Source: Myxococcus eversor (GTDB taxonomy: Bacteria; Myxococcota; Myxococcia; Myxococcales; Myxococcaceae). Taken from it: a stretch of 64,000 bases of DNA. The DNA is taken from NCBI RefSeq assembly GCF_010894455.1, contig NZ_JAAIXY010000014.1, forward strand, positions 1 to 64,000, in the 5' to 3' direction. Both the position numbers and the translations under genes were made by a program. This document shows, piece after piece, positions 1 to 64,000 of the stretch; within the stretch, counting starts at the first letter, position 1, and each line of letters opens with the position of its first letter. Under the pieces are notes generated by a model. The model ran no database searches. It was not told where the DNA came from and saw only the letters and a program-made list of their open reading frames with translations.

Positions 1-1996
1 CACCACCCATCGCGCCGCCGCCGCCGCCCGCCGTGGTGGCGGTGCTCGCGCCCTGGGGAGGAGCCGTGGTGCCCGCCGCGCCGCCACTCACGTCGAGGGT
101 GCCCGTGATGGCGGGACTGGCGCTGGAGAGCAGGTGGATGATGCCGCCACCGCCACCGCCGCCACCGCCCTTGCCCGCGCCGCCCGCGTTGTTGGCATCT
201 CCACCGCGAGCGCCCACCGCGCGGATGAATCCCCCCACCGTCACGTTGACCTTGCCCACGATGACGACGACTCCACCCGCGCCACCGCCAGCGCCGACGG
301 TGTTGCTCACCGCGGGACCGCCCGCATCGCCATTCGCGTTGATGACGCCGCCCGATGGCACCCGCACCGTGCCCTGCGAGAGGATGACCAGCGAGCCGCC
401 ACCTCCGGAGCCCGTCACCCCCGCGACCTTCGCGCCTGAGCCACCGCCCGTGGGACCCGGCCGCAGGAGCTGCGCGGCCTGGAGCGGCTGCAGGCCCAGG
501 CCCTTCTGCGGCTCGCCAGCGGCGGACCGGGACACGCCCGCCGTCGCGGGACCCGCGCCGCTGTCCTCGGTGCCCTGGTCCACGATGATGGTGCCGTTGA
601 TGGTGACGTCCCCCGTGGCGCGGATGACCGTGCCGCTCGGAACGATGAGGGTGCCGGTGACAGTCACCGTCGTGAACTGGAGGTGCTGCCGCCCCGCCAG
701 GGTGTTGAAGCCACCGGCCGTGGTGAGGTCCAACGTGTTGCCGGAGGCGACGGTCAGCGCGCCACCCGAGCCGTCACCATAGACGCCCGTCGAACCCGCC
801 GGCCCCTGCGGACCCGTCGCGCCGGTTGCACCCGTCGCGCCCGTCGCACCCGTTGCACCGGGGGTGCCCGGCGTACCCTGCGCGCCCGTCGCACCGGGAA
901 CGCCCTGGGGACCCTGGGCCCCCGCGCACACGTACCGCGTCAGCGCCGCATTGACCTCACCCGCGTCCAGCGCGCCGTTGCCGTTGGCGTCCTGCCCGAA
1001 CTGGAGCCGCACACCGCCCGTGGCGCAGTTGGCGCCCGCCGGCTCGGCGGCCGTCGCCGCCACCGAGTGGAGGCCCGCGGCGCCCTGCGGACCCGTCTGC
1101 CCTTGCAGACCCTGCGGACCCGTCTGCCCTTGCACGCCCTGCGGACCCTGGGGCCCCGCGCACACGAAGCGCGTCAGCGCATCGTTGACCTCGGCGGTGT
1201 CCAGCGTGCCATTGCGGTTGGTGTCCACGCCCACTTCCAGCTTCACGCCACCGGTGGCGCAGTTCGCTCCGGCCCCTTCGGCCGACGTGCGCACCAGCGC
1301 GCTCAAGCCCGTGGCGCCCTGCTGTCCCTGCTGCCCCTCCGGCCCCGTCCCGCCCTGAGGCCCTTGAGGCCCCACCGGGCCCACGGGCCCCACCGGACCC
1401 ACGGGGCCCACGCCGCCCGTCGCGCCGACCTCACCCTGCGGACCCTGGACGCCCTGCTGTCCCTGCGGCCCCTGCGGACCCTCGGCGCCACGAGGACCCT
1501 CGGCGCCACGAGGACCTTCGACACCCTGCGGACCCTGCGCGCCGTTGCACACGTAGCTGGTGACATCCACCTCTTCGTCATCCAGGTCGTCGTCCTCGTT
1601 GTCGTCGACGCCCGCCTCCAGCTTCACGCCGCCGGTGGCGCAGTTGGCACCCGCGGGCTCCACGGTCGTACGGGCCACGGCGGGCTTTCCTTCCTCACCC
1701 CGAGGCCCGTTGGCGGGACCCGCGGGACCCTCGGGACCTTGCGGCCCCACTGGGCCGACTGGACCCACGTCACCGTTGTCTCCCTTGGGGCCCACCTCGC
1801 CCTGCGCGCCTTCTGAACCGGCGGGACCTTGAGTGCCCGTTGGACCGGCGGGACCCGCGGGACCTTGCGGCCCCTGGGGACCTTGAGGGCCCTCCGAGCC
1901 TTCTTTGCAGGCGGACAACAGCAACAGCGCCGTCATCGGTAGCGCGCGCAGGCCCCGCGTCCAGTACGTGGGGTGTCGCCAGTTCATATGAGCCAT
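1..1996 (-). CDS. Collagen-like lipoprotein with DUF7151-type modules (3' end beyond window)
   Basis: Reads leftwards and is still open at base 1 (at least 665 codons). The ATG at 1996 has GAGGAG about 9 nt upstream; the in-frame ATG at 1987 is too far from it. The N-terminus has a basic start, a hydrophobic stretch and a lipobox ending LLLLSAC (Cys about residue 24), so a lipid-anchored envelope protein is predicted. Gly-X-Y tracts (about residues 34-100, 152-230, 280-305, 357-405; many GPQGPQG and GPAGPAG triplets) alternate with three copies of a module of about 43 residues carrying ANCATGGV, a D-x-N acidic loop and YVCNG or YVCAG (about 105-150, 235-279, 315-357), resembling DUF7151 (recalled, not searched). 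After residue 405 the protein is glycine-rich with beta-strand repeats, possibly a beta-helix stalk or adhesin. Function unknown; a surface fibre or adhesin is inferred. Confidence 0.85.
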
Positions 1997-2015
1997 GGGG
2001 TGGTTCTCCTCGTCG

Positions 2016-2361
2016 TGCAACTCAGGGCCGCAGCGCAGAGCAAGTCACGAGCCAGGATGGATTTGCTTGGGGTGTGCGCCCCACTCAGCAGGGCGTGAGG
2101 GATTGTGACCTGAAAGGGCTCGCGTGAAATAGCCCTCCCCTCGCGTTCCGTGCGAACGCGACTCGCGTCACGCCGGAACGCATGACGCGACAAGGCACAT
2201 GACGCGAAGTCTTCACGCCCACTCTGGAAGCAGGCGCCCCACAGCGCGCCCCGACTCCAAAGTGACCCACGTATGAAGAGTGGCCGATGCTTTGCTCAGG
2301 ACACAAACGCGTGCTGAGTTTCGCGTGAAACACACACACTCAAGCAACGAAAGGCGTACAC
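2016..2361. other. Intergenic region between divergent genes 1996(-) and 2362(+)
   Basis: No convincing gene is seen in these 346 bases. The region must hold both divergent promoters, but no clear -35/-10 pair could be assigned. Visible small repeats: CATGACGCGA occurs twice (about 2179 and 2201), CGCGTGAAA occurs twice (about 2122 and 2324), and the second copy lies in the imperfect inverted repeat GTTTCGCGTGAAAC near the start of the downstream gene. Confidence 0.4.
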
Positions 2362-2886
2362 GTGTCCGAGCCCTATATCGGTGAAATCAAGCTTTTCGCG
2401 GGAAACTTTGCTCCGCGGGGTTGGCAGTTCTGCCAGGGCCAGATTCTCCCCATCGCGCAGAACACCGCGCTCTTCTCCATCCTGGGCACGACGTATGGAG
2501 GCAATGGGACGACGACCTTCGCGCTGCCGGACCTGCGCGGTCGCTATCCCATGCAGCCAGGCCAGGGGCCGGGCCTGTCGCCGCGGACGCTGGGTGAGCA
2601 GGGCGGTACTGAGACGGTGACGCTGGTTTCGACGCAGATGCCGGCGCACAACCACACGCTCAACGTCAGCTCGCAGCAGGGCGACACGGAGACCCCCATC
2701 GGCGTGGTGCTGGCGACGGACAGCACGGCGACGGTCCTCAACTACCGGGCCGCGCCCATCGACGGGACGATGAACCCGGCCGCCATCGGAATCGCGGGCG
2801 GCAACCAGCCGCACAACAACATGTCGCCGTTCCTGTGCCTCAACTTCATCATCGCGATGGAAGGCGTCTTCCCCTCGCGCAACTGA
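2362..2886 (+). CDS. Phage tail collar domain protein (microcystin-dependent protein type)
   Basis: 174 aa, GTG start. The N-terminal half matches the phage tail collar family: it begins SEPYIGEIKLFAGNFAPRGW, followed by CQGQILPIAQNTALFSILG, TYGGNG, TFALPDLRGR and a QMPAHNH segment. It ends in a hydrophobic strand and SPFLCLNFIIAMEG, the usual end of MdpB-like proteins. Relatives are short and are often found in groups in bacteria without phage genes; their role is unknown, and they are probably secreted or surface-associated trimers. Only one copy is here and no phage structural gene adjoins it, so this is not prophage evidence. Confidence 0.88.
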   Translation: MSEPYIGEIKLFAGNFAPRGWQFCQGQILPIAQNTALFSILGTTYGGNGTTTFALPDLRGRYPMQPGQGPGLSPRTLGEQGGTETVTLVSTQMPAHNHTLNVSSQQGDTETPIGVVLATDSTATVLNYRAAPIDGTMNPAAIGIAGGNQPHNNMSPFLCLNFIIAMEGVFPSRN

Positions 2887-3091
2887 CGCCGGAGTTCACG
2901 GGCGAGACGCGCCTCTTGGAGCGGGGCGCGTGCGGCATCGTCAGTGTCCGCGCCTGAACACGCCGTGCCTGGAGTCCGGGGCACGGGTGAGGCGGACCTG
3001 ACATCCACCGGCGCCTCGGTGCGGGGAGGCTGGCATCCAGGCGCGGCACTGCATACCCCACGAGGCGAGGCGCGCGTCGCGTGGGGGTCCG

Positions 3092-4192
3092 GTGGCGGAG
3101 CAGGGGGATACGAGGCAGGGCTCCCAGGTGACACCGAAGACGGTGCTCACCGTGTGCTTCGTGGTGCTGGCGGTGCTGGCGCTCGTGGTGCTGGTGGTGC
3201 GCACGCGGGTCGCCCTGACGCTGACGGGCATCGCGGCGCTGCTGGCGCTGGCGCTGGAGCACGGCGTCTCGCGGCTGGAGCGGTGGAAGATGCCGCGGGC
3301 GCTGGCCATCGCGACGATGTTGCTCGCCGCGCTGACGGTGCTGGCGCTGCTGGCGTTGCTGGTGATTCCGGCGGCGGCGGCGCAGGTGGATGCGCTGGTG
3401 GTGCAGTGGCCCCACCTCTGGCAGGAGGTGCGCGAGTCACGTCCCTTCCGGGGGCTGAGCGAGCGGCTGCAGAACCTGGGGTGGGCGCGGCAGCTCGAGG
3501 ACGCCACGCCGGAGCTCGCCACGGGGACGTTGCCGAGGCTGGTGGTGCAGGCCATCGGCAGCATGGTGGGGCTGGTGGGAGGGGCGCTCAGCGTCTTCTT
3601 CCTCGTCGTCTTCATGCTCGTCTTCGGAGGGGGACTGTTGAAGCGGCTGCTGGATTTGCCGACGCCGGAGCACCGGATGCGCTACGTGCGCGTGCTGCGC
3701 AACGTGTACCGGGCCACGGGTGGGTACCTGATGGGGCTCACGCTCATCTGCACCTTCAACGCGCTGCTCACGTCCACGGTGCTGGCGGTGCTGGGGGTGC
3801 CGTACTTCCTGCCGCTGGGCATCGTGAGTGGCTTCTCCAGCATGGTGCCCTACGCGGGGCCGGTGATGGCGGGAAGCCTCATCACGCTGCTGACGTGGGC
3901 GACGGGCGGGATGTGGATGGCGCTGGGGGTGCTGACGTACTTCGTGCTGTACGGGCAGTTGGAGGGCAACGTGCTGGCGCCGCTCGTGTTCCGGCGCACG
4001 GTGCACGTCAACCCGCTGCTCATCCTGCTGGCGGTGCTGTTCTGCGCGGAGCTGGCGGGCGTCGTCGGCGCGGTGGTGGCGGTGCCCGTCGCGGCCACGG
4101 TGCAGATTCTCATCCGGGAGATGCTCCTGTTCCGACAGGAGCGCAGCCTCGCCCGCGTGGGCTCCTCCGTGTTGCCACCCGGGCCGTCCTGA
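3092..4192 (+). CDS. AI-2E family transporter (PF01594-type permease)
   Basis: 366 aa, GTG start. Three hydrophobic segments at the N-terminus (about residues 17-38, 40-60, 68-95) are followed by a soluble stretch (about 100-150) and five more membrane segments, the usual eight-helix AI-2E topology. Family marks include the segment around SGFSSMVPYAGPV, the LEGNVLAPLVF segment and HVNPLLILLAVLFCAELAG near the C-terminus. The family includes the AI-2 exporter TqsA and sodium/proton antiporters, so the substrate cannot be named. It ends 10 bp before the convergent stop of bioA. Confidence 0.9.
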   Translation: MAEQGDTRQGSQVTPKTVLTVCFVVLAVLALVVLVVRTRVALTLTGIAALLALALEHGVSRLERWKMPRALAIATMLLAALTVLALLALLVIPAAAAQVDALVVQWPHLWQEVRESRPFRGLSERLQNLGWARQLEDATPELATGTLPRLVVQAIGSMVGLVGGALSVFFLVVFMLVFGGGLLKRLLDLPTPEHRMRYVRVLRNVYRATGGYLMGLTLICTFNALLTSTVLAVLGVPYFLPLGIVSGFSSMVPYAGPVMAGSLITLLTWATGGMWMALGVLTYFVLYGQLEGNVLAPLVFRRTVHVNPLLILLAVLFCAELAGVVGAVVAVPVAATVQILIREMLLFRQERSLARVGSSVLPPGPS

Positions 4193-4202
4193 CGAGCTTC
4201 CG

Positions 4203-5534
4203 TCAGCCGCGCGCCACCTCTCGCAGCGACTCCTCCACGCCGGCCAGCAGCTCGTCGAGCGCGGCGTCGGGGATGTTGAGCGCGGGCGCGATGTACACGG
4301 TGTCCCCGAGCGGGCGCAGGTAGAGCCCGCGTCGCCGCGCCGCCTCGTACACGCGCCACCCGCTGCTCGCGAGATACCCTCCGCCGCCCAGGTCCACCGC
4401 GCCCACCATGCCGATGGCGCGCGGACGCACGAGCCCGGGGAGCGTCGCCGCCATGCGCTCGAAGGCGGCCTTCACCTTCGGCGCCTTGCGAGCCACCTGC
4501 CCCAGCACGTCCTCGTCGCGATACACGGCCAGCACTTCGCGGGCGACGGCCGCGCCCAGCGGGTTGCCGCAGTACGAGTGCCCGTAGTACAGCGCGCGCG
4601 ACGCGGCCCCGAGGAAGCCCGAGAAGATGCGCTCGGACGCGAGCGTCACGGCGAACGGCATCAGTCCGCCCGAGAGGGCCTTGGCCAGACAGAGCAGGTC
4701 CGGCACCACGCCCGCCAGGTCCACGGCGAAGCGAGCCCCCGTGCGGCCCAGGCCGGTGAAGACCTCGTCGGCGATGAGGAAGGTGTCCACCGCGCGGGTG
4801 GCCTCGCGCACCGCGCGCAGGAAGTCCGGCGAGTACATCTGCATGCCGGCGGCGCCCTGGATGATGGGCTCGACGATGACGCCGGCGATTTCGTCCGGGT
4901 GCTCGCGCAGCGCGGCCTGGACCTGGGCGAAGGCGCGCTCCCAGCCACCCTCCTCCGCCGGAGACGGCACGTGCACCACGTCGAAGAGGAGCGGTCCGAA
5001 GACCTCGCGGAACAGGGGCACGCCGCCCACGCTGGTGGAGCCGATGGTCTCCCCGTGGAACGCGCCGGAGAGGGTGATGAAGCGCGTGCGCCCAGGCTGG
5101 CCGTTCTGCGCCCAGTACTGGGCGGTCATCTTGATGGCCACCTCCACCGCGGTGCTGCCGTTGTCGGAGAAGAAGGCGCGCGTCAGCCGCTCACCGGCGG
5201 GCAGCTCCGGCCGGTCCGCGCCAGGCGCAATCGCCGCCAGCTCCGAGGCGAGCGCCGCGGCGGGCTCGTGGGTGATGCCCGCGAGCGAGACATGCGGCAG
5301 CCTGCCCGCCTGCTCGGTGAGGGCGCGCAGGAGGCGCGGGTGGCGGTGGCCCAGGGTGGACACCCACCAGGAGCCATTCGCGTCGAGGTAGCGCCGGCCA
5401 TCCACGTCGAAGAGGTAGGGCCCCTCCGCGCGGGAGATGACCAGCGGGTCGGTCCCCGCGATGTACGCCTCCATGGCGGTGTACGGGTGCCAGACGTGCC
5501 CCTTGTCCAGCTTGACGATGTCGGCCCGCTCCAC
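4203..5534 (-). CDS. bioA: Adenosylmethionine-8-amino-7-oxononanoate aminotransferase
   Basis: Fold-type I PLP aminotransferase (443 aa) of biotin synthesis, converting KAPA to DAPA with S-adenosylmethionine as amino donor. Class III landmarks: HVWHPYT near the start, DANGSWWVS, FFSDNGSTAVEVAIKM, SGAFHGETIG, the PLP-ring aspartate in LIADEVFTG (Asp256) and the Schiff-base lysine in CLAKALSGG (Lys285). The start chosen is GTG at 5534, with GAGAAGGGG seven bases upstream; it gives MERADIVKLDKGHVWHPYT, the normal N-terminus. An in-frame ATG at 5597 would add 21 residues unlike the family. No other biotin gene adjoins it and no BirA operator was recognised. Confidence 0.93.
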   Translation of the reverse strand: MERADIVKLDKGHVWHPYTAMEAYIAGTDPLVISRAEGPYLFDVDGRRYLDANGSWWVSTLGHRHPRLLRALTEQAGRLPHVSLAGITHEPAAALASELAAIAPGADRPELPAGERLTRAFFSDNGSTAVEVAIKMTAQYWAQNGQPGRTRFITLSGAFHGETIGSTSVGGVPLFREVFGPLLFDVVHVPSPAEEGGWERAFAQVQAALREHPDEIAGVIVEPIIQGAAGMQMYSPDFLRAVREATRAVDTFLIADEVFTGLGRTGARFAVDLAGVVPDLLCLAKALSGGLMPFAVTLASERIFSGFLGAASRALYYGHSYCGNPLGAAVAREVLAVYRDEDVLGQVARKAPKVKAAFERMAATLPGLVRPRAIGMVGAVDLGGGGYLASSGWRVYEAARRRGLYLRPLGDTVYIAPALNIPDAALDELLAGVEESLREVARG

Positions 5535-5751
5535 GTGTGCACCCCTTCTCGACGAGTGTGAGGAGGTGCTCCGTACCGGAAATCGAGCCCCTGTCATCGC
5601 GCGTCATGCCCTGGCGCGGTGCGTCCGACTGATGGGGGCCTGAAGTCAGGGCCCACCCGGCCGCCTTCCGGGGGCAACTTCCGGCCGGGGATGACGTGGC
5701 CATGACATGGCCGGTGTTTTCCTGGCTCTGACACCGACCCGGGAAAGCGCC

Positions 5752-6549
5752 ATGGCCGTCCTCGTCTTCTTCGTTTCGCACTGGCTGCTCTGTGTCTTCT
5801 TCCAGAGCTTCTTCCAGCACCGGTACTCCGCGCACCGCATGTACACCATGGGTCCGCGCACGGAGCGGGTGATGCACCTGCTCACGTACCTGGTGCAGGG
5901 CTCGTCGTACCTGTCGCCCAAGGCCTACGCGATTCTGCACCGCGAGCACCATGCCTTCTCGGACACGGAGAAGGACCCGCACTCGCCGCACTTCTTCACG
6001 GACGTGTTCCGGATGATGTTGCACACGAAGAAGCGCTACGAGGACTACACGGCGGGCCGGGGGCAGCCGGAGGCCCGGTTCCTCGGCGGCTATCCCGAGT
6101 GGCCGTTGGTGGACGACACGCTGCGCACGTCCTGGGCGGCGACGGTGTTCTGGGTGGGGCTGTACACGTCGTTCTACGTGGCCTTCGCGACGGCGCCCTG
6201 GCAGTTCCTGCTGTTGCCGGTGCACTTCCTGATGGGACCTGTGCACGGGGCCATCGTGAACTGGTGCGGGCACAAGTACGGCTACCGGAACTTCGAAGGC
6301 GGCGACAAGTCGCGCAACACGCTGCCCATCGAGGTGCTCTGCATGGGTGAGCTGTTCCAGAACAACCACCACAAGTTCGGCAGCAGCCCCAACTTCGCGG
6401 CGCGCAAGTTCGAAATCGACCCCACGTGGCAGGTGATGCGCGTGCTGGCGAAGCTGGGGGTCATCCGCATCGCGACGCCGCAGCGGGCGGTGTGGCCGGA
6501 GCCTCGGCGAGAGGCCGCGCACGACGCGGGCGCCGCCCGGGCGGCCTGA
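5752..6549 (+). CDS. Acyl-CoA/fatty acid desaturase, membrane di-iron type
   Basis: 265 aa integral membrane oxygenase that introduces a double bond into fatty acyl chains. It has the three histidine boxes that bind the di-iron centre: HRYSAH (23-28), HREHH (63-67) and NNHHK (204-208), plus NWCGHK before the last box. Hydrophobic helices precede box 1 and lie at about 125-165. The start at 5752 is preferred because it gives MAVLVFFVSHWLL leading straight into box 1; an ATG at 5707 would add 15 residues. Spacing of boxes 1 and 2 fits delta-9-type acyl-CoA desaturases, but regiospecificity cannot be read from sequence. Confidence 0.9.
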   Translation: MAVLVFFVSHWLLCVFFQSFFQHRYSAHRMYTMGPRTERVMHLLTYLVQGSSYLSPKAYAILHREHHAFSDTEKDPHSPHFFTDVFRMMLHTKKRYEDYTAGRGQPEARFLGGYPEWPLVDDTLRTSWAATVFWVGLYTSFYVAFATAPWQFLLLPVHFLMGPVHGAIVNWCGHKYGYRNFEGGDKSRNTLPIEVLCMGELFQNNHHKFGSSPNFAARKFEIDPTWQVMRVLAKLGVIRIATPQRAVWPEPRREAAHDAGAARAA

Positions 6550-6848
6550 GTCCGTCGTCCCCTGAGTGGACCGAACCGGAGGGAAGAGGCCCCGAAGCCT
6601 CCTCCCCCGGCGAACGGGCCGCCTGGCTGGAAGGACCGCCAGCGCGCCGAACCGAGGAGGCTCCTCGGTGAACGGGCCTCCTGGCAGCCAGGACACGCGA
6701 GCGCCGCGCCTCCGAGAGGCCGCGAGCCGAGCCCGAGCCCGGCAGGGGCGCGCGGATCAGAGCGAGCTGGCGGGTAGGCGGGCCGGAGGCCGACACAAGC
6801 CCACGGCCAGGCGGCGCGAACGCGGGGCGCGCGTTAAAACCCACCCCC
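6550..6848. other. Intergenic region with a perfect GC hairpin (6651-6669)
   Basis: Non-coding on both strands as far as can be seen. It contains ACCGAGGA-GGC-TCCTCGGT at 6651-6669, an 8-bp stem with a 3-nt loop. There is no T-run, so it could be a weak terminator for the desaturase or a protein-binding site. Two similar phrases, GAACGGGCCGCCTGGC (about 6612) and GAACGGGCCTCCTGGC (about 6670), flank it. Confidence 0.45.
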
Positions 6849-8021
6849 GTGCCCACAGACACCTCACTCCGCCTCCGCATCCTCGACGCAGTGACAGACG
6901 TCCCGGCCGCTGACTGGGACGCGCTCGCCGGTCCGGACGCGCCGCCCTTCGCGCGCCACGCCTGGCTGGCGGCGATGGAGGAGAGCGGCAGCGCGACCGA
7001 GGAAACGGGTTGGGCGCCGCACCACCTGACGCTGTGGCGAGGCAAGAAGCTGGTGGCGGCAGCGCCCGCGTACCGGAAGTTCCACAGCATGGGTGAGTAC
7101 ATCTACGACTTCGGGTGGGCGGATGCGGCGGCCCGGCTCGGGGTGGAGTACTACCCGAAGCTCATCGTCGGAGGGCCGCTGTCCCCGGCCACGGTGCCGC
7201 GCATGCTCATCGCCCAGGGGGAGGACGTGCCGGCGTTGCGCAAGGCGCTGCTGTCCGCGGCGGTGGAGAGCGCGCAGGAGACGGGGTGCTCCTCCGTGCA
7301 CATCCTGTATCCGACGGACGAGGAGGCGGACTTCCTGGAGGAGCAGGGGCTGGCGCGGCGGGTGACGCTCCAGTTCCAGTGGAAGAACCCGGGCTACGCC
7401 AGCTACGACGAATACCTGTCGCGCTTCGACTCCAAGCGACGCAATCAGTTCAAGCGCGAGCGGGCGGCGGCGGCCACGCAGGGAATCACGCTGCGCACGG
7501 TGCGAAGCGAGGAGCTGACACCGGCGCACGCGAAGCGCGCGTATGCGTTCTACGAGGCCACGTGCGAGCGACACTCCTGGGGCCGGATACAGCTCACACC
7601 GGGGTTCTTCTCGCGAGTGTTCAAGGCGATGCCGGACACGGTGGAGATGGTGGAGGCGGTGCGCGAGGGACGGGTCATCGCGGGGGCCTTCAACCTGGCG
7701 ACGAAGGAGCGGCTGTACGGACGCTATTGGGGGAGCACCGAGACGCATCCGTTCCTGCACTTCCACGTGTGCCTGTACCACTCGGTGGACGACTGCATCC
7801 GAGCGGGGCGCAAGGTGTTCGAGCCGGGCGCGGGTGGCGAGCACAAGGTGTCCCGGGGCTTCGAGCCCACGGCGGTGCACAGCGCGCACGTGATTTTCGA
7901 CCGCCGGTTGGACAGCGCGGTGCGCGACTACGTGAGACGCGAGCGCGCACGATTGAGCATGGCGGTGGAAGAGGCGGAGCAGATCTCCGGTCTCAAGCCC
8001 TGGCCCCTGCCGAAAACCTAG
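6849..8021 (+). CDS. FemAB-like acyltransferase (COG3146 / PF04339 type)
   Basis: 390 aa, GTG start, cytosolic. It has the COG3146 'peptidogalycan biosynthesis / FemAB-like' layout: PPFARHAWLAAMEESGS near the N-terminus, a core with YDFGWADAAARLG and YYPKLIVGGPLSP, and a C-terminal GNAT half with FDSKRRNQFKRER, GAFNLATKERLYGRYWG, LHFHVCLYHSVDDCI and FEPGAGGEHKVSRGFEP. In this family the C-terminal half is a GNAT fold and the acceptor is unknown; transfer of aminoacyl or acyl groups is inferred from distant similarity to FemX and leucyl-transferases. It is not in an operon with a recognised cell-wall gene. Confidence 0.87.
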   Translation: MPTDTSLRLRILDAVTDVPAADWDALAGPDAPPFARHAWLAAMEESGSATEETGWAPHHLTLWRGKKLVAAAPAYRKFHSMGEYIYDFGWADAAARLGVEYYPKLIVGGPLSPATVPRMLIAQGEDVPALRKALLSAAVESAQETGCSSVHILYPTDEEADFLEEQGLARRVTLQFQWKNPGYASYDEYLSRFDSKRRNQFKRERAAAATQGITLRTVRSEELTPAHAKRAYAFYEATCERHSWGRIQLTPGFFSRVFKAMPDTVEMVEAVREGRVIAGAFNLATKERLYGRYWGSTETHPFLHFHVCLYHSVDDCIRAGRKVFEPGAGGEHKVSRGFEPTAVHSAHVIFDRRLDSAVRDYVRRERARLSMAVEEAEQISGLKPWPLPKT

Positions 8022-8061
8022 ACAGGGACCGCTCGGGCCCAATCCCAGACAGACACCTGGC

Positions 8062-9102
8062 TCACCGGACCGGGTGTGTCGTCCAACGCTTCCCGTCCAC
8101 ACTCGAGGCCAGCACGTGGCTTCCGGCCAGCCACAGCCGGTCATCTCCCACGACGAGCCGGCCCACGTCCGACACGTTCCTCGCCACGGACGACTCCTTG
8201 GGAACGGCACACCGCTCGAAGCCCGAGGCATCCACGCGGTAGACGTTGTCCTCATCCGCCACGAAGAACTCGCCATTCCACCGCTCGGCCGAGTGGATGC
8301 GCCCGACGCGAGCGACGACGCGACACGCCTCCGCCGTGCCCAGGATGACGTCCCCCTGCGTCGTCCCGGCGACCACATCGCCCGAGGGGAAACACCGCAC
8401 GAACGACACCTCCCCGCGCGGGAACGAATGGACCTCGCGCCAGCCGCCCTCCCCATGCATCCAGATGCTCCGGCCGCCCGCGTAGAGCACCCGCGCCCCA
8501 TCCGCCCCTGGACAGCTGTCCAGCGCGAGCACCCGCCCCGGCAACTGCCCCAGCGACTGCGTCCAGCGCAGGGCCCCCTCGGCGCGCACGAGCAGCCCTA
8601 CCTCCGCGGGCGAGTCGAGCTCGAAACCCCGGCTCCCCGCCATCACGATGTCCTCACCGCTGAAGCACACCCGCGTCTCCACCAGACCCACCGGAACGCC
8701 CTCGTACTCCAGCGACTCCCACTTCCCGCTTTCGCTCGAACGGATGGCCAGGAAGTGCGCCGAGCCGCCATACGAGACCAACGCCCCATGGCGGTTGGCT
8801 CCCAGTCGACACAGGGCGTCGATGGTCCCCACCACCACTGCCCTCTCCAGGGTCCACGCGCCCGCCGTGCGCACCGCTACATGCTGGTAATCATCCACCT
8901 CGAACCTGGCGTCGTCCGGGTCGGAGTCGGAGTCGACCAGGCCCCAGTACGCCTCCGCGTCCACGGGCTGGTTCCACTCCTCGACCGGGCCCGGACCGCC
9001 TCCGAAGTCATTGTCCGGATGGGGGTGGCTGACGACCAGCATCAGCTCCTGCGCGTCACGGATGCAGCCTCCCGACACGACGCCCCGAAACGCATGCTCC
9101 AC
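8062..9102 (-). CDS. Hypothetical protein, probable beta-propeller
   Basis: 346 aa, GTG start at 9102 with GGGAGGGG just upstream. No signal peptide or membrane segment. The sequence is a chain of short beta-strands with repeated phrases of the type 'ALVSYGGSAHFLAIRSS', 'VVAGTTQGDVILG' and 'RLVVGDDRLWLAGSHVLASS', ending in DGKRWTTHP, as in YCF48-like or WD-type propellers. The N-terminal 60 residues are rich in Asp, Pro and Trp. No catalytic motif was found. Its stop is 41 bp from the convergent stop of the FemAB-like gene. Function unknown. Confidence 0.7.
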   Translation of the reverse strand: MEHAFRGVVSGGCIRDAQELMLVVSHPHPDNDFGGGPGPVEEWNQPVDAEAYWGLVDSDSDPDDARFEVDDYQHVAVRTAGAWTLERAVVVGTIDALCRLGANRHGALVSYGGSAHFLAIRSSESGKWESLEYEGVPVGLVETRVCFSGEDIVMAGSRGFELDSPAEVGLLVRAEGALRWTQSLGQLPGRVLALDSCPGADGARVLYAGGRSIWMHGEGGWREVHSFPRGEVSFVRCFPSGDVVAGTTQGDVILGTAEACRVVARVGRIHSAERWNGEFFVADEDNVYRVDASGFERCAVPKESSVARNVSDVGRLVVGDDRLWLAGSHVLASSVDGKRWTTHPVR

Positions 9103-9295
9103 GCGGCCCCTCCCAGGCGGAAACCTCGGCTCCCCGCCTATCCCACCAGGGGGAGACAGGCCAGCGCCCCCACCCTTTCCGAGGCTCCGGAGGGCAGCCG
9201 GGAGGGAGGGCCCCTGTTTCCCATCCGCCAGCCGCGAGGGGGGACCCTCACGTGGAAGTTGTGAAACCGGGGTGACCCTCTAGAGTGGGGCCGTC

Positions 9296-9985
9296 ATGAA
9301 AGCACCGGAGACGAACGAAGACTTCCTGCAGTGGTACGAGGACTGCTGGGCGGACCGCGATGAAGTCGAGTACCCCAAGACGTTCGGCGCCATTGATGAA
9401 GGCGTCTTCACCCTCGACCAGACGGATGCCATCCAAGCCTGGATGGAGAGCGACCTCGCACAGGTAGAAGGTGAAGCGGACCCCAACTGGGGCCCCATGG
9501 GCGTGCGCGTCGCGTCGCCGAGCCCGGACTACCCCTACTGGACCTATGTCACCAGCGGGCTGTCCAACCCCTTCACCGTGGTCCCTGGTGAGGAGTTCCC
9601 CGACGAGTCACCCAGTGGCCTCGGTTACGAGATGGTCATCCACACGCCGGAGCAGGCCAAGTGGCCCGTGTTCCGGCTGCTGGACATGATGGCCTACAAC
9701 CTCGTGACGTTGCGCGCCTTCGCCCTCAACCACCGCTACCCGGTGGAAGGCGCGCTCGACGGCGGAGACTCCAAGCTGGGCGGCTTCGTCTTCGTCAAGG
9801 ACCCGTCCCGCCCCGACCACTTCATCCTGCCCAGCGGCAGGGTGGAGCTGCTCACGCTCGTGGGCGTCACCAAGAACGAGATGGCCTTCGCGCGCTCCAA
9901 CGGCCTGGACAAGCTGATGGAGAGGCTGATTGCCGCCGGCACCGGGTACATCACCCACCCGGACCGCGAGGAAGTGAAGCTGTAG
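9296..9985 (+). CDS. Suppressor-of-fused (SUFU) domain protein
   Basis: 229 aa cytosolic protein. The C-terminal half has the SUFU pattern: YEMVIHTPEQAKWPVFRLLD, an RYPVEG strand, PSGRVELLTLVGVTKNEMAFARSNG and a short helix to the end. In bacteria SUFU-fold proteins often act as immunity proteins of polymorphic toxins, but no toxin gene lies next to it, so that role is only a possibility. It begins 193 bp after the divergent gene that starts at 9102, and its stop abuts the stop of the convergent histidine kinase with no spacer. Confidence 0.82.
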   Translation: MKAPETNEDFLQWYEDCWADRDEVEYPKTFGAIDEGVFTLDQTDAIQAWMESDLAQVEGEADPNWGPMGVRVASPSPDYPYWTYVTSGLSNPFTVVPGEEFPDESPSGLGYEMVIHTPEQAKWPVFRLLDMMAYNLVTLRAFALNHRYPVEGALDGGDSKLGGFVFVKDPSRPDHFILPSGRVELLTLVGVTKNEMAFARSNGLDKLMERLIAAGTGYITHPDREEVKL

Positions 9986-12010
9986 TCACCCGCTCCGAGC
10001 CACGCGCGCCAGCGGCCCCAGGGCCCTGGCGCGCGGAGGTGCTCCCTCCACCAGCGCCCGCAGCGTCCCCGGGTCGAACGGCTTCTCGATTCGAGGCAGC
10101 GGCACCGTCTGCAGGAAGGTGCGCGCCCGCTCGGTGAACGCGCCGCCCGTCATGAAGACGAAGCGCGACAGCAGCTCCGGCCCGCGCGACAGCAGCTCCG
10201 CGTGCAGGTCCATCCCCGTCACATCCGCCATCATCAAGTCGCAGAAGACGCGGTCGAAGTCCGCGTCCCGCTCCAGCAGCTCCAGCGCTTCCCGCCCGCT
10301 GTGCGTCACCACCACCTCGTGGTGCTTGCCGAGCAGCCGCCGCAGGAGCGACGCGAGCTGCGGCTCGTCGTCCACCACCAGCACCCGCTTGCGCTCCGGC
10401 ACGTCCTGCGTCGCGCCCTTCGCCACCGCGTCCGGCACCGCCTCCGTCATCGGCAGGCGCACGCTGAAGGTGCTGCCCAGGCCCGGCGTCGTGTTGACGG
10501 TGAGCTCCCCGCGCATGCTGCGCACCATGCCCAGGCTCGTGGACAAGCCCAGTCCGCTGCCCTCGCCCACCGCGCGCGTGGTGAAGAAGGGCTCGAAGAC
10601 GCGCTCGGCGACCTCGGGCGTCATGCCGTGGCCCGTGTCCGACACCTCCACCACCACCCACGGCCCCTCCACTCGCGTGGAGAGCGTGACGCGGTGCCGG
10701 GTGAAGTCCCCCTCCGGAATCGCATGCGCCGCGTTGACGAGCAGGTGCAGGAACACCTGCCCCAGCCGCGCCTCGTGCGCCATCACCGTGGGCACCTCGG
10801 CGAAGCGGCGCTCCACCTCCGCGCGGTAGCGCAGGTGCGGCATGGCCATGGAGAGCCCGAACTCCAGCGCCGCGTGCACGTCCACCGGGGACAGGTGTGG
10901 CTCGTCCGCGCGGGCGAACGTCTGCAAGTCACGGACGATGACGCGGATGCGCTCGGCGCCCTCGCGGGCCTCGCGCAGCGCCTCCAGCGCCTCGGCCAGG
11001 GGCGCGTTCTTTCCGAGGACGCCCCCCTCCATCGACAGCTCCAACTGCTCCAGCGCGAACTGGAGGTTGCCGCTGACATAGGAGAGCGGGTTGTTGATTT
11101 CGTGGCCCACGCCCTCGGCGAGCTGCCCCGCCATGGCCAGCTTCTCCGACTGCACCAGGCGCTCGCGCGCGGCGACCAGCTCCTCGGTGCGCTCACGCAC
11201 CAGGGCCTCCGCTTCGAGTCGTCCGGAGTGCTCGCGCGTCAGCAGGGCATCGCGCTCCGCCTCCGCGCGCTTCTTGCCGGTGACGTCGCGCGAGAAGACG
11301 GAGACGTTCTGGCCCGAGCACCAGGCGTGCACCTCGTGCCACCGGTCCGGGGAGGTGCGCACCTCGAAGATGGTGGAGGAGCCTTCGGCGGCGACACGGC
11401 GCAGCTCTCGCTCGAACAGCGTGCCGACCAGCTCCGGACAGGCCTGCCACAGCAGCTTGCGGAAGACCTGCTCCTGCGTGCGGCCGGTGATTTCGGCGGC
11501 CTGCCGGTTGACGTAGGTGATGCGCCACTCGGCGTCCACGGTGAAGAAGGCCTCGGGCGTGCTCTCCAGCACGTCGCGCACCCAGTCCAGCGTGTCGCGC
11601 AGACCCTCTTCCATGCGCAGGGCGCTGGTGACGTCGCGCAGGCGCAACAGCACACCGTCGCGCAGCGGCACCGCGGTGCCGAGCAACCACGCATCCCCTT
11701 CCGGGAAGCTGTCCGCGGCGGGCCTGCCTGACTCCACCACCTGCTTGAGCACCGCCAGCCGTCCGCCCAGGCCGGCGACGGGGGACATGTCCTTCAGCCT
11801 CAGGCCGCGCAGCGAGTCGGTGCCCCGGCCCAGCGCGCGCGACGCGGCGGGGTTGGACCAGAGCCACTCGAAGTCGGTGATGACGCCGGACTCGTCGCGC
11901 ACGGCGCGCAACACCATGCACCCTTCCGAGTCATGGCGCTCCGCCTCCTCCAGTGCATCCAGCAGCGCATCCGCGCCCGGGACTGCCTGTCTCGTGTCCG
12001 TCGCCGACAT
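9986..12010 (-). CDS. Hybrid sensor histidine kinase (PAS-PAS-HisKA-HATPase-REC)
   Basis: 674 aa, no membrane segment, so a cytosolic sensor. Domains: a PAS-like segment (about 20-130), a second PAS (about 140-245, with AFFTVDAEWRITYVNRQAAEITG), a short coiled coil (about 245-290), HisKA with the phospho-acceptor His303 in GVGHEINNPLSYVSGN, HATPase with DTGHGM, FEPFFTTR and GSGLGLSTS, and a C-terminal receiver with VLVVDDEP and the phospho-Asp in FCDLMMADVTGMD. The start at ATG 12010 is chosen because further upstream the frame runs into the divergent epimerase gene and has no domain. An orphan hybrid kinase; partner and signal are unknown. Confidence 0.9.
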   Translation of the reverse strand: MSATDTRQAVPGADALLDALEEAERHDSEGCMVLRAVRDESGVITDFEWLWSNPAASRALGRGTDSLRGLRLKDMSPVAGLGGRLAVLKQVVESGRPAADSFPEGDAWLLGTAVPLRDGVLLRLRDVTSALRMEEGLRDTLDWVRDVLESTPEAFFTVDAEWRITYVNRQAAEITGRTQEQVFRKLLWQACPELVGTLFERELRRVAAEGSSTIFEVRTSPDRWHEVHAWCSGQNVSVFSRDVTGKKRAEAERDALLTREHSGRLEAEALVRERTEELVAARERLVQSEKLAMAGQLAEGVGHEINNPLSYVSGNLQFALEQLELSMEGGVLGKNAPLAEALEALREAREGAERIRVIVRDLQTFARADEPHLSPVDVHAALEFGLSMAMPHLRYRAEVERRFAEVPTVMAHEARLGQVFLHLLVNAAHAIPEGDFTRHRVTLSTRVEGPWVVVEVSDTGHGMTPEVAERVFEPFFTTRAVGEGSGLGLSTSLGMVRSMRGELTVNTTPGLGSTFSVRLPMTEAVPDAVAKGATQDVPERKRVLVVDDEPQLASLLRRLLGKHHEVVVTHSGREALELLERDADFDRVFCDLMMADVTGMDLHAELLSRGPELLSRFVFMTGGAFTERARTFLQTVPLPRIEKPFDPGTLRALVEGAPPRARALGPLARVARSG

Positions 12011-12256
12011 GCCCCGCCCGCTCCGGACATCCACAACACCCGGAGGCAAAAGCTCCGGAACCCCATCACGGGGCGGCAATTCCTGGAAACGTCCGGAGTC
12101 CCCGCATGTCGCCATGAAAGGGCGGCAGGCACAAGCCGAGGCTGCGAGGCACACATCCTCCTCCCTGACACCTTGGAGCACCGGGTTGAATACGATGAAC
12201 CTACCTCTCTCGTGTCCCCTTCTTTCCAGGGAGCGGACCAGGATGCGCCACTCGAC

Positions 12257-13333
12257 ATGACGCCCACGCTCATCACCTCCGTCAGCTTCACGCCGCTCGA
12301 CTTGCCGTTGACGGAGCCGTTCGCCATCGCCACGGGGGCGCAGCACGTCGCGCAGAACGTGCTGGTGCGATTGACGCTGGCGGACGGCACGGTGGGGCTG
12401 GGCGAGGCGGCGCCCTTCCCCGCCGTGAGTGGGGAGACGCAGTCGGGCACGCTCGCGGCGCTGGAGGCGATGCAGGCGGGGCTGTTGGGCAAGGACGTGC
12501 GTGCGTGGCGGCCGTTGTCGGAGGCGCTCGGGGATGGGCTCGCGCTGGCGCCGGCGGGACGCGCGGGGGTGGAGATGGCGGTGCTGGATGCGCTGGCGCG
12601 GCATCACCGCGTGCCGCTGTACGTCATGTTCGGCGGCGCGGGGACGGTGCTGGACATCGACATGACGGTGACGGCGGGTGATGTGCCGCACGCGGCGGAG
12701 TCGGCGCGAGCCATCTTGAAGCGAGGCATCACCACGCTGAAGGTGAAGGTGGGGGCGCTCGCGCCGGACGAGGACGCGGCGCGGATGGTGGCGATTCACG
12801 AGGTGGCGCCCCAGGCGCGGCTGTTCGCGGATGCGAATGGCGGTTACGACGTGGCGGAGGCGCTGGCGTTCTTGAAGGAGCTGGAGCGGGCGGACGTGCC
12901 GCTCGCGCTGTTGGAGCAGCCGGTGCCGGCGGCGGACTTCGCGGGCATGGCGGAAGTCTGTCGGCGCTCCAAGGTGCGCATCTGCGCGGACGAGTCAGCG
13001 CGCTCGGCGAAGGACGTGCTGCGGCTCATCCGCGAGGGGGCGGCGCACGGCATCAACATCAAGACGATGAAGTGCGGCGTGGTGGAGGCGCTGACGATGT
13101 GGAGCCTGGCGCGAGCGGCGGGGATGGAGCTGATGGTGGGAGGGATGGTGGAGAGCGTGCTGGCGATGAGCGCGTCGGCGCATCTGGCGTCGGGGCTGGG
13201 TGGCTTCACTTACGCGGACCTGGACACGCCGCTGTTCATCGCTCGGCATCCGTTCCAGGGAGGGCTGCGCTACGAGGGCGCGCGGCTGCACCTGGACGCG
13301 GATGCGGTGGGGCACGGCGTCACGCTGGTGTGA
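12257..13333 (+). CDS. Dipeptide epimerase (L-Ala-D/L-Glu epimerase type, enolase superfamily)
   Basis: 358 aa, MR/MLE subgroup of the enolase superfamily. N-terminal capping domain with LPLTEPFAIATG and GLGEAAPFPAVSGET; barrel with the catalytic lysines in TTLKVKVGA, metal ligands in ADANGGYDV, LLEQPV and CADESARS, the second catalytic lysine in INIKTMKCG, and a C-terminal DTPLF turn typical of dipeptide epimerases. The likely reaction is C2 epimerisation of L-Ala-D-Glu from murein turnover, although specificity in this group varies. The ATG at 12257 gives the normal N-terminus. Divergent from the histidine kinase gene (gap about 245 bp). Confidence 0.88.
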   Translation: MTPTLITSVSFTPLDLPLTEPFAIATGAQHVAQNVLVRLTLADGTVGLGEAAPFPAVSGETQSGTLAALEAMQAGLLGKDVRAWRPLSEALGDGLALAPAGRAGVEMAVLDALARHHRVPLYVMFGGAGTVLDIDMTVTAGDVPHAAESARAILKRGITTLKVKVGALAPDEDAARMVAIHEVAPQARLFADANGGYDVAEALAFLKELERADVPLALLEQPVPAADFAGMAEVCRRSKVRICADESARSAKDVLRLIREGAAHGINIKTMKCGVVEALTMWSLARAAGMELMVGGMVESVLAMSASAHLASGLGGFTYADLDTPLFIARHPFQGGLRYEGARLHLDADAVGHGVTLV

Positions 13334-13366
13334 CTCGCGCGTGAATCATCGAGCTAGGATGGAGCC

Positions 13367-13735
13367 ATGAGCGTGGCCGTCTGTGTGGGATGCGGCGAGA
13401 CGAAGGAAGGCGCTTTCGACCCGTGTGACGGCTGCGGACTGGACCCCGCTCGCGGCGGGACGGACCGGATGCTCCAGGCGCGCAGCCTGCTGCTCTCGGA
13501 GCGGTTCTACTCCGAGGAGGCGCTGAAGGAGTTCGGGCGGAAGATTCGGGTGGGCGAGCCGGTGACCTACGACACGGGGCAGATGTCACAGCTCGTGGAG
13601 GAGCTGAAGACGCAGAAGCTGCCCGTCATCTCCCGCGCGTCGCCGGGCTGCTCCATCGTGACGTGGAGCATGCTGGGCATGTTGGTGCTGCTCGCGGCGG
13701 GGCTCGCGTACCTGTACGGCACCTCGAAGCACTGA
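13367..13735 (+). CDS. Small zinc-ribbon protein with C-terminal membrane anchor
   Basis: 122 aa. The N-terminus has two Cys pairs, CVGCGE (6-9) and CDGCGLD (20-23), a compact zinc ribbon. A charged middle part (residues 30-85) is followed by one hydrophobic segment (about 95-117, VTWSMLGMLVLLAAGLAYLY) ending in a short basic tail. A tail-anchored inner-membrane topology is inferred. It starts 33 bp after the epimerase gene on the same strand. Not recognised as a named family. Confidence 0.7.
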   Translation: MSVAVCVGCGETKEGAFDPCDGCGLDPARGGTDRMLQARSLLLSERFYSEEALKEFGRKIRVGEPVTYDTGQMSQLVEELKTQKLPVISRASPGCSIVTWSMLGMLVLLAAGLAYLYGTSKH

Positions 13736-13742
13736 AGCGGGT

Positions 13743-14930
13743 TCAGCGCGGCGAGAGCGCGACCGACGCCACGTCGAGCGCCTTGTCGAGCTGCGGGTCC
13801 TTGCCGGCGGCGAAGGGGAGCGAGTCGGGGACCTCCACGTCCACGGGGACGCCCTGGCCTTCGAGGCGGACGCCGTCGACTTCGATGTCCTCCACGGCGA
13901 GGTAGAGCAGGTCGCCGTTGGACAGGCGCAGCGGAGTGCCGGCGAGGACGGCGCCGGCGGTGCGTTGACCGACGAGGGTGGCCAGGGCGTGCTGTTTCAT
14001 GACGAGGGCCACCATCTCCTTGCCACTGCGGGAGTTGCCGTTGACGAGCAGGACGACGGGCTTTCGCCAGGTGGCGGACCAGTCGTTGCGGCGGCCCTCG
14101 CGGCTGATGCGGGTGAAGACGGGGACGGTGCGGTTGAAGAGGTTGAGGAGGGTGGGATTGCAGCCGCCCCAGCCGTCGCGGAAGTCGATGACCAGTGCGT
14201 CCGCGTCGGAGAACTCTCCGGCGAGGGTCTCCTCGAGCAGGTCCTGATGCTCGGGGCCGGCGCACGAGTAGAGCTGCTGGTAGGCCACGCGACGGCCGCC
14301 ACGTTCGACGATGCGCGAGCTGGCCTTCTGGGTGTCGAGCCACTCTGTCTTGGGGTTGATGATGCGCGGGGTGATGGTGAGGTTGAGCGGCGTGGCGCCT
14401 TGGGTGCGCTCGACGGAGAAGCGCGTGGACTTGCCGACGCGGCTCGCGAGCGAGGTCAGTGACTTGAGGGGTTTGTCATTGATGGAGATGAGGCGATCGC
14501 CGCGAAGCAGGCCGGCCTTGGCGGCGGGGCCGTTGGCGAAGACGTGGCGGACGAAGAAGCCTTCGGGGGTCTCCGTGACATCGGCGCCGATGCTGGGGGC
14601 GTCGACCTTGGGGAGCTTGAGGTGGCGCTGGAAGATGGAGGACAGGCCGGCGAAGCCCTCGCTGCCGCGCGGGTAGAGGGCGGTGTGGGAGGCGTTGAGC
14701 TCGGCGAGGGCGGTGCGCGTGAGGCGGGCGAAGTCCTCCGCGTGGGTGGCGGCGGCGCCATAGCCCTGGTGCTTCGCGGCCCAGGCCTCACCCCGCTTCG
14801 CGTCATGGAAGCGCGTGCGGACATATTCGACGACTTCGTCACCGGGCTTCAGGAACGGGGACGCGGCGTGGGTCGCGGTGGTGAGCAGGGCGACGACCAA
14901 CAAAATTCGAGGATAGAGGCGCTTCACCAT
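13743..14930 (-). CDS. S41 family peptidase (C-terminal processing protease-like, secreted)
   Basis: 395 aa with AGGAGG about 10 nt before the ATG and a signal peptide (RILLVVALLTTATHAA, cleavage about residue 22). A short helical N-terminal domain is followed by a PDZ domain (about 115-200; VRHVFANGPAAKAGLLRGDRL) and the S41 core: DALVIDFRDGWGGCNP, VVLLVNGNSRSGKEMVA with the candidate Ser and Lys four residues apart (S-G-K-E region), and GQRTAGAVLAG. Periplasmic or outer-membrane proteolysis is inferred. Slightly short for CtpA (usually above 400). It reads away from the toxin cassette that follows on the other strand. Confidence 0.87.
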   Translation of the reverse strand: MVKRLYPRILLVVALLTTATHAASPFLKPGDEVVEYVRTRFHDAKRGEAWAAKHQGYGAAATHAEDFARLTRTALAELNASHTALYPRGSEGFAGLSSIFQRHLKLPKVDAPSIGADVTETPEGFFVRHVFANGPAAKAGLLRGDRLISINDKPLKSLTSLASRVGKSTRFSVERTQGATPLNLTITPRIINPKTEWLDTQKASSRIVERGGRRVAYQQLYSCAGPEHQDLLEETLAGEFSDADALVIDFRDGWGGCNPTLLNLFNRTVPVFTRISREGRRNDWSATWRKPVVLLVNGNSRSGKEMVALVMKQHALATLVGQRTAGAVLAGTPLRLSNGDLLYLAVEDIEVDGVRLEGQGVPVDVEVPDSLPFAAGKDPQLDKALDVASVALSPR

Positions 14931-14979
14931 GGCTTCGAGTTCCTCCTGACACCTTCACCACCGTGGACAGTACCCAAAC

Positions 14980-15060
14980 TTCTTCATGGTCGAGGAGAGG
15001 CGGCCCTGGAGCGCACGAAAGTCACGGGGGCGAGGTCCGAGCGGACACGTAGCTCCCAGG
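14980..15060 (+). pseudogene. Fossil 3' end of an Imm11-type immunity gene
   Basis: This non-coding stretch matches the last part of the intact Imm11 gene at 16511-17086 and its 3' flank. GCCCTGGAGCGC, then CGAAAGTCAC, GGGGCGA and GAGCGGACA-CGTAGCTCCC align with 17039-17106 with few substitutions. A 10-base gap removes the region of the stop codon, between two GAG triplets. Upstream, TCAT..TCGAGGA weakly continues the match. No open frame survives. It looks like the tail of an earlier immunity gene left when a toxin/immunity cassette was inserted or replaced here. Confidence 0.75.
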
Positions 15061-15156
15061 TGGCCTGGGGTACTGACTCATTGAGTCGCCTGTCAGCGTC
15101 GTCTGGTACTGCCAGGGTGTGCCCGCCTCGCGGCGGGCCTCTTGCCGGGGCCTACC

Positions 15157-16491
15157 ATGACGCTTCGTTGGGTGGTGTCGCTGCTCCTGTTGATGGCCGC
15201 CACCGGCTGCGCGACGAGTCGAGTCGTGCGGCTGGAGACCGGGGAGGACTCCTTCCTCGTCACTCCTCACGAGGAGCCCGACGCGGAAGTGAGTGCGGCG
15301 GTACTCGAAGACGACGAATTCGAGGTGGCCCTCACCGAGCTGGCACGGGATGTTCCCCCCTCTCGCAATCCCATGCAGGTCGCGCGGGACCGGTTCGGCG
15401 TTCCGTCGCGGAGTGGGGTGTATGGGTATGAGCGTGGGTCCTCGCGACTCATCCCCCAGCGAGGAGGGGAGGTGGACGGCCCCCGCCTGTTGGAGGACTA
15501 CGCGGACGAGGCGCTGACGCGCGCCTACGGCCAGTGGTGCAAGAGGAAGAACCGACCCGGGGATTGCTTGCGCCTGCTGGACGAGGGCCCGCTGCTGGCC
15601 AGCGATGGCAAGTACACCTGGGCCCTGGCCATCGCCATGGACTCGGTCTGGGAGGAGACCTCCGAAGCATTGGAGGGCATGACGGACCCCCAGGCAGTCG
15701 TGGCTGGTATCGCCGCCTCCGCGACGATGTACCTGCTCTTGTGGTCGCTGCCGGAGCCGGTGAGTAAAGGCGTGGCGGCGACCCTGACGGCCTGCCTCAT
15801 CGCCTACCTGGGCGTGGACACGGTGTGGAGCATGCTGGACGGGTGGCTGACGCTGGTGCGCCAGGTGGACCGGGCGACGAGCTTCGAGCAACTCCAGGCG
15901 GCGGGGGAGGCGTACGGCGAGGTGCTCGGGGAGAACGCGGCGCGCGTCTTCGTCATGCTGGCCACGGTGGCCATTGGGAACACGGCGGGGCTGGCGGCGA
16001 AGTCAGTGGGGTTGCCGGGCTCCGCCCAGGCGGCCATGGCCGTGGAGTCCCAAGCGGGCCTCCAGTACGCGGCCGTGGGCAGCGTGAGTTCAGTCGCCTT
16101 GACGGCGGAGGGCTTCACCATCGCGCTCGCTCCGAACGCCGTGGCCATGGCGAGCCAGAGCGGGCGTGGCGAGCGCCATCACATCGCCACGAACAAGAAC
16201 GATGTCTCCGCCGCGCGCGGCGGGCCCTGGACGCCGGAGTTCCGAAAGCTCTTCCGAAGGGCCGGGATGGACCTGAAAGACCAGGAGAACCTCGTCGAAG
16301 TCGTGGGTCACAAGGGGCCGCATCCGCAGCAGTATCACGAGTACGTCTACGAGCGCCTGAGGTCGGCCTTGGGACAGTGCCGAAAGGTGGAGGATTGCCG
16401 GAAGGCCCTCACGGAGGAGCTACGCAAGCTCGCCAGAGAAGCGCAGACTCAAGGAACAAAAATCCACAGGCTTTTGACTCGGGACCCGTGA
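15157..16491 (+). CDS. Lipoprotein polymorphic toxin with C-terminal AHH (HNH/EndoVII) nuclease domain
   Basis: 444 aa. The lipobox is LLLLMAATGC (Cys about 18), so the protein is predicted to be lipidated. A middle hydrophobic stretch (about 175-235) could be membrane-active. The C-terminal approximately 110 residues match the AHH nuclease: GERHHIATNKN (His341, His342), FRKLFRRAGMDLKDQENLVEV, then GHKGPHPQQYHEYVYERL (His385, His389, His393). The family cleaves nucleic acid by an HNH/EndoVII mechanism. A lipoprotein N-terminus, nuclease C-terminus and an immunity gene 19 bp downstream are the layout of SitA toxins moved between myxobacteria by outer membrane exchange (probably the SitA5-type group, from memory). 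The ATG at 15157 starts the signal peptide; a TTG 15 bases upstream is less likely. Confidence 0.85.
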   Translation: MTLRWVVSLLLLMAATGCATSRVVRLETGEDSFLVTPHEEPDAEVSAAVLEDDEFEVALTELARDVPPSRNPMQVARDRFGVPSRSGVYGYERGSSRLIPQRGGEVDGPRLLEDYADEALTRAYGQWCKRKNRPGDCLRLLDEGPLLASDGKYTWALAIAMDSVWEETSEALEGMTDPQAVVAGIAASATMYLLLWSLPEPVSKGVAATLTACLIAYLGVDTVWSMLDGWLTLVRQVDRATSFEQLQAAGEAYGEVLGENAARVFVMLATVAIGNTAGLAAKSVGLPGSAQAAMAVESQAGLQYAAVGSVSSVALTAEGFTIALAPNAVAMASQSGRGERHHIATNKNDVSAARGGPWTPEFRKLFRRAGMDLKDQENLVEVVGHKGPHPQQYHEYVYERLRSALGQCRKVEDCRKALTEELRKLAREAQTQGTKIHRLLTRDP

Positions 16492-16510
16492 GGACTCTAG
16501 GAAGTCCACC

Positions 16511-17086
16511 ATGCCGAATCCGTCTCGATACTTCAGGCTCAAGCCAGACATACAAGCCGGGAACTGGTCTCTGGGGGACCCGCTGGAAGAGACGGGCAAC
16601 GAGGTCGAAGACATCTGGCAATTCGCCGAGGGACGGCCCCTCCAGATAACGGGCCGTCTGACGTTTCCCATCGAGGAGCCTGGAAGGTGGTTGGACTACT
16701 GCGCGGCGGGCGCTGGCATGGCTCCCGTTGTCCACGTCAGGGTGGCCAACATCTTCGCTGAGCTGGCGCCCGATGATGTGCAATTGATACCCGTCGATGT
16801 CGAAGGTCGCCCGGAACAGCATGTCTTGCTCATCGCCACAAAGCTGATCCGCTGCATCGATGACGAAGCCTCGGAGGAGATAATGTATTGGAAGCCCGAG
16901 GATGAGCGACCGGAAAAGCTCGGTCAGTACCGCAGCGTGGCGGGGATGCGGATCGACCGCACGAAAGTAGGCGGCGCGAAGGTCTTCCGCACCTGGGGAT
17001 GGGAGATCGCCCTCGTCATCTCCGAGGACCTCAAGGTGGCCCTGGAGCGCGCGAAAGTCACAGGGGCGAAGTTCGAGGAAGTCTGA
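16511..17086 (+). CDS. Imm11 (DUF1629) family immunity protein
   Basis: 191 aa, cytosolic, AGGAAG about 7 nt before the ATG. It opens with YFRLKPDIQAGNWSLGDPL and ends in the Imm11 signature: GAKVFRTWGWEIALVISEDL, KVALERAKVTGAKFEEV. Imm11 proteins neutralise AHH and related nuclease toxins encoded just upstream, which is the arrangement here. The C-terminal codons recur as a degraded copy in front of the toxin (14980-15060), so the cassette is bracketed by direct repeats derived from this gene. Confidence 0.87.
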   Translation: MPNPSRYFRLKPDIQAGNWSLGDPLEETGNEVEDIWQFAEGRPLQITGRLTFPIEEPGRWLDYCAAGAGMAPVVHVRVANIFAELAPDDVQLIPVDVEGRPEQHVLLIATKLIRCIDDEASEEIMYWKPEDERPEKLGQYRSVAGMRIDRTKVGGAKVFRTWGWEIALVISEDLKVALERAKVTGAKFEEV

Positions 17087-17230
17087 GCGGACAACGTAGC
17101 TCCCGGCATCTCTTCAAACTACTTCATGGACAGGCAGCGGGCTGGGCGTGACCTCTCAAGGGGTGCGCTCCAGCGGCTGGAGACGTCGTCCCGAGCGGAG
17201 TGCAGGCTCCCTCGTTAATGAAGAGGTCCC

Positions 17231-17878
17231 GTGTTGGATGCCCCCCTCGCCCCACTGCGTCTCGCGCTCGTCGCGGAAGACCCGCTCGCTCGGGGTGCGC
17301 TCTCACGGGTGCTCGGCGACCAGGGGAGCGAGCTGCTCACGGTGGCGTCTGGCACCCAGGTCGAGCTGGAGTCCACGCGAGGCGACGCCTTCGACGTGGT
17401 GCTCTGGGACACGGGGTTGCGCCTGTCAGAGGCGGAGGCGCGCGTGGAGGCACCGGACCTGGGTGCGCCCGTGCTCGCGCTGGTGGCGGACGAGGCAGCG
17501 GGCGAGCTGGCGCTGACAGCGGGTGCGAAGGGATTGCTGTTCCGGGATGTGGCGCCCATGCCGCTCACGGCGGCCCTGCTCGCGGTGGCGCGCGGGCTCG
17601 TGGTGTTCGACCCAGGACTCTCGGAGTTGAGAGCGTCCACGAGGTCCACGGCCTTACCCGGAAGCAGTACCCTGGGCCCCGATGCGCTCACGCCCCGCGA
17701 GCGGGAAGTGCTCGCCTTGCTGGCGGAGGGCCTGTCGAACAAGGCCATCGCGGACCGGCTCTCCATCAGCGAGCACACAGCCAAGTTCCACGTGAACGCG
17801 GTGCTCGGAAAGCTGGGCGTCCAGCGTCGAACCGAAGCCGTCGTCCGCGCCGCGCGAATGGGCCTCGTCACGCTGTAG
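17231..17878 (+). CDS. NarL/LuxR-type response regulator with degenerate receiver
   Basis: 215 aa, GTG start. N-terminal receiver-like domain (10-130) has the acidic pair in LVAEDP and a candidate phospho-Asp60 in VVLWDTG, but the Thr/Ser strand reads VLALVADE and the conserved Lys position is Arg (GLLFRD), so phosphorylation may not switch it. The C-terminal helix-turn-helix (about 153-207: LTPREREVLALLAEGLSNK, then IADRLSISEHTAKFHVN) is a clear GerE/LuxR DNA-binding domain. It is 51 bp upstream of the MoxR operon on the same strand and could regulate it, though no operator was seen. No partner kinase adjoins. Confidence 0.87.
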   Translation: MLDAPLAPLRLALVAEDPLARGALSRVLGDQGSELLTVASGTQVELESTRGDAFDVVLWDTGLRLSEAEARVEAPDLGAPVLALVADEAAGELALTAGAKGLLFRDVAPMPLTAALLAVARGLVVFDPGLSELRASTRSTALPGSSTLGPDALTPREREVLALLAEGLSNKAIADRLSISEHTAKFHVNAVLGKLGVQRRTEAVVRAARMGLVTL

Positions 17879-17929
17879 CCACAGGAGCCCCACCCCACCC
17901 CGCGTCCCGGATGCTAGGCTGCGCGTCGT

Positions 17930-19465
17930 ATGGCCAATCAGGATTGGGTGTCGCGCCTGCTCTCCGGGCGCGCGTCGGTGGACAAGGGGCTCAACGTCCA
18001 CCTCTCCGAGCGTGACGGCGGCAGCCTCCACGACAAGATGCGGCAGGCGTACTGGTGGATCACCAACAACGCCGTCATCTGCCCCTACTACGACATCGAG
18101 TTCGGCCAGGCCGCCGCCCTCAAGAGCGCCAGCGGCGACGAGCTCCATCTCCCCGAGGACATGAGCTACAGCTCCTTCGTCCTCATCCCCCTGCTCACCC
18201 TCTTCACCTGCCGCCGAGCCCTCCTCATCGGCGGCCCCGGACGCGGAAAAACCACCTCCGCCATCCTCATGGCCCTGCTGTCCGGCATGTCCCGCGAGGA
18301 CATCCACCGCTCCATCCAGCGCGGCCACCCCCAGCTCTCCATCGCCGACCTGCTCGGCGCGCCCCTCCCCTCCGACATGCTCAAGGCGGAGGACCTCTCC
18401 GCCGTCAAGGTGAGCTGGCGCAAGTGGATCACCCAGCGCGTCAAAATCATCGACGAGTACAACCGCATCCCCACCAAGACGCAGTCCGCACTCCTCTCCC
18501 TCCTCGCCGAGGGCTACGCGGAGATGATGGACCAGTACGTCTACACCGGCCGCTCGTCCTGGTTCCTCACCGCCAATGACGACCAGGGCGGCGGCACCTT
18601 CCAGGTCATCGACGCCCTCAAGGACCGCATCGACGTCGTCGTCCGCGCCGTCCCCTTCAACTCGAACTTCATCGACACCCTCCTCCAGCGCATCGAAGCC
18701 GACAAGTCCCCCGAGGAGCTCCTCCCCAAGGACGTCGTCTTCACCCCCGGCGAGTTGGAGCGCGCCTACGCCTCCATCCTCGAAGTCGAAGTGCCACGTC
18801 CCGTCCTGGAGCGCGTCGCCTTCTTCCTGGGCCAGCTCGACTTCTGCCGCATGGCCTCGCCCCGCTTCGAGTTCAAGCACAAGGACACCCTCAAGCTCGC
18901 GGGCCAGACGGTCGCCGCCGTGTGCAACGAGCAGTGCCCGCTCGACAAGAAGGTGCACCTCTGCACGCAGACGGAGAACGGCGTCAGCGTGCGCGCCTAC
19001 CAGACCATCCTCCACTACGCGAAGGCGCTCGCCTTCTTCCGGGGCCACGACACCGTGGAGCTGGAGGACTTCCGTCAAATCGCCCCGTGGGTGCTGCACG
19101 AGAAGCTCGTCCCCAACACCCGCAGCGCCTTCTTCGAGGTGCGCGGCAACAAGATGCTCCTCCAGGACCGCGTCGCCTGGATTCGGAACATGTTCGACAT
19201 GGCCATGGGCCACTACGACAAGCACGAGCCCATCCGCCGCAAGGTCGGCGTGCTGCGCACCGAGCTGGACAAGGGCCTGTCCGGCATCGACCTGCGCACC
19301 ACCGAGAAGCGCCTCACCACCGTCACCGCGCTGATGAACGAGCTGCTCACCAAGCAGGAGCTGTCCGGCCCCATCTACGAGGACCTCATCCACCTGAAGT
19401 CCATGTACAGCCGCTACCGGAACTACGCGACGTGGCTGAAGGAAAACCCGGGCGGCCAGCCATGA
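17930..19465 (+). CDS. MoxR-type AAA+ ATPase
   Basis: 511 aa. Walker A GGPGRGKTT (101-109), Walker B fused to the MoxR signature as IIDEYNRIP (173-181) and KTQSALLSLLAEG, then the sensor strand FLTANDDQGGGTF (212-224) and the arginine-containing segment ALKDRIDVVV. The C-terminal 250 residues hold the lid and an extra helical region. MoxR ATPases act as chaperones for vWA partners; the partner is probably the zincin-vWA protein two genes downstream. Its stop overlaps the next start (ATGA at 19462). First of five overlapping genes, with no promoter recognised except possibly upstream of 17930 or of the regulator. Confidence 0.9.
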   Translation: MANQDWVSRLLSGRASVDKGLNVHLSERDGGSLHDKMRQAYWWITNNAVICPYYDIEFGQAAALKSASGDELHLPEDMSYSSFVLIPLLTLFTCRRALLIGGPGRGKTTSAILMALLSGMSREDIHRSIQRGHPQLSIADLLGAPLPSDMLKAEDLSAVKVSWRKWITQRVKIIDEYNRIPTKTQSALLSLLAEGYAEMMDQYVYTGRSSWFLTANDDQGGGTFQVIDALKDRIDVVVRAVPFNSNFIDTLLQRIEADKSPEELLPKDVVFTPGELERAYASILEVEVPRPVLERVAFFLGQLDFCRMASPRFEFKHKDTLKLAGQTVAAVCNEQCPLDKKVHLCTQTENGVSVRAYQTILHYAKALAFFRGHDTVELEDFRQIAPWVLHEKLVPNTRSAFFEVRGNKMLLQDRVAWIRNMFDMAMGHYDKHEPIRRKVGVLRTELDKGLSGIDLRTTEKRLTTVTALMNELLTKQELSGPIYEDLIHLKSMYSRYRNYATWLKENPGGQP

Positions 19466-20289
19466 GCGGCTTCGCGGACGAGCTGGAAGCCAGCGCGAAG
19501 GGCCGCTTCGTGCGGTGGGACTCGGACCTGTGGCGCGCGCTGCTCGAAGGGCCCGCGCAGCGGCTCGGAGCGTCCCTGGCCCAGACGGGCGCCTCCACTT
19601 CCGAAGCAGAGGAGCTGCTGCGCGCGTACCTGCGCCTGGGCGCCGAGGCCATCGGCCTGGGCTACCTGTATCCGACAACCGCGGGTCGGCAGAACCTCTT
19701 CACCCTCGCGTGGACGGACCTGGTCCCCCGCCTGCTCGCCGGAGTCCCCGAGGCCCAGCGCGCCGGAGTGCTCGCGCAGCTGTGGAACGTGGGAGAGAAC
19801 CTCGAGTCCGCCCCACCGTGGGTGCAGCGCATCTTCTATCGTGTGAGCCAGCGGCTCGGCTCGCTCACCGATATCGAAGAGCGCCTGAGAGAGACCGCCG
19901 CGCTCGCGATGGAACCTCCCTCGGTGAAGCTCGGCGACAAGGCCCAGCCCTTCCTCGTGGACCTGTCCCGCGAGGACGGCCGCTTCCTGCCCGGCCCGCT
20001 GCACTTCCTCGCGCCCACGGTGCTGTGCGTGCACGACCGTCACCGCCACGCCGTCGCCGGGCGCGAGGCGGCCACGCAGGGCCTGCTCCTGTCGGACACG
20101 CCGATTCCCCTCGGCGCCATGGGCTGTCGCGAGACACCCGAGAAGACGCTTCAGCAGAGCCCGCACCTGTCCACGGTGACGTGGAGGGACGCACGCGTGG
20201 ACTCGTGGTTCGCCACCGTGACGAATGACTGGCGCGCCGCGGGCACGCTGGACACCTCGCAGCACGTCGTGGTGCTCGTGCCCGTATGA
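19462..20289 (+). CDS. Uncharacterised subunit of the MoxR/zincin-vWA operon
   Basis: 275 aa, cytosolic. It overlaps the ATPase stop and the next gene's start by ATGA on both sides, so it is translationally coupled. The N-terminal two thirds is helical and Leu/Ala-rich (FADELEASAKGRFVRWDSDLW, EAEELLRAYLRLGAEAIGLG, QLWNVGENLE); the last third is beta-rich with a His-containing CVHDRHRHAVAGREA segment. No known motif recognised. Constant position between ATPase and zincin-vWA suggests an adaptor or bridging subunit; that is inference. Confidence 0.8.
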   Translation: MSGFADELEASAKGRFVRWDSDLWRALLEGPAQRLGASLAQTGASTSEAEELLRAYLRLGAEAIGLGYLYPTTAGRQNLFTLAWTDLVPRLLAGVPEAQRAGVLAQLWNVGENLESAPPWVQRIFYRVSQRLGSLTDIEERLRETAALAMEPPSVKLGDKAQPFLVDLSREDGRFLPGPLHFLAPTVLCVHDRHRHAVAGREAATQGLLLSDTPIPLGAMGCRETPEKTLQQSPHLSTVTWRDARVDSWFATVTNDWRAAGTLDTSQHVVVLVPV

Positions 20290-21947
20290 GCACGTCGCGC
20301 TTCACGCCCGAGCACATCGCGCGGTGCTGGCGGGACGCGCTGGCGCTGTGGGACGTGCAGGTGCGGCTCAGCCCACCGGAGCCCCACGTCCCCTTCCACC
20401 CAGACGCGGACCACGCGAACGAGCCGCTCGCGTACATCGACCTCGCGAAGCGTCAGGTGTTCGTCCACTTCGAGCTGCTCGAGTCCATGGGCGCCGCCGA
20501 CAGTTTGATGGCGGTGCTCGCGCACGAAATCGGCCACCACGCGCGCTTCCCACACACGCTCGGCTGGGACGCGGAGCTGCGCGTCATGGAGCAGCGGCTG
20601 CTCCCGGGCCTGAAGCAGTCCCTCACCAACCTCTTCTACGACCTCCAGGTGAACGAGTTCGTGGGCCGCACGCACCCCGAGGACCTGTGCCGGGTGTATC
20701 GCGGCTTCCAGCGCACCAAGGGCGGAGGCGAAGTCTCGCCGCTGTTCTTCTTCTACCTCGCCATCTACGAGGAGCTGTGGGGACGCGAGCCTGGAGACCT
20801 GGTGCCCTTCGAGGCGCTCGCGCCGATGGAGGAGCGGTTCCCCGGCCTGCGCACGGAGGCGCGCATGTTCGCGCAGACCTTCTATGCGCTGCCGCACCCG
20901 CGCCTCCAGTTCCTCTACTTCTGCGCCACCTTCATCCGCTATCTCGGCACGCTCGAGGAGACGACGTACACGCTCCCGCTGGGTGACGACGTGTCGCAGC
21001 CGGACGTGGACGACTGGGACTCCGCGCTCCAGAGCGGTGGCCGGTGGGAAGATGCACTGGAGGAGGCTCGCGAGAAGGGCTGGCTCGCCGAGTCCCACGA
21101 CACGAAGGCGCCGGACGCACTGGACCACATCGACCGCGTCACCCGGCACCTGCCCGGCAAGGGAGGTGGAAAGCTGCGCCGCGCGCTGGTGGCTCGGCAT
21201 TACAGGCGGCTGGTCGACCAGCACTTGCTGAAGCTCCCGTCCGCGCCGTCGAAGCCGGAGCCGTACCTGCGCACCACTCCCGAGGCGTGGGAGTACGGCG
21301 ACGACCCGTCCACCATCGACTGGACGTTGACGGTGCTCGCGCAGGGACACCTCGCGGCCGTGTCGCCGCTGCGCCGTGAGCTGGAGGCCGACGTGCCCCC
21401 CGCGTCCGAGCTGGATGTGCCCTCGGTGGAGCTGTACCTGGACACCAGCGGCTCGATGCCGAACCCGGACGCGCAGCTCAACACGATGACGCTGGCGGCG
21501 CAGGTGCTGTCCGCCTCGGCGCTGCGAAAAAAGGCGAAGGTGCGCGGCATCATCTACTCGCACACCCATCCCAAGGTCTCCCCGTGGATGTACGACGAGG
21601 AGACGGCGCGCGAGTTCCTGCTGCACTACATCGGCGGAGGGACGATGTTCCCCTTCGACGTGCTGCGCACGCTGTCCAAGGAGCGACCGGACGCGATGCG
21701 CGTCATCATCTCCGACAGCGACTTCCTGTCGAACGTGGCGACGGACGAACACGTGAAGATTCTCGTGGAGGCGACGCGACGCTCTCGCCTGCTCGTCGCC
21801 TTGCTGTCCCTGGCGGACGAGCATCATGCGAGGCAGGTGCTGGCGCCCGTGCTGAAGGAGCGCAACTTCCGCCTGGTGGTGGTGAAATGGTTGTCGGACT
21901 TCGGCCCCGCCGCCGCGGCCTTGTCCCAGGCTCTGCTGGAGAAGTGA
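20286..21947 (+). CDS. Putative zincin metallopeptidase fused to vWA-like domain (DUF2201-like)
   Basis: 553 aa, no signal peptide. The N-terminal domain has a zinc-protease motif HEIGHHARFPH (80-90) and a following helix with FYDLQVNE (about 117-124) that could give the third ligand. The C-terminal domain is vWA-like with an intact metal site DTSGSM (386-391), a downstream ISDSDFLSN strand and alternating beta-alpha pattern. The order metallopeptidase then vWA resembles DUF2201 proteins, which pair with MoxR ATPases. A MoxR ATPase with a vWA partner suggests a metal-protein or complex-remodelling machine; the zincin could process a substrate. Overlaps neighbours by ATGA (20286) and TGATG (21945-21949). 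Confidence 0.85.
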   Translation: MSTSRFTPEHIARCWRDALALWDVQVRLSPPEPHVPFHPDADHANEPLAYIDLAKRQVFVHFELLESMGAADSLMAVLAHEIGHHARFPHTLGWDAELRVMEQRLLPGLKQSLTNLFYDLQVNEFVGRTHPEDLCRVYRGFQRTKGGGEVSPLFFFYLAIYEELWGREPGDLVPFEALAPMEERFPGLRTEARMFAQTFYALPHPRLQFLYFCATFIRYLGTLEETTYTLPLGDDVSQPDVDDWDSALQSGGRWEDALEEAREKGWLAESHDTKAPDALDHIDRVTRHLPGKGGGKLRRALVARHYRRLVDQHLLKLPSAPSKPEPYLRTTPEAWEYGDDPSTIDWTLTVLAQGHLAAVSPLRRELEADVPPASELDVPSVELYLDTSGSMPNPDAQLNTMTLAAQVLSASALRKKAKVRGIIYSHTHPKVSPWMYDEETAREFLLHYIGGGTMFPFDVLRTLSKERPDAMRVIISDSDFLSNVATDEHVKILVEATRRSRLLVALLSLADEHHARQVLAPVLKERNFRLVVVKWLSDFGPAAAALSQALLEK

Positions 21948-22513
21948 TGGCCTTCGACGTCAAGAACATCCAGAAACAGCTCACCGACGTGCCCCTCGTG
22001 TCGCCGTATCCGCACGACCTCGCGGTGGCCATCATCTGCGACACCTTCCGCCTCGCGGGAGTGCGTCCTCCGTCGCGAGGGGACTGGGAGGACCTGGAGC
22101 GCAGGGCGAAGACACCCGCGCTGTGGCGGGAGCAGGTGGTGATGCTCGCGTACGTGCTGACGTCCTCCACGCTGGGGGCGGAGACGGCGGCGATGCTGAG
22201 GAAGAACACCGACTCCGCCACGGTGATGAAGGGCTTCTTCGTGCAGGTGGAGCCGCTGACGGCGGAGATGATTCGCTCCAACGCCTTCCGTCAGGAGGAG
22301 TTCCTGCGCAAGTGGGTGCACGCGGTGGACGGGCAGGTGAAGGACGAGTCGACCCGGGAGACCGCCGCGCGACTGAAGCAGCTCGACTACCGCGAGGCGC
22401 TCCAGGAGATGCAGCGGGCGGAGGCGGCCCGGCGCAAGGAAGCGGACAAGCGCGCCAAGGACCTCGCGGATGCGGCCCAGCGCGCCGCCGACGCGCGAGG
22501 TTGGCGCGAGTGA
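21947..22513 (+). CDS. Uncharacterised helical protein of the MoxR/zincin-vWA operon
   Basis: 188 aa, cytosolic; start overlaps the previous stop and its stop overlaps the next GTG. The first 120 residues are mixed (PLVSPYPHDLAVAIICDTFR, WREQVVMLAYVLTSSTLG). The last 50 are a strongly charged Ala/Arg/Glu/Lys helix (LQEMQRAEAARRKEADKRAK region) that probably forms a coiled coil. No motif recognised. Likely a structural or substrate-binding subunit of the complex encoded by this operon (inference from coupling only). Confidence 0.78.
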   Translation: MAFDVKNIQKQLTDVPLVSPYPHDLAVAIICDTFRLAGVRPPSRGDWEDLERRAKTPALWREQVVMLAYVLTSSTLGAETAAMLRKNTDSATVMKGFFVQVEPLTAEMIRSNAFRQEEFLRKWVHAVDGQVKDESTRETAARLKQLDYREALQEMQRAEAARRKEADKRAKDLADAAQRAADARGWRE

Positions 22514-23826
22514 CGTTGGGCCTCCCCTCGGATGCACGCGTGGCGCCTCGCGCGAACATCCGCCGGGACACGGGCACCCAGCGTCCCCATGTCCCGTGGG
22601 CGGAGTCCATCGCCGGGGGCCTGTCCCGCTTCGCCGCCCTCCCTGACGAGACAGCGGCCCGCGCGGAGCTGGAGTCGCGACTGGCGGGGCTGCGTGCCGC
22701 GCTGCTCGCTTCGCCCTATTACACGCGGCGACTGCGGGACGCGGGGCTGCACCCCGGAGACCTCCAGACGCTCGCGGACCTGAGGCACCTCCCCAAGTTG
22801 GAGCGAGGCACGCTGGCGCGACACTGGGACGAGGTGCCCACGCCCCTGTCCCGCGAGGACGAGAGCGTGGTGGTGAGGAGCTCCGGCTCCACGGGCGAGC
22901 CGGTGAAGGTGGTGCGAGACAGGCTCGACTGCCTGCACATGTGGGCGGTGCTGCGCTTCTGGCTGGAGCGCGCGCGGGCCGTGTTGCCGCCGAGGCCCCG
23001 CGTGGTGCTGCTGGATGCGCTGCCGGGGGGACTCGAGTACTCGGTGCGGCTTCCCATCCTCCATGACGGAGCGCTGCACCGCATCTCCGTGCTGCGAGAC
23101 GATGCGCGCGAGCGCCTGTGCCGCGTGCGTCCCGCCGTCCTGTTCTCGGACCCGGAGGGGCTGCGCTGGCTCTCCGAGCAGCGCGACCTCCCCGCGCCCG
23201 CGCTGATTCTCACCTCCGCGCAGTACCTGCCCCAGGACACGAGGGAGGCCCTGGCGCGCACGGTGCCCGCGCCGCTCTTGAACTACTACGCGACGACGGA
23301 GACGGGGCCGCTCGCCTGGGAGTGCCTGGGCGGGCCGGGACGCTTCCATGTCCTCGCGCCCGACGTGTGGCTGGAGCCGGGGCTCGACGAGGTGGTGGTG
23401 ACGCGGCTTCGTCCCAGCGTGCTGCCCCTGCTGCGCTACCTGCCGGGGGATGCGGGCACGGTGGACAGGGACGCGTGTGCCTGCGGCTTCCACGGCTGGA
23501 CGTTGGAGCGCTTCGGCGGCCGGGGCGCGTGCCACTTCACGACACCCACGGGCCGGACGGTGGACGCGTGGGCCCTCGCCTGGGTGTTCAAGCACCACGC
23601 CCTGCGCGCCTTCCGGCTGACGCAGGTGGAGCGCTCGCGCTTCGAGTTGGAGCTGGCCGGCGCGGAAGCCTCGGAAGTGACGCCGCTGTGTGAGCGCATC
23701 GTCGCCGCCCTGCGAAACCTCGGCTGGAGCGAGCCACCGCGACTGGACGTGCGGCACGTGAGCGCGGAGGACCTGGCCACCAGCGCCAAGCCCCTGCCGT
23801 TCCGAAGCCGCGTCGCCGCTGCGTAA
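22510..23826 (+). CDS. AMP-binding enzyme, phenylacetate-CoA ligase (PaaK)-like
   Basis: 438 aa, GTG start overlapping the previous stop (GTGA). Adenylate-forming enzyme signature: P-loop SSGSTGEPVKV (from residue 124), a YYATTETGPLAWEC segment matching the A5 motif, and a C-terminal CACGFHGWTLERFGGRG region followed by a small lid domain. The arrangement and length match PaaK-like or coenzyme F390 synthetase-like ligases; the CxC pair in DRDACACGF may be a metal or structural site. The acyl substrate is unknown. Tight coupling to a MoxR/zincin machine is unusual for this family. Confidence 0.85.
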   Translation: MTLGLPSDARVAPRANIRRDTGTQRPHVPWAESIAGGLSRFAALPDETAARAELESRLAGLRAALLASPYYTRRLRDAGLHPGDLQTLADLRHLPKLERGTLARHWDEVPTPLSREDESVVVRSSGSTGEPVKVVRDRLDCLHMWAVLRFWLERARAVLPPRPRVVLLDALPGGLEYSVRLPILHDGALHRISVLRDDARERLCRVRPAVLFSDPEGLRWLSEQRDLPAPALILTSAQYLPQDTREALARTVPAPLLNYYATTETGPLAWECLGGPGRFHVLAPDVWLEPGLDEVVVTRLRPSVLPLLRYLPGDAGTVDRDACACGFHGWTLERFGGRGACHFTTPTGRTVDAWALAWVFKHHALRAFRLTQVERSRFELELAGAEASEVTPLCERIVAALRNLGWSEPPRLDVRHVSAEDLATSAKPLPFRSRVAAA

Positions 23827-23840
23827 TCTCGAATCCACTC

Positions 23841-24012
23841 GCCCCTGGCCCCGCCTTCTTCAAGGGCGGCCACGACGAGTACACCGACAACTTCGCCCTC
23901 TGCCTGGAGCGCGGCGCGCGCTGCGTCGTCCTGCTCTCCAACAGCGTGAAGGGTCCCCACGGACATGCCCTGGCGCTGGGACTACAACCCGTATCCGCCC
24001 ACTGCGAAGTGA
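23841..24012 (+). pseudogene. Remnant of a serine hydrolase (beta-lactamase family) C-terminus
   Basis: Translating from about 23841 gives LAPGPAFFKGGHDEYTDNF, then CLERGARCVVLLSNSVK, which matches the end of class-C-like serine hydrolases (FFKGGHD and VVLLSN strand). After 23953 the frame is lost; a second frame gives DMPWRWDYNPYPP and a stop at 24010-24012, again the normal end of such proteins. The segment normally between them is missing, so a deletion plus frameshift has occurred. No start codon or upstream part remains. A truncated relic, not an expressed gene. Confidence 0.75.
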
Positions 24013-24382
24013 CGCAGCCGGCCGCGCTGCCAGCGTGTGCGAGGGTGCACCGCAATGGTGCACACCGCCCACCCAGATGCTCGAAGCTCCAATGAACTGG
24101 CGCCAGGCATTCACAAACAACACGCCTGAAAGACTTCATCGTCAGCGTCAGGGAATGGCGGGTCGGTGGCGCCCCGTCCCACTCGGGGCCGCCGTCCACT
24201 CAACAAGTCGGAGCAAGAAGTCGCGCTTTGAACTTCCGAGCGTGTTCCTTCAATCACTTGCATCCGAGAAGAAGGCAGACGACTTCCAAGTCGGACCATC
24301 ATGCGAGTTCCCCGCCTCGCGCCGTGAGGGTTTCGATTTCGAACGCTCGCGGTGCCACCTCGTCGTGAGGAGGCCACTCGCC
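24013..24382. other. Intergenic region, no gene seen
   Basis: 370 bases upstream of the histidine kinase at 24383. An open frame runs through it but has no domain and atypical composition (many Ser and Arg), so it is taken as the non-coding leader or decayed sequence following the hydrolase remnant. The phrase CAAGTCGGA occurs twice (about 24201 and 24287). No promoter could be assigned with confidence. Confidence 0.4.
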
Positions 24383-26563
24383 TTGCGCACGCCCATCTCG
24401 TATCTGGAACCCACCCGTCCGTCGGGGAGCACGCGCTCCCTGTCGACCCCGCTCGAGCAGCGGCTCACGCCGGACCCTCGGAGGGCCTGGAGCTGGCTGC
24501 AGAAGTCCTGGTTCGGTCGATATGGCGTGGCCCTGCTCTTCTTCCTCTTCGCGTTGCTGCTGCAACTGGAGCTGTCGGAGCTGATGTCCACCAGCCCCTT
24601 CCTCTTCTTCTACGGCGCCGTCATGGTGGCCGGATGGTGGGGAGGGTGGGGACCGGCGCTCCTCGTCACGGCGCTGTCGCTCCTGGCCGTGGACCAGCAG
24701 TTCCTCCCGCCGCGCCTGACGCTCCAGATGCGGTCCGCGGACGTGCTGTCCCTGGGCATCTTCTGCCTGCTCGCCATCTTCATCACCAAGCTGAACGTGA
24801 CGCTCAGCCGGGCCCTGGAGGAGCGCGCCGGACTGCTGGAGCGTGAGCACCGCGCCCGCGCCGCCTCAGAGGCCGCTCGGACGCGCCTGCACACCATCTT
24901 CATGCAGGCCCCCGCGCAAATCTTCTTCCTGCGCGGCGCCTCGCACGACTTCGACTTCACCAACGCGCGCAACAGCGCGCTGTTGAAGAACAAGGACACC
25001 CTGGGCAAGCCCTTCCAGGACGGCGTGGTGAAGGTGGCGGAAGAGGACGCGCGCGACGTGCTGGACCGCGTCTACGCCACGGGTGAGTCCTTCGTGGGCA
25101 ACGCCGTGCCGCTGCGCATCCTCCAGGCGGACGGCATGGAGAAGGAGACCTTCCACAACCTGGTGTACCAGCCCACCCGGGACGCGCAGGGCCAGGTGGA
25201 CGGCATCGCCGGCTTCGGCTTCGACGTGACGGACCTGGTGCATGCGCGTCAACGCGCGGAGGCCCTGGCCACGGAGCTGCGCCAGGCGGAGTTCCGCACC
25301 CGCGTCCTCGCCGAGGTGAGCACGGTGCTCGCGTCCTCGCTCGACTACGAGGCGACGATGCGCAACCTGGCCAAGCTGGTGGTGCCCGCGCTCGCCGACT
25401 GGTGCTTCGTGGACCTGGCGAAACCGGATGGCAACTTCCACCGATTGGAGGTCGCCCACGCGCGCCCCGAGGACGCGGCCACCGCCGCGGAGGTCCTCAA
25501 CTTCCAGCTCATGCCGGAGGGCAACCCGCGCCACCCGCCCACCGCGGCGCTCCTGCGCGGCGAGGCGATTCTGCTGGAGGAGATGACGCCCGCGCACATC
25601 AAGCGCAGCGCCCACAGCGAGAACCACGCCCGGGTGATGCTGGCCACCGGGCTGCGCTCCTTCATCGCCGTGCCGCTGGTGGTGCGCGGCCACACGCTGG
25701 GCGTCTTCAGCTTCTTCACCTCGTTCTCCAACCGGCGCTACACCCAGGCGGACCTCGCCTTCGGGCTGGAGCTGGCGTACCGCGCCGCGCTCTCCATGGA
25801 GAACGCGCGCCTGTACCGCGAGGCGCAGGAGGCCATCCGCCTGCGCGACGAGTTCCTCTCCATCGCCAGCCACGAGCTGAAGACGCCGCTGACGCCGCTG
25901 AGCCTCAAGCTCCAGGCGCTCGCGCGAGAGCTGGAGCGGCACCCCGACTCCATCCCCTACTCGGTGGTGAAGAACTACGTGGACACGGGCGCGCGGCAGG
26001 TGAAGAAGCTGGCGGAGCTCGTGGGAGATTTGCTCGACGTGTCGCGCATCGCCGCGGGCCGGCTGGCGCTGGAGTTGGAGGACGTGGACCTGGGCGCGCT
26101 CATCCGCGAGGTGGTGGTGCGCTACGAGCCCCACGCGGCGCGCTCGGGCTCCACGCTGGAGGTGGAGGGCGGCGAGACGGGCCTCGTCGGACGGTGGGAC
26201 CGGCTCCGGCTGGAGCAGGTGGTCACCAACCTCATCGACAACGCGGTGAAGTACGGCTCGGGCAAGCCCATCCAACTGGTCCTGGAGCAGGGCCCCACCC
26301 GCGCGCGTCTCAAGGTAAGGGACCAGGGCATCGGGATTGCTCCCGAGCACCTGCCGCGGCTCTTCGGCCGGTTCGAGCGGGCCGTGTCGGAGCGGCACTA
26401 CGGCGGCCTGGGCCTGGGCCTCTACATCACCCGGACGCTGGTGGAGGCCATGGGGGGACGGGTGCGCGTGGAGAGCGAGCAGGGCCGAGGCTCCGTCTTC
26501 ACCGTCGACCTGCCCCGGGAGCGGACGCTTCCTGTTGACGTGTCGGCATCCCAGCCACAGTAA
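24383..26563 (+). CDS. Membrane sensor histidine kinase (DUF4118-PAS-GAF-HisKA-HATPase)
   Basis: 726 aa. TTG start chosen because GAGGAGG lies 8 nt upstream (24368-24374) and the frame further upstream is not protein-like. DUF4118/KdpD-type membrane part (about 45-145, four hydrophobic helices, WWGGWGPALLVTALSLL), coiled linker, PAS (about 160-290; FFLRGASHDFDFTNARN), GAF (about 300-475; LVVPALADWCFVDLAKPDG), HisKA with His497 in LSIASHELKTPLTPL, HATPase with NLIDNAVKYG, RDQGIGI and GGLGLGLYITR. No receiver. Autophosphorylating sensor, ligand unknown; no adjacent response regulator, so an orphan kinase. Confidence 0.88.
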   Translation: MRTPISYLEPTRPSGSTRSLSTPLEQRLTPDPRRAWSWLQKSWFGRYGVALLFFLFALLLQLELSELMSTSPFLFFYGAVMVAGWWGGWGPALLVTALSLLAVDQQFLPPRLTLQMRSADVLSLGIFCLLAIFITKLNVTLSRALEERAGLLEREHRARAASEAARTRLHTIFMQAPAQIFFLRGASHDFDFTNARNSALLKNKDTLGKPFQDGVVKVAEEDARDVLDRVYATGESFVGNAVPLRILQADGMEKETFHNLVYQPTRDAQGQVDGIAGFGFDVTDLVHARQRAEALATELRQAEFRTRVLAEVSTVLASSLDYEATMRNLAKLVVPALADWCFVDLAKPDGNFHRLEVAHARPEDAATAAEVLNFQLMPEGNPRHPPTAALLRGEAILLEEMTPAHIKRSAHSENHARVMLATGLRSFIAVPLVVRGHTLGVFSFFTSFSNRRYTQADLAFGLELAYRAALSMENARLYREAQEAIRLRDEFLSIASHELKTPLTPLSLKLQALARELERHPDSIPYSVVKNYVDTGARQVKKLAELVGDLLDVSRIAAGRLALELEDVDLGALIREVVVRYEPHAARSGSTLEVEGGETGLVGRWDRLRLEQVVTNLIDNAVKYGSGKPIQLVLEQGPTRARLKVRDQGIGIAPEHLPRLFGRFERAVSERHYGGLGLGLYITRTLVEAMGGRVRVESEQGRGSVFTVDLPRERTLPVDVSASQPQ

Positions 26564-26617
26564 AGGCCCCGCGCGAGAACGGACGCCATGCCGGCGACCG
26601 GCGAAAGGGGTGTCGAC

Positions 26618-27616
26618 ATGGAGACACGTACGCTTGGGAGGCAGGGCCTCCAGGTGTCCGCCATCGGCCTGGGCTGCATGGGGATGTCGGATTTCTACTC
26701 GGGGCGGGACGACGCGGAGTCGGAGGCCACGCTGCTGCACGCGTTGGACAAGGGCATCACCTTCTTCGACACGGCGGACATGTACGGCTCCGGGAGCAAC
26801 GAGGAGCTGGTGGGCCGGGTGCTCAAGCCCCACCGCGCGAAGGTGGTGCTGGCCACCAAGTTCGGCGTCGTCAGGGACCCGAACAACCCCCAGGCGCGCG
26901 GCATCAATGGCAGTCCGGAGTACGTGAAGCGCGCGTGCGAGGCCAGCCTGCGTCGGCTGGGCATGGAGGTCATCGACCTGTACTACCTGCACCGGCTGGA
27001 CGCGGCGACGCCCATCGAGGACACGGTGGGGGCCATGGCGGACCTGGTGCGCGAGGGCAAGGTGCGGCACCTGGGGCTGTCGGAGGTGGACGCGGACACG
27101 CTGCGCCGGGCGTCGAAGGTGCATCCCATCGCCGCGCTCCAGAGTGAGTACTCGCTGTGGAGCCGCGAGCCGGAGGACGGAGTGCTCCAGGCCTGCGGCG
27201 AGCTGGGCATCGGCTTCGTGCCGTACAGCCCGCTGGGGCGCGGCTTCCTGACGGGGCAAATCAAGCGCTACGAGGACCTGGCCGCGGACGACTACCGCCG
27301 CAACTCGCCGCGCTTCCAGGGGGAGAACTTCACGCGCAACCTGGAGCTGGTGGTGAAGGTGGAGCGGCTGGCGAAGGACAAGGGCTGCACGCCGGCGCAG
27401 CTCGCGCTCGCGTGGGTGATGGCGCGCGGCCAGGACGTGGTCCCCATTCCGGGCACCAAGCGGCGCACGTACCTGGATGAGAACCTGGGGGCGCTCGACG
27501 TGAAGCTCACGGAGAATGACTTGAAGGACATCGACCTCGTGGCGCCTCCGGGCGTCGCGGTGGGAGAGCGATATCCGGCGGCGATGCAGCGCGTGCTGCC
27601 GCAGTCGCGCAAGTAG
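26618..27616 (+). CDS. Aldo/keto reductase
   Basis: 332 aa NADPH-dependent oxidoreductase of the YajO/AKR13 type. The catalytic tetrad is complete: Asp51 and Tyr56 in [11 protein letters not shown], Lys81 in LATKFG, His125 in YYLHRLD. Cofactor-loop phrases [13 protein letters not shown] and [15 protein letters not shown] are present. The start at 26618 has GAAAGGGG upstream and gives the normal [19 protein letters not shown]; an ATG at 26588 would add ten unneeded residues. Follows the kinase gene by 54 bp. Substrate unknown, aldehydes or ketones expected. Confidence 0.92.
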
Positions 27617-28405
27617 TCAGCCACGGGCCCGTGGGAGCTGCGCGTGCGGCTGCCACGGGCCACTGGCGCCCAGGCAGTAGCGACAGGTTGCGAGCGGCGT
27701 GTCCCGCTCCAGGTGGCCGAGCATCCGCTCCAGCAGCTCCGGGGCGTCGAGGCGCACGCCGTCGACTTCGGCCAGCGCGGGCATCTCAGGGTACGTGGGG
27801 CCGAGCACCGTGGCGACGTGGGGTGGCCGGGTGCAGGTGTAGAAGTGGCCCTGGTGGACCAGGTGGCAGCGGACCTTGAGCCAGCACTTCGCGTGGACGT
27901 CGCGGACCTGCGCGTCCGTGGCGAGGGGCGCGTCGGGGGTGAGCTGCTGGAAGGCGTCGATGTGCTTCACGGTGAGGTGGACGCCGTGCCGCTCGCAGCG
28001 CTCGGTGATGCGGGCGAGCGACTTCTCCGGCAGGAGCGCGGAGGAGTAGACGGACAGGGTCATCCGGTCCAGGCGCTCGTAGACGGCGTCGGGTGCGCTC
28101 TGGGCGAGGAAGCCGTTGGTGGTGACGGAGAGCTGCTCGGAGATGCCGGAGGCGCGGACGGCGTCGAGCACGCTGGCGAGGTCGGGGTGGAGGAAGGGCT
28201 CGCCGCCGGTGAGCTTGAAGATGTTGGGCTTGAGCACGCGCGCGAGCCGGGTGAGGTCCGCGCCGAGCACGGAGGGCTCCACGGCCCAGGCGGGCAGGTG
28301 GGGCGACAGGGGGCAACACTGCACGCAGCGCAGGTTGCAGTGGGTGACGACGTGCGTCTCCAGGGACCAGGTGAGGATTCGGCCGTCGTGCAGCTCGTAA
28401 CGCAC
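27617..28405 (-). CDS. Radical SAM protein
   Basis: 262 aa, GTG start. The [4Fe-4S]-binding motif CNLRCVQC (Cys23, Cys27, Cys30) lies in the normal place, followed by LTGGEPFLHPDL (SAM-binding GGEP) and LSVTTNGFL. The C-terminal part has further cysteines (CWLKVRC, YTCTRPP, CRYC) that could bind an auxiliary cluster, as in SPASM or twitch proteins. A TATAGT box ends 7 bp before the GTG, and no ribosome-binding site is present, so the message may be leaderless. Divergent from the asparagine-synthetase-like gene (54 bp apart). Function unknown; a peptide- or sugar-modifying role is possible. Confidence 0.87.
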   Translation of the reverse strand: MRYELHDGRILTWSLETHVVTHCNLRCVQCCPLSPHLPAWAVEPSVLGADLTRLARVLKPNIFKLTGGEPFLHPDLASVLDAVRASGISEQLSVTTNGFLAQSAPDAVYERLDRMTLSVYSSALLPEKSLARITERCERHGVHLTVKHIDAFQQLTPDAPLATDAQVRDVHAKCWLKVRCHLVHQGHFYTCTRPPHVATVLGPTYPEMPALAEVDGVRLDAPELLERMLGHLERDTPLATCRYCLGASGPWQPHAQLPRARG

Positions 28406-28426
28406 GGAGGGACTATAGCGGGGTTG

Positions 28427-28440
28427 CCGGGGGCCCCCGG
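28427..28440. promoter_or_regulatory. 14-bp perfect palindrome in divergent promoter region
   Basis: CCGGGGGCCCCCGG is exactly self-complementary and lies between the divergent radical SAM (start 28405) and asparagine-synthetase-like (start 28460) genes. It could be a shared operator. Because only G and C are involved in a GC-rich genome, chance is a fair alternative. Confidence 0.35.
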
Positions 28441-28459
28441 GGCTTGCGACAGTCCCCGC

Positions 28460-29776
28460 GTGTCCGACGCCCCCGGCGACCCGAGCGGCCCGCTCGCCGT
28501 CCTGCCCTCCTACCAGCCGACAGCCGGGCCACGGACGGGTGCTCCCGTGGAGTCGGTGTGGCGCATGGCGCCGACCCAGGGCCTGGAGCCCGCGTCTGTC
28601 GCGGCGTTCCTGCTGCATATCCTGCCGTCGCCCCGGAGCCTCTTTCGAGATGTGAGCCGCATCGCACCGCTCCTGCCTCGCGTGCACCGCGAGTCGATGC
28701 CGTTGAGTTCGGACGAAGAAGAGGACGAGTCGCGAGCGCGTGCGCTCCTGGCCGCGTGCTCGGACGCCGTGGGCGCGCGGGTGGGCTCGGGGGCAAGGGA
28801 TGTGAGCCTGAGTGGCGGCGTGGACAGCGCGGTGCTGTGCATGCTGGCGGCCCGACATGCGGAGGGCCGGGTTCGGGCGTGGAGCATGGACGTCCACTTC
28901 GCTGACGAGGTGGAGCGCCGCAACGCCAGGACAGTGGCCCGGCTCGCGGGAGCGGAGCGAGTGGACGTTCCGATTCCGGATGCCCTGCTGCCGGACCTGT
29001 TCGAGCCCGCCGTCCTGGCCAACGAGAGCGCCATCCTCAATGCCCGGGCCGTGGCGAGCTTCGCGTTCTATGCGGAGGCGAAGAGGCTTGGGGCCTCGGT
29101 GATGCTCAGCGGTGCTGGCGCGGATGAAGTGTTGATGGGGAATCCCGAGGCACGTGATTCGGCACTCGCACGCATCGAGGAGGACCGACGACTCGCACGC
29201 ACGGTGCTGCGCTCCGCTGTGGACAACTTGGGGAGGACTCCGGACGGGCCCTGGTCCCAGGAGGACGGCCCGGAGGTCTCCGAAGAGGTCCGCTACGCGG
29301 CGTGGGTGCTGCGCGAGTTGGTGCTGCCTCCGGAGCTGAGGGGCGCGCGGGCGCATGGACTCACCGTGCACACGCCCTATCTCGACTCGCGCTTCGCCGA
29401 TGTGGCGCTCGCGCTGCCCGAGTCCTCCCTCTCGCGCGATGGAGTGGGCAAGTGGCTCTTCCGATACGCGGTGCGCGGACTGGTCCCCGATGAGGTCCGG
29501 CTGGCGCGCAAGACGCCACGCTATGGGCACACGGCGCTCTCCAGTCCCGTGCGTGCGCGCTGGCTGGAGCTGTATCGAGCGTGGCTGTCGGCCGCTCGAC
29601 TGGAGCCGCTGGAGGTCATCGACCCCAAGGCGGTGCTCACGCTCCTGGAGCGCTACACGCGAATGGAGCCCGAGGCTCCGGAGGCGGGTGGCGTGGATCG
29701 CCTGTTGATGCGGCTGTGCTCCCTCGCCATGCTCCACGCGCACGCAGTGCACGGTTCCCCATGTCCCGAATCCTGA
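28460..29776 (+). CDS. Asparagine-synthetase-like ATP-pyrophosphatase (no glutaminase domain)
   Basis: 438 aa, GTG start. From about residue 100 it is the synthetase domain of asparagine synthetase B: PP-loop SLSGGVDSAV (S118), adenine/Mg segment MLSGAGADEVLMGN, HTPYLDSRFADVALALP and LARKTPRYGHTAL. The N-terminal 100 residues do not contain the Cys2 glutaminase, so the enzyme would need free ammonia or another amine and could form amides on another acid, as in beta-lactam or lasso-peptide cyclases (family knowledge; substrate not shown). It overlaps the next gene by 16 bp. Confidence 0.85.
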   Translation: MSDAPGDPSGPLAVLPSYQPTAGPRTGAPVESVWRMAPTQGLEPASVAAFLLHILPSPRSLFRDVSRIAPLLPRVHRESMPLSSDEEEDESRARALLAACSDAVGARVGSGARDVSLSGGVDSAVLCMLAARHAEGRVRAWSMDVHFADEVERRNARTVARLAGAERVDVPIPDALLPDLFEPAVLANESAILNARAVASFAFYAEAKRLGASVMLSGAGADEVLMGNPEARDSALARIEEDRRLARTVLRSAVDNLGRTPDGPWSQEDGPEVSEEVRYAAWVLRELVLPPELRGARAHGLTVHTPYLDSRFADVALALPESSLSRDGVGKWLFRYAVRGLVPDEVRLARKTPRYGHTALSSPVRARWLELYRAWLSAARLEPLEVIDPKAVLTLLERYTRMEPEAPEAGGVDRLLMRLCSLAMLHAHAVHGSPCPES

Positions 29777-30954
29777 TTGCGACCTCGCCCGAGAAGGGCC
29801 ACATCAACCCGATGATGGGCGTCGCGCAGTGGCTGCGCCGCCTGGGCCACACCGTGGGTTGGCTCTGCATCCCCGAGCCCGCGCCACAGCTCGCGACGCT
29901 CGGAGTGGAGGTGCTGCACCTGCCCCACTCCGCGAGAGAGGCCCCCTCCATCGAAACCGGTGGCGAAGCCCTCGCCCGTCTGGTGCGCGACGAGGTGGCG
30001 CTGGGGAAGTGGATTCGGGGTCTGTTGCTGGATGCGGTGCCCACGCTCATCGAGCCCGTGCGCGAGGTGGTGCGTCGCTTCCGTCCGGACGTCATGGCGC
30101 TGGATGGGATGCAGTACGCGGCGGTGCTGGCCGCGCATCAGGAGCGGATACCGTGGGCGGGCGTGTCCTCGGCGCTCTCGTTGCTGGAGCCCATGGAGGA
30201 CTACGGGCTGCGCCGCAACGTGCGAGCCCTGGCGAAGGAGCGCGCTGAGCTGTTCGCCCGACACGGCTTCGAGGCGAGCTTCCGCAACTGCGAGGCCCTC
30301 TCGCCCCTGCTCAACATCCTCTTCGCCACGGAGGCGTTCCTCGGCTCCGACGTGGACCTTCCGCCCGCCGGGCGATTGGTGGGCCCGTCGATTCCGCCCG
30401 AGCCCCGGGGCGACGAAGTGGACTTCCCGTGGGAGCGATTGGGCTCGAAGCCCGTGGTGTACGTGTCCTTCGGCAGCCAGATTTCGTGGCAGCCCACGGT
30501 GTTCCGCACCATCGCGGAGGCCGCCGCGCCCCTGGGTGTCACGGTGGTGTTGAGCGCGGGCGAGCTGGCGGACACGGAGTTCTCGCGCTCGCTGCCCGGG
30601 GACGTGGTGGCGGTACCCTACACGCCGCAACGCCAGCTCCTTCCGCGAGCGTCTGCCTTTGTCTCGCACGGTGGCGCCAATTCCGTGATGGAGGCGCTGA
30701 CGGCGGGCGTGCCGCTGTTGCTGCTGCCTGTTTGCAATGACCAGCCCATCCAGGCGCACTTCCTCCGCGCATCGGGAGCGGGGCTCACGCTGGAGCTGGA
30801 CACGCTGACGGTGGAGGACTGCCGCGCCGCGCTTCGCCAGCTTCTGGAGCCGGGCACACCGCTGCGCGCGAAGGTGGCCGCCATCTCGGAGTCGTATCAA
30901 TCCCGAGACGGCGCGAAGGATGCGGCGGAGCGAATCGCGGGCCTCGTCGAGTGA
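29761..30954 (+). CDS. GT1 (MGT/UGT-type) glycosyltransferase
   Basis: 397 aa. The N-terminal Rossmann half starts RILIATSPEKGHINPMMGVA, the acceptor-side entry used by macrolide and UDP-glucuronosyl transferases. The C-terminal half has the nucleotide-sugar motif FVSHGGANSVMEALTAGVP followed by PVCNDQPIQAHFL (HGG...DQ). It likely attaches a sugar from UDP- or TDP-sugar to a small lipophilic acceptor. Overlaps both neighbours (16 bp upstream; GTGA at 30951), so it is coupled to the synthetase-like and kinase-like genes. Confidence 0.9.
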   Translation: MSRILIATSPEKGHINPMMGVAQWLRRLGHTVGWLCIPEPAPQLATLGVEVLHLPHSAREAPSIETGGEALARLVRDEVALGKWIRGLLLDAVPTLIEPVREVVRRFRPDVMALDGMQYAAVLAAHQERIPWAGVSSALSLLEPMEDYGLRRNVRALAKERAELFARHGFEASFRNCEALSPLLNILFATEAFLGSDVDLPPAGRLVGPSIPPEPRGDEVDFPWERLGSKPVVYVSFGSQISWQPTVFRTIAEAAAPLGVTVVLSAGELADTEFSRSLPGDVVAVPYTPQRQLLPRASAFVSHGGANSVMEALTAGVPLLLLPVCNDQPIQAHFLRASGAGLTLELDTLTVEDCRAALRQLLEPGTPLRAKVAAISESYQSRDGAKDAAERIAGLVE

Positions 30955-31820
30955 GCGAGCTGTCGCGAGCGTGGACGGCCCGCCGTCACCATGCGACCGG
31001 TGTGACACCGCTGGAGGTGTGGAATCTCCCGGTGTTCGAACGGGAGCTATGGGAGTTGCTCGGAGCGCCACGAGTGGAGGCGGACCGACGCGCGGGAGTG
31101 CCCGAGGCCCAGCTCGCGGAGCAATTGTTTCCAGCGCTCACGAGCGCCCTCGAACAACTGGTGCACCGGCATGCCGTGGACGCGGTGTGGCTGAGTGGAG
31201 GACTGGCCGGCCTGGAGGGCTTCGAGGTCGGGGTGGCGAAGGCGACTTCCAAGCTCGGGTGCCCCGTCTATGTGTCGGAGTCACCGCGCTTCGCGCCCGT
31301 GCACGCGGGCCTCGGGTTGGTGGAGGCGCGAACGCCGCTGGTGCTCGACGTGGGCCAGACGAGCATCAAGTGCGCGAGCCCGGGAGCCCAGCATGTCTTC
31401 GAGAGGGACCTCAACCAACTGCCCCGCCTCTTCATCGGAATGCCGCGTCCCACGGATGGGCACCACATTGTCGTGGCGGTGCGCTTCATCGCCAACGCGC
31501 TGCGGACCTGTGCACGAGACCTCGGTGACCTGACGGTAGAGGGCCTGTGTCTCGCGCTTCCCTGTCCCCTGGATGAGGCCCTCGTTCCAGGAGGCTGCAC
31601 GTATGGGTGGGAAGGTCACGCATCACTGGTGGCCGACATCCTGGAGGAAGCAGCCCTGCCAGGTGGTGGCACGGTGCTCGTGCTCAACGACGCGGAACTC
31701 GCAGCAGAGGCGGCGCGCATGGAGCTCCGAAAGCACAAGCACCGTCGCATCCTCTGCCTCACGCTGGGCTTCGGCCCGGGAGGAGCACTGCTCATTACTT
31801 CCACATCACCTGGCAAGTAG
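30951..31820 (+). CDS. ROK/ASKHA-fold sugar kinase-like protein
   Basis: 289 aa, GTG start. Two phosphate-binding elements of the ASKHA fold are seen: VLDVGQTSIKCAS (phosphate 1, D-x-G-x-T-x-x-K) and LNDAELAAEAARM followed by LTLGFGPGGALL (phosphate 2 and the Gly loop). ROK kinases carry NDANAAALGE and a zinc motif; the zinc Cys/His cluster is not clear here, so it is a divergent member. It probably phosphorylates a sugar that feeds the adjacent glycosyltransferase. Translationally coupled to that gene (GTGA). Confidence 0.75.
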   Translation: MSELSRAWTARRHHATGVTPLEVWNLPVFERELWELLGAPRVEADRRAGVPEAQLAEQLFPALTSALEQLVHRHAVDAVWLSGGLAGLEGFEVGVAKATSKLGCPVYVSESPRFAPVHAGLGLVEARTPLVLDVGQTSIKCASPGAQHVFERDLNQLPRLFIGMPRPTDGHHIVVAVRFIANALRTCARDLGDLTVEGLCLALPCPLDEALVPGGCTYGWEGHASLVADILEEAALPGGGTVLVLNDAELAAEAARMELRKHKHRRILCLTLGFGPGGALLITSTSPGK

Positions 31821-31862
31821 GACGTCCGCTCGGTGACCTGGTTCTGATAGCTTTCGCGGCCC

Positions 31863-32534
31863 ATGCGAATCCCTCACGCGCTCTGGCTTTCGCTGTTCGC
31901 CGCGTCCTGGCTGGGCTGCTCCACTGCCAGCAAGCCGCCCATCCAGCAGGCCTGGGAAGAGGCGGAGCAGGAATGCGACGACCCTGGGAAAGACCAGTGC
32001 GTCACCCTCTTCTGCCTGGAAGACACCTGTGGCTTCTACCGCTGCGAGGACACGCCGGTAGAAGTCGAGCTGGCGCGCTTCCCTCCCTCGCGTCCTCCCG
32101 CGGCAGCAGCGGCGCCGGGCAGCGGCCCTCGGAGGAACTGGGGCGGACCGCAGAAACTGCCTCCGGGCTCCATCATGACGTTCCCCAACTGGAACGGCGC
32201 CCCGACAGCAGGCATCCCTCCGTCACGGCAGCTCACGCCAGGGCGTTGGGAGAAGCATCATATCTTCCCTCAGTCAAAGGACCTGGCGGAGTGGTTCGCG
32301 CGCCAGCAAGTGAAGATCCACAACTACACCATGCCCATCCCGCTCTCCATTCATCGAAGGATTCATGACGGAACCCCGCGTGGAGGCGCCTGGAACGATG
32401 CATGGCGGGAGTACATGATTGCCAAACCGTTCGCCTCTCCGGAAGAGATTTTCAGGCACGCGGGAGAGTTGATTCATCGATTCGAACTCTTGGGCGGTCC
32501 GATCCAGCCCTACCATTCTCGTCCAGGAGCGTAG
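31863..32534 (+). CDS. sitA6: SitA6-type polymorphic toxin lipoprotein (TIGR02269)
   Basis: 223 aa. Signal peptide with lipobox ASWLGC (Cys19) and a short Cys-rich segment (CDDPGKDQCVTLFCLEDTC, 39-56) typical of TIGR02269 proteins. A Pro/Ala linker (70-125) leads to a C-terminal nuclease-like domain: EKHHIFPQSKDLAEWF (His132, His133), HNYTMPIPLSIHRRIHDGTPRG and WREYMIAKPF. The HHIFPQ...H pattern is an HNH-type toxin core. Such toxins are passed to siblings by TraAB-dependent outer membrane exchange. The cognate immunity gene starts 6 bp after its stop. Confidence 0.85.
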   Translation: MRIPHALWLSLFAASWLGCSTASKPPIQQAWEEAEQECDDPGKDQCVTLFCLEDTCGFYRCEDTPVEVELARFPPSRPPAAAAAPGSGPRRNWGGPQKLPPGSIMTFPNWNGAPTAGIPPSRQLTPGRWEKHHIFPQSKDLAEWFARQQVKIHNYTMPIPLSIHRRIHDGTPRGGAWNDAWREYMIAKPFASPEEIFRHAGELIHRFELLGGPIQPYHSRPGA

Positions 32535-32540
32535 GCACGA

Positions 32541-33260
32541 ATGAGTCGTTTCTATTGGGTCAATGAAGACAAGACCACCAGGGCCAAGCACGGGGGCTAC
32601 CTCGACGCGGCGCACACGTGGGGGCTTCCCGGAATACGGTGTCACGCGTGCGGAGCCGCCTGGAGTGCCGTAGCCCACGACTTCCCCTCGCTTGACCTCT
32701 CGCAGCTTCCAGCAAATCGTGAGTTCCTCAAGCCAAGAGCCGAACCCTTCCCCGAGTTCGTGCGCCTTCGCGAATTGGTCCGGCCCCTCGTGCCGTCCCA
32801 TGTCGAGCTGCCGCCTGGAACGAGCTTCGGTCCATTGAAGGGAAGCGCCGTTGGTGAGTTCGGGCCCATGGCCTGGCTGGGACCCAGACTTCTTCTGCGC
32901 CCTGACGTGCTGGAGCGCCTGCAAGCAGAAGGAGTGCGCGGAGTGATGGGCTGTCGCACGGAGCTGCGATTCCGCAAGAAGAACCCACCGGAGCTGCTGG
33001 AACTTCAGATCGAACCGCGCGGTCGGTTTCATCCAGACTGCATTCCCTCGGATGTTCCCCCGCCGTGCACAACCTGTGGCAGGCACGGCTTCGGACGCCC
33101 CGACGAACCCATCCTCGACGCAGCTTCGCTCCCTCAGGACCTCGACCTCTTCCGCGTGGGCAACTTCGCCACGATGATCATCGGCACCGAGCAGTTCATG
33201 GACGCCGTACATCGCCTCGGATTCGAAGGCATGACCTTCCGCGAGCTGCCGACACGCTGA
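32541..33260 (+). CDS. sitI6: SitI6-type double-CXXCG immunity protein (TIGR02264)
   Basis: 239 aa cytosolic protein. Two CXXCG motifs, CHACG (34-38) and CTTCG (176-180), define the family; both are intact and could form one zinc site. Begins SRFYWVNEDKTTRAKHGGYL and ends NFATMIIGTEQFMDAVHRLG, both typical. It neutralises the nuclease encoded 6 bp upstream; the tight spacing makes toxin and immunity co-expressed. Confidence 0.87.
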   Translation: MSRFYWVNEDKTTRAKHGGYLDAAHTWGLPGIRCHACGAAWSAVAHDFPSLDLSQLPANREFLKPRAEPFPEFVRLRELVRPLVPSHVELPPGTSFGPLKGSAVGEFGPMAWLGPRLLLRPDVLERLQAEGVRGVMGCRTELRFRKKNPPELLELQIEPRGRFHPDCIPSDVPPPCTTCGRHGFGRPDEPILDAASLPQDLDLFRVGNFATMIIGTEQFMDAVHRLGFEGMTFRELPTR

Positions 33261-33350
33261 CCCTCATCCGTCCGGCCACGTGGATTTGCGCAGGAACCGG
33301 TCCTCGGGTGTGGCTTGTCACGAGCAGGGCTGGAGAAAGGAAGCATCCAG

Positions 33351-33743
33351 ATGCGTCATGAGCCGGCGGGAAGATGGCTGTGCCTGTTGGGGCTGGTCCT
33401 GGCCTGTGGGCCGGGCATCGATGAACGGGACTCGCCGCCCGGGTACCTCCTTCGGGCGCCCCACACAGTCGTCGCGATGCCCATCGCCAACAACGGCGCG
33501 GACCCGGAGTTTGAGCTCATCATCCTGGGCATCGACTTCATCCCCGCCACCGCCGTGTACGTCCGACAGGTCGCCGTTCCGACCGAGTTCGTGAGCAGCA
33601 CGGAGCTGCGGGCGCAACTGGACTCCGACCTCGTGGAAGGCCTTGCGACCTTCCCACTCGAACTCCGCGTGGCGCCCGGCACCCCACCCTTCTTCCAGGG
33701 CGCGACGTCTCCCACCTACACAGTGACGATGCCGGTCCGGTAG
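33351..33743 (+). CDS. Small TIG-like lipoprotein, paralogue of the downstream gene
   Basis: 130 aa. AAGGAAG lies about 8 nt before the ATG. Lipoprotein signal WLCLLGLVLACG (Cys about 19). The rest reads like one IPT/TIG domain: ELIILGIDFIPATAVYVRQV, EFVSSTELRAQL, FPLELRVAPGTPPF. The first 25 codons and the ATG context (CATCCAGATGCG) closely resemble those of the next gene (CTTCCAGATGCG), so the two arose by tandem duplication. Function unknown, surface protein inferred. Confidence 0.75.
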   Translation: MRHEPAGRWLCLLGLVLACGPGIDERDSPPGYLLRAPHTVVAMPIANNGADPEFELIILGIDFIPATAVYVRQVAVPTEFVSSTELRAQLDSDLVEGLATFPLELRVAPGTPPFFQGATSPTYTVTMPVR

Positions 33744-33765
33744 CACGCGAAAGGACTCCTTCCAG

Positions 33766-36492
33766 ATGCGCCAGGATGTGACGCGAGGATGGCTGTGTCT
33801 GCTGTGGCTCCTCTGTGCCTGCGGACCGGGCCTCGATCTCCCTGTGCCCAGCCCTGAATCGGACGCGGGGACCCCGCCCGAGGAGGTGGCGCTCCCCTCC
33901 GTCACCCTGGGAGAGGTGGCCGTGACGGACGTGGAGGGCTCCGAGCTGAGCATGCGGGTGCTCGGCGCCGCCTTCTCCCCGTTCAGCATCGTGTTCGTGA
34001 ACGGCCAGGCCATGACGACCCAGTTCGTGAACGCCACCGAGCTGAGGGCCCTGGTTCCGTCCTGGTACGCCACCGCCACACCGGAGCTCTTCTTCGAGGT
34101 GCGAATCTACCGGGGCGACCCCACCTACAAAGGAGGCGCCAGGTCCGCCCGCGTCCCGTTCACCCTGCCCGCTCCCGAGCTGACCTCCGTGACTCCAGAC
34201 TCCCTCGACTCGGAGCCCGCGGAGGCCGTTCAAATCACCGTCACGGGGAAGAACCTCGTGAAGGGCAGCCACGCCATCTTCCGCGACCAGGCCTATCCGT
34301 TGACGGTGACGAGCCTCCACGCAGGAAGCTTCTTTCTTCCACCGTCGGCCCTGAAAGCCCAGGCGGAGCGGGACGCTCTCGTCATCGAAGTCACGCGCCC
34401 ACGCTCCGCGCGCTCACAGCCACTCCCCTTGACGTTGACGAGCCCCGTCCCGGAAATCACGGGCGTGTGGCCACCCACGCTGAACGCCGTCGACCTGCAC
34501 CATGGCAATGCGGGCAGCGCCTCCGTCGACCGCATCATCGTCAGCGGGCTCCAGATGCGAGCCAATACGGTGGTGACGTGGAATGGCATCCCCCTGCACA
34601 CCGAGGCATACGACAACAGGAACCGGGTCCATGCGACCATTCCCCGCACCGCTCGAGTACAGGCCGGCACCGTCCAGGTGGCGCTGGAGACTCCCGGCCC
34701 CGACGGAGGAAAAGCGTCCTCCCGCCATCCGCTTCGCGTGAAGTCCGAGCCCGTGCTGCATACCGTGGCACCGGCCTGGGTCCTCGCGGGCTCGGGGGAG
34801 GTCAGGTTCCAGCTCCGGGGCGAAGGAATGGGACAGGGGCTCCACGGGCAGCAGGTCGTCCACTGGAACGGCCACCGCCTGGAGCACTTCTTCGGTCCGG
34901 ACTCACTGGGGATTTGGGAGTTCATCGTCCCCGCCGCCCTGCTGACCCAGTCCGGCACCCTCCCCGTGACGGTGACGCGCACGTTCGACGGCGCGGTGTC
35001 GGCGCCGCTCTTCGTCCAGGTGCTCGCCCAGGCCCCCGCGCCCATCGCCCGCTCTCTGCTGCCTTCGGTGTTGTCCGTCGGAGATGCGCCGGGCCCTCTC
35101 TTCGTCGATGGCGCCGGCTTCACCTCCCAGTCCGTCATCCTGCTGGACGGACAGGCACGCACCACCCGCCTTCACAGCCCGTCGCGACTGTCCACCCCGC
35201 TCCAGGCCGAGGACCTGACGACGAAGGGCATGCGCACCGTCACCGTGAGCACGCCCGCGCCAGGAGGAGGCACCAGCCTGCCTTTGCTGCTCGCGGTGCA
35301 TGAGGAGCGGCCCAGGCCCGTCATCGACGAGGTCTTGAGCGACGTCGGGTTCCCCTATGCCCTCGCCGGGGCTGGCGTCCTGCGTCTGCGCGTCGAGGGC
35401 CTGGGCTTCAGCCCCCTCTCGGTTGTCCGATGGAATGGTCAACCGCTTCCCACCCGGTGGACGTGCGAGGCCTGGGGCGGCTGCACGGCGGGCCATGGCG
35501 AGCGGGCCACCCTGTCGGTGGAGGTCCCCGCCGACCAGGTGGCGCAACCCGGCGTCGGTCGGGTGACGGTGGTCAACCCGGGCCCTGGAGGCGGAGAGAG
35601 CGCGGAGGCGTTCTTCGTCCTCTCCGCGATGGGACAGCCCACGCTGCATCTGAGCCCTTCCTTGGTGGATGTGGGGATGCGTGACGACTTCAGGCGCCAG
35701 GTGCTCATCTGGGCGCGGGACTTCGGGACCAGCGCCCGGACCTTGGTCCTCTTCGTGAATGGCGAGGAGCGTGGGTTCAGCGGCGAGCCGAGCCTGCGCC
35801 TGAGCGACGAAGAGGTGTCGACTCCACGGGTCTACGAGATACGGACCCTCATCCAGGGCCATGGCATGAGTGCCCCCGCCCATCTGCGAATCCAGGGCGC
35901 CCTCCCACCGCACCTTCGGACGGTGGCACCGGGTGTCGTCTCCCAGGGAGAGTGGTCCGCCACGGAGAAGCGACCCCTCGTCGTGTCGGGCGGGAACTTC
36001 TTCTGGCCCCACAGCGACTCGCAGAGGACCTCGCGCACCACCCTGGACTGGGGAGACCAGTCGCAATCCCTCTCATATCTTGGGCCAGCGTGGCTGGTGG
36101 GCCAGGAGCTGGAGCAGGTGGGAATCCGCTCGCTGACGGTGTCACGCGCCGCGGAAGGCGGTGGCGTGTCGCTGCCCGCGCTGCTCAACGTGGTCTCCGA
36201 GCGACCCGTGCCGCTGTTGACCCAGGTGGAGCCCATGAGCGTCCCGATGGGGGCGCCCGCGTTGCTGCTCCGAATCAAGGGGCAGGGCATCCACTCCGCC
36301 ACGGTGTTGCGATGGAAGGACTTCCGTTCGAGCCTCAAGCCCGTGTTCATCTCGAACCCGGAGCCGGCGCACTACGAGGTGCTCCTCCCCGCCGAAGCGC
36401 TCGCGGAACCCGGAGGCGTGGACGTCACGCTGGAGACACCCGGGCCTGGCGGAGGGCTCTCTCCTCCCATCCGCGTCGTCGTCGAGGAGTAG
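33766..36492 (+). CDS. Large lipoprotein with repeated IPT/TIG (immunoglobulin-like) domains
   Basis: 908 aa. Signal and lipobox WLLCACG (Cys about 18). About nine beta-sandwich repeats follow, each with a 'P.I..V.P' entry, a G-x-G/N-F turn, a V-x-W-NG segment (for example VVTWNGIPL, VVHWNGHRL, VVRWNGQPL, VLRWKDF) and a VTV-TPGPGGG exit. These are IPT/TIG domains used in adhesion and surface stalks. No enzymatic domain. GC-rich coding with no frameshift. Function unknown; an outer-surface adhesin or fibre is inferred. Confidence 0.82.
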   Translation: MRQDVTRGWLCLLWLLCACGPGLDLPVPSPESDAGTPPEEVALPSVTLGEVAVTDVEGSELSMRVLGAAFSPFSIVFVNGQAMTTQFVNATELRALVPSWYATATPELFFEVRIYRGDPTYKGGARSARVPFTLPAPELTSVTPDSLDSEPAEAVQITVTGKNLVKGSHAIFRDQAYPLTVTSLHAGSFFLPPSALKAQAERDALVIEVTRPRSARSQPLPLTLTSPVPEITGVWPPTLNAVDLHHGNAGSASVDRIIVSGLQMRANTVVTWNGIPLHTEAYDNRNRVHATIPRTARVQAGTVQVALETPGPDGGKASSRHPLRVKSEPVLHTVAPAWVLAGSGEVRFQLRGEGMGQGLHGQQVVHWNGHRLEHFFGPDSLGIWEFIVPAALLTQSGTLPVTVTRTFDGAVSAPLFVQVLAQAPAPIARSLLPSVLSVGDAPGPLFVDGAGFTSQSVILLDGQARTTRLHSPSRLSTPLQAEDLTTKGMRTVTVSTPAPGGGTSLPLLLAVHEERPRPVIDEVLSDVGFPYALAGAGVLRLRVEGLGFSPLSVVRWNGQPLPTRWTCEAWGGCTAGHGERATLSVEVPADQVAQPGVGRVTVVNPGPGGGESAEAFFVLSAMGQPTLHLSPSLVDVGMRDDFRRQVLIWARDFGTSARTLVLFVNGEERGFSGEPSLRLSDEEVSTPRVYEIRTLIQGHGMSAPAHLRIQGALPPHLRTVAPGVVSQGEWSATEKRPLVVSGGNFFWPHSDSQRTSRTTLDWGDQSQSLSYLGPAWLVGQELEQVGIRSLTVSRAAEGGGVSLPALLNVVSERPVPLLTQVEPMSVPMGAPALLLRIKGQGIHSATVLRWKDFRSSLKPVFISNPEPAHYEVLLPAEALAEPGGVDVTLETPGPGGGLSPPIRVVVEE

Positions 36493-36527
36493 TCCCAGGA
36501 GCCCCCCGAAAGGAGGGGTGACCTACC

Positions 36528-36559
36528 CGAACGGGCAGGTGAGCACCCTGCCCGGTTCG
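36528..36559 (+). terminator. GC-rich hairpin after the TIG lipoprotein gene
   Basis: CGAACGGGCAGG (36528-36539) pairs with CCTGCCCGGTTCG (36547-36559) with one bulged base and a 7-nt loop. No T-run follows, so termination strength is uncertain. It lies between the lipoprotein stop (36492) and the protease start (36613). Confidence 0.5.
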
Positions 36560-36612
36560 CCGATGTGGCGCGCCTTCGAGGCTTTTACCTTCCACCTCGA
36601 AAGGAACACGCC

Positions 36613-37512
36613 ATGTCCACCGACTTTCTCCCCGCCCTCTCCCAATCTCTCGCCTCCATCGTGGAGCGCGCCTCACCGAGCGTCGTCCGGGTGGATGCTC
36701 GACGCCGTCGCGGCGCCACCGGCCTCGTCTGGAGCGCCGAGGGCCTCGTCGTCACCACCAGCCACGCCGTCGAACACGAGGGCCACCTCCAGGTAGGCCT
36801 GTCCGACGGTCGCACCGTGTCCGCGGAGCTCATCGGCCGCGACGCCAGCACGGACGTGGCCCTGCTCAAAATCGATGCAACGAACCTCACCCCGCTCGCG
36901 CTCGCGCCCCTCGACGGCGTGAAGGTGGGCAACCTCGTCGTCACGGTGGCGCGGCCGGGGCGCACGGCGCGCGCCACGCTCGGCATGGTGAGCACGCATG
37001 GCGAGGGCTGGCGCACCCACGCGGGCGGACGCGTGGACCGCTACCTCGAGACGGACGCGGACCTGCCGCCCGGCTTCTCCGGAGGCGCGCTGGTGGACGT
37101 GGAGGGCCGCTTCGTCGGGCTGCTCACCGCGGCCTTCTCTCGCACCTCGGCGGTGGTCATTCCGCACGACACGCTGACGCGGGTGACGGCGTCGCTGCGC
37201 GAGCACGGAGGCATCCGTCGAGGCTACCTGGGCGTCGGGGCGTACCCCGTGAAGCTGCCCCAGCACCAGTGGGCTTCAGCCGGCGCGGAGGCGGGACTCA
37301 TCTTCCTCTCGGTGGACCCGGACGGACCGGCGCACCGGGCGGGACTGCTGCTCGGCGACGTGCTGATGAGCCTGGGTGGCCAGTCGCTGCACGGCGTGGA
37401 GGACCTGCTCGGCTACCTGGGGGACGAGAAGGTGGGCACCGCCGTCCCGGCGCGCGTGCTGCGAGCCGGCGAGGTGCGCGAAGTGCCCATCACCATCGGA
37501 AAGCGCTCGTGA
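36613..37512 (+). CDS. S1C (DegP/HtrA-like) serine protease, atypical, no signal peptide
   Basis: 299 aa trypsin-like protease plus one PDZ domain. His in TTSHAVE, Asp in STDVALLKI, and Ser in PPGFSGGALVD form the triad. The elbow is GFSGGA instead of the usual GNSGGP, which may change the oxyanion hole. The PDZ part holds GLIFLSVDPDGPAHRAGLLLGDVL. No signal peptide or membrane anchor is seen, so it would stay in the cytosol unless exported another way. AAGGAA lies about 7 nt before the ATG at 36613; an upstream in-frame ATG (36565) lacks support. Followed by a second protease 16 bp later. Confidence 0.85.
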   Translation: MSTDFLPALSQSLASIVERASPSVVRVDARRRRGATGLVWSAEGLVVTTSHAVEHEGHLQVGLSDGRTVSAELIGRDASTDVALLKIDATNLTPLALAPLDGVKVGNLVVTVARPGRTARATLGMVSTHGEGWRTHAGGRVDRYLETDADLPPGFSGGALVDVEGRFVGLLTAAFSRTSAVVIPHDTLTRVTASLREHGGIRRGYLGVGAYPVKLPQHQWASAGAEAGLIFLSVDPDGPAHRAGLLLGDVLMSLGGQSLHGVEDLLGYLGDEKVGTAVPARVLRAGEVREVPITIGKRS

Positions 37513-37528
37513 GGAGAGAGGTGACGCG

Positions 37529-38443
37529 ATGAAGCTGCTGCAACAGTTCTCGGATGACCTGGAGACGCTCGCGTCGCGCGCCTCGCCCGCGGTGGTGGGC
37601 GTGGAGCACGCACGGGGCCATGGCACGGGCCTCTTCCTCACGCCGGATGGTTATGTCCTCACCAACCGCCACGTCGTCATGCGGGGCTCTCGCAAGCTGA
37701 CGGTGCAGTTGTCCAACGGCGAGGAGTTGCGTGGCTCGCTGGTGGGCGGCGACGCGCCCACGGACCTCGCGGTGGTGCGCGCGGAGGGAGGCGACTTCCC
37801 GACGCTGCCGCTGGCCGCGCCGGAGACGGTGCGAGTGGGTCAGCTCGTCATGGCGATTGGCAATCCCTTCCGGCTGGAGCAGTCGGTGGCGCTCGGCGTG
37901 GTGAGCGCCGTCAACCGCAGCGTCACACTGCCCGACGGCGTCATCCTGGAGGGCATGCTCCAGACGGACGCGGCCATCAACCCGGGCAACTCCGGAGGGC
38001 CGCTCATCAACACGCGTGGCGAGGTGGTGGGGCTCAACACGCTGGTGTTGCCCTATGCGCAGGGCATCGGCTTCGCGGTGAGCGCGACCACGGCGGCGTG
38101 GGTGGCCAGCCTGCTCATCCAGAGGGGAAAGGTGGAGCGGCGATTCCTCGGCATCGCGGCGGTGGCGGTGAACCTGGCCTCGGAGCATGCGCGCGACACG
38201 GGACAACCCCGAGCGGTGCGCATCCTGAAGGTGCAGGACGGCACACCGGCGGACGACGCGGGGCTCCAGCCGGAGGACCTGCTGCTGGCCATCAACCGTC
38301 GAGCCGTCGGCAGCGTGGATGACCTCCAGCGATTGATGGCCCTGGCCACCGACGAAGAGGTGTCACTGGACGTGCTGCGCAAGGGACGGCGCAAGCAGGT
38401 CTCCGCGCGCACACGGCCGCGCATCGAGCCCGTGGCGGCATGA
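37529..38443 (+). CDS. S1C (DegP/HtrA-like) serine protease with canonical triad
   Basis: 304 aa. Triad His in VLTNRHVV, Asp in PTDLAVVR, Ser in INPGNSGGPLIN; PDZ with RILKVQDGTPADDAGLQPEDLLLAINRR. Strong ribosome-binding sequence (GAGGAGAGAGGTG) before the ATG. Like its neighbour it has no signal peptide. Homologous to the gene just upstream, with which it forms a tandem pair, and ends before a strong terminator hairpin. Intracellular quality-control proteolysis is inferred. Confidence 0.87.
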   Translation: MKLLQQFSDDLETLASRASPAVVGVEHARGHGTGLFLTPDGYVLTNRHVVMRGSRKLTVQLSNGEELRGSLVGGDAPTDLAVVRAEGGDFPTLPLAAPETVRVGQLVMAIGNPFRLEQSVALGVVSAVNRSVTLPDGVILEGMLQTDAAINPGNSGGPLINTRGEVVGLNTLVLPYAQGIGFAVSATTAAWVASLLIQRGKVERRFLGIAAVAVNLASEHARDTGQPRAVRILKVQDGTPADDAGLQPEDLLLAINRRAVGSVDDLQRLMALATDEEVSLDVLRKGRRKQVSARTRPRIEPVAA

Positions 38444-38450
38444 GCACAAT

Positions 38451-38481
38451 GTGGCTCCGGGTGCACGCGGCCCGGAGCCAC
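38451..38481 (+). terminator. Perfect 11-bp stem terminator-like hairpin
   Basis: GTGGCTCCGGG (38451-38461) and CCCGGAGCCAC (38471-38481) are exact reverse complements around a 9-nt loop, starting 8 bp after the stop of the second protease. No T-run, as is usual in such GC-rich genomes. Probably ends the protease transcript. Confidence 0.65.
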
Positions 38482-38752
38482 GGACGCGCTGTCAGTTCGA
38501 CCCTGGCCCGAGTGCACTCATGACGGAGTGTCCGGGGTTCACGGCGCCGCGGATTCTCTCTCGCCGGGCGGGGGCGTTCGAGCCGACGCTCGTCTCCTGA
38601 ACCGGGCCTGAGAGCAACCAGGGAGCCCGGCTCGGGCCGAGCCGTCAAATCAGCCCTTCCGTCACTCGGGGATTGCATCCTCCGGGCAGGTCCCAGTATC
38701 TGACGCGAGCCATTGCGTGCCGCAACAGCCCCGATGGCACGTGGAGGGGCGA
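38482..38752. other. Intergenic region between the protease terminator and HAD gene
   Basis: 271 bases with no convincing gene. GTGGAGGGGCGA just before 38753 is the ribosome-binding site of the HAD gene. A promoter for the downstream locus must be here, but no clear boxes were found. Confidence 0.4.
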
Positions 38753-39310
38753 ATGATCCGCTGCATGTTGTTCGACTTGGATGGAACCCTCCTTTTCACC
38801 GAGGAGGCCAACTTCGTCGCCTACCAACGTGCCTTCGCCGAAGCGGATTTCGTCCTGGAGCGACAGGCCTACCAGCGTGCCTTCGGTCTGCGCTTCGATG
38901 CCATGGTGCGGGCGGTGGGTGCGAACCTGGACGAGGACGCGGCCCGACGTGTCCGCGAGGCGAAGGCCCGCTTCTACCCCGAGTCCTTCGACCAGGTGCG
39001 CCCCAACCTGCCGCTCATCGGGTTGCTCCGCTCGGTGCGCTCGTACCACGCCACCGGGCTGGTGACGACGGCGGCCACCGCCAACGCCCGCGCCCTTCTC
39101 CAGCACTTCGACCTGGCGAACCTCTTCGACGTCACCGTCTTCGGAGAGGACGTGGAGCGCCCCAAGCCCGAGCCGGAGGGCTACCTCCACGCGGCACGGC
39201 GACTCGACGTGCCCCCTGCGCAATGCCTCGCCTTCGAGGACAGCGACAGCGGCGTGGCCGCCGCCGAGCGCGCGGGAATGGCCGTGGTCCGCATCCGGGG
39301 AACCCCGTGA
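38753..39310 (+). CDS. HAD family hydrolase (phosphatase)
   Basis: 185 aa. GGAGGGG just upstream of the ATG. HAD motif I FDLDGTLLF (nucleophile Asp about 8), motif II in TGLVTTAATANARALL, motif III Lys in ERPKPEPEGY, motif IV in LAFEDSDSGVAAAERAG. Small cap domain, beta-phosphoglucomutase/phosphonatase-like subgroup. First gene of the 38.7-43.1 kb locus; its stop overlaps the next GTG (GTGA), so it is coupled to the flippase/kinase fusion and may dephosphorylate an intermediate. Confidence 0.88.
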   Translation: MIRCMLFDLDGTLLFTEEANFVAYQRAFAEADFVLERQAYQRAFGLRFDAMVRAVGANLDEDAARRVREAKARFYPESFDQVRPNLPLIGLLRSVRSYHATGLVTTAATANARALLQHFDLANLFDVTVFGEDVERPKPEPEGYLHAARRLDVPPAQCLAFEDSDSGVAAAERAGMAVVRIRGTP

Positions 39311-41466
39311 CGCGCGCTCGGGGGTGGGGGTGGGCCCTGGTGGCGCTGGGGCTGCTCGTCAGCGCGGTCTTCTTCGCGCGCTTCATGGCCGAGTCGCGCC
39401 AGTCCGGACAGTGGGTCTCCGCGAGCGGCGTGGCGACATGGGCCATTCCCGTCGCCGTCCTCTGCCAGGTCGTCGCGCACGTGCTGCGCGCCAAGAATGC
39501 CCAGCGGCTGTTGCGCGTGGTGCGCCCCACCACCTGGCGCATCCTCTTCTCCGGGCTCTCCATCGGCTTCCTCTTCAACGCCCTGCTCCCCTTCCGCCTG
39601 GGGGAGTTGGTGCGCGCGCACCTCATCGGCCGGCGGATGCGCATCAGCCGCGCGGTGGTCTTCTTCACCATCCTCTTCGAGCGCGCGGTGGATGGCTTCG
39701 TCCTGGGGCTGTGCGCCCTGGGCGTGGCCCTGGTGATGCGCGAGCGGGCCCCCGAGGCCACGGCCCTGATGCTGCGTCTCACGGCGGGCGTGGTCGCCGC
39801 GAGCCTCGCGGTGGCGGCCCTCATCTGGTTGCTCTACACCCAGAACCGTCGCCTCTTGCGCGCGCTGGGCCAAACCACCGCGCTGCTCAACGACAGGCTG
39901 CGGGACAGGACCCGCTTCGTGCTCTGGTCCCTCATCTACGGCACCCACGTCATCTTCCGCTCCGCGCGCCTGGGCCGCTTCGTCGCCACCACCATGGGCA
40001 TGTGGCTCCTCTACCTGGGCTCCATGGCCGCGCTGGTCTGGGGCTTCGCGCCGGGCCACGGAGCCCTGGCCACCGTGGGCGCGGCGACCTCCGCCTATCT
40101 CGCGGTGGGCGTGCCTTCAGGACCGGGCTTCCTGGGGACGTTCCACTACTATTACTCCGAGCTGGCGCGAGGCCTGCTGGGCATCTCCGGTGTCCCGTTG
40201 GGCCTGTCGCTGGTCTCCTGGGCGGTGCTCATCGGCCCCTTCTCGCTGGTGGGGCTCTTCTTCCTGCTGGAGCGGGGCCGGGCGCAGGCCACCGCCAGCG
40301 CCCCCTCCCTGGAGCCCCTGAAGAACAAGCTGCATCGCGACTCGGACATCAGCCGCGAGTTCAGCCACTTCCTGGACGCGTACTTCTCCGGACAGGCCCT
40401 CAGCCACGTGCTGTCCACCGGCGAGCTGCGGGGAGACTTCCGCATGGTGCGGACCTTCAAGGGCGGCTCCAACGCCAGCACCCTGCTCGTCTGGGATGAC
40501 GGAAGCCTGCGCGTACGCAAGGTGACCCTGCCCCAGTACGCGCAGAAGCTGAAGGCCCAGCATGACTGGCTGGAGGCGCGCCGCCACGTGCCGCACCTGC
40601 CGCGTCCCCTGCGGGAGGTGGACACAGCGGGCTACTACGCGTTCGACCTCGAGTACCGCGAGGAGTACGTCCCCTTCTTCCAGTTCCTCCACTCCGAGGA
40701 CGTGGAGCGCAGCCGACAGGTCCTGGACCGCGTGCTCGACTTCGTCAGCGCCCACATCTACGAGCCCGTGGAGCGCAGCCATCAACCGGACGTGCTGGCG
40801 CGCTACCTGCGCGAAAAGGTGGAGGACAAGGTGCACGACGCGGCGGCCCTGAGCCCGGCCCTGGCGGCCCTCCTCGCGCACCCCACGCTCTGCATCAACG
40901 GCCAGCGCTACGACAACATCGGGCCCGCGCTCGCGCGACTGCGCGCCAACCCGCGCGCCATGGAGGAGCTGGCCAGCACCCGGCAGACGCCCATCCACGG
41001 GGACCTGACGGTGGACAACCTGCTCGTGCGGCGTGAGGACGGAGACTTCATGGTGCTGGACCCCAACGACGAGAACGCCATCAGCGACCCGGTGGTGGAC
41101 CTGGGCAAGCTGTGCCAGTCCCTGCACTCCGGCTACGAGTTCCTGTGCCAGCTCCCGAGCGCGAAGGCGCAGGGCGACCTGGTGGAGTACGAGGAGGCGA
41201 CGTCCTCTCGCTACGCGGAGCTGTACGCCCACCTCCAGCGCCGCTTCGAGACCCTGCTGGCTCCCGAGGTGAGACGCACCATCCTCTTCCACGAAGCGGT
41301 GCATTACTGCCGCATGCTCACCTACCGGGCCCGCATCAACCCGGACAGCCTGCCCGCCTTCTTCGCCACCGCGGTGCGGCTCCTCAACGCGTTCAACGCC
41401 CAATACGCCGGGTCCTCCGCCGCGCCGCCGCCGGACGAGTCGCCTCCGCTCCGGCAGCTGGCCTGA
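39307..41466 (+). CDS. UPF0104/LPG-synthase TM-like flippase domain fused to APH-type kinase
   Basis: 719 aa, GTG start. Residues about 1-340 are polytopic (7-8 helices) and match the lysylphosphatidylglycerol synthase transmembrane family (UPF0104): NALLPFRLGELVRAHLIGRR, GVPSGPGFLGTFHYYY, LSLVSWAVLIGPFSLVG. A linker leads to an aminoglycoside phosphotransferase/choline-kinase-like domain with a nucleotide entry SNASTLLVWDDGSLRVRKV, catalytic IHGDLTVDNLLV (His564, Asp566, Asn571) and VLDPNDE. Fusion of a lipid-flippase-like domain to a small-molecule kinase suggests phosphorylation coupled to membrane transfer of a polar group. Upstream HAD and downstream nucleotidyltransferase fit a Lic-like activation pathway (inference). 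Confidence 0.85.
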   Translation: MTRARGWGWALVALGLLVSAVFFARFMAESRQSGQWVSASGVATWAIPVAVLCQVVAHVLRAKNAQRLLRVVRPTTWRILFSGLSIGFLFNALLPFRLGELVRAHLIGRRMRISRAVVFFTILFERAVDGFVLGLCALGVALVMRERAPEATALMLRLTAGVVAASLAVAALIWLLYTQNRRLLRALGQTTALLNDRLRDRTRFVLWSLIYGTHVIFRSARLGRFVATTMGMWLLYLGSMAALVWGFAPGHGALATVGAATSAYLAVGVPSGPGFLGTFHYYYSELARGLLGISGVPLGLSLVSWAVLIGPFSLVGLFFLLERGRAQATASAPSLEPLKNKLHRDSDISREFSHFLDAYFSGQALSHVLSTGELRGDFRMVRTFKGGSNASTLLVWDDGSLRVRKVTLPQYAQKLKAQHDWLEARRHVPHLPRPLREVDTAGYYAFDLEYREEYVPFFQFLHSEDVERSRQVLDRVLDFVSAHIYEPVERSHQPDVLARYLREKVEDKVHDAAALSPALAALLAHPTLCINGQRYDNIGPALARLRANPRAMEELASTRQTPIHGDLTVDNLLVRREDGDFMVLDPNDENAISDPVVDLGKLCQSLHSGYEFLCQLPSAKAQGDLVEYEEATSSRYAELYAHLQRRFETLLAPEVRRTILFHEAVHYCRMLTYRARINPDSLPAFFATAVRLLNAFNAQYAGSSAAPPPDESPPLRQLA

Positions 41467-41495
41467 GCCACTCCCACCACGAAGGTCCCCACGCC

Positions 41496-42245
41496 ATGCG
41501 TCCGCTCCACGTCCTGCTGCCCATGGCCGGCCTCGGCTCCCGCTTCGCCAGCGCCGGCTTCACCACGCCCAAGCCCCTCATCCCCGTGGACGGCGTCCCC
41601 ATGGTGCTCAAGGCCCTCTCCAGCCTGTCGGACTGGGGCCTGGAGGTGGTGCACACCGCGGTGGTGCGCCGCCCCCACGAGGAGGAGTTCCAGTTGGCCA
41701 CGCGACTGCGCGAGGCGGTGCCCGGCCTGGAGGTGGTGATGCTGGAGGAGATGACCCGGGGCGCGGTGGAGACCGCCCTGGCCGCCGCCGGCCGCATGAC
41801 GGGCGAGCGCGGCCTGCTGGTCATGGACTGCGACCTCTGGTTCGACAGCCCGGCGTACCGCGACCTGGTCCGCGGCGCGCTCCAGGACGACGACGCGCCC
41901 CTGGCGGGAGGGCTGCTGACCTTCCCCTCCCAGCTTCCCCGCTACAGCTACGCGCAATGCGAGGGAGCGCGCGTGACGCGCACGGCGGAGAAGGTGGTCA
42001 TCTCCGATTCGGCCATCATGGGCGCCTACTTCTTCGCCACCGAGCGCCACTTCCTCACCGCGGGCCAGCACCTCATGGAGCGGCCCATTTCGGAGGGCAT
42101 GCGCGAGTACTACTTGTCGCTGCTCTACAACCTCCTCCTGGAGGCGGGTGGCACGGTGCGTGCCGCGCGGGTGTCGCGCTACGCGTCCTTTGGCACGCCG
42201 GAGGAACTGCGCCAGTACCAGGTGGAAGGCCCCACCCTCGCTTGA
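41496..42245 (+). CDS. NDP-sugar/alcohol pyrophosphorylase-like nucleotidyltransferase
   Basis: 249 aa. The N-terminal signature LPMAGLGSRFASAGFTTPKP matches the nucleotide-binding loop (G-x-G-x-R...TPKP) of NTP_transferase enzymes, with PLIPVDGVPMVL, then LLVMDCDLWFDSP for metal binding. Short length, with no left-handed helix domain, resembles cytidylyl- or uridylyltransferases of capsule pathways such as LicC. The activated compound is unknown. Follows the fusion gene by 29 bp. Confidence 0.87.
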   Translation: MRPLHVLLPMAGLGSRFASAGFTTPKPLIPVDGVPMVLKALSSLSDWGLEVVHTAVVRRPHEEEFQLATRLREAVPGLEVVMLEEMTRGAVETALAAAGRMTGERGLLVMDCDLWFDSPAYRDLVRGALQDDDAPLAGGLLTFPSQLPRYSYAQCEGARVTRTAEKVVISDSAIMGAYFFATERHFLTAGQHLMERPISEGMREYYLSLLYNLLLEAGGTVRAARVSRYASFGTPEELRQYQVEGPTLA

Positions 42246-42308
42246 ACCACCCACGAGGGCACGGTAGGGGAGCGCACCGCAGCACCTCGTCCCTCGAAGG
42301 AGCCTCGC

Positions 42309-43151
42309 GTGGCCGCCGAACGCATCCTCGTCTTCATTCCCATGTACAACTGCGAGCGGCAGATTCCTCGCGTGCTCGCGCGCTTCGGCGAGTCCCTCCA
42401 GCGTCGCTTCGCCGAAATCATCGTGGTGGACAACGGCAGCCGCGACAACGGCGTGGAGGCCGCGGTGGAGGGCCTGTCGAAGCTGGCCCACCTGCCGGGC
42501 AAGGTGCTCGCCAACGACGACAACTACAACCTGGGTGGCTCCCACAAGGTGGCCTTCGAGTACGCGCTCGCGCACGGCTTCGACCGGGTGGTGGTGCTGC
42601 ACGGCGATGACCAGGCGGACATCAACGACTTGTCGCCGCACCTGGACTCGGGTGAGTACCGGGAGCAGGACTCCCTGCTGGGCAGCCGCTTCATGAGTGG
42701 CTCACGGCTCCAGGGCTACTCGCGCTTCCGCACCCTGGGCAACCACGTCTTCAACCTGTTGTTCTCCGCGGCGGCGCGGCACCGCGTGCATGACCTGGGC
42801 GCGGGGCTCAACCTGTACTCGGTGCGCTACCTGGAGTCGCGCTTCTACCTGGGCTTCCCGGACAGCCTCACGTTCAACATCCACCTGCTCCTGGCGGGCA
42901 TCCACCAGCGCTCCCGCTTCGGCTTCTTCCCGCTGAGCTGGCGAGAGGAGGACCAGGTGAGCAACGTGCGCATGGTGCGCCAGTCACTCCAGACGGGCCG
43001 CATCGCGCTGGAGTTCGCGAAGAGTCCGGACGCCTTCCTCGCGAAGGACTGGAGCAGCCGTCCGGGACGCCCCTACACCTCAACCGTGGTGGCGCAGGTC
43101 CGTGACGGCCGGGTCGACCGCACCCGCGCTCCCGCCTTCCCCGTCCGCTGA
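42309..43151 (+). CDS. Family 2 glycosyltransferase
   Basis: 280 aa, GTG start. GT-A fold with the N-terminal VFIPMYNCERQIPRVL and IIVVDNGSRDNG (nucleotide binding), then VVVLHGDDQADINDL (DxD-type metal site as GDDQAD), the acceptor region GLNLYSVRYLESRFYLGFPD, and a soluble C-terminus. Polyprenyl-phosphate or lipid-linked sugar transfer is possible. The last 72 bp overlap, tail to tail, the end of the membrane protein gene on the other strand. Confidence 0.88.
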   Translation: MAAERILVFIPMYNCERQIPRVLARFGESLQRRFAEIIVVDNGSRDNGVEAAVEGLSKLAHLPGKVLANDDNYNLGGSHKVAFEYALAHGFDRVVVLHGDDQADINDLSPHLDSGEYREQDSLLGSRFMSGSRLQGYSRFRTLGNHVFNLLFSAAARHRVHDLGAGLNLYSVRYLESRFYLGFPDSLTFNIHLLLAGIHQRSRFGFFPLSWREEDQVSNVRMVRQSLQTGRIALEFAKSPDAFLAKDWSSRPGRPYTSTVVAQVRDGRVDRTRAPAFPVR

Positions 43152-44831
43152 CAAGGGGGCCGCCGACTTCGTGCGTGGCACGCGGGCCTCGAACCAGGCC
43201 AGCGGCACGGCGAGATAGCCGAACACCCAGAGGTCGGCGACATAGGTCGGATGGCTGGCGGGCGCGGCGATGAAGACGAGCAGCGCGGGGGCCAGCACCG
43301 CGCCCGCGGTCACCGCCGACACGGGCCAGGTGCGCCACCGTGACACCAGCCACAGCGTGAGCAGGAGCGCGGGCAGGCCATTCCAGGGAAAGTAGAGGCT
43401 GCGCCCCCCATGAGTGGGGAGGCTCGCGTCACGCAGCCAGTGGGTGACGCGGGCCACGGCCTGGGGCGCGCGCGACGCCTCCTGGCCATGCTTCTGGAGG
43501 AGCTCCACGCCCGCCATACCGAAGACCTGCTCCGGCGGGTACGCCTCCCGTCCCGGGAGGACGGGGAAGGCAGCCCGGGGGCTGAGCCCCAGGGTGCCCG
43601 CGAAGGTGATGAGCCGGTTGGAGAGCATCAGCGCCGGGTTGTCCCGCACCATGCGCAGGAAGACGCTCCTCAGCGCGGCCATCTTCTCCGGCAGGAGGGG
43701 GGGACGCAGCGAGTCCCAGTAGCAAGGGGACTCCTCGATGACGTAGCGGTCCTTCAGGCAGGAGTGGGCCACCACGGCTTCGATGACGGCCTTGTCCTCC
43801 TCGGGAGTGCGGGTGACGTAGTGGTTGGTCACCATGAACCCCAGCGGGTTGAGCAGCAGCGACATCGCATAGTACTGGGGCATCTCCACCCAGGGCTGGA
43901 GCAGCCGGGGTTCGACGCCGCGACGGAACACCTGGTTGATGGCCACCGTGCCCAGCAGCAGCGCCACCGCCGCGCCCACGCGCACCTGTCGCGAGAACAG
44001 CAACGCGGCGGGGACGTAGAGCACCAGCGCCATGCTGTCGCCCCGGAACAGCGTCGCCACGGCGGTGAGCAGCGCCAGCACGGGAAGCGTCACCGGCGTG
44101 AGGCCGGAGCGCCCCGTCAGCTTTCGCCGGGTCAGGACGCGCAGCAGGATGAGCGCGATGCCCAGCCGCAGCAGGGCGTTGATGATGTCGTGCGAGAGAT
44201 TGATGACCATCAGGCCCAGGGGGACCGACGTCACCACGAGCGCGATGAAGAGGGTGCCCACCCGGCGCGACAGGCCCAGGTGCAACAGCAGGGAGAAGAA
44301 GTCGGCCAGGAGCGCGGCGAGGATGACGACGTTGAAGAGGGAGGTGGCGGAGAACTGCCCGGTGGCACGGTGCAGCCCATGCGCCCAGATGCCCCAGAGG
44401 GAGCTCAGCCAGGGGTCCACGTGATACTGGGAGGACACGAGCAGCGACTGACGCGCGTCACTGTGGAAGTGGCCGGGCCATTCGCCCACCCACCACAACA
44501 GCAGGGGAAGGGCGAACACGGCCCACAGCCCGAGGAACAGCCGCCACCGGTGGCGCACCGACGTCGGGTCCTCTCGCCGTGCACCCAGGGTCAGACACCA
44601 GGCAACCAGGAAGGTGCCCACGGCCATCACCAGCGCGAGCAGCATGTCGCTCGTCTGGAGCAACCTTCGCTCACGCACGGGGAGTGGGGTCTCCGGCCAG
44701 GTGAGCCTCATCGCACCGAAGACGATGCCGCCCGCGAGCAGCGCCAGCAGGACGAGTCCCCCGGACGGAACAAACCGACGCCATCCCCCTGGAAAGGGAG
44801 ATGTCGTCGCCACCTCACTTCGCACCCCCAT
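43080..44831 (-). CDS. Polytopic membrane protein (probable glycosyltransferase of the DUF6020 or GT-C type)
   Basis: 583 aa. The ATG at 44831 has GGAGGGAG just upstream; an in-frame ATG at 44852 is less good. About 12 hydrophobic helices; a periplasmic-loop aromatic and acidic segment (WWVGEWPGHFHSDARQSLLVS) with Asp and His as in GT-C sugar transferases, and a conserved ESPCYWDSLRPP loop. Together with the adjacent GT2 a lipid-linked sugar transfer is plausible, but no diagnostic motif proves it. It overlaps the convergent GT2 gene by 72 bp. Confidence 0.72.
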   Translation of the reverse strand: MGVRSEVATTSPFPGGWRRFVPSGGLVLLALLAGGIVFGAMRLTWPETPLPVRERRLLQTSDMLLALVMAVGTFLVAWCLTLGARREDPTSVRHRWRLFLGLWAVFALPLLLWWVGEWPGHFHSDARQSLLVSSQYHVDPWLSSLWGIWAHGLHRATGQFSATSLFNVVILAALLADFFSLLLHLGLSRRVGTLFIALVVTSVPLGLMVINLSHDIINALLRLGIALILLRVLTRRKLTGRSGLTPVTLPVLALLTAVATLFRGDSMALVLYVPAALLFSRQVRVGAAVALLLGTVAINQVFRRGVEPRLLQPWVEMPQYYAMSLLLNPLGFMVTNHYVTRTPEEDKAVIEAVVAHSCLKDRYVIEESPCYWDSLRPPLLPEKMAALRSVFLRMVRDNPALMLSNRLITFAGTLGLSPRAAFPVLPGREAYPPEQVFGMAGVELLQKHGQEASRAPQAVARVTHWLRDASLPTHGGRSLYFPWNGLPALLLTLWLVSRWRTWPVSAVTAGAVLAPALLVFIAAPASHPTYVADLWVFGYLAVPLAWFEARVPRTKSAAPLSADGEGGSAGAVDPAVTDLRHHG

Positions 44832-44930
44832 CGCGCTCCCTCCGCCAGGCAACTCCAGTCCCGAAGTGCCTTCGCCGAAACGGCGCGCACCGTAACCGAA
44901 TCGCGAGCGGAGCGTCGAGGTGATGAAGGG

Positions 44931-45224
44931 CTAGAGCCGTGGAGCGTCCGCCTGCTCCGGACGGTCATCCATCATCAGCTTGTCCTCGAAGCACCACACC
45001 CACGTCTCCCCTGGCTCGAACGATTGAATGACGGGGTGCTTCGTCTGGTGGAAGTGCTTCGTCGCGTGCTTGTTCGGCGACGAGTCGCAGCACCCGACGT
45101 GGCCGCACTCCAGGCAGCGCCGGAGGTGGACCCACTGCGCCCCCATCTTCAGACACTCCTCGCAGCCGTCGGTCCTCGCCTCGGGGTTGCCCGCCTGCTC
45201 GATGTGCTTGCACTCGGTCGCCAT
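44931..45224 (-). CDS. UBP-type zinc finger protein
   Basis: 97 aa; GGGAGAGAG lies upstream of the ATG. Nearly the whole protein is one ZnF-UBP domain: CKHIEQ, CEECLKMG, WVHLRRCLECGHVGCCDSSP, HATKHFHQTKHPVIQSFEPG, WVWCFEDKL. The full Cys/His set is present. In eukaryotes this domain binds ubiquitin C-termini, but stand-alone bacterial versions have no known ligand. Not in an obvious operon. Confidence 0.92.
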   Translation of the reverse strand: MATECKHIEQAGNPEARTDGCEECLKMGAQWVHLRRCLECGHVGCCDSSPNKHATKHFHQTKHPVIQSFEPGETWVWCFEDKLMMDDRPEQADAPRL

Positions 45225-45391
45225 CGTCTCTCTCCCTGGTCATCCATCGCCCGCGGACAGGGTGTGCACGAAGGCCCCACCCATCCACGTGCCGGGCATC
45301 CATGCGACCAGGCTCTCGCCCTCAGGGTGGCTGGTACCCATCAACCGAGCGGAGTGGCGCGACGGCGGCACACGTCCCACGCTTGAGCCGT

Positions 45392-46873
45392 ATGCCTTCC
45401 GACACTTCTCCCGGCGAAACGACCGTGCCCTATGCCAGTGCGCGGGGACGCGGCGTGCTCCTGGCGAGCGTGCTCGGAAGCGGCATGGCCTTCCTCGACT
45501 CCACCGCCGTCAACGTGGCGCTGCCCGCGCTGGGCCGAGACCTCCACACGGGGATGACCGGCCTTCAGTGGGCCGTGGATGCCTACCTGCTCACCCTCGG
45601 TTCGCTGGTGCTCACCGGCGGCGCGCTCGGCGATGCGTGGGGACAGCGCCGCGTCTTCCTGCTGGGCGTGGTGGGCTTCACCGCCATGTCCGTGCTGTGC
45701 GGCCTGGCGCCGAACGCCTGGACGCTCGCCCTCTTCCGGGCCGTGCAGGGCATGGGCGCGGCGCTGCTGGTGCCCGCGAGTCTCGCGCTCCTGCGCACCT
45801 CGTTCCCCGAAGCGGACCGACAGCGCGCGGTGGCCGCGTGGGCGGGTTTGTCCGGCGTCACCACCGCGCTGGGGCCACTGCTCGGAGGCTGGCTGGTGGA
45901 CGTGGCCTCCTGGCGACTGGTGTTCTTCCTCAACCTCCCCCTGGCGGCGCTCACCGCGTGGGCGACCTTGCGCCACGTGCCGGATGACCGGCCCACGGGC
46001 GCTGCACGCAAGCTCGATATCGCCGGCTCGGTGACGGCCGCGCTGGGACTCGGCGGTGTCATCTACGCGCTCATCGAAGGACCCGCGCATGGCTGGTCCG
46101 TGTTCCCCGTACTCGCCGCCGTCTTCGGCGCGGTGCTGCTGGCCGCGTTCCTCTTCATCGAGTCGCGCGCACCCAACCCGATGTTGCCGCTCGGGCTGTT
46201 CCGCTCGCGGACCTTCTCCGGTGCGAACCTCACGACGCTGACGGTGTACTTCGCGCTGGGCGGCGTGGGCTTCCTGCTCATCCTCGCGCTGCAGCAACAG
46301 CTCGGATACTCGGCGCTCGCGGCGGGCGCGTCCCTGCTGCCCATCACCGTGATGCTGCTGTTGCTCTCACCCTTGGTGGGAAGGCTCGCGGGACGCATCG
46401 GCGCCAGGCCGTTGATGACGGCGGGTCCATTGCTCGCGGGCGTGGGCATGGCGCTGCTCACGCTCATCCACCGCGACGGAAGCTACGTGGGCACGGTGCT
46501 GCCGGGAGTGCTCGTGCTGGGCCTGGGCTTGAGTCTCACGGTGGGGCCGTTGACGGCGGTGGTGCTCGGCGCGGTGGAGGACCGGCACGCGGGCATCGCC
46601 TCGGGGGTGAACAACGCCGTGGCGCGCATCGCCGGACTCCTGGCGGTGGCGCTGCTGCCGCTCCTGGGAGGACTCGCGAACAAGACGGGTGACGCGTTCC
46701 TCCAGGGGACTCGTGAAGCGCTGTGGGTGTCCGCGGGGCTGTGCGTGCTGGGCGCCCTGTGCTCATTCCTGCTGTTGCCCAGGGATGTCGGCCGGGTGAA
46801 GGGAGGGCCGCCTGGAGCCGAGGATGCGCATCGGCACGGACGGCCTCACCCGAAGAACCCCTTGCATGCCTGA
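45392..46873 (+). CDS. MFS multidrug efflux transporter, DHA2 family
   Basis: 493 aa with 14 predicted helices. DHA2 (EmrB/QacA-like) marks: MAFLDSTAVNVALPALGRDL, QWAVDAYLLTLGSLVLTGG, LGDAWGQRRVFLLG (motif A), the antiporter motif ALGPLLGGWLVDVASWR (motif C) and ASGVNNAVARIAG in helix 13. Proton-driven export of lipophilic compounds is expected. Start at 45392; 90 upstream bases in frame look non-coding. No regulator adjoins. Confidence 0.9.
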   Translation: MPSDTSPGETTVPYASARGRGVLLASVLGSGMAFLDSTAVNVALPALGRDLHTGMTGLQWAVDAYLLTLGSLVLTGGALGDAWGQRRVFLLGVVGFTAMSVLCGLAPNAWTLALFRAVQGMGAALLVPASLALLRTSFPEADRQRAVAAWAGLSGVTTALGPLLGGWLVDVASWRLVFFLNLPLAALTAWATLRHVPDDRPTGAARKLDIAGSVTAALGLGGVIYALIEGPAHGWSVFPVLAAVFGAVLLAAFLFIESRAPNPMLPLGLFRSRTFSGANLTTLTVYFALGGVGFLLILALQQQLGYSALAAGASLLPITVMLLLLSPLVGRLAGRIGARPLMTAGPLLAGVGMALLTLIHRDGSYVGTVLPGVLVLGLGLSLTVGPLTAVVLGAVEDRHAGIASGVNNAVARIAGLLAVALLPLLGGLANKTGDAFLQGTREALWVSAGLCVLGALCSFLLLPRDVGRVKGGPPGAEDAHRHGRPHPKNPLHA

Positions 46874-46935
46874 TGTGGGGTCTCGTCCAGCGTCATCACC
46901 CGAAGCGAGGCTTCAACCATGAGCAGGCTGACGAC

Positions 46936-47109
46936 CTAGCCGTCGTAGCGCTCCTTCTCGCTGATGCTGACCTGCTCGTATTCGAGTTCCTCATCCTCGT
47001 CGCGGCGTTCGGGTCCCTCCTCCTCGTCGCTGGCCTCGCGTTGGAGTTCCTCGTCCTCTTCCTCAGTGCGTTCGTCGTTCTTCAGCGGGTCGCTCTTTAT
47101 CTCAGACAT
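46936..47109 (-). CDS. Very small acidic protein, Glu/Asp-rich
   Basis: 57 aa. GGGAG about 8 nt before the ATG at 47109. The sequence is almost entirely charged: SEIKSDPLKNDERTEEEDEE then REASDEEEGPERRDEDEE. No fold or motif; disordered or helical. It could be a small regulatory peptide or an artefact of Glu-rich codon use, though the ribosome-binding site supports a gene. Confidence 0.55.
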   Translation of the reverse strand: MSEIKSDPLKNDERTEEEDEELQREASDEEEGPERRDEDEELEYEQVSISEKERYDG

Positions 47110-47186
47110 CGCTTTTTCTCCCTTCCCGAAGAAGGTCCGGCGGACGGCTGGGCATGACAAGAGACCCGCGCAAGCCCGGCATGAAC

Positions 47187-47225
47187 ACGAAGGGCCCTCC
47201 TCCCTGGGGGAAAGAGGACCCTCGG
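47187..47225 (-). terminator. Terminator hairpin downstream of the metzincin gene
   Basis: Lies just past the stop (47239) of the left-reading metzincin gene. In the direction of transcription it is an imperfect GC-rich hairpin ending GGGCCCTTCGT, the same 11 bases that end two other terminators here (49746-49783 and 57964-58008). Confidence 0.6.
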
Positions 47226-47238
47226 CACCATGCTCACC

Positions 47239-49509
47239 TCAACGGAAGTAGGGCGAGCTGGCCACTTCGATGCGGCCCAAGAGCTCCATCGTCCCGAGTC
47301 TCTCCTCTCCACTGAGCGTCGGCAGTCGCGCCGTCAGCTCCGTGTGCACCTCTTGCAACACGCCATAGGCCGCGAGCGTCTGGTGCGTCTTCAGGAGAGC
47401 CACCATGACCCGGCGAACGGAGAAGGTCCGCACCCCATCGACGTTCAACAGGATGCCGCGCACGTCCGCGAACAAGGCTTGCGTGTATGCGGGCGTGGTC
47501 GGAGGAGGCTTCAACAGATGGACCTGCCCACTGCGCGTATCCAGGTAGAGGTAGCTGAGGATGCGGCGAGCCAGGTCATTGGCACGGGCCGCGTACGCGG
47601 CACCTTGGCCCGCGGGAATCTGGAGGGGTGGCCGCACCTGCTCCATGAGGACGTCGTAGGCCTGGGCCTGCTCGCTCGCGTCCCCAGCCCTGACGAAGAG
47701 GTCCAGTGCGGAGAGGTTCGAGCGGAACTCGCCGCCAACAGGTGCACCACTCAGCACCTGCCCCACCACGACCCGCATGTTGGGCGTGTGAAAGCGCGTC
47801 AACGGGTCGTCGTAGCGGTCGTAGTGGAAACAGGCAGGGTCCTCCCAGACCAGGATGTCCTGGTCCGTGCAGAACAAGTCCGTGGGCAGCTCCGTGGACA
47901 GTCCATAGAGGTAACGCACCGCCGCCACGTCATACGTGCCAGGCGCCGTCACGTGAAGGGTATCGGGCATGGCGGCGTAGTCCATGACGGTGCTCGAGCG
48001 CGGCGTATTGGGCGTGCCGTCGTACACCCGTGACCCATTGAAGTTGTGACGCAGGCCCAGCGTGTGCCCCACCTCGTGCAGCATGATGTATGTGACGTAG
48101 CGCTCCACTTTCTCGTGCGTGGTGAGCGGAGATCCCTCGGCGATGACCTCCTCAGGGGACACCTGGGCGGAAAAGCCTGAGTGGAAGGACGCCGCGTCCA
48201 GCTCACAGGCGGGCTCGTGGGTGAATCCGCCCCAGGACAGACGAGGCCTCGAGCTTTCCTCACGGGCGTTTCGAGAAGAGCGGGCCTCCGGCGTCCCCGC
48301 GAAGAACGCCTCGGCATCATGAATCATGGCGGCGTTGATCAAGATGGTGGCCCTGCGGACCTCGCCCGTATTGGGATTCGAGCTCCAGTCCGCGACAGCC
48401 CCACCGCCGCTGATCCCGGGGTCGTAGATGGCGAAGTTCTTGTCATCCTCTCCGATGTCCATTCCGGTGTCGCCCAGCACGGCCTCGAAGACCTTGAAAC
48501 CGAACACCGCGTTCCAGCCTTCGATGCCTCGCCTCACTGCGCCCACCATGTCGGCATCCCGGTAGCGAGCGTCCTCCTTGAGCGACAGGAAAGTGGGGGT
48601 GATGAACCAGCGGATGGGCTTCATCCCAGGACGGATGTTCCACTTGACGGCCATCTGCTCCACTTCCCCTGTGTTGGGGATGAAGCGTCCCTCGCCGAGG
48701 AAGTAGTGCGGTCGCTCCGGAGCTGGCATCTCCGTGAAGCCCTCGCCCTCCCTGTACTTGCGCAGTGCCATGGACAACGTGCCCGCTCCACGGAAGTGAT
48801 TCGGCTCCAGGTAGTCGCCGCGGTCGTCGGGGAGCGACATGTACCCGGTGAAGACCTGCTCGAACAGGACTCCATCCGAGACACGACGGAAGCGCTGGGA
48901 GAAGAGCAGCTCGAGCGTGAACCCGATTTCCGCGGTCCCATACCAACGGTCACCGAGGATGCCGACCCGGTTGAGCCCCGCCGCTGGGTCGATGAGCACG
49001 TACTGGTCCGAGCCCGGCAAGCGATTGAACGGAGTGTGGTTCGTCACGATGGGATACGCCTCCACCAACGAGTCCGGCTTGAAGATGTCGTTCCTCACCA
49101 ACCCGTCGCGGGCATCGAAGAGATAGAGCCTTCCATTCTGCTCGTGGAAACGCACCACGCGCGGATTGAGCACCACGGGGAAGCCGAACAAATCGGGTTC
49201 GGCGTTGAGCTGTCGGAGCGTGGCGGACAAGAACCAGCGCTGCTTCAGCTCGCTCTTGCGGATGGCGAGGTAGAACGTCCGCCCCGTCGGGTCCACCACT
49301 CCGTCGAGCCTCTGCGTCACCTGCGTGTGTTGCTCGGAGGTCAGCTCGCGGGGAACTTCGATGAAGTCCTCGCCCAGGACAATCGCGGACCCCGGTGCCT
49401 CGGGCCCGTTGCGCGTGCGCTGGGGCTCACTGCATCCGATGCCCAGTGACGCGGCCAGGACCAGAGCGGCCACCCATGAGCGGCGCGCGGGGGATTCGTA
49501 TCTCCACAT
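47239..49509 (-). CDS. Metzincin-type zinc metalloprotease lipoprotein
   Basis: 756 aa. Signal peptide with lipobox ASLGIGC (Cys about 26). A long N-terminal beta-rich region (residues 30-320) precedes the catalytic domain: zinc site HEVGHTLGLRH (478-488) with a following Met-turn STVMDY, i.e. HExxHxxGxxH as in metzincins. The C-terminus (about 550-756) is helical. Cell-surface or outer-membrane proteolysis is inferred. Start at ATG 49509 gives the signal peptide. A terminator follows its stop. Confidence 0.87.
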   Translation of the reverse strand: MWRYESPARRSWVAALVLAASLGIGCSEPQRTRNGPEAPGSAIVLGEDFIEVPRELTSEQHTQVTQRLDGVVDPTGRTFYLAIRKSELKQRWFLSATLRQLNAEPDLFGFPVVLNPRVVRFHEQNGRLYLFDARDGLVRNDIFKPDSLVEAYPIVTNHTPFNRLPGSDQYVLIDPAAGLNRVGILGDRWYGTAEIGFTLELLFSQRFRRVSDGVLFEQVFTGYMSLPDDRGDYLEPNHFRGAGTLSMALRKYREGEGFTEMPAPERPHYFLGEGRFIPNTGEVEQMAVKWNIRPGMKPIRWFITPTFLSLKEDARYRDADMVGAVRRGIEGWNAVFGFKVFEAVLGDTGMDIGEDDKNFAIYDPGISGGGAVADWSSNPNTGEVRRATILINAAMIHDAEAFFAGTPEARSSRNAREESSRPRLSWGGFTHEPACELDAASFHSGFSAQVSPEEVIAEGSPLTTHEKVERYVTYIMLHEVGHTLGLRHNFNGSRVYDGTPNTPRSSTVMDYAAMPDTLHVTAPGTYDVAAVRYLYGLSTELPTDLFCTDQDILVWEDPACFHYDRYDDPLTRFHTPNMRVVVGQVLSGAPVGGEFRSNLSALDLFVRAGDASEQAQAYDVLMEQVRPPLQIPAGQGAAYAARANDLARRILSYLYLDTRSGQVHLLKPPPTTPAYTQALFADVRGILLNVDGVRTFSVRRVMVALLKTHQTLAAYGVLQEVHTELTARLPTLSGEERLGTMELLGRIEVASSPYFR

Positions 49510-49809
49510 GACGGTGCATCTCCACACCGGGAGAAGGAGTGAGGCACGTCCAACCCCAGACACGGGAAGACACCCCAGCCCTGCCCCCGGCGGTGCCAGG
49601 CAAGGGCGCACTTTCATTGCCACGGTCATCGAGTTGCAATCCATGCCGGAGCAATCGCATCCGGGCATGGTTGCTCCGCGGTCAGTGGACTTCGCGGTCC
49701 TCCCACCGTGCTGCTACCCGCGCGCGAGCGCGCGACTCCAGACGCACGAAGGGCCCCCTTCCCAGCGGGAAGAGAGCCCTCGTCACAGCCTGGCTGTGTC
49801 CGTCGTGCG
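49510..49809. other. Intergenic region holding the redoxin-gene terminator
   Basis: 300 bases between the metzincin start (49509) and the redoxin stop (49810). No gene seen. The left part should contain the metzincin promoter; the right part (49746-49783) is a terminator described separately. Confidence 0.5.
49746..49783 (-). terminator. Terminator hairpin downstream of the redoxin gene
   Basis: ACGAAGGGCCCCCTTCCC pairs with GGGAAGAGAGCCCTCGT around AGC. In the transcription direction of the redoxin gene it ends GGGCCCTTCGT. It starts 27 bp past that gene's stop. Confidence 0.65.
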
Positions 49810-50391
49810 CTAGCTCTTGTACTTCACCGAGCAGCCATACGGCGTGGTGGTGGAGGCGGGCACCGGCTTGCCGTTGAGCACCGCGTCCACGGTCGTCTGC
49901 ACGTGGTTGACCTTCTTGTCGTTCTTGCCGCGCGGGTCGTCATCGATGGCGCCCGCGTAGCGGACCACGCCCTCGGTGTCGATGACGTACATGTGCGGCG
50001 TCGTCTTGGCGCCGTACGTCTTGCCCGTCGCGCCGCTGGCGTCCTGGAGCACGGGGTACGTGAAGCCCTCCGTCTTCTTCCACGTGGCGGACTTCTCCGG
50101 CGTGTTGTGCGCCGTCGAGTCCACCGCCAGCCACACCACCTTCTTGGCGTCGAAGCCCTTCAGCGTGTTGGCCATCGTGTCGGCCTGATAGTGGCGCTGC
50201 ACGAAGGGGCACTCGGGGTTGGTCCACTCCAGCACCACCACCTTGCCCTTGTACTGCGACAGCGAATGCTCCTTGCCCGTCTCGTCCTTCAGCGTGAAGG
50301 CCGGGGCCGGCTTGCCGACCTCCGCGTCCGCGAAAGCGGGGACACCCACGAGAACCGAGCCGAGCGCGAGAGCGGTGAAGACCTGCTTCAT
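49810..50391 (-). CDS. Periplasmic redoxin (AhpC/TSA-like thioredoxin-fold protein)
   Basis: 193 aa, AGGAGG upstream of the ATG. Signal peptide (ALALGSVLVGVPAFADA, cut about residue 22). Peroxiredoxin/ResA-like fold: GKPAPAFTLKDETGKEHSLS, VVVLEWTNPECPFVQRHYQ with a single active Cys followed by Pro (no CXXC), WLAVDSTAHN and a TPHMYVIDTEGVVRYAG cis-Pro segment. One Cys instead of CXXC suggests peroxidase-type or partner-dependent chemistry. Directly downstream of dsbD (46 bp), which could reduce it. Confidence 0.88.
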   Translation of the reverse strand: MKQVFTALALGSVLVGVPAFADAEVGKPAPAFTLKDETGKEHSLSQYKGKVVVLEWTNPECPFVQRHYQADTMANTLKGFDAKKVVWLAVDSTAHNTPEKSATWKKTEGFTYPVLQDASGATGKTYGAKTTPHMYVIDTEGVVRYAGAIDDDPRGKNDKKVNHVQTTVDAVLNGKPVPASTTTPYGCSVKYKS

Positions 50392-50437
50392 GGCGTTCCT
50401 CCTGATTGGGCACTGCTTGACTGCGGATGACTGCGTT

Positions 50438-52750
50438 TCAAGGCCGAGGGAATCCAGCGGCGCACAGCACTTTCGAGCCGTCCTGCCGGCGCAGCGGCGA
50501 GCACTCCGACGCGCGCTTCACCGAGTCCACCACCGCGTCCACCGTCAACAACTCCTGCAACACCTCCGGCTTGTCCGGCGCGCCGGGGCTGAGCACCAGG
50601 TACATGGGCACGCCCGCGCGGCCATGGTCCGCCAGCCGCGCTGTGATTCGCGCATCGCGGCGCGTCCAGTCCGCCACGAAGAACGCCACCCGGTGCTCGG
50701 TGAAGGCCGCGCGAACCTCCTCGCGCGACAGCACGGTGCGCTCGTTGAACTTGCAGGTGAGGCACCAGTCCGCCGTGAAGTCGATGAACACCGGCTGCCC
50801 CGCCGCCAGCGCGGAGGCCACCGCCTCGTCACTCCACGGCTGCGCCTGCGCCACCGTGGAAGACGCCCGAGCCGCCGGCGCCGCCTCCTCGAAGCGCAGC
50901 GCCGCCACACCCGAGCCCACCAGCACCAGCGCGGCCACCGCCAGCGTGCCCCACCGGCGCCCTCCCTCCTGGAGCTGCGACTGGCCATACACCCACGTGC
51001 CCAGGCCCACCGCGACGAGGAAGGCCAACAGCCGCGCCATGCCGTCCACCCCCGCCAGCCCGCCCATCACCCACACGAGCCACACCGTCGTGCCCAGGAG
51101 CGCGAAGCCCAGCACCTGCTTGAAGCGCTCCATCCACGCGCCCGGCTTCGGCAGCTTCTTCGCGAGCCCCGGCACCAGCACCAACAGACAGAAGGGCAGC
51201 GCGAGTCCCAGGCCCAGCGCGGTGAAGACAGCGAGCACCGTGAGCGGACCCGCCGCGAAGGCGAAGCCCACCGCCGTGCCGAGCAGCGGCGCCGAGCACG
51301 GCGTGGCCAGCACCACCGCGAGCACGCCCTCGCCCGCGCTGTGAAGCAGGCCGTGGCTCTGGTCCACCTTGCCCGCCAGCGCGGTGCCATCCATGCCCAC
51401 GTTGAAGACACCGAAGAGGTTGAGGGCGAACGCCACCAGCACCGCGCTCACCGCCGCGACGAACAGCGGCTCCTGGAACTGGAAGCCCCAGCCCACACCC
51501 GCGCCGCCCGCGCGCACCGCCAGCACCGCGCCCGCGAGCGCCAGCATGCTCGCGACGATGCCACCCGCGTATGCCGCCGCGTGCGCGCCCACCCGGCCCT
51601 GCTCCTGGCGCACCATGCGCGTGAAGCCGTACGCCTTGAGCGCCAGCACCGGGAACACGCACGGCATCAGGTTGAGCAGCGCGCCGCCCAGGAACGCGAA
51701 CAACAGCGCCATGCCCAGGCCCATCGTCGACTCCGCGGGCGCGGCCTTCGTGGCGCTCGACACCGGCTTCACCGCCGCGAGCGAATCCTTGATGGAGGGC
51801 GCCTTCGCCACGACGGGCGCAGCCGCCGCGCCCACGGTCGCCGCGAAGGGCGCCATGGGCACGTCGACTTCCAGCGCCTGATAACCGGTGGCCGCGGTCC
51901 CCAGGCGAAGCACGCCCTTGAGTCGAGGCTCGGCCTTCGGTGCATCCGGCTCCGCCTTGCCCTTCAGCGCGAAGCGCCCCGGAGCAGTCTGCGTGAGCGT
52001 CAACTTGTCCACGCCGGGGATGCGCTCGGGGACGAAGGCGTCCGTCTCCGAGGAGGGCACCGCCGCGCCACCGGGCAGCGACACCGTGAAGGTGCCGGTG
52101 AACTCCTGGCCCGCGGTGAGCTGCTTCACGTCCAGCGCGAGCGCGGCGGTGTGGCCGGTGTCCGCCACCGGGCGAGGCACCCGCGCCTTCGCCGCGTCGA
52201 ACGTCGGCGTCGACTCCGCGTCCACGAGCGTCGTCGGCCCGAGGGGAATCGAGCGCGTGAGCATCAGGTCGGCGGGGATGCAGTGCACCTCGCACACCAG
52301 CGCATTCACCGCGGCCGACAGGTTCAGCGCGCCGGTGGCCTGTTCGGAGGCCGTGGCCTGCGCGAAGAGGAGCACCTCGCCGTCATAGCCGTGGGTGACG
52401 ATGAAGCCGTCGGGCGTGCGGAAGGTGTTCGGAAAGGGCCACTGGAGCGCGCCCACCGTGGTGCCCGGCGTGTCCCAGGTGATGTCTGTCTCCAGGCCGG
52501 AGTCGCCCGGGTTCTTCCAGTAGATGTGCCAACCCGGGTCCAACCGGAAGCGCACTCCCACGCGAAAGGTGTCTCCGGGCTTCACCTGGGCGGCATCCAC
52601 CAGCAGCGCGGCCTCCAAGCGCGGGTTGCCCTCGTCGGGCGCGCCCGTGGCCACCGCGGACGGAGGCAGCGCCGCCTGCGCCACCGCCGCCACCAGCCAC
52701 ATGCCGATACCGCCCGCCAGGGCGAGCCTCTTGGACACCGAGTGCTTCAT
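50438..52750 (-). CDS. dsbD: Thiol:disulfide interchange protein DsbD
   Basis: 770 aa with signal peptide (ALAGGIGMWLVAAVAQA) and GGGAG before the ATG at 52750. N-terminal Ig-like alpha domain (residues 25-340), eight-helix beta domain (about 350-600; GGALLNLMPCVFPVLALKAYG and LATPCSAPLLGTAVG with the membrane Cys pair), C-terminal thioredoxin gamma domain with IDFTADWCLTCKFNE (Cys663, Cys666). It carries electrons from cytosolic thioredoxin to envelope thiol proteins, plausibly the redoxin downstream. Confidence 0.92.
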   Translation of the reverse strand: MKHSVSKRLALAGGIGMWLVAAVAQAALPPSAVATGAPDEGNPRLEAALLVDAAQVKPGDTFRVGVRFRLDPGWHIYWKNPGDSGLETDITWDTPGTTVGALQWPFPNTFRTPDGFIVTHGYDGEVLLFAQATASEQATGALNLSAAVNALVCEVHCIPADLMLTRSIPLGPTTLVDAESTPTFDAAKARVPRPVADTGHTAALALDVKQLTAGQEFTGTFTVSLPGGAAVPSSETDAFVPERIPGVDKLTLTQTAPGRFALKGKAEPDAPKAEPRLKGVLRLGTAATGYQALEVDVPMAPFAATVGAAAAPVVAKAPSIKDSLAAVKPVSSATKAAPAESTMGLGMALLFAFLGGALLNLMPCVFPVLALKAYGFTRMVRQEQGRVGAHAAAYAGGIVASMLALAGAVLAVRAGGAGVGWGFQFQEPLFVAAVSAVLVAFALNLFGVFNVGMDGTALAGKVDQSHGLLHSAGEGVLAVVLATPCSAPLLGTAVGFAFAAGPLTVLAVFTALGLGLALPFCLLVLVPGLAKKLPKPGAWMERFKQVLGFALLGTTVWLVWVMGGLAGVDGMARLLAFLVAVGLGTWVYGQSQLQEGGRRWGTLAVAALVLVGSGVAALRFEEAAPAARASSTVAQAQPWSDEAVASALAAGQPVFIDFTADWCLTCKFNERTVLSREEVRAAFTEHRVAFFVADWTRRDARITARLADHGRAGVPMYLVLSPGAPDKPEVLQELLTVDAVVDSVKRASECSPLRRQDGSKVLCAAGFPRP

Positions 52751-52957
52751 GCGTCTCCCGTTAACCCACCCGAAGCCGGCTCGCCAGCATCCGACGGGCC
52801 CCGCTTCCGAGGGAGAACCTTCCAGGCAGGGGGACATTCCCCGCGCCCGCCCGCGCCTGGGGCGTGCGACGGACCGTGGGACACCCCGGGTGACGCGGCG
52901 TGGACACCCAGGCCGCACCGGACAGGTGGGCAGCCGGGCGACCCGTGTAGGAGAGGC

Positions 52958-54211
52958 TCAGTCCTCCGACTTCCAGGGGGCCAGGGCGGGCAGCGGAAGC
53001 GCGGGGCCCACGCGGCTCAGGGTGACGCGGGAGACCTCGGAGTGCGCGCGGCGCATCACCAGCGCCTGGGGCTGCGCGGCGCGGCGCTCGACGATGCGGC
53101 GCAGGTCCGCCAGTCGCTCCATGTGTCGCTGCGGCGGAACTTCCTGCGAGCCCAGTCGCGCGAGCTTGTAGAGAGCGAGGTCCGCGGTCTCCAGCGCCGC
53201 CTCCGCGACGGACTGCTGGCGGCGGCCCAGGGCCTTCCAGGCGGCGGCCTCGGCGGCCACCAGCTCCAGCTCCGCGGACACCGCGCGCACGAAGCGGCCC
53301 TCTTCGCTGTCGGGCAGCACGCGCGCCACCGGTACGGGCAGGCGCCGTGTATCGGTGCCCTCCATGTACGAGGTCGTCACGCCCAGGCTCCAGTCGGCCG
53401 CGTTCAGCTTGCCGGCGAAGAGGACGCGGCGCGGGAAGGACTGGGATACCGCGCCCAGGGACGCGCTCATGGCGTCGCCCTCGACGCGCGAGGAGTAGCG
53501 GTGGCGGCAGCGCAGCTCCGAGAAGCCCGAGGGCAACACATACACGCGCGCGTCCGAGCCCACCTCGCCGAACAGCTCCGCGGACAGCGAGCCCACCGCC
53601 TGCGGCAGGCCCTCCGGGTCATCCACGTGGACAAAGCCGGTGCCGGAGGGGCCAGTGAGCGCCTCCAGGATGTCGGGCAGGTAGTGCCGCCCCAGTCCCA
53701 GCGCGTGCAGCACGACGCCGGACTCCACGACGCGCGCGCCCAGCGTCTTGAACTCGGAGAGGTGCGAGGGGCCGACGGACGGCTCGCCATCCGTGAGCAT
53801 CAACACTTGCGGACGCGCGCCGGGGACGAGCACGCGGCGCACGGCCTCCGCGCCCCGCTCGACGGCCTCGTGCAGCGCGGTGCCCTCACCGGACTCCAGC
53901 CGTGACAGCGCCTTGAGGAACGTCGTCTTGGCGGCGGCGTCCATCGCGCGCACGGGCAACAACTGCTCCGGCTCCGCGTCGAAAGTCAGCAGGCCCAGGT
54001 AGTCGCGAGGACTGGCGCGCTCCACCAGGGACTGCGCGGCCTGCACGGCGGCGAGCAGCGGGACACCGCGCATGGACGCGCTGCGGTCCAGCACCAGGTT
54101 CGCCGTCACGGGGGCGCGAGGCGCGTCCGCGTCCGCCTCCAGCGTGACGAGCAGCAGGACTTCGCGGCCGTTCTCCCCGTCGCGCTCCACTGCCAAGGCC
54201 GTCTGCTTCAT
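52958..54211 (-). CDS. vWA domain protein
   Basis: 417 aa, no signal peptide, GGGAG before the ATG. Von Willebrand A domain at the N-terminus with MIDAS DRSASM (about 42-47), the helix QAAQSLVERASPRDYLGLLT, Thr in EGTALHEAV and Asp in VLMLTDGEPSVG. The C-terminal 200 residues are beta-rich then helical. Such proteins resemble the Ca-activated/YfbK group and bind partners through the metal site. It ends 207 bp before dsbD on the same strand; a functional link is not shown. Confidence 0.85.
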   Translation of the reverse strand: MKQTALAVERDGENGREVLLLVTLEADADAPRAPVTANLVLDRSASMRGVPLLAAVQAAQSLVERASPRDYLGLLTFDAEPEQLLPVRAMDAAAKTTFLKALSRLESGEGTALHEAVERGAEAVRRVLVPGARPQVLMLTDGEPSVGPSHLSEFKTLGARVVESGVVLHALGLGRHYLPDILEALTGPSGTGFVHVDDPEGLPQAVGSLSAELFGEVGSDARVYVLPSGFSELRCRHRYSSRVEGDAMSASLGAVSQSFPRRVLFAGKLNAADWSLGVTTSYMEGTDTRRLPVPVARVLPDSEEGRFVRAVSAELELVAAEAAAWKALGRRQQSVAEAALETADLALYKLARLGSQEVPPQRHMERLADLRRIVERRAAQPQALVMRRAHSEVSRVTLSRVGPALPLPALAPWKSED

Positions 54212-54432
54212 CCGTGCTCCCGCGCGCTCTCACGAGACATCCTGCCGCGAACCGCCCCGTGAGCGACGACGTCCCTCACGACCGAAGTCTCATGGGCCAC
54301 AACACCCGAAGGCATGCATCCGCAGGGGAAGGCTTCCACGTCGAGGATGTGGGCAGATACACCTCGGAAGCAAGAGGTAGCGCCCTTCACACCCGACGTG
54401 GGGGTAGATCCTGACCGCGTGCGGGGGGGCGA

Positions 54433-54759
54433 CTAGCGAGTCACGCCACAGGCCGCGCAGTGCCGCGCTTCGGGCGTCCGGAGCGGCTTGCCGCAGTGCG
54501 CACAGGGCGGCCCATACTGACTGAGCCGGTGGTGCATCACCGCGTTGGCGTTCGTCTCGCGAAACCCGGTGAGCCGCTCGTACTCCTCACACACGGGCCG
54601 GAACCGCTCCTCGATGATGAAGCGCCGCTCCGCGCTCGGCGCCTCCGCCGGGCTCCGTGGAGAAAACGCCGCCCGGTACAGTCCGGCGACCCGCGCGAAC
54701 TCCTCCTCGTCGAGCATCGGCACGTCCAACTTGCAGCGCCAGCACCACAGCACCTTCAT
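54433..54759 (-). CDS. Small zinc-ribbon protein
   Basis: 108 aa; GGAGG lies just upstream of the ATG at 54759. Cys pairs at both ends: VLWCWRCKLD (Cys6, Cys9) and PPCAHCGKPL and HCAACGVTR, giving two or three zinc ribbons. Middle part helical (EEFARVAGLYRAAFSP; FRPVCEEYERLTGFRETN). Resembles small conserved proteins of unknown function in many proteobacteria. No partner gene. Confidence 0.75.
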   Translation of the reverse strand: MKVLWCWRCKLDVPMLDEEEFARVAGLYRAAFSPRSPAEAPSAERRFIIEERFRPVCEEYERLTGFRETNANAVMHHRLSQYGPPCAHCGKPLRTPEARHCAACGVTR

Positions 54760-54984
54760 CCGAGCCTCCCGCCCCACGCGCGCGCATGCGGAAGCTTCGC
54801 GCACGACGCCAGGGCGCGCTCAACGACGACAGCCTGAAGGAGAAGATGACGGGCGCCCCGGACACCGGGCGTCACCGGGAAAACACCGGCCCGGGAGCCA
54901 CCCACTCAGGGCGCCACCGCACGAGCCGAACCACCAGTACGAAAGAAGCGCCCCCGCGCATCCGCGGGCCGCGGGGGCCGCGAA

Positions 54985-55149
54985 TCACTCCGCCGCGCTC
55001 CAGCCGCCCCACTTCTCCTCGGAATAGCCCCACATGCGGCCACCAGGAGAACCATCCACGGAAATCACGGACTCACTCTCACCATCTTCGGCGAGGTCCA
55101 CATACGGCAGCCCTTCATCGTCCATGTAGGTGGTGTCATCGTGAACCAT
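54985..55149 (-). CDS. Very small acidic protein
   Basis: 54 aa. AAGGAG at a good distance before the ATG at 55149. Acidic (VHDDTTYMDDEG, LAEDGESESVISVDGSPGG) with an aromatic C-terminus (MWGYSEEKWGGWSAAE). No known motif, and no membrane or signal segment. The clear ribosome-binding site supports it despite its size. Function unknown. Confidence 0.6.
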   Translation of the reverse strand: MVHDDTTYMDDEGLPYVDLAEDGESESVISVDGSPGGRMWGYSEEKWGGWSAAE

Positions 55150-55726
55150 GTCCGACTCCTTTTGGGCGCTCCGCTTCAGGGAAGGTGGACGGCCTTTCGG
55201 CTCGCCTCCTCGTGGGCGCCCCCCTGTTCGGTCCGCGTGGGTCCGCACGATGCGGTGCCCGGCTCAAAACTCGTTGACCGATTTACCGACCATGGTGACC
55301 ATGTCGCCCCGCGTTGTAAAGCCCTTGGGGCATCAAAGTTCCATCCCTCGTTCCGGCCCCTCGCCTGCCCGCCCGCCCTCCAAGCTTTGTCCCAATTATT
55401 TCAGTGGGTTGAGAAGGAGTTCAGTGCCTGACAGGCTGCGAGGCCGTCGTACAAGGTAGGTCGGACTGGCGTCGGAGGGAACCACACAGCAGTCAACACC
55501 GCGGCATTTTCAAGGCGGTAGCCTGACAGTGCGGGTGTCAGTAAATCCGTGGAGCGAGCAAGCTTGCTCGCTCGTGGCGCCGCTTCCGTGCTTCAGTCCC
55601 GGACACCCCGCCCGCTCAGCGCTTGATTCGAGAATCACCCCTGTTAGGGTTGACGGGCACTCCAGTTTTGCCGCGTCGCGGCAACGGGCCTTCCGCCGCG
55701 TCCCCCCAGAGGTCCTCCGAGTCCCA
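55150..55726. promoter_or_regulatory. Long regulatory region upstream of the iron-sulfur oxidoreductase gene
   Basis: 577 bases with no convincing gene. Two palindromic elements stand out: a 22-bp perfect palindrome at 55552-55573 and an inverted repeat CTGACA/TGTCAG (55523-55528 / 55536-55541, 7-nt spacer). A weak sigma-70-like pair TTGATT (about 55623) and TTAGGG follows. Both elements lie 154-204 bp upstream of the ATG at 55727, so an operator role for one or both is plausible. Confidence 0.5.
55552..55573. promoter_or_regulatory. 22-bp perfect palindrome, candidate operator
   Basis: The arm GAGCGAGCAAG (55552-55562) is followed directly by its exact reverse complement (55563-55573), with no spacer. 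Arrangement in repeated GAGC-type half sites resembles TetR-family operators, in particular those controlling fatty-acid oxidation genes, but the bases differ from the known ones. It is 154 bp upstream of the start codon. Confidence 0.55.
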
Positions 55727-57943
55727 ATGAGTCCCATCATCACCGGCCTATTGCTTGCCATCGCCATCCCCATCTTCGTGATGACCATGTCTGGTCGCGT
55801 GGGCGTGTTGCTCGCGATGAAGAAGACGGAGAACCGGCTCGACAACATCCCGCTGCGCATCAAGCGGCTCGTGCTCTTCGGGCTCGGTCAGAAGCGCATG
55901 GTCGACCCGGAGGAGTTCACCCCGGGTTTGATGCACGTGCTCATCTACGCGGCCTTCATGGTGCTGCAGATTCGCACCATCATGATGTTCGCGATGGGCT
56001 TCTCGTCCGGCGCGCTGGAGCTCTTCACCGACCTGAGCCACCCGTTCTGGATGGACAACGGGGCGCTGCTGGGCGCCTACCGTGGATATCTGCTGATCAA
56101 GGACCTGGTGGCGGCGCTGGCCCTGGTGGGCTGCGGCTACTACGTGTGGACGCGCTGGAAGGTGAAGCCGGACCGCATGTCCCAGTCCTGGGAGGCGTAC
56201 CTCATCCTGGGCTTCATCTCCGGGCTGATGGTGTCGGAGTTCATCTTCGGCGGCAGCCACATGGTGGCGGCGCAAGCGGCGGCGCAGCAGGTGCCCATGG
56301 GCGCCACGCAGGTGCCCGCGGCCCCGTCAGCACTGGTGTGGTGGGAGCCTGTCACCAGCCTCGTCGGCATGGTGATGATGCCCCTGGGCCCCACGGCCGC
56401 GCACGTGCTGGGCATCGGTGGTTTCTGGCTCCACCTGGTCATCGTCCTGGCGTTCCTGAACTTCCTGCCCATCGGCAAGCACTTCCACATCATCACCGGC
56501 CTGCCCAACGTCTTCTTCCAGCGCACCCACTCCACCGGCAAGCTGCCCACGCCGAATCTGGAGAAGGAGGAGTTCGGCACCGCCACGGTGAAGGACCTCA
56601 CCTGGAAGCAGGGCCTGGACTTGTACTCCTGCACGGAGTGCGGCCGCTGCCAGACACACTGCCCCACGTACATCACCGGCAAGCCGCTCACGCACAAGGC
56701 CGTCAACCAGGACCTGAAGCATTGGATCTGGGACCACGAGCAGTGGGTGGAGGAAGGCTACGGCCCCAACCGCATCAAGGAGCCGCTGCAGGAGATTGTC
56801 GGCGGCGCGCTGAGCTCCGAGACCATCTGGGCCTGTACCAGCTGCGGCTGGTGCGAGCAGGCGTGTCCGGTGTTCATCGAGAACGTGCCGCGCCTCATCG
56901 ACATGCGCCGCTACCAGGTGCAGGTGAAGGCGGACTTCCCCCCCGAAATCCAGCGCGTGTTCGAAGGCATGGAGCGCCAGGGCAACCCCTGGGGTCTGGG
57001 CCAGGACCGTCGCGACGAGTGGGCCGAGGACCTGGCGCTGCCCACGTGGGGTGACGACGGCGGGCCGTACGAATACCTGTTCTTCGTGGGCTGCGCGGGC
57101 AGCTACGACGACAAGCAGAAGAAGGTCAGCCGCTCGCTGGTGAAAATCATGCGGGAGGGGGGCGTGAGCTTCGCCACGCTGTCCAAGCAGGAGATGTGCA
57201 ACGGCGACTCCGCGCGCCGCATGGGCAACGAGTACCTGTACCAGACGATGGCGAAGACGAACGTCGAGTCGTGGAACTCGATGGGCGTGAAGGCGGTCAT
57301 CACCCAGTGCCCGCACTGCTTCAACACCATCAAGAACGAGTACCCGGAGTTCGGCGGCGAGTACCGCGTCATCAATCACACGGAGCTCATCAACGAGCTG
57401 CTGCGCGAAAAGCGCATCAAGCTGTCCGCGGTGATGAACACCAAGCTGACGTACCACGACCCCTGCTACCTGGGCCGGCACAACGGCGTGTATGACGCGC
57501 CCCGCGAAGTGCTCAAGTCCATCCCCGGGCTGGAAGTGGTGGAGATGCAGCGCAGCAAGCGCGAGGGCTTCTGCTGCGGCGCCGGTGGCGGTCGCATGTG
57601 GATGGAGGAGCACATCGGCACGCGCATCAACCACAACCGGTTGAACGAAGTGGCGCTGACGCTCAAGCACGCCGAGGACCCGACCACGCCGTTCCCCAAC
57701 GCCTCGGACAAGAAGAAGCCGGGCATGGTGGGCGACTACAAGGAGAAGGGCGGCACGGGCATCGTCGCCGTCGCGTGTCCCTTCTGCTCGACGATGCTCG
57801 GCGACGCGGTCAACGACACCGGCCGCGAGGAGAACATCAAGGTCAAGGACATCACCGAGCTGGTCGCCGACGCGCTGGAGGTCCGCGGCGGCGCGGCCAG
57901 TGGAGTGGCTCCCGGTGCGACGCTGAGCGCCAAGCCGGAGTAG
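55727..57943 (+). CDS. Membrane-bound iron-sulfur oxidoreductase (EtfD/FadF- or HdrD-like)
   Basis: 738 aa. Start at ATG 55727, giving SPIITGLLLAIAIPIFVMTM. N-terminal six-helix part (residues 1-270, with His residues possibly ligating heme b), then two [4Fe-4S] motifs CTECGRCQTHCP (Cys302-Cys312) and CTSCGWCEQACP (Cys370-Cys380), then two CCG domains (FFVGCAGSY, QCPHCFNTIKNEYP, HDPCYLGRHNGVYD, GFCCGAGGGRMWM, ACPFCSTML). This layout is used by quinone reductases that take electrons from electron-transferring flavoprotein in fatty acid oxidation. Followed by a strong terminator (57964). Confidence 0.87.
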   Translation: MSPIITGLLLAIAIPIFVMTMSGRVGVLLAMKKTENRLDNIPLRIKRLVLFGLGQKRMVDPEEFTPGLMHVLIYAAFMVLQIRTIMMFAMGFSSGALELFTDLSHPFWMDNGALLGAYRGYLLIKDLVAALALVGCGYYVWTRWKVKPDRMSQSWEAYLILGFISGLMVSEFIFGGSHMVAAQAAAQQVPMGATQVPAAPSALVWWEPVTSLVGMVMMPLGPTAAHVLGIGGFWLHLVIVLAFLNFLPIGKHFHIITGLPNVFFQRTHSTGKLPTPNLEKEEFGTATVKDLTWKQGLDLYSCTECGRCQTHCPTYITGKPLTHKAVNQDLKHWIWDHEQWVEEGYGPNRIKEPLQEIVGGALSSETIWACTSCGWCEQACPVFIENVPRLIDMRRYQVQVKADFPPEIQRVFEGMERQGNPWGLGQDRRDEWAEDLALPTWGDDGGPYEYLFFVGCAGSYDDKQKKVSRSLVKIMREGGVSFATLSKQEMCNGDSARRMGNEYLYQTMAKTNVESWNSMGVKAVITQCPHCFNTIKNEYPEFGGEYRVINHTELINELLREKRIKLSAVMNTKLTYHDPCYLGRHNGVYDAPREVLKSIPGLEVVEMQRSKREGFCCGAGGGRMWMEEHIGTRINHNRLNEVALTLKHAEDPTTPFPNASDKKKPGMVGDYKEKGGTGIVAVACPFCSTMLGDAVNDTGREENIKVKDITELVADALEVRGGAASGVAPGATLSAKPE

Positions 57944-57963
57944 CGCACGCGCGAAGCAGACAC

Positions 57964-58008
57964 AGGGCCCTTTGGCTTCCACCGCGAAGCCGAAGGGCCC
58001 TTCGTCGT
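57964..58008 (+). terminator. Strong bidirectional terminator hairpin
   Basis: AGGGCCCTTTGGCTTC (57964-57979) pairs with GAAGCCGAAGGGCCCT (57986-58001) with only one G-T mismatch, loop CACCGC, then TTCGTCGTTTC. It lies between the iron-sulfur gene stop (57943) and the stop of the convergent DUF2378 gene (58018), so it may serve both. Ends GGGCCCTTCGT. Confidence 0.8.
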
Positions 58009-58017
58009 TTCAGGCGC

Positions 58018-58572
58018 TCACTTCACCCACTCCAGGAGGAACGTGCAGGCGGAGCCCTCGCGCGCGACGATGGAGACACGAGGCTCCTTCGCGCCGGAGA
58101 GGGTGAGCAGGAACTCCAGGACGCCGACGTAGTAGTGGGGCCTGTCGTTGATTTCGCTGAGCCACAACTCCGCGCGCCCGGGAGAGATGGCCTTCACCTG
58201 CGTCTCCACGTAGTTGTCCGTGCCGCGAAAGCCCCGGTTGAGCTGGAACAGCATGAACTGCGGCCCCAGCGCGCGAGCGCCCACGCCCAGCATCCGGCCG
58301 AGCACCGTGGCCAGCAGGCCCTCCATCACCGCGTGGCCCAACAGGCGCCAGGCCTCCTCGAGCGGTTTGTCCGGCCACAAGTCGCGCAGCACGATGTGCT
58401 GCCAGCGCAGCCACGAGGCCAACGGATACGTCGGCAGCAGCGGGACGGACAAATCCAACCCCGCCTCGCGCAGCAGGCGCCACGCGTCCTCGGACAGGCG
58501 GTCCTTCAGCGCAATCTGGAAGAGGCCCTGCACCGTCCCGCTCAGGACGATCTTCGGCTCGGACGTCGCCAT
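58018..58572 (-). CDS. DUF2378 (TIGR02265) family protein
   Basis: 184 aa. GGAG about 7 nt before the ATG at 58572. Matches the myxobacterial paralogue family TIGR02265: IVLSGTVQGLFQIALKDRLS near the N-terminus, YPLASWLRWQHIVLRDLWPD, a GHAVMEGLLATVLGRML helix, and HYYVGVLEFLLTLSGAKEP. Many copies occur in Myxococcus genomes; none has a known function. Shares a terminator with the convergent gene. Confidence 0.85.
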   Translation of the reverse strand: MATSEPKIVLSGTVQGLFQIALKDRLSEDAWRLLREAGLDLSVPLLPTYPLASWLRWQHIVLRDLWPDKPLEEAWRLLGHAVMEGLLATVLGRMLGVGARALGPQFMLFQLNRGFRGTDNYVETQVKAISPGRAELWLSEINDRPHYYVGVLEFLLTLSGAKEPRVSIVAREGSACTFLLEWVK

Positions 58573-58763
58573 GCGGTGACTCCTCCGGGGGCTCGACATC
58601 AGGCCGGCACGCGCGCCTCCCCGGAAGGCACCGCACTTCCACCGGCGCGAGGTCTCACTTCGAAGCGAGGGCGGACCGTACGCGCGACCTCTCCCTCACG
58701 GTGCGGGGCCACTCGGGCGTGGAGGCTGGTGAACGCCGCGAGTGTCCGGACACGGACGCGCGC

Positions 58764-59240
58764 TCAGGGCTTGCGTTGTTTTTCCGAACGCAGCGCCCGC
58801 TCCAGCCGCTTCGTGGGCCCGGCATCCCCGAGCTTGCCCGTCACGTATGCGCCCGCGGACGCGAGCTTCCGGCGGAAGTCGTCCTTCGGCGGGGTGGTGG
58901 GCGGAGAGGCCGTGCCCGGGCCGGTGATGGCATCCGAGCGCAGCAACAGGGGCACCATGGAGCGCTCGTCCTCCGTCGCGCACTCCCACAGCGCCGACAC
59001 GCAGTTCGAGCTGCCATGGGCGGCGGCGATGATGACCGCGGACTCGCCGATGCGGTTCGTAATCGTCGCGTCCGCGCCCGCCTTCAGCAGCAGCTCCACC
59101 AGGCCGGTGTGTCCCTCCCGCGCCGCCACCATCAGCGGCGTGAGTCCCTCGTCATCGAACGGGTCGGGGTGCTCGCCCGCGTCGAGCTGGGACTTCAAGG
59201 ACTCGCGGTCACCCGCGAGCACGGCATCGAAGAGGGACAT
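58764..59240 (-). CDS. Ankyrin repeat protein
   Basis: 158 aa; AGGAGG before the ATG. Two to three ankyrin repeats: FDAVLAGDRESLKSQLDAG, TPLMVAAREGHTGLVELLLK and a third degenerate one (ESAVIIAAAHGSSNCVSALW). The C-terminal 60 residues are basic and disordered (Pro/Lys-rich, ending SEKQRKP). Protein-protein interaction role, partner unknown. Confidence 0.85.
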   Translation of the reverse strand: MSLFDAVLAGDRESLKSQLDAGEHPDPFDDEGLTPLMVAAREGHTGLVELLLKAGADATITNRIGESAVIIAAAHGSSNCVSALWECATEDERSMVPLLLRSDAITGPGTASPPTTPPKDDFRRKLASAGAYVTGKLGDAGPTKRLERALRSEKQRKP

Positions 59241-59316
59241 GGCAGCCTCCTGGCGGCGGACAGCATCGCGCCTCGGGGACGCGGATGCCAGGGGGCCTGA
59301 GCGCCTGGAGACAGGA

Positions 59317-60291
59317 CTACAGCGGGCCGTACGAGGGCTCGGCCGCGCTGGGCACCGCGAGCGTGACGGAGTTCGACGGCGCCGCGCTCACGGTGGAGCG
59401 GTAGATGCCCGGGTCCCCACCCGCCGAGTCGACGAAGAGGAAGCCGACCTGGCTCGCTCCCGTCCACACCGGCCAGGTCTCCTGCGCGCTCGCGCCGCCG
59501 TAGCTGGTGACGCGTCGCAAGGTCCCCAGGTTCCCTCGTCCGCTCAGGGTTCCCACATAGGTGCGCACGCTGCTCGAGGAGCCACGTCCGTCCAGCACCA
59601 CCTGCGAGCCGTCCGGCGACACCGCGACACGGTTGGCCACGGCCACGACGTCATTGCCCAGCGACGAGTAGATGATGGCGCCTCCGGAGACCGGCACGTA
59701 CGCCACCTGGTTGAGCTGCTGGAGCCCGCTGCCGGAGGGCGCGACGACGGCCGTCCCATTGGGGACGAAGGACGGCGCCCCAAAGCCGACGGGGAGGTTC
59801 GGGGTGAGCTCCTGGAAGCCGCTGCCGTCGGTGTTCACCCGCCCCAGCGAGGTGAGGGAGCTGTTGCCGGGAGAGAAGACGAAGACGACGCTGCGGCCGT
59901 CCGGGCTGAAGGTGGGCGTGCGGAAGTTGGTGCAGCCGCGCGCGCAGGCCGCGTCGTTCTCGGTGAACAGCGTGGCCACGGTGCCGCCAGTGGTGGGCAC
60001 CGTCAGCAGGGACGTGCCGCCGCCGCGCTGGACGAAGACGATGCTGCGGCCATCTCTCGACACCGAGGGCCAGTAGGCGCCGCCGGTGCTGGTGAGCCGC
60101 TGCGGGCTGTTGGGGTCTCCCGCGTCATCCACCACGAAGACGTTGCGGTCGTCCTCGCGCACGAAGGCGAAGCCCTTGCTGAACCGGACGTCGCCCGCGC
60201 CGCCGCCGCCGCCGTCATCCTCGAACGGCTCGCACCCGCCCAGCAGCCCCACCGCCAACAACCCACCGACGAAAAACCGCTTCCCCGTCAT
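59317..60291 (-). CDS. Lipoprotein with TolB/PD40-type beta-propeller repeats
   Basis: 324 aa. Lipobox GLLGGC (Cys about 20) then a Gly/Asp linker (DDGGGGGAGDV). The rest is a propeller: GAYWPSVSRDGRSIVFVQRG, PTFSPDGRSVVFVFSPGN, VAVSPDGSQVVLDGRG with repeated S-x-DG-x turns, as in TolB WD40-like (PD40) repeats. Envelope protein of unknown function. Confidence 0.82.
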   Translation of the reverse strand: MTGKRFFVGGLLAVGLLGGCEPFEDDGGGGGAGDVRFSKGFAFVREDDRNVFVVDDAGDPNSPQRLTSTGGAYWPSVSRDGRSIVFVQRGGGTSLLTVPTTGGTVATLFTENDAACARGCTNFRTPTFSPDGRSVVFVFSPGNSSLTSLGRVNTDGSGFQELTPNLPVGFGAPSFVPNGTAVVAPSGSGLQQLNQVAYVPVSGGAIIYSSLGNDVVAVANRVAVSPDGSQVVLDGRGSSSSVRTYVGTLSGRGNLGTLRRVTSYGGASAQETWPVWTGASQVGFLFVDSAGGDPGIYRSTVSAAPSNSVTLAVPSAAEPSYGPL

Positions 60292-60400
60292 CGCAGTCGC
60301 TCCACGTCACCGGCCCGGTTGAGAGCCCCGCACTACAGGGCGCGCCGGGTCGGACGTCAACGCGAGTGACGGCATTCACGGGCACACCCGCGCGGCGACT

Positions 60401-60928
60401 TCAGCGGTTGAGCTTGACCAGCTCGTTGCGGCACTGGTTGCAGAGCGAGAGCTGCTTGCGGTCACAGTCCTGCGGAGACTGCGCGAAGAACATCACGCAC
60501 CGGGGGTCCTCACAGTAGGACAGCCCGAGCAGATGGCCCGCCTGGTGGATGACCTCCACCTGGATGCGCCGCCGCAGGTGCTCACCGTCAGCGCCCTGGC
60601 GAAGCCGGAACACGCTCACCACCGCCGTGTGTGACTCGCGGTCCGCCTCGCCGAAGACGAAGGGCGAGTCCGGGACGAAGAGGTCCACGTCCGTCACGCC
60701 GAGCACCAGCTGCTGCCCGGGCTCCATCATCGGCGTGAGCCGACGCATGATGGCGTTGCAGTGGTACTGGGCACGGTCCTTGTTGTGGGCATAGGCCGGC
60801 GTCGGGAGCGCCGTCTTCGCCACCACCGAAGCGGTGCCCATCTGTGTGGTCAGTGGGTCCTGCAGGTCTTTCAACAGGGTTGCCGTTGGGCTTCCCACGG
60901 AGACCAGCAGGAGCGTCTTCTGCGGCAT
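60401..60928 (-). CDS. Archaemetzincin-like protein with Glu to Gln in the zinc motif
   Basis: 175 aa. Archaemetzincin pattern normally HExxHxxGxxxC...CxxC: here IHQAGHLLGLSYC (128-139), so the catalytic Glu is Gln and the third position of the site is Tyr. The remaining Cys set is intact: Cys139, Cys144 with Met146, and CNQC (163-166). The codons CAC CAG GCG GGC CAT are clear in the DNA. Likely a zinc-binding pseudoenzyme rather than an active peptidase. An alternative start at 60952 or 60946 is possible; 60928 is chosen. Confidence 0.8.
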   Translation of the reverse strand: MPQKTLLLVSVGSPTATLLKDLQDPLTTQMGTASVVAKTALPTPAYAHNKDRAQYHCNAIMRRLTPMMEPGQQLVLGVTDVDLFVPDSPFVFGEADRESHTAVVSVFRLRQGADGEHLRRRIQVEVIHQAGHLLGLSYCEDPRCVMFFAQSPQDCDRKQLSLCNQCRNELVKLNR

Positions 60929-60994
60929 CGGGCCACCGTCCTTCATGCACACGGACGGACGCGCTGGCTACCGCGTCCCCCCGGAGCGGAATGA

Positions 60995-61065
60995 CTGGGG
61001 CGCAAGGATTCGAACCTTGATACTCAGAGTCAAAGTCTGATGTCCTGCCATTAGACGACGCCCCA
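60995..61065 (-). tRNA. trnQ: tRNA-Gln (TTG anticodon)
   Basis: Reads leftwards. Acceptor TGGGGCG (5') pairs perfectly with CGCCCCA (3'); T1-A72 and the G73 discriminator are typical of tRNA-Gln. The anticodon stem TCAGA/TCTGA encloses CTTTGAC, anticodon TTG. T-arm CAAGG-TTCGAAT-CCTTG. CCA is not encoded. About 71 nt, short D-loop. Confidence 0.93.
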
Positions 61066-61095
61066 GCAGGTTCGCACGTGTACTTCTGGCGGCCG

Positions 61096-61101
61096 ATTCT
61101 A
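61096..61101 (-). promoter_or_regulatory. Possible -10 box of the tRNA-Gln promoter
   Basis: On the minus strand the hexamer is TAGAAT, about 30 nt upstream of the tRNA 5' end. A weak -35 (TTCCCG) lies about 17 bp further. Not definite. Confidence 0.4.
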
Positions 61102-61256
61102 CGGCATCTGGACGGGCTCGGGAACCCACTCTGACGTCAGGATGCGACGAGCCCCCCTCCCACCCCACTTCCACGCGGATCAACCCAGGAAAGAACCGCT
61201 CCTGGGGCGCTGAATTCCACCAGGAGTGAATTGACGACTCCGCGTGTATCGGCGGA

Positions 61257-61281
61257 GGCCCGGCAATCCCGAGTCCGGGCC
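61257..61281 (-). terminator. Hairpin after rtcB
   Basis: GGCCCGG (61257-61263) and CCGGGCC (61275-61281) are exact reverse complements around an 11-nt loop, 16 bp past the rtcB stop in its direction of reading. No T-run. A second hairpin CTCCTGG/CCAGGAG lies at 61199-61226. Confidence 0.5.
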
Positions 61282-61296
61282 CCCGCGCGGAGGGGC

Positions 61297-62454
61297 TCAG
61301 CCCTTGAGGACGGCGATGGGAGTCAGCCGCCGGACGGGGGTGACCAGGTCCGCCTCGTCCTCCAGGACCTCGACGAGGTCGCGGTAGGCGGCGGGTGCCT
61401 CCTCCACGAGCGACTCGGCCCGTCCGGCGTCATGCACCACGCGTCTCAGTGCATGGGCCAGGGCGGAGGGGCGGATGCGGGCGCGGGCCTCGCGCCGGGT
61501 GAGGACGCGACCGGCGCCATGGGAGCAGGAGCGGAACGCACGGGGCTCGGCCCGGCCTTCCACGACATATGAGGCGGTGCCCATGGAGCCGGGGATGAGC
61601 CCTGGCTGCTCCGCCTCCAGTCCCACCGCGCCCTTGCGGTGCACCCACAGCTCGCGTCCGAAGTGGGTTTCACGGGCGACATGGTTGTGGTGGAGGTCGA
61701 CCGTGGACCGGGGGTCGACCTCGATGCCCAGCGTCCGCGACACCACGTCGAGGGCTCGCGCGGCCAGCGTGTCGCGGTTCGCTCGGGCGAAGCGACAGGC
61801 GAGGTCCAGGTCCGCGAGGCAGGCGGCGCCCTCCTGCGTGTGCAGGTCCAGGCCGGGCAGGCTGCCTTCGCCGAGCGCCACCGCGACGCGCTGGTGGTGC
61901 TCGCCGATGGCCGCCCCCACACCGCGAGAGCCCGAGTGCAGGAGCAGCCAGAGGTCTCCTCCGGCGTCCCTGTCCAGTTCGACGAAGTGGTTGCCACCGC
62001 CGAGTGTGCCCAGGTGTCGCGGCGCCAGCCGCTCCCAGACGTGGCTCAGCTTCCGGGTGGACAGCGGCGGCGCCTCCAGCGCGGCGGGCAGTGGGAGGCC
62101 GCGACCTCGGTGCGTCGCGTCTCCCACCGGGATGGCCTGGGCCAGGCGGGTGAGCAGCAGCTCCAGCGTGTCACGTCCGAGTGACGCGGCGGGATACTCG
62201 AAGCGGTACGCGCTCACGCCGCAGCCCAGGTCGCCGCCGAGGGCGCCGGGGACGACGTGGTGCGCGGTGGCGAAGACGGAGCCCACCGCGACGCCGTTGG
62301 CGACATGGACGTCCGGCATCGCGGCCACGTGCTCGACGACGTAGGGCTGAGAGGCGAGGTGTCGGAGCTGTTGCTCCGCGCCCGGAGGCAGGCTTCGGGC
62401 CCAGACGAGGATGGGCACGGCGCCGGGCACTGCCGGGAGGACGCGGGGACTCAT
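61297..62454 (-). CDS. rtcB: RtcB-family RNA ligase
   Basis: 385 aa. RtcB joins RNA 2',3'-cyclic or 3'-phosphate ends to 5'-OH ends with GTP and Mn. All landmark residues are visible: AMPDVH, Asp75 and Cys78 in GGDLGCGV, His155 in GTLGGGNHFVEL, His173 in HSGSRGVG, the HNH turn (255-258), HRKGA, PGSMGTASYVVEG, and the guanylylated His312 in SCSHGAGR. Slightly shorter than E. coli RtcB. It overlaps the start of its gene with the stop of the upstream RbfA-like gene (ATGA), so they are coupled. Which RNA it repairs is not shown. Confidence 0.92.
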   Translation of the reverse strand: MSPRVLPAVPGAVPILVWARSLPPGAEQQLRHLASQPYVVEHVAAMPDVHVANGVAVGSVFATAHHVVPGALGGDLGCGVSAYRFEYPAASLGRDTLELLLTRLAQAIPVGDATHRGRGLPLPAALEAPPLSTRKLSHVWERLAPRHLGTLGGGNHFVELDRDAGGDLWLLLHSGSRGVGAAIGEHHQRVAVALGEGSLPGLDLHTQEGAACLADLDLACRFARANRDTLAARALDVVSRTLGIEVDPRSTVDLHHNHVARETHFGRELWVHRKGAVGLEAEQPGLIPGSMGTASYVVEGRAEPRAFRSCSHGAGRVLTRREARARIRPSALAHALRRVVHDAGRAESLVEEAPAAYRDLVEVLEDEADLVTPVRRLTPIAVLKG

Positions 62455-62945
62455 CGCTCACCTCCTTCTTCGTCGCCATCGTCGCCGAGGAACGTGGGCT
62501 CTTCGTCCTCGGTGACAGTGGCGTCTTGTGACGCGACGAGCGGCGGGGCTTCCAGCGAGCGCTCCGCCACGCCGATGTAGATGAAGCGCAGCTGCGGCAC
62601 CCGCTTGAGGTCCAGGTGCTGAGCGAGCTGCGAGCGCAGATAGCCGCTGGCTCGAACCAGCGCCTCCTGGACTTCGCGCACACCCGAGGCCGCGGCGGGA
62701 GTGAGGGTGTAGCCAATGCGGATGAGCCGGCCATCCGGCGTCAGCTCGAAGGACGTCGGAGAGACGCCTTCGAGTCGTGGGTCGGACAGCTCGCTCCGGA
62801 AGAGGAGGGAGACCTCCTGGAACAGGGTGGACTGCACGCGCAGGTGACGCGCGGAGGGAGGCTCGGACGACGACGGCGAGAACGACGGGACAGCACCCTC
62901 GCGCCGACGGGACGCGCGGGGACGACGATTCCTGGAAGAAGACAT
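62451..62945 (-). CDS. RbfA-like 30S ribosome-binding factor paralogue, coupled to rtcB
   Basis: 164 aa (start 62945 assumed; 62978 also possible). After a basic Ser/Arg/Pro-rich N-terminal tail (residues 1-30) comes a KH-like RbfA fold: LRVQSTLFQEVSLLFRSELS, DPRLEGVSPTSFELTPDGR, RIGYTLTP, VQEALVRASGYLRSQLAQHL, LKRVPQLRFIY. The C-terminus is very acidic (ATVTEDEEPTFLGDDGDEEG). RbfA normally binds 16S rRNA near the decoding centre. The housekeeping rbfA sits with infB/nusA elsewhere, so this is probably a paralogue (inferred). Stop and rtcB start overlap. Confidence 0.8.
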   Translation of the reverse strand: MSSSRNRRPRASRRREGAVPSFSPSSSEPPSARHLRVQSTLFQEVSLLFRSELSDPRLEGVSPTSFELTPDGRLIRIGYTLTPAAASGVREVQEALVRASGYLRSQLAQHLDLKRVPQLRFIYIGVAERSLEAPPLVASQDATVTEDEEPTFLGDDGDEEGGER

Positions 62946-62978
62946 GAGTGGACGAAGAGTTCCCAGCAGGCCGCGCAT

Positions 62979-63519
62979 GCGACGCGTGTCCTCGTGACCC
63001 AGCTCACGAGGACACGCGCGGCACGTCGACCGGAGTGCACGGTGACAACGGCTTGCGCGCCGTGCTGGCTCGTTCTGGAGGCGACTCGCTCCTACCCACT
63101 CAGCCCTGAAGGCAGGTGAGGGAGCGACTCAGCTTCGGAGAGACGTGCACGACGCGAAGCGACCCGAGACACCGTTCATCGCAGTCCCCATGGCACACCT
63201 CCCGCCCGCGCTCGGAGTCTCCGGCACGAACACTCGTGGGTTTCAGACGGGGAGAACGCACGGCCATCAACGCCGGCTCGCGTTCCCCGGCGGACGCGGA
63301 CGAAAAGGCCCGGGGACTCCTGACACGCGTCGATTCGGCCCCGCCTCTCGGGACAAGGCCGGCGTCACCTGGAGGACAGCGTGCGCCGTCGACCTGCCTG
63401 GAGAGGGGCGGATGTCCGGTGGTCGCCACCCCTTCTTTCCACCATCCGACGAGAAGCCTCGAATGGGATTGGCCCCTTCGCGCCTCCCTGCCTACGCAGC
63501 AGGGCGCGAGGGCGAACAC
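62979..63519. other. Intergenic region, no gene seen
   Basis: About 540 bases between the RbfA-like gene and the reductase. Frames run through it on both strands but none has a domain, and Arg/Ser/Pro bias suggests GC-driven shadows. It should hold the divergent promoters; none was assigned. Confidence 0.45.
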
Positions 63520-64000
63520 ATGGCGGATGTCTTCGATGTGGTGGTGATTGGTGGTGGGCCCACGGGAGAGAACGCGGGAGCTCGAGCCGCCGCGGCCGGG
63601 CTGTCCGTGGCCCTGGTCGAACACGAGCTGCTCGGCGGCGAGTGCTCCTACTGGGCCTGCGTTCCGAGCAAGGCGCTGCTGCGTCCAGGGGACGCCCTCT
63701 GGTTGGCGAAGCACTCGCCCGGTGTGCGGGAGACCATCAAGGGACCGCTGGTCGCCAGCGCGGTGTTGGAGCACCGCGATTCGATGGTCAACCACTACAA
63801 GGACGACTCCCAGGTGAAGTGGGCCGAGGGCGCGAAGCTCACGGTGGTGCGGGGCCACGGCAAGCTCACCGGCCCTCGCAAGGTGCGCGTCGAGGGCAAG
63901 GACGGCACCGTGCGCGAGCTGGAGGCAAAGCGCGCGGTGGTGCTCGCGACGGGCAGCCGGCCGCGCATCCCGGACATCGCGGGGCTGAAGGAAGCAAAGC
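63520..64000 (+). CDS. Pyridine nucleotide-disulfide oxidoreductase (dihydrolipoamide dehydrogenase-like), partial
   Basis: First 160 codons only; continues past the window. GAGGGCG lies about 6 nt before the ATG. FAD-binding VVVIGGGPTGENAGARAA, then the redox-active pair in GGECSYWACVPSKALLRP (Cys42, Cys47), typical of class I flavoprotein disulfide reductases; VVLATGSRPRIPDIAG is the GATxG-like NAD-side motif. The SYWAC spacing is the variant found in many actinobacterial and myxobacterial reductases. Substrate (lipoamide, mycothiol or mercury) is undetermined. Confidence 0.9.
   Translation, partial: MADVFDVVVIGGGPTGENAGARAAAAGLSVALVEHELLGGECSYWACVPSKALLRPGDALWLAKHSPGVRETIKGPLVASAVLEHRDSMVNHYKDDSQVKWAEGAKLTVVRGHGKLTGPRKVRVEGKDGTVRELEAKRAVVLATGSRPRIPDIAGLKEAK

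Follow-up and report, generated by a model that had tools for sequence, protein, structure and literature searches.

A nine-gene locus of Myxococcota and Planctomycetota with a circularly permuted ROK-like kinase: a candidate orphan pathway for a glycosylated amide metabolite

The biosynthesis of mycothiol, bacillithiol, aminoglycosides and teicoplanin follows a common logic of glycosyltransferase, PIG-L enzyme and ligase. LysW-type carriers and the precursors of mycofactocin and PQQ have a short conserved C-terminal motif that includes Trp or Glu, or a tail encoded near a radical SAM gene. In the MoxR-vWA ternary systems of Kaur et al. (2020; PMC7159879), a MoxR-type AAA gene stands beside a vWA-like gene, with a radical SAM protein encoded nearby in one subtype. 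A comparable neighbourhood occurs at a locus of Myxococcus eversor (NCBI RefSeq GCF_010894455.1, contig NZ_JAAIXY010000014.1), seen in a 64,000-nt stretch of DNA, here called the window, although the partners are different, namely proteins X and Y, an AMP-ligase and a biosynthetic module B. Relatives of the locus encode sugar transfer, N-deacetylation and amide formation together, as in the mycothiol group of pathways, whereas the transferase is here of GT1 type, the ligase of asparagine-synthetase type, a permuted kinase and an AAA/vWA-like machine are added, and the window is without PIG-L. The tail of Y near a radical SAM gene resembles that of the LysW-type carriers and the mycofactocin and PQQ precursors, but Y is a helical protein of 188 aa. 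No description of this pathway came up in the literature searched. Our best reading is that the locus encodes an orphan pathway whose product is a glycosylated metabolite with an amide bond, and that this pathway is coupled to the AAA/vWA-like machine.

Layout of the locus

The features discussed below are as follows, with positions given in the window.

17930 to 19465, plus strand: MoxR-like AAA+ ATPase, 511 aa (AAA_lid_2, Walker motifs)
19462 to 20289, plus strand: protein X, 275 aa (position, and 41-43% identity in L106 and L110, two loci from Planctomycetota MAGs)
20286 to 21947, plus strand: vWA-like protein with a zincin-like HEIGHH near the N-terminus and a DTSGS...GGGT...D series that resembles a MIDAS
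21947 to 22513, plus strand: protein Y, 188 aa, helical by prediction, closing with a long helix that ends in ARGWRE (AF2 model, tails of homologues)
22493 to 22510, plus strand: codons of the C-terminal ARGWRE of Y (alignment A6, tail comparison)
22540 to 23826, plus strand: PaaK-like AMP-forming acyl ligase, start codon uncertain (NF045666, AMP-binding, synteny)
27617 to 28405, minus strand: radical SAM protein carrying CxxxCxxC, C31 and, towards the C-terminus, five further cysteines (PF04055, relative of PDB 7wzv)
28406 to 28459: intergenic region of 54 bp between divergent start codons (from sequence)
28460 to 29776, plus strand: asparagine-synthetase-like amide ligase without glutaminase, AsnS (PF00733, SGGVDS)
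29761 to 30954, plus strand: GT1 glycosyltransferase, MGT-like (UDPGT, PF00201; MGT, TIGR01426)
30951 to 31820, plus strand: ASKHA (ROK-like) kinase, circularly permuted according to profiles, motifs and AF2 model

As originally predicted, the radical SAM gene faces an operon of AsnS, GT1 and kinase genes that overlap successively, by 16 nt between AsnS and GT1 and by 4 nt between GT1 and kinase; the same 4-nt overlap couples the AAA gene to X and X to the vWA-like gene. This observation is confirmed, and the interpretation given to it, a small pathway making a glycosylated amide, is partly supported: the cassette is conserved, but the locus extends beyond 27617. The four genes are one half (module B) of a nine-gene locus, and five conserved partner genes (module A) lie upstream at 17930-23826, encoding the MoxR-like AAA ATPase, protein X, the vWA-like/HExGHH protein, protein Y and the PaaK-like AMP-ligase. 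A histidine kinase and an aldo-keto reductase gene, both missing from some Myxococcaceae loci (L055, L062), separate the two modules in the window. There is no room for a precursor gene between the radical SAM and AsnS starts, since the gap is just 54 bp, but the earlier view that no precursor peptide gene is present needs qualifying because Y carries the C-terminal ARGWRE.

Enzymes of module B and the permuted kinase

The radical SAM protein scores barely above the PF04055 cut-off (29.8 against 29.5 bits) and has the CxxxCxxC motif, whose cysteines C23, C27 and C30 are invariant. The extra C-terminal cysteines of the original prediction are real: 15/15 sequences compared from two phyla share C174, C180, C191, C241 and C244 as well as C31, adjacent to the CxxxCxxC motif, which brings the invariant cysteines to nine. 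Auxiliary Fe-S clusters of SPASM/twitch proteins are held by CX9-15GX4C plus further cysteines, and the invariant C174-x11-G-x4-C191 and CxxC241-244 make up part only of the full SPASM set. A full-length phmmer match (residues 5-260, E 4.6e-39) was obtained to PDB 7wzv, which, with 7wzx and 7x0b, carries the name '4Fe-4S cluster-binding domain-containing protein'; a similar C-terminal CRxCLGxxG is shared, the lengths differ by about 60 residues, and a literature search with the three entry codes gave no relevant paper.

AsnS starts with GTG, and a similar N-terminus is found again in relatives. It matches PF00733 at 141 bits, and, with the SGGVDS PP-loop of the ATP-pyrophosphatase domain and both lysines (331 and 351, kept in 13/13 proteins compared), it resembles the asparagine synthetase B/beta-lactam synthetase/lasso cyclase superfamily. 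The predicted lack of a glutaminase was borne out, as the domain scan gave no GATase match and TIGR01536 aligns from profile position 194 onward only. Assignment as a glutamine-dependent asparagine synthetase (TIGR01536) was rejected at 96 bits against a cut-off of 267, the N-terminal class II glutaminase being missing, and AsnS falls under the cut-off of every curated family scanned. Unlike asparagine synthetase B, type I AsnS has no glutaminase domain and carries A or V at the position of AS-B Glu348; the residue is Ala in the window's protein and A or V in 6/6 type I proteins compared. With neither a glutaminase nor an equivalent of Glu348, AsnS is probably not engaged in ordinary glutamine-dependent asparagine synthesis. 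The predicted lipophilic-acceptor glycosyltransferase is indeed of GT1 class (UDPGT PF00201, 76.9 bits, cut-off 19.5) and MGT-like, but as a macrolide family glycosyltransferase (TIGR01426) it was rejected at 160 bits against a cut-off of 260, though the alignment is near full length.

The third gene of the operon had been described as a divergent sugar kinase, which captured its distance from ROK proteins (11.6 bits against a Pfam gathering cut-off of 22.9, so that ordinary membership of PF00480 was rejected) but overlooked its permutation. As judged from profile alignments and the AF2 model (pLDDT 92.8, pTM 0.90), the kinase is a circular permutant: what resembles the C-terminal part of MreB stands first, and what resembles the N-terminal half of ROK kinases stands last. 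In searches with the native profile, positions 47-119 pair with MreB at 247-326 or 251-326 (total length 348; domain E 4.5e-5, about 1e-6 for the whole sequence), and positions 229-281 pair with residues 104-158 of a ROK-type glucomannokinase (E 1.9e-4). In NCBIfam, residues 132-283 align to positions 3-142 of the 318-position ROK glucokinase profile. Rotation of the profile extends the alignment from 135 columns (ROK 3-142) to 242 columns in one piece (3-271) at equal scores, and residues 127-284 of the model superpose on the GlcNAc kinase 7p9l (Z 9.8, rmsd 2.4, 135 aligned). The usual ROK order, with the phosphate-1 half first and the adenosine/GGG half last, was rejected, the profile alignments giving the swapped order.

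We take DVGQTSIK (133-140) to be the phosphate-1 motif, ND (246-247) the catalytic pair, the C-terminal GFGPGGA phosphate-2, and GG (83-84), near the N-terminus, the adenosine-side motif. D133, G135, Q136, T137, K140, N246, D247, G273, F274, G275 and G277 are invariant in the 24 sequences aligned and again in 9 diverse ones, and the catalytic Asp in ND and the phosphate motifs, by which ROK kinases are recognised, are present. The kinase thereby shares with the ROK family (PF00480, ASKHA) a DxGxT-like phosphate-1, ND, a GxGxGG-like phosphate-2 and the adenosine-side GG, whereas its halves are swapped, its new termini follow the phosphate-2 hairpin and the segment of the zinc motif is missing. 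This motif reads GH...CxCGxxGCxE in ROK kinases; alignment A2 (24 sequences) has no conserved zinc-motif segment, and the chain stops just past the hairpin. Natural permutation in an ASKHA kinase would mean that the actin/hexokinase fold accepts new termini within its second domain, and the gene would serve as a clean marker of a biosynthetic cassette of Myxococcota and Planctomycetota.

Conservation and separability of the two modules

The synthetase-like gene is not a housekeeping gene found alone, and the radical SAM gene is conserved with the operon, the two points on which the original prediction might have failed: AsnS, GT1 and kinase genes lie on one strand in 36/36 Myxococcaceae stretches; a divergently oriented radical SAM gene accompanies them in 31, and none was found within the fetched stretch in the other 5. 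M. xanthus is among the species with the cassette. The divergent four-gene layout is seen again in other families, including other Myxococcota, and in Planctomycetota (L106, L109, L110, L111, L113), most of the distant loci being MAG-derived. In L106 and L110 the order AAA-X-vWA-Y-PaaK-radical SAM (minus strand)-AsnS-GT1-kinase-PIG-L is unbroken; L111 has the same ten genes rearranged, and L109 and L113 have parts of the locus as far as their short contigs reach. Two further genomes have the genes on two contigs each, one with module A and radical SAM apart from AsnB-GT1-kinase-PIG-L (G137), the other with Y-PaaK-AsnS apart from GT1-kinase-PIG-L (G377). Outside Myxococcaceae, a PIG-L deacetylase gene lies directly 3' of the kinase in 14/15 loci, and the same 15 have GT1 (12), AsnS or AsnB (10) and radical SAM (9) beside the kinase; the relatives' PIG-L sequence finds no match in the window genome at E 1e-3.

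Joint inheritance is reflected in Mantel correlations of 0.97 for radical SAM-GT1 and 0.89 for radical SAM-kinase (14 loci) and of 0.83 for GT1-kinase (18 loci), which become 0.96, 0.80 and 0.70 without other Myxococcaceae. Among 142 genomes, with two weak kinase fragments set aside, kinase and vWA-like genes occur together in 47, the kinase alone in 1 and the vWA-like gene alone in 3, as raw counts that ignore kinship. Among 392 Planctomycetota genomes, with the best 6-8 candidates scored in each, the full kinase occurs in 9 and Y in 8, and the 4 with a Y ending in GWRE are all among the 9 with the kinase. A further 72 Planctomycetota genomes have partial kinase matches, which, among the matches listed, lie within 19-156 or 156-282, none spanning both halves.

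Modules A and B are nonetheless separable. Type II clusters (L064, L107, L220) comprise radical SAM, AsnS-like, AsnB, GT1, GT2, kinase and PIG-L genes, their radical SAM proteins being 38-40% (L064, L107) or 48% (L220) identical to the window's; no AAA, vWA-like or Y gene was detected next to these clusters, and the three genomes concerned (G035, G148, G431) do not appear among those with a Y match. The queries applied find only kinase-PIG-L in L216 and L217, GT1 in addition in L218 and L219, and the kinase alone in L108.

Within module A, the ATPase scores above the cut-off for AAA_lid_2 (44.5 bits) and slightly below it for AAA_3 (26.3 against 27), retains Walker A (GGPGRGKT) and Walker B (IIDEYN) in 10/10 aligned sequences and is 72-75% identical in L106, L110 and L149. 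The AMP-ligase falls below all curated cut-offs (NF045666, 66 against 300 bits; AMP-binding, 25.9 against 29.9) but is 47-53% identical and adjoins Y in L106, L109, L110, L111 and L149.

Proposed pathway and alternatives

At a probability of about 0.5, we read module B as the biosynthetic half for a small glycoconjugate with one or more amide bonds and module A as a dedicated ATP-driven machine, so that the cassette would tie such a machine to small-molecule synthesis. In the order that we infer for all steps, the AMP-ligase would activate a carboxylic acid, AsnS would adenylate a carboxylate and join it to the amine of a substrate, and the radical SAM enzyme would introduce a radical change, using auxiliary Fe-S. 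GT1 would then transfer a sugar, probably N-acetylhexosamine because the PIG-L deacetylase comes next in relatives, a step that is indirect for the window genome given its lack of a match. The permuted kinase may phosphorylate the sugar or the product, and the long helix of Y may present the ARGWRE tail as a docking or modification point for the machine. The position of PIG-L directly 3' of the kinase makes a glycosylated amide the most natural product class.

The best placed of the alternatives, though unlikely, is that module A acts as a chaperone switch of MoxR-vWA type that matures or remodels one of the enzymes; Y would be an unmodified adaptor whose tail is bound at the MIDAS of the vWA-like protein or X. 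MoxR-vWA pairs that assemble metal enzymes are described in PMC7159879; DxSGS is retained in 13/13 aligned sequences, and sister A modules with a diverged Y tail exist without B (L148, L152, L156). However, the vWA label was assigned from motifs by eye and the fold is putative: the vWA-like protein, 51-52% identical in L106 and L110, gave no vWA family match and no PDB chain match, and VWA_2 matches 1/7 of its relatives (E 0.013). As for a third component (VMAP, iSTAND or FtsH), X and Y gave no Pfam or NCBIfam family. The togetherness of A and B across phyla would also be unexplained unless the client were a B enzyme.

It is quite unlikely, by our estimate, that Y is itself a precursor or carrier, its ARGWRE being modified by radical SAM, ligase, glycosyl and kinase steps to yield a peptide-derived cofactor or metabolite, for which the syntheses of PQQ and mycofactocin and LysW-carried synthesis are analogies. 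Y, without a family match in the scans (Pfam and NCBIfam among them), ends exactly in ARGWRE in 46/50 distinct homologues from two phyla, despite the 40-51% identity of distant copies to the window's protein, and A183-E188 are invariant in alignment A6. Its AF2 model (pLDDT 89.7) has a long helix (148-186) presenting the tail, whose final residues are at pLDDT about 65. Tail and radical SAM gene tend to co-vary, as the sister Y ends in PRGKW and is accompanied by a different radical SAM gene, located within 0.9 kb downstream in 4/5 loci and at 6.4 kb in L189; the Planctomycetota contig L231 has sister Y and radical SAM in that same order. The HExGHH protein may release the modified tail; its motif is kept in 11/11 aligned sequences covering the region. 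The protein scores 24.5 bits for Peptidase_M48 (cut-off 20.3). Against a modified C-terminal core of RiPP type, the type II clusters have the same radical SAM family without a detected Y, and one genome (G283) has radical SAM-AsnB-GT1-kinase-PIG-L beside an AAA gene, yet the sole Y detected there resembles the sister type and has STRE at its end. Y is also 188 aa long rather than a short peptide, and a docking role fits the tail as well. Harder to credit is a version in which Y is a novel protein carrier, the glycosylated amide being built on or joined to ARGWRE through the action of radical SAM enzyme, AMP-ligase, AsnS, GT1 and permuted kinase, and the carrier being moved or released by the MoxR/vWA-like machine; if so, the sister module, with its PRGKW tail and different radical SAM gene, would run another pathway from a shared chassis, and the tail sequence of Y would therefore predict the chemistry.

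That A and B are unrelated neighbours, B alone being a glycolipid or polysaccharide decoration cassette, is distinctly improbable: the type II clusters without adjoining A and the sister A modules without B speak for it, but A and B are contiguous in two phyla, L111 keeps them together in a reshuffled order, and they co-occur across genomes. Finally, PMC7159879 describes MoxR-vWA conflict systems in multicellular bacteria, including a subtype with a radical SAM effector, and the locus is flanked by a SitA5-family gene and a SitA6/SitI6 pair, but an anti-phage or kin conflict system with a small-molecule effector is very improbable, since a scan of nine proteins against PADLOC-DB 2.0 yielded nothing beyond weak, general matches of the radical SAM protein (pVip), SitA adjoins the locus in just 2 fetched relatives (L045, L046), and the kinase is present in 27/27 genomes of the genus.

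A divergent four-gene group and its conservation

The genome around the window spans 11.4 Mb and falls in a genus group of 27 genomes. The original prediction placed the four genes of module B (27617-31820) correctly, with a radical SAM (rSAM) gene on one strand facing three overlapping genes on the other:

28405..27617, minus strand, rSAM protein (PF04055 narrowly passed, 29.8 versus 29.5 bits)
28460..29776, plus strand, asparagine-synthetase-like protein (AsnS; Asn_synthase domain, 141 bits)
29761..30954, plus strand, glycosyltransferase GT1 (UDPGT superfamily; MGT-like, under the MGT cut-off)
30951..31820, plus strand, kinase (under the ROK cut-off)

The asparagine-synthetase domain lacks the glutaminase, as had been claimed, so ordinary glutamine-dependent asparagine synthesis is unlikely. 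Its adenylation motifs are retained (SGGVDS, with the lysines 331 and 351 kept in 13/13 proteins compared), and the position equivalent to what we take to be Glu348 of E. coli AS-B is Ala or Val in 6/6 type I proteins and Asp in full-length AsnB and in the type II proteins of sister clusters. We infer that AsnS ligates its acyl group to a substrate amine. The type II clusters (compared loci L064, L107 and L220) encode the same rSAM family together with AsnS-like, AsnB, GT1, GT2, kinase and PIG-L deacetylase proteins. Nine cysteines of the rSAM protein are strictly conserved across 15 compared sequences. The closest solved structure is PDB 7wzv (full-length phmmer match, E 4.6e-39), for which neither the search output nor open-licence papers searched by entry code gave a function. 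Two type II rSAM proteins (L064 3782-5014, L107 3581-4822) carry about 130 additional residues at the N-terminus, a stretch that in L064 matches no Pfam family.

The kinase is present in 27/27 genomes of the genus and has matches in 50/147 genomes of the class, a count that includes two weak fragments set aside (genomes G064 and G075, dropped as their stretches L080 and L081 gave no tblastn match). Among the 40 stretches, 36 are Myxococcaceae stretches with the kinase, L063 and L064 being from other families and L080 and L081 having no kinase. A search of conserved neighbourhoods, proposed with the prediction, showed that the same gene set recurs: AsnS, GT1 and kinase are co-stranded in 36/36 of these stretches, with rSAM on the opposite strand in 31/36 (no more than 3 kb from AsnS in 26) and not found within the fetched stretch in 5/36. 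Named relatives bearing the locus belong to Myxococcus, Pyxidicoccus, Corallococcus and Citreicoccus. Scanning named genomes brought the number of loci to 29, including Planctomycetota, Polyangiaceae and other Myxococcales MAGs; L112 was counted together with L064, which lies on the same contig. The divergent layout is found again in L106, L110 and L113 (Planctomycetota) and in L109 and L111 (Myxococcales), at 29-54% identity. Distances between the proteins are correlated (Mantel r 0.97 for rSAM-GT1 and 0.89 for rSAM-kinase, 14 loci each, and 0.83 for GT1-kinase, 18 loci; 0.96, 0.80 and 0.70 with the other Myxococcaceae removed), the contig-cut L109 rSAM having been excluded by the length filter.

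Three records deserve separate mention. In the near relative L046 (G008:C105) the kinase gene has an in-frame TGA, which may reflect decay or an assembly error; not every copy is therefore intact, and L046 was left out of the kinase alignment. L101, titled Comamonas sp. KCTC 72670, has the locus with a Myxococcus-like kinase (63% identity) and is probably mislabelled or contaminated. The Corallococcus-type L153 has a RecQ-like helicase gene, named by eye, between rSAM and AsnS (11319-13322).

A kinase with a permuted chain order

The kinase had been described as a divergent ROK sugar kinase; its kinase motifs are indeed present and divergent, and the ROK membership does not stand, the two halves being circularly permuted. 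Along the chain, a GG motif and the PRFAPVHAGL stretch after it (83-121) precede DVGQTSIK (133-140) and ND (246-247), and a hairpin (LTLGFGPGGALL) lies close to the C-terminal end; we take these last three to be the phosphate-1, catalytic and phosphate-2 elements. This order is identical in all distant members aligned. The protein falls under every curated family cut-off. The ROK zinc-motif segment is absent, and the new termini lie at the place it has in ROK enzymes.

The halves match different chains. For profile positions 47-119 the matches are MreB (residues 247-326 of 348; domain E 4.5e-5, ~1e-6 over the whole sequence) and a CoA activase (163-240 of 243, E 0.0044), and positions 229-281 match ROK-type kinases at ~104-158 (best E 1.9e-4 among the solved chains searched). 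AlphaFold2 modelled the protein with high confidence (pLDDT 92.8, pTM 0.90), and the segment 127-284 of the model fits onto 0-142 of the GlcNAc kinase 7p9l with a tied top Z of 9.8 (rmsd 2.4, 135 aligned). Because of the internal two-fold symmetry of actin-like folds, sequential alignments of residues 14-266 also reach Z ~9; these alignments are not read as homologous order. With hhalign, the rotated profile covers ROK 3-271 in one piece versus 3-142 for the native profile, at a score no better after rotation (43.5 versus 43.6), and the N-terminal half alone gives E 0.02. Against PDB sequences, rotation slightly improved the ROK-type matches 1woq (5.4e-5 versus 1.9e-4), 6q27 (0.0017 versus 0.011), 4htl (0.0012 versus 0.0045) and 3lm2 (0.056 versus 0.099, the rotated match spanning the new joint), and worsened MreB (1.2e-5 versus 9.6e-7 native).

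With the best 6 candidates taken per genome, 392 Planctomycetota genomes yielded 9 full-length kinases, and 72 genomes gave partial matches only, each of those listed lying inside positions 19-156 (mostly ORFs of ~350-400 codons) or 156-282 (mostly ~300 codons). Such lengths would be expected for MreB-like and ROK proteins, these ORFs being characterised by length and match alone. The halves matching different chains, the structure model and the motif order together support the permutation, not all permutation tests being strong, and on this basis the protein is classed here as a permuted ASKHA kinase and not a ROK member. No description of such a kinase was found in the open-licence PMC papers searched.

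The larger locus and its proposed pathway

Comparison of ORFs from distant loci, with mapping, showed that genes upstream of the four-gene group (module B) are part of the locus:

17930-23826, module A, in the order MoxR-like AAA ATPase, protein X, vWA-like protein, protein Y, PaaK-like AMP-ligase
24035-27616, histidine kinase and aldo-keto reductase, between modules A and B

The last two genes were rejected as pathway members and taken as lineage additions, since L055 and L062 (Myxococcaceae) lack them and L153 has the pair in swapped order. L106 and L110 carry an uninterrupted AAA-X-vWA-Y-PaaK-rSAM(-)-AsnS-GT1-kinase-PIG-L series, L111 has the identical ten genes in a different order, and in genome G137 the set is divided between two contigs (L149 and L063). 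Kinase and vWA-like gene occur together in 47 of 142 genomes, the kinase only in one (G035) and the vWA-like gene only in three (G121, G124, G139), counts that are uncorrected for phylogeny. A PIG-L gene lies 3' of the kinase in 14/15 loci outside Myxococcaceae; the window's genome gave no match to the relatives' PIG-L at E 1e-3. The vWA-like protein (20286-21947) has an N-terminal HEIGHH and MIDAS-like motifs, with DxSGS retained in 13/13 aligned sequences, and is assigned by motif, the fold being weakly supported (VWA_2 matches 1/7 members, E 0.013). X and Y have no family match in Pfam or NCBIfam.

The product of module B would most likely be a glycosylated, amide-containing molecule. From family knowledge, the AMP-ligase could activate an acid, AsnS form the amide bond, rSAM perform radical tailoring, GT1 transfer a sugar and the permuted kinase phosphorylate, with N-deacetylation by PIG-L in relatives. 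Module A would provide an AAA/vWA-like machine, tied to module B via Y and the AMP-ligase in Myxococcota and some Planctomycetota. Each pathway enzyme has known relatives, and no description of the gene set was found in the open-licence PMC papers searched. The known MoxR-vWA ternary systems resemble this locus in their AAA/vWA theme, and one subtype of them also has a radical SAM protein nearby; the other partners seen here do not appear among theirs (PMC7159879).

Protein Y is predicted to consist entirely of helices, the last of them long (148-186; model pLDDT 89.7, lower at the tail). Foldseek gave a best E of 0.77 and the PDB holds no sequence relative, an outcome we read as no match, not as a new fold. 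Exactly ARGWRE ends 46/50 distinct Y proteins (70 loci), the 46 taking in fragments and near-identical sequences of genomes fetched twice; the remaining tails are PRGKW in three sister-module proteins and QPGYE in L150. The Y row of L192 was left out, the tail of that genome being read in L111. Identity to the Y of the window is 40-51% in distant copies. Y was found in 8/392 Planctomycetota genomes (best 6-8 candidates per genome): all four with a GWRE tail (G147, G151, G153, G377) have the permuted kinase, and the other tails are STRE (G283), PRGKW (G218), GPRE (G293) and PSGE (G439). The overlap count of the Fisher test includes G283.

This tail could be a docking point for the vWA-like protein or X, with Y itself unmodified, or Y could be a modified precursor or carrier whose ARGWRE tail is altered by the pathway enzymes. 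In G283 an AAA gene stands beside rSAM-AsnB-GT1-kinase-PIG-L, and its only detected Y is on another contig, nearer the sister type and with the STRE tail; none of the type II genomes appears in the set with a Y match. Both observations count against a direct link. The STRE tail and the weak vWA evidence lowered our estimates: we consider docking by an unmodified Y unlikely and modification of the tail slightly less likely. That Y is a new type of carrier, with a glycosylated amide metabolite built on ARGWRE and a machine that moves or releases it, is the least probable of the three (about 0.15).

Precursor search, sister module and flanking genes

All ORFs of at least 30 aa from 12 loci were compared (blastp, E 1e-6, low-complexity filter on). 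Those recognised among the components listed were named locus genes plus many antisense shadows or close-locus pairs, and no precursor peptide was recognised in the part of the small components that was inspected, a search in which shorter or very variable peptides could be missed. The 54-bp gap between rSAM and AsnS is too short for one. A defence system received no support from PADLOC.

A related module was found in relatives:

L148 5756-13199 (also L152, L156, L188, L189), sister module AAA-X-vWA-Y', with its own radical SAM and aminotransferase-like gene

It shares 51% (AAA) and 36-38% (vWA-like) identity with module A. In 4/5 Myxococcus-group loci its different rSAM gene lies downstream of Y' at a distance of at most 0.9 kb (6.4 kb in L189), and is followed by the aminotransferase-like gene, named by eye and without an NCBIfam match. 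The vWA-Y'-rSAM order recurs in Planctomycetota contig L231, with a PRGKW tail; Y' tails were read in L148, L152, L156 and L226, with L188 and L189 left out. The sister module is possibly a separate, undescribed pathway.

Directly downstream of the kinase, window positions 31863-33260 encode a SitA6-family toxin lipoprotein and a SitI6 double-CXXCG immunity gene (TIGR02269, TIGR02264). L045 and L046 are the only relatives in which SitA was found at this position, and the region from the kinase to a DegP-like gene varies among relatives in the manner of an insertion site. A SitA5-family polymorphic toxin gene lies at 15142-16491 (NF050093, 362 bits), so that Sit-type genes flank the locus on both sides. 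Choice-of-anchor Z repeat proteins follow at 33315-36492 (NF058597, seven stretches in 33766-36492) and are variably present at the locus in relatives.
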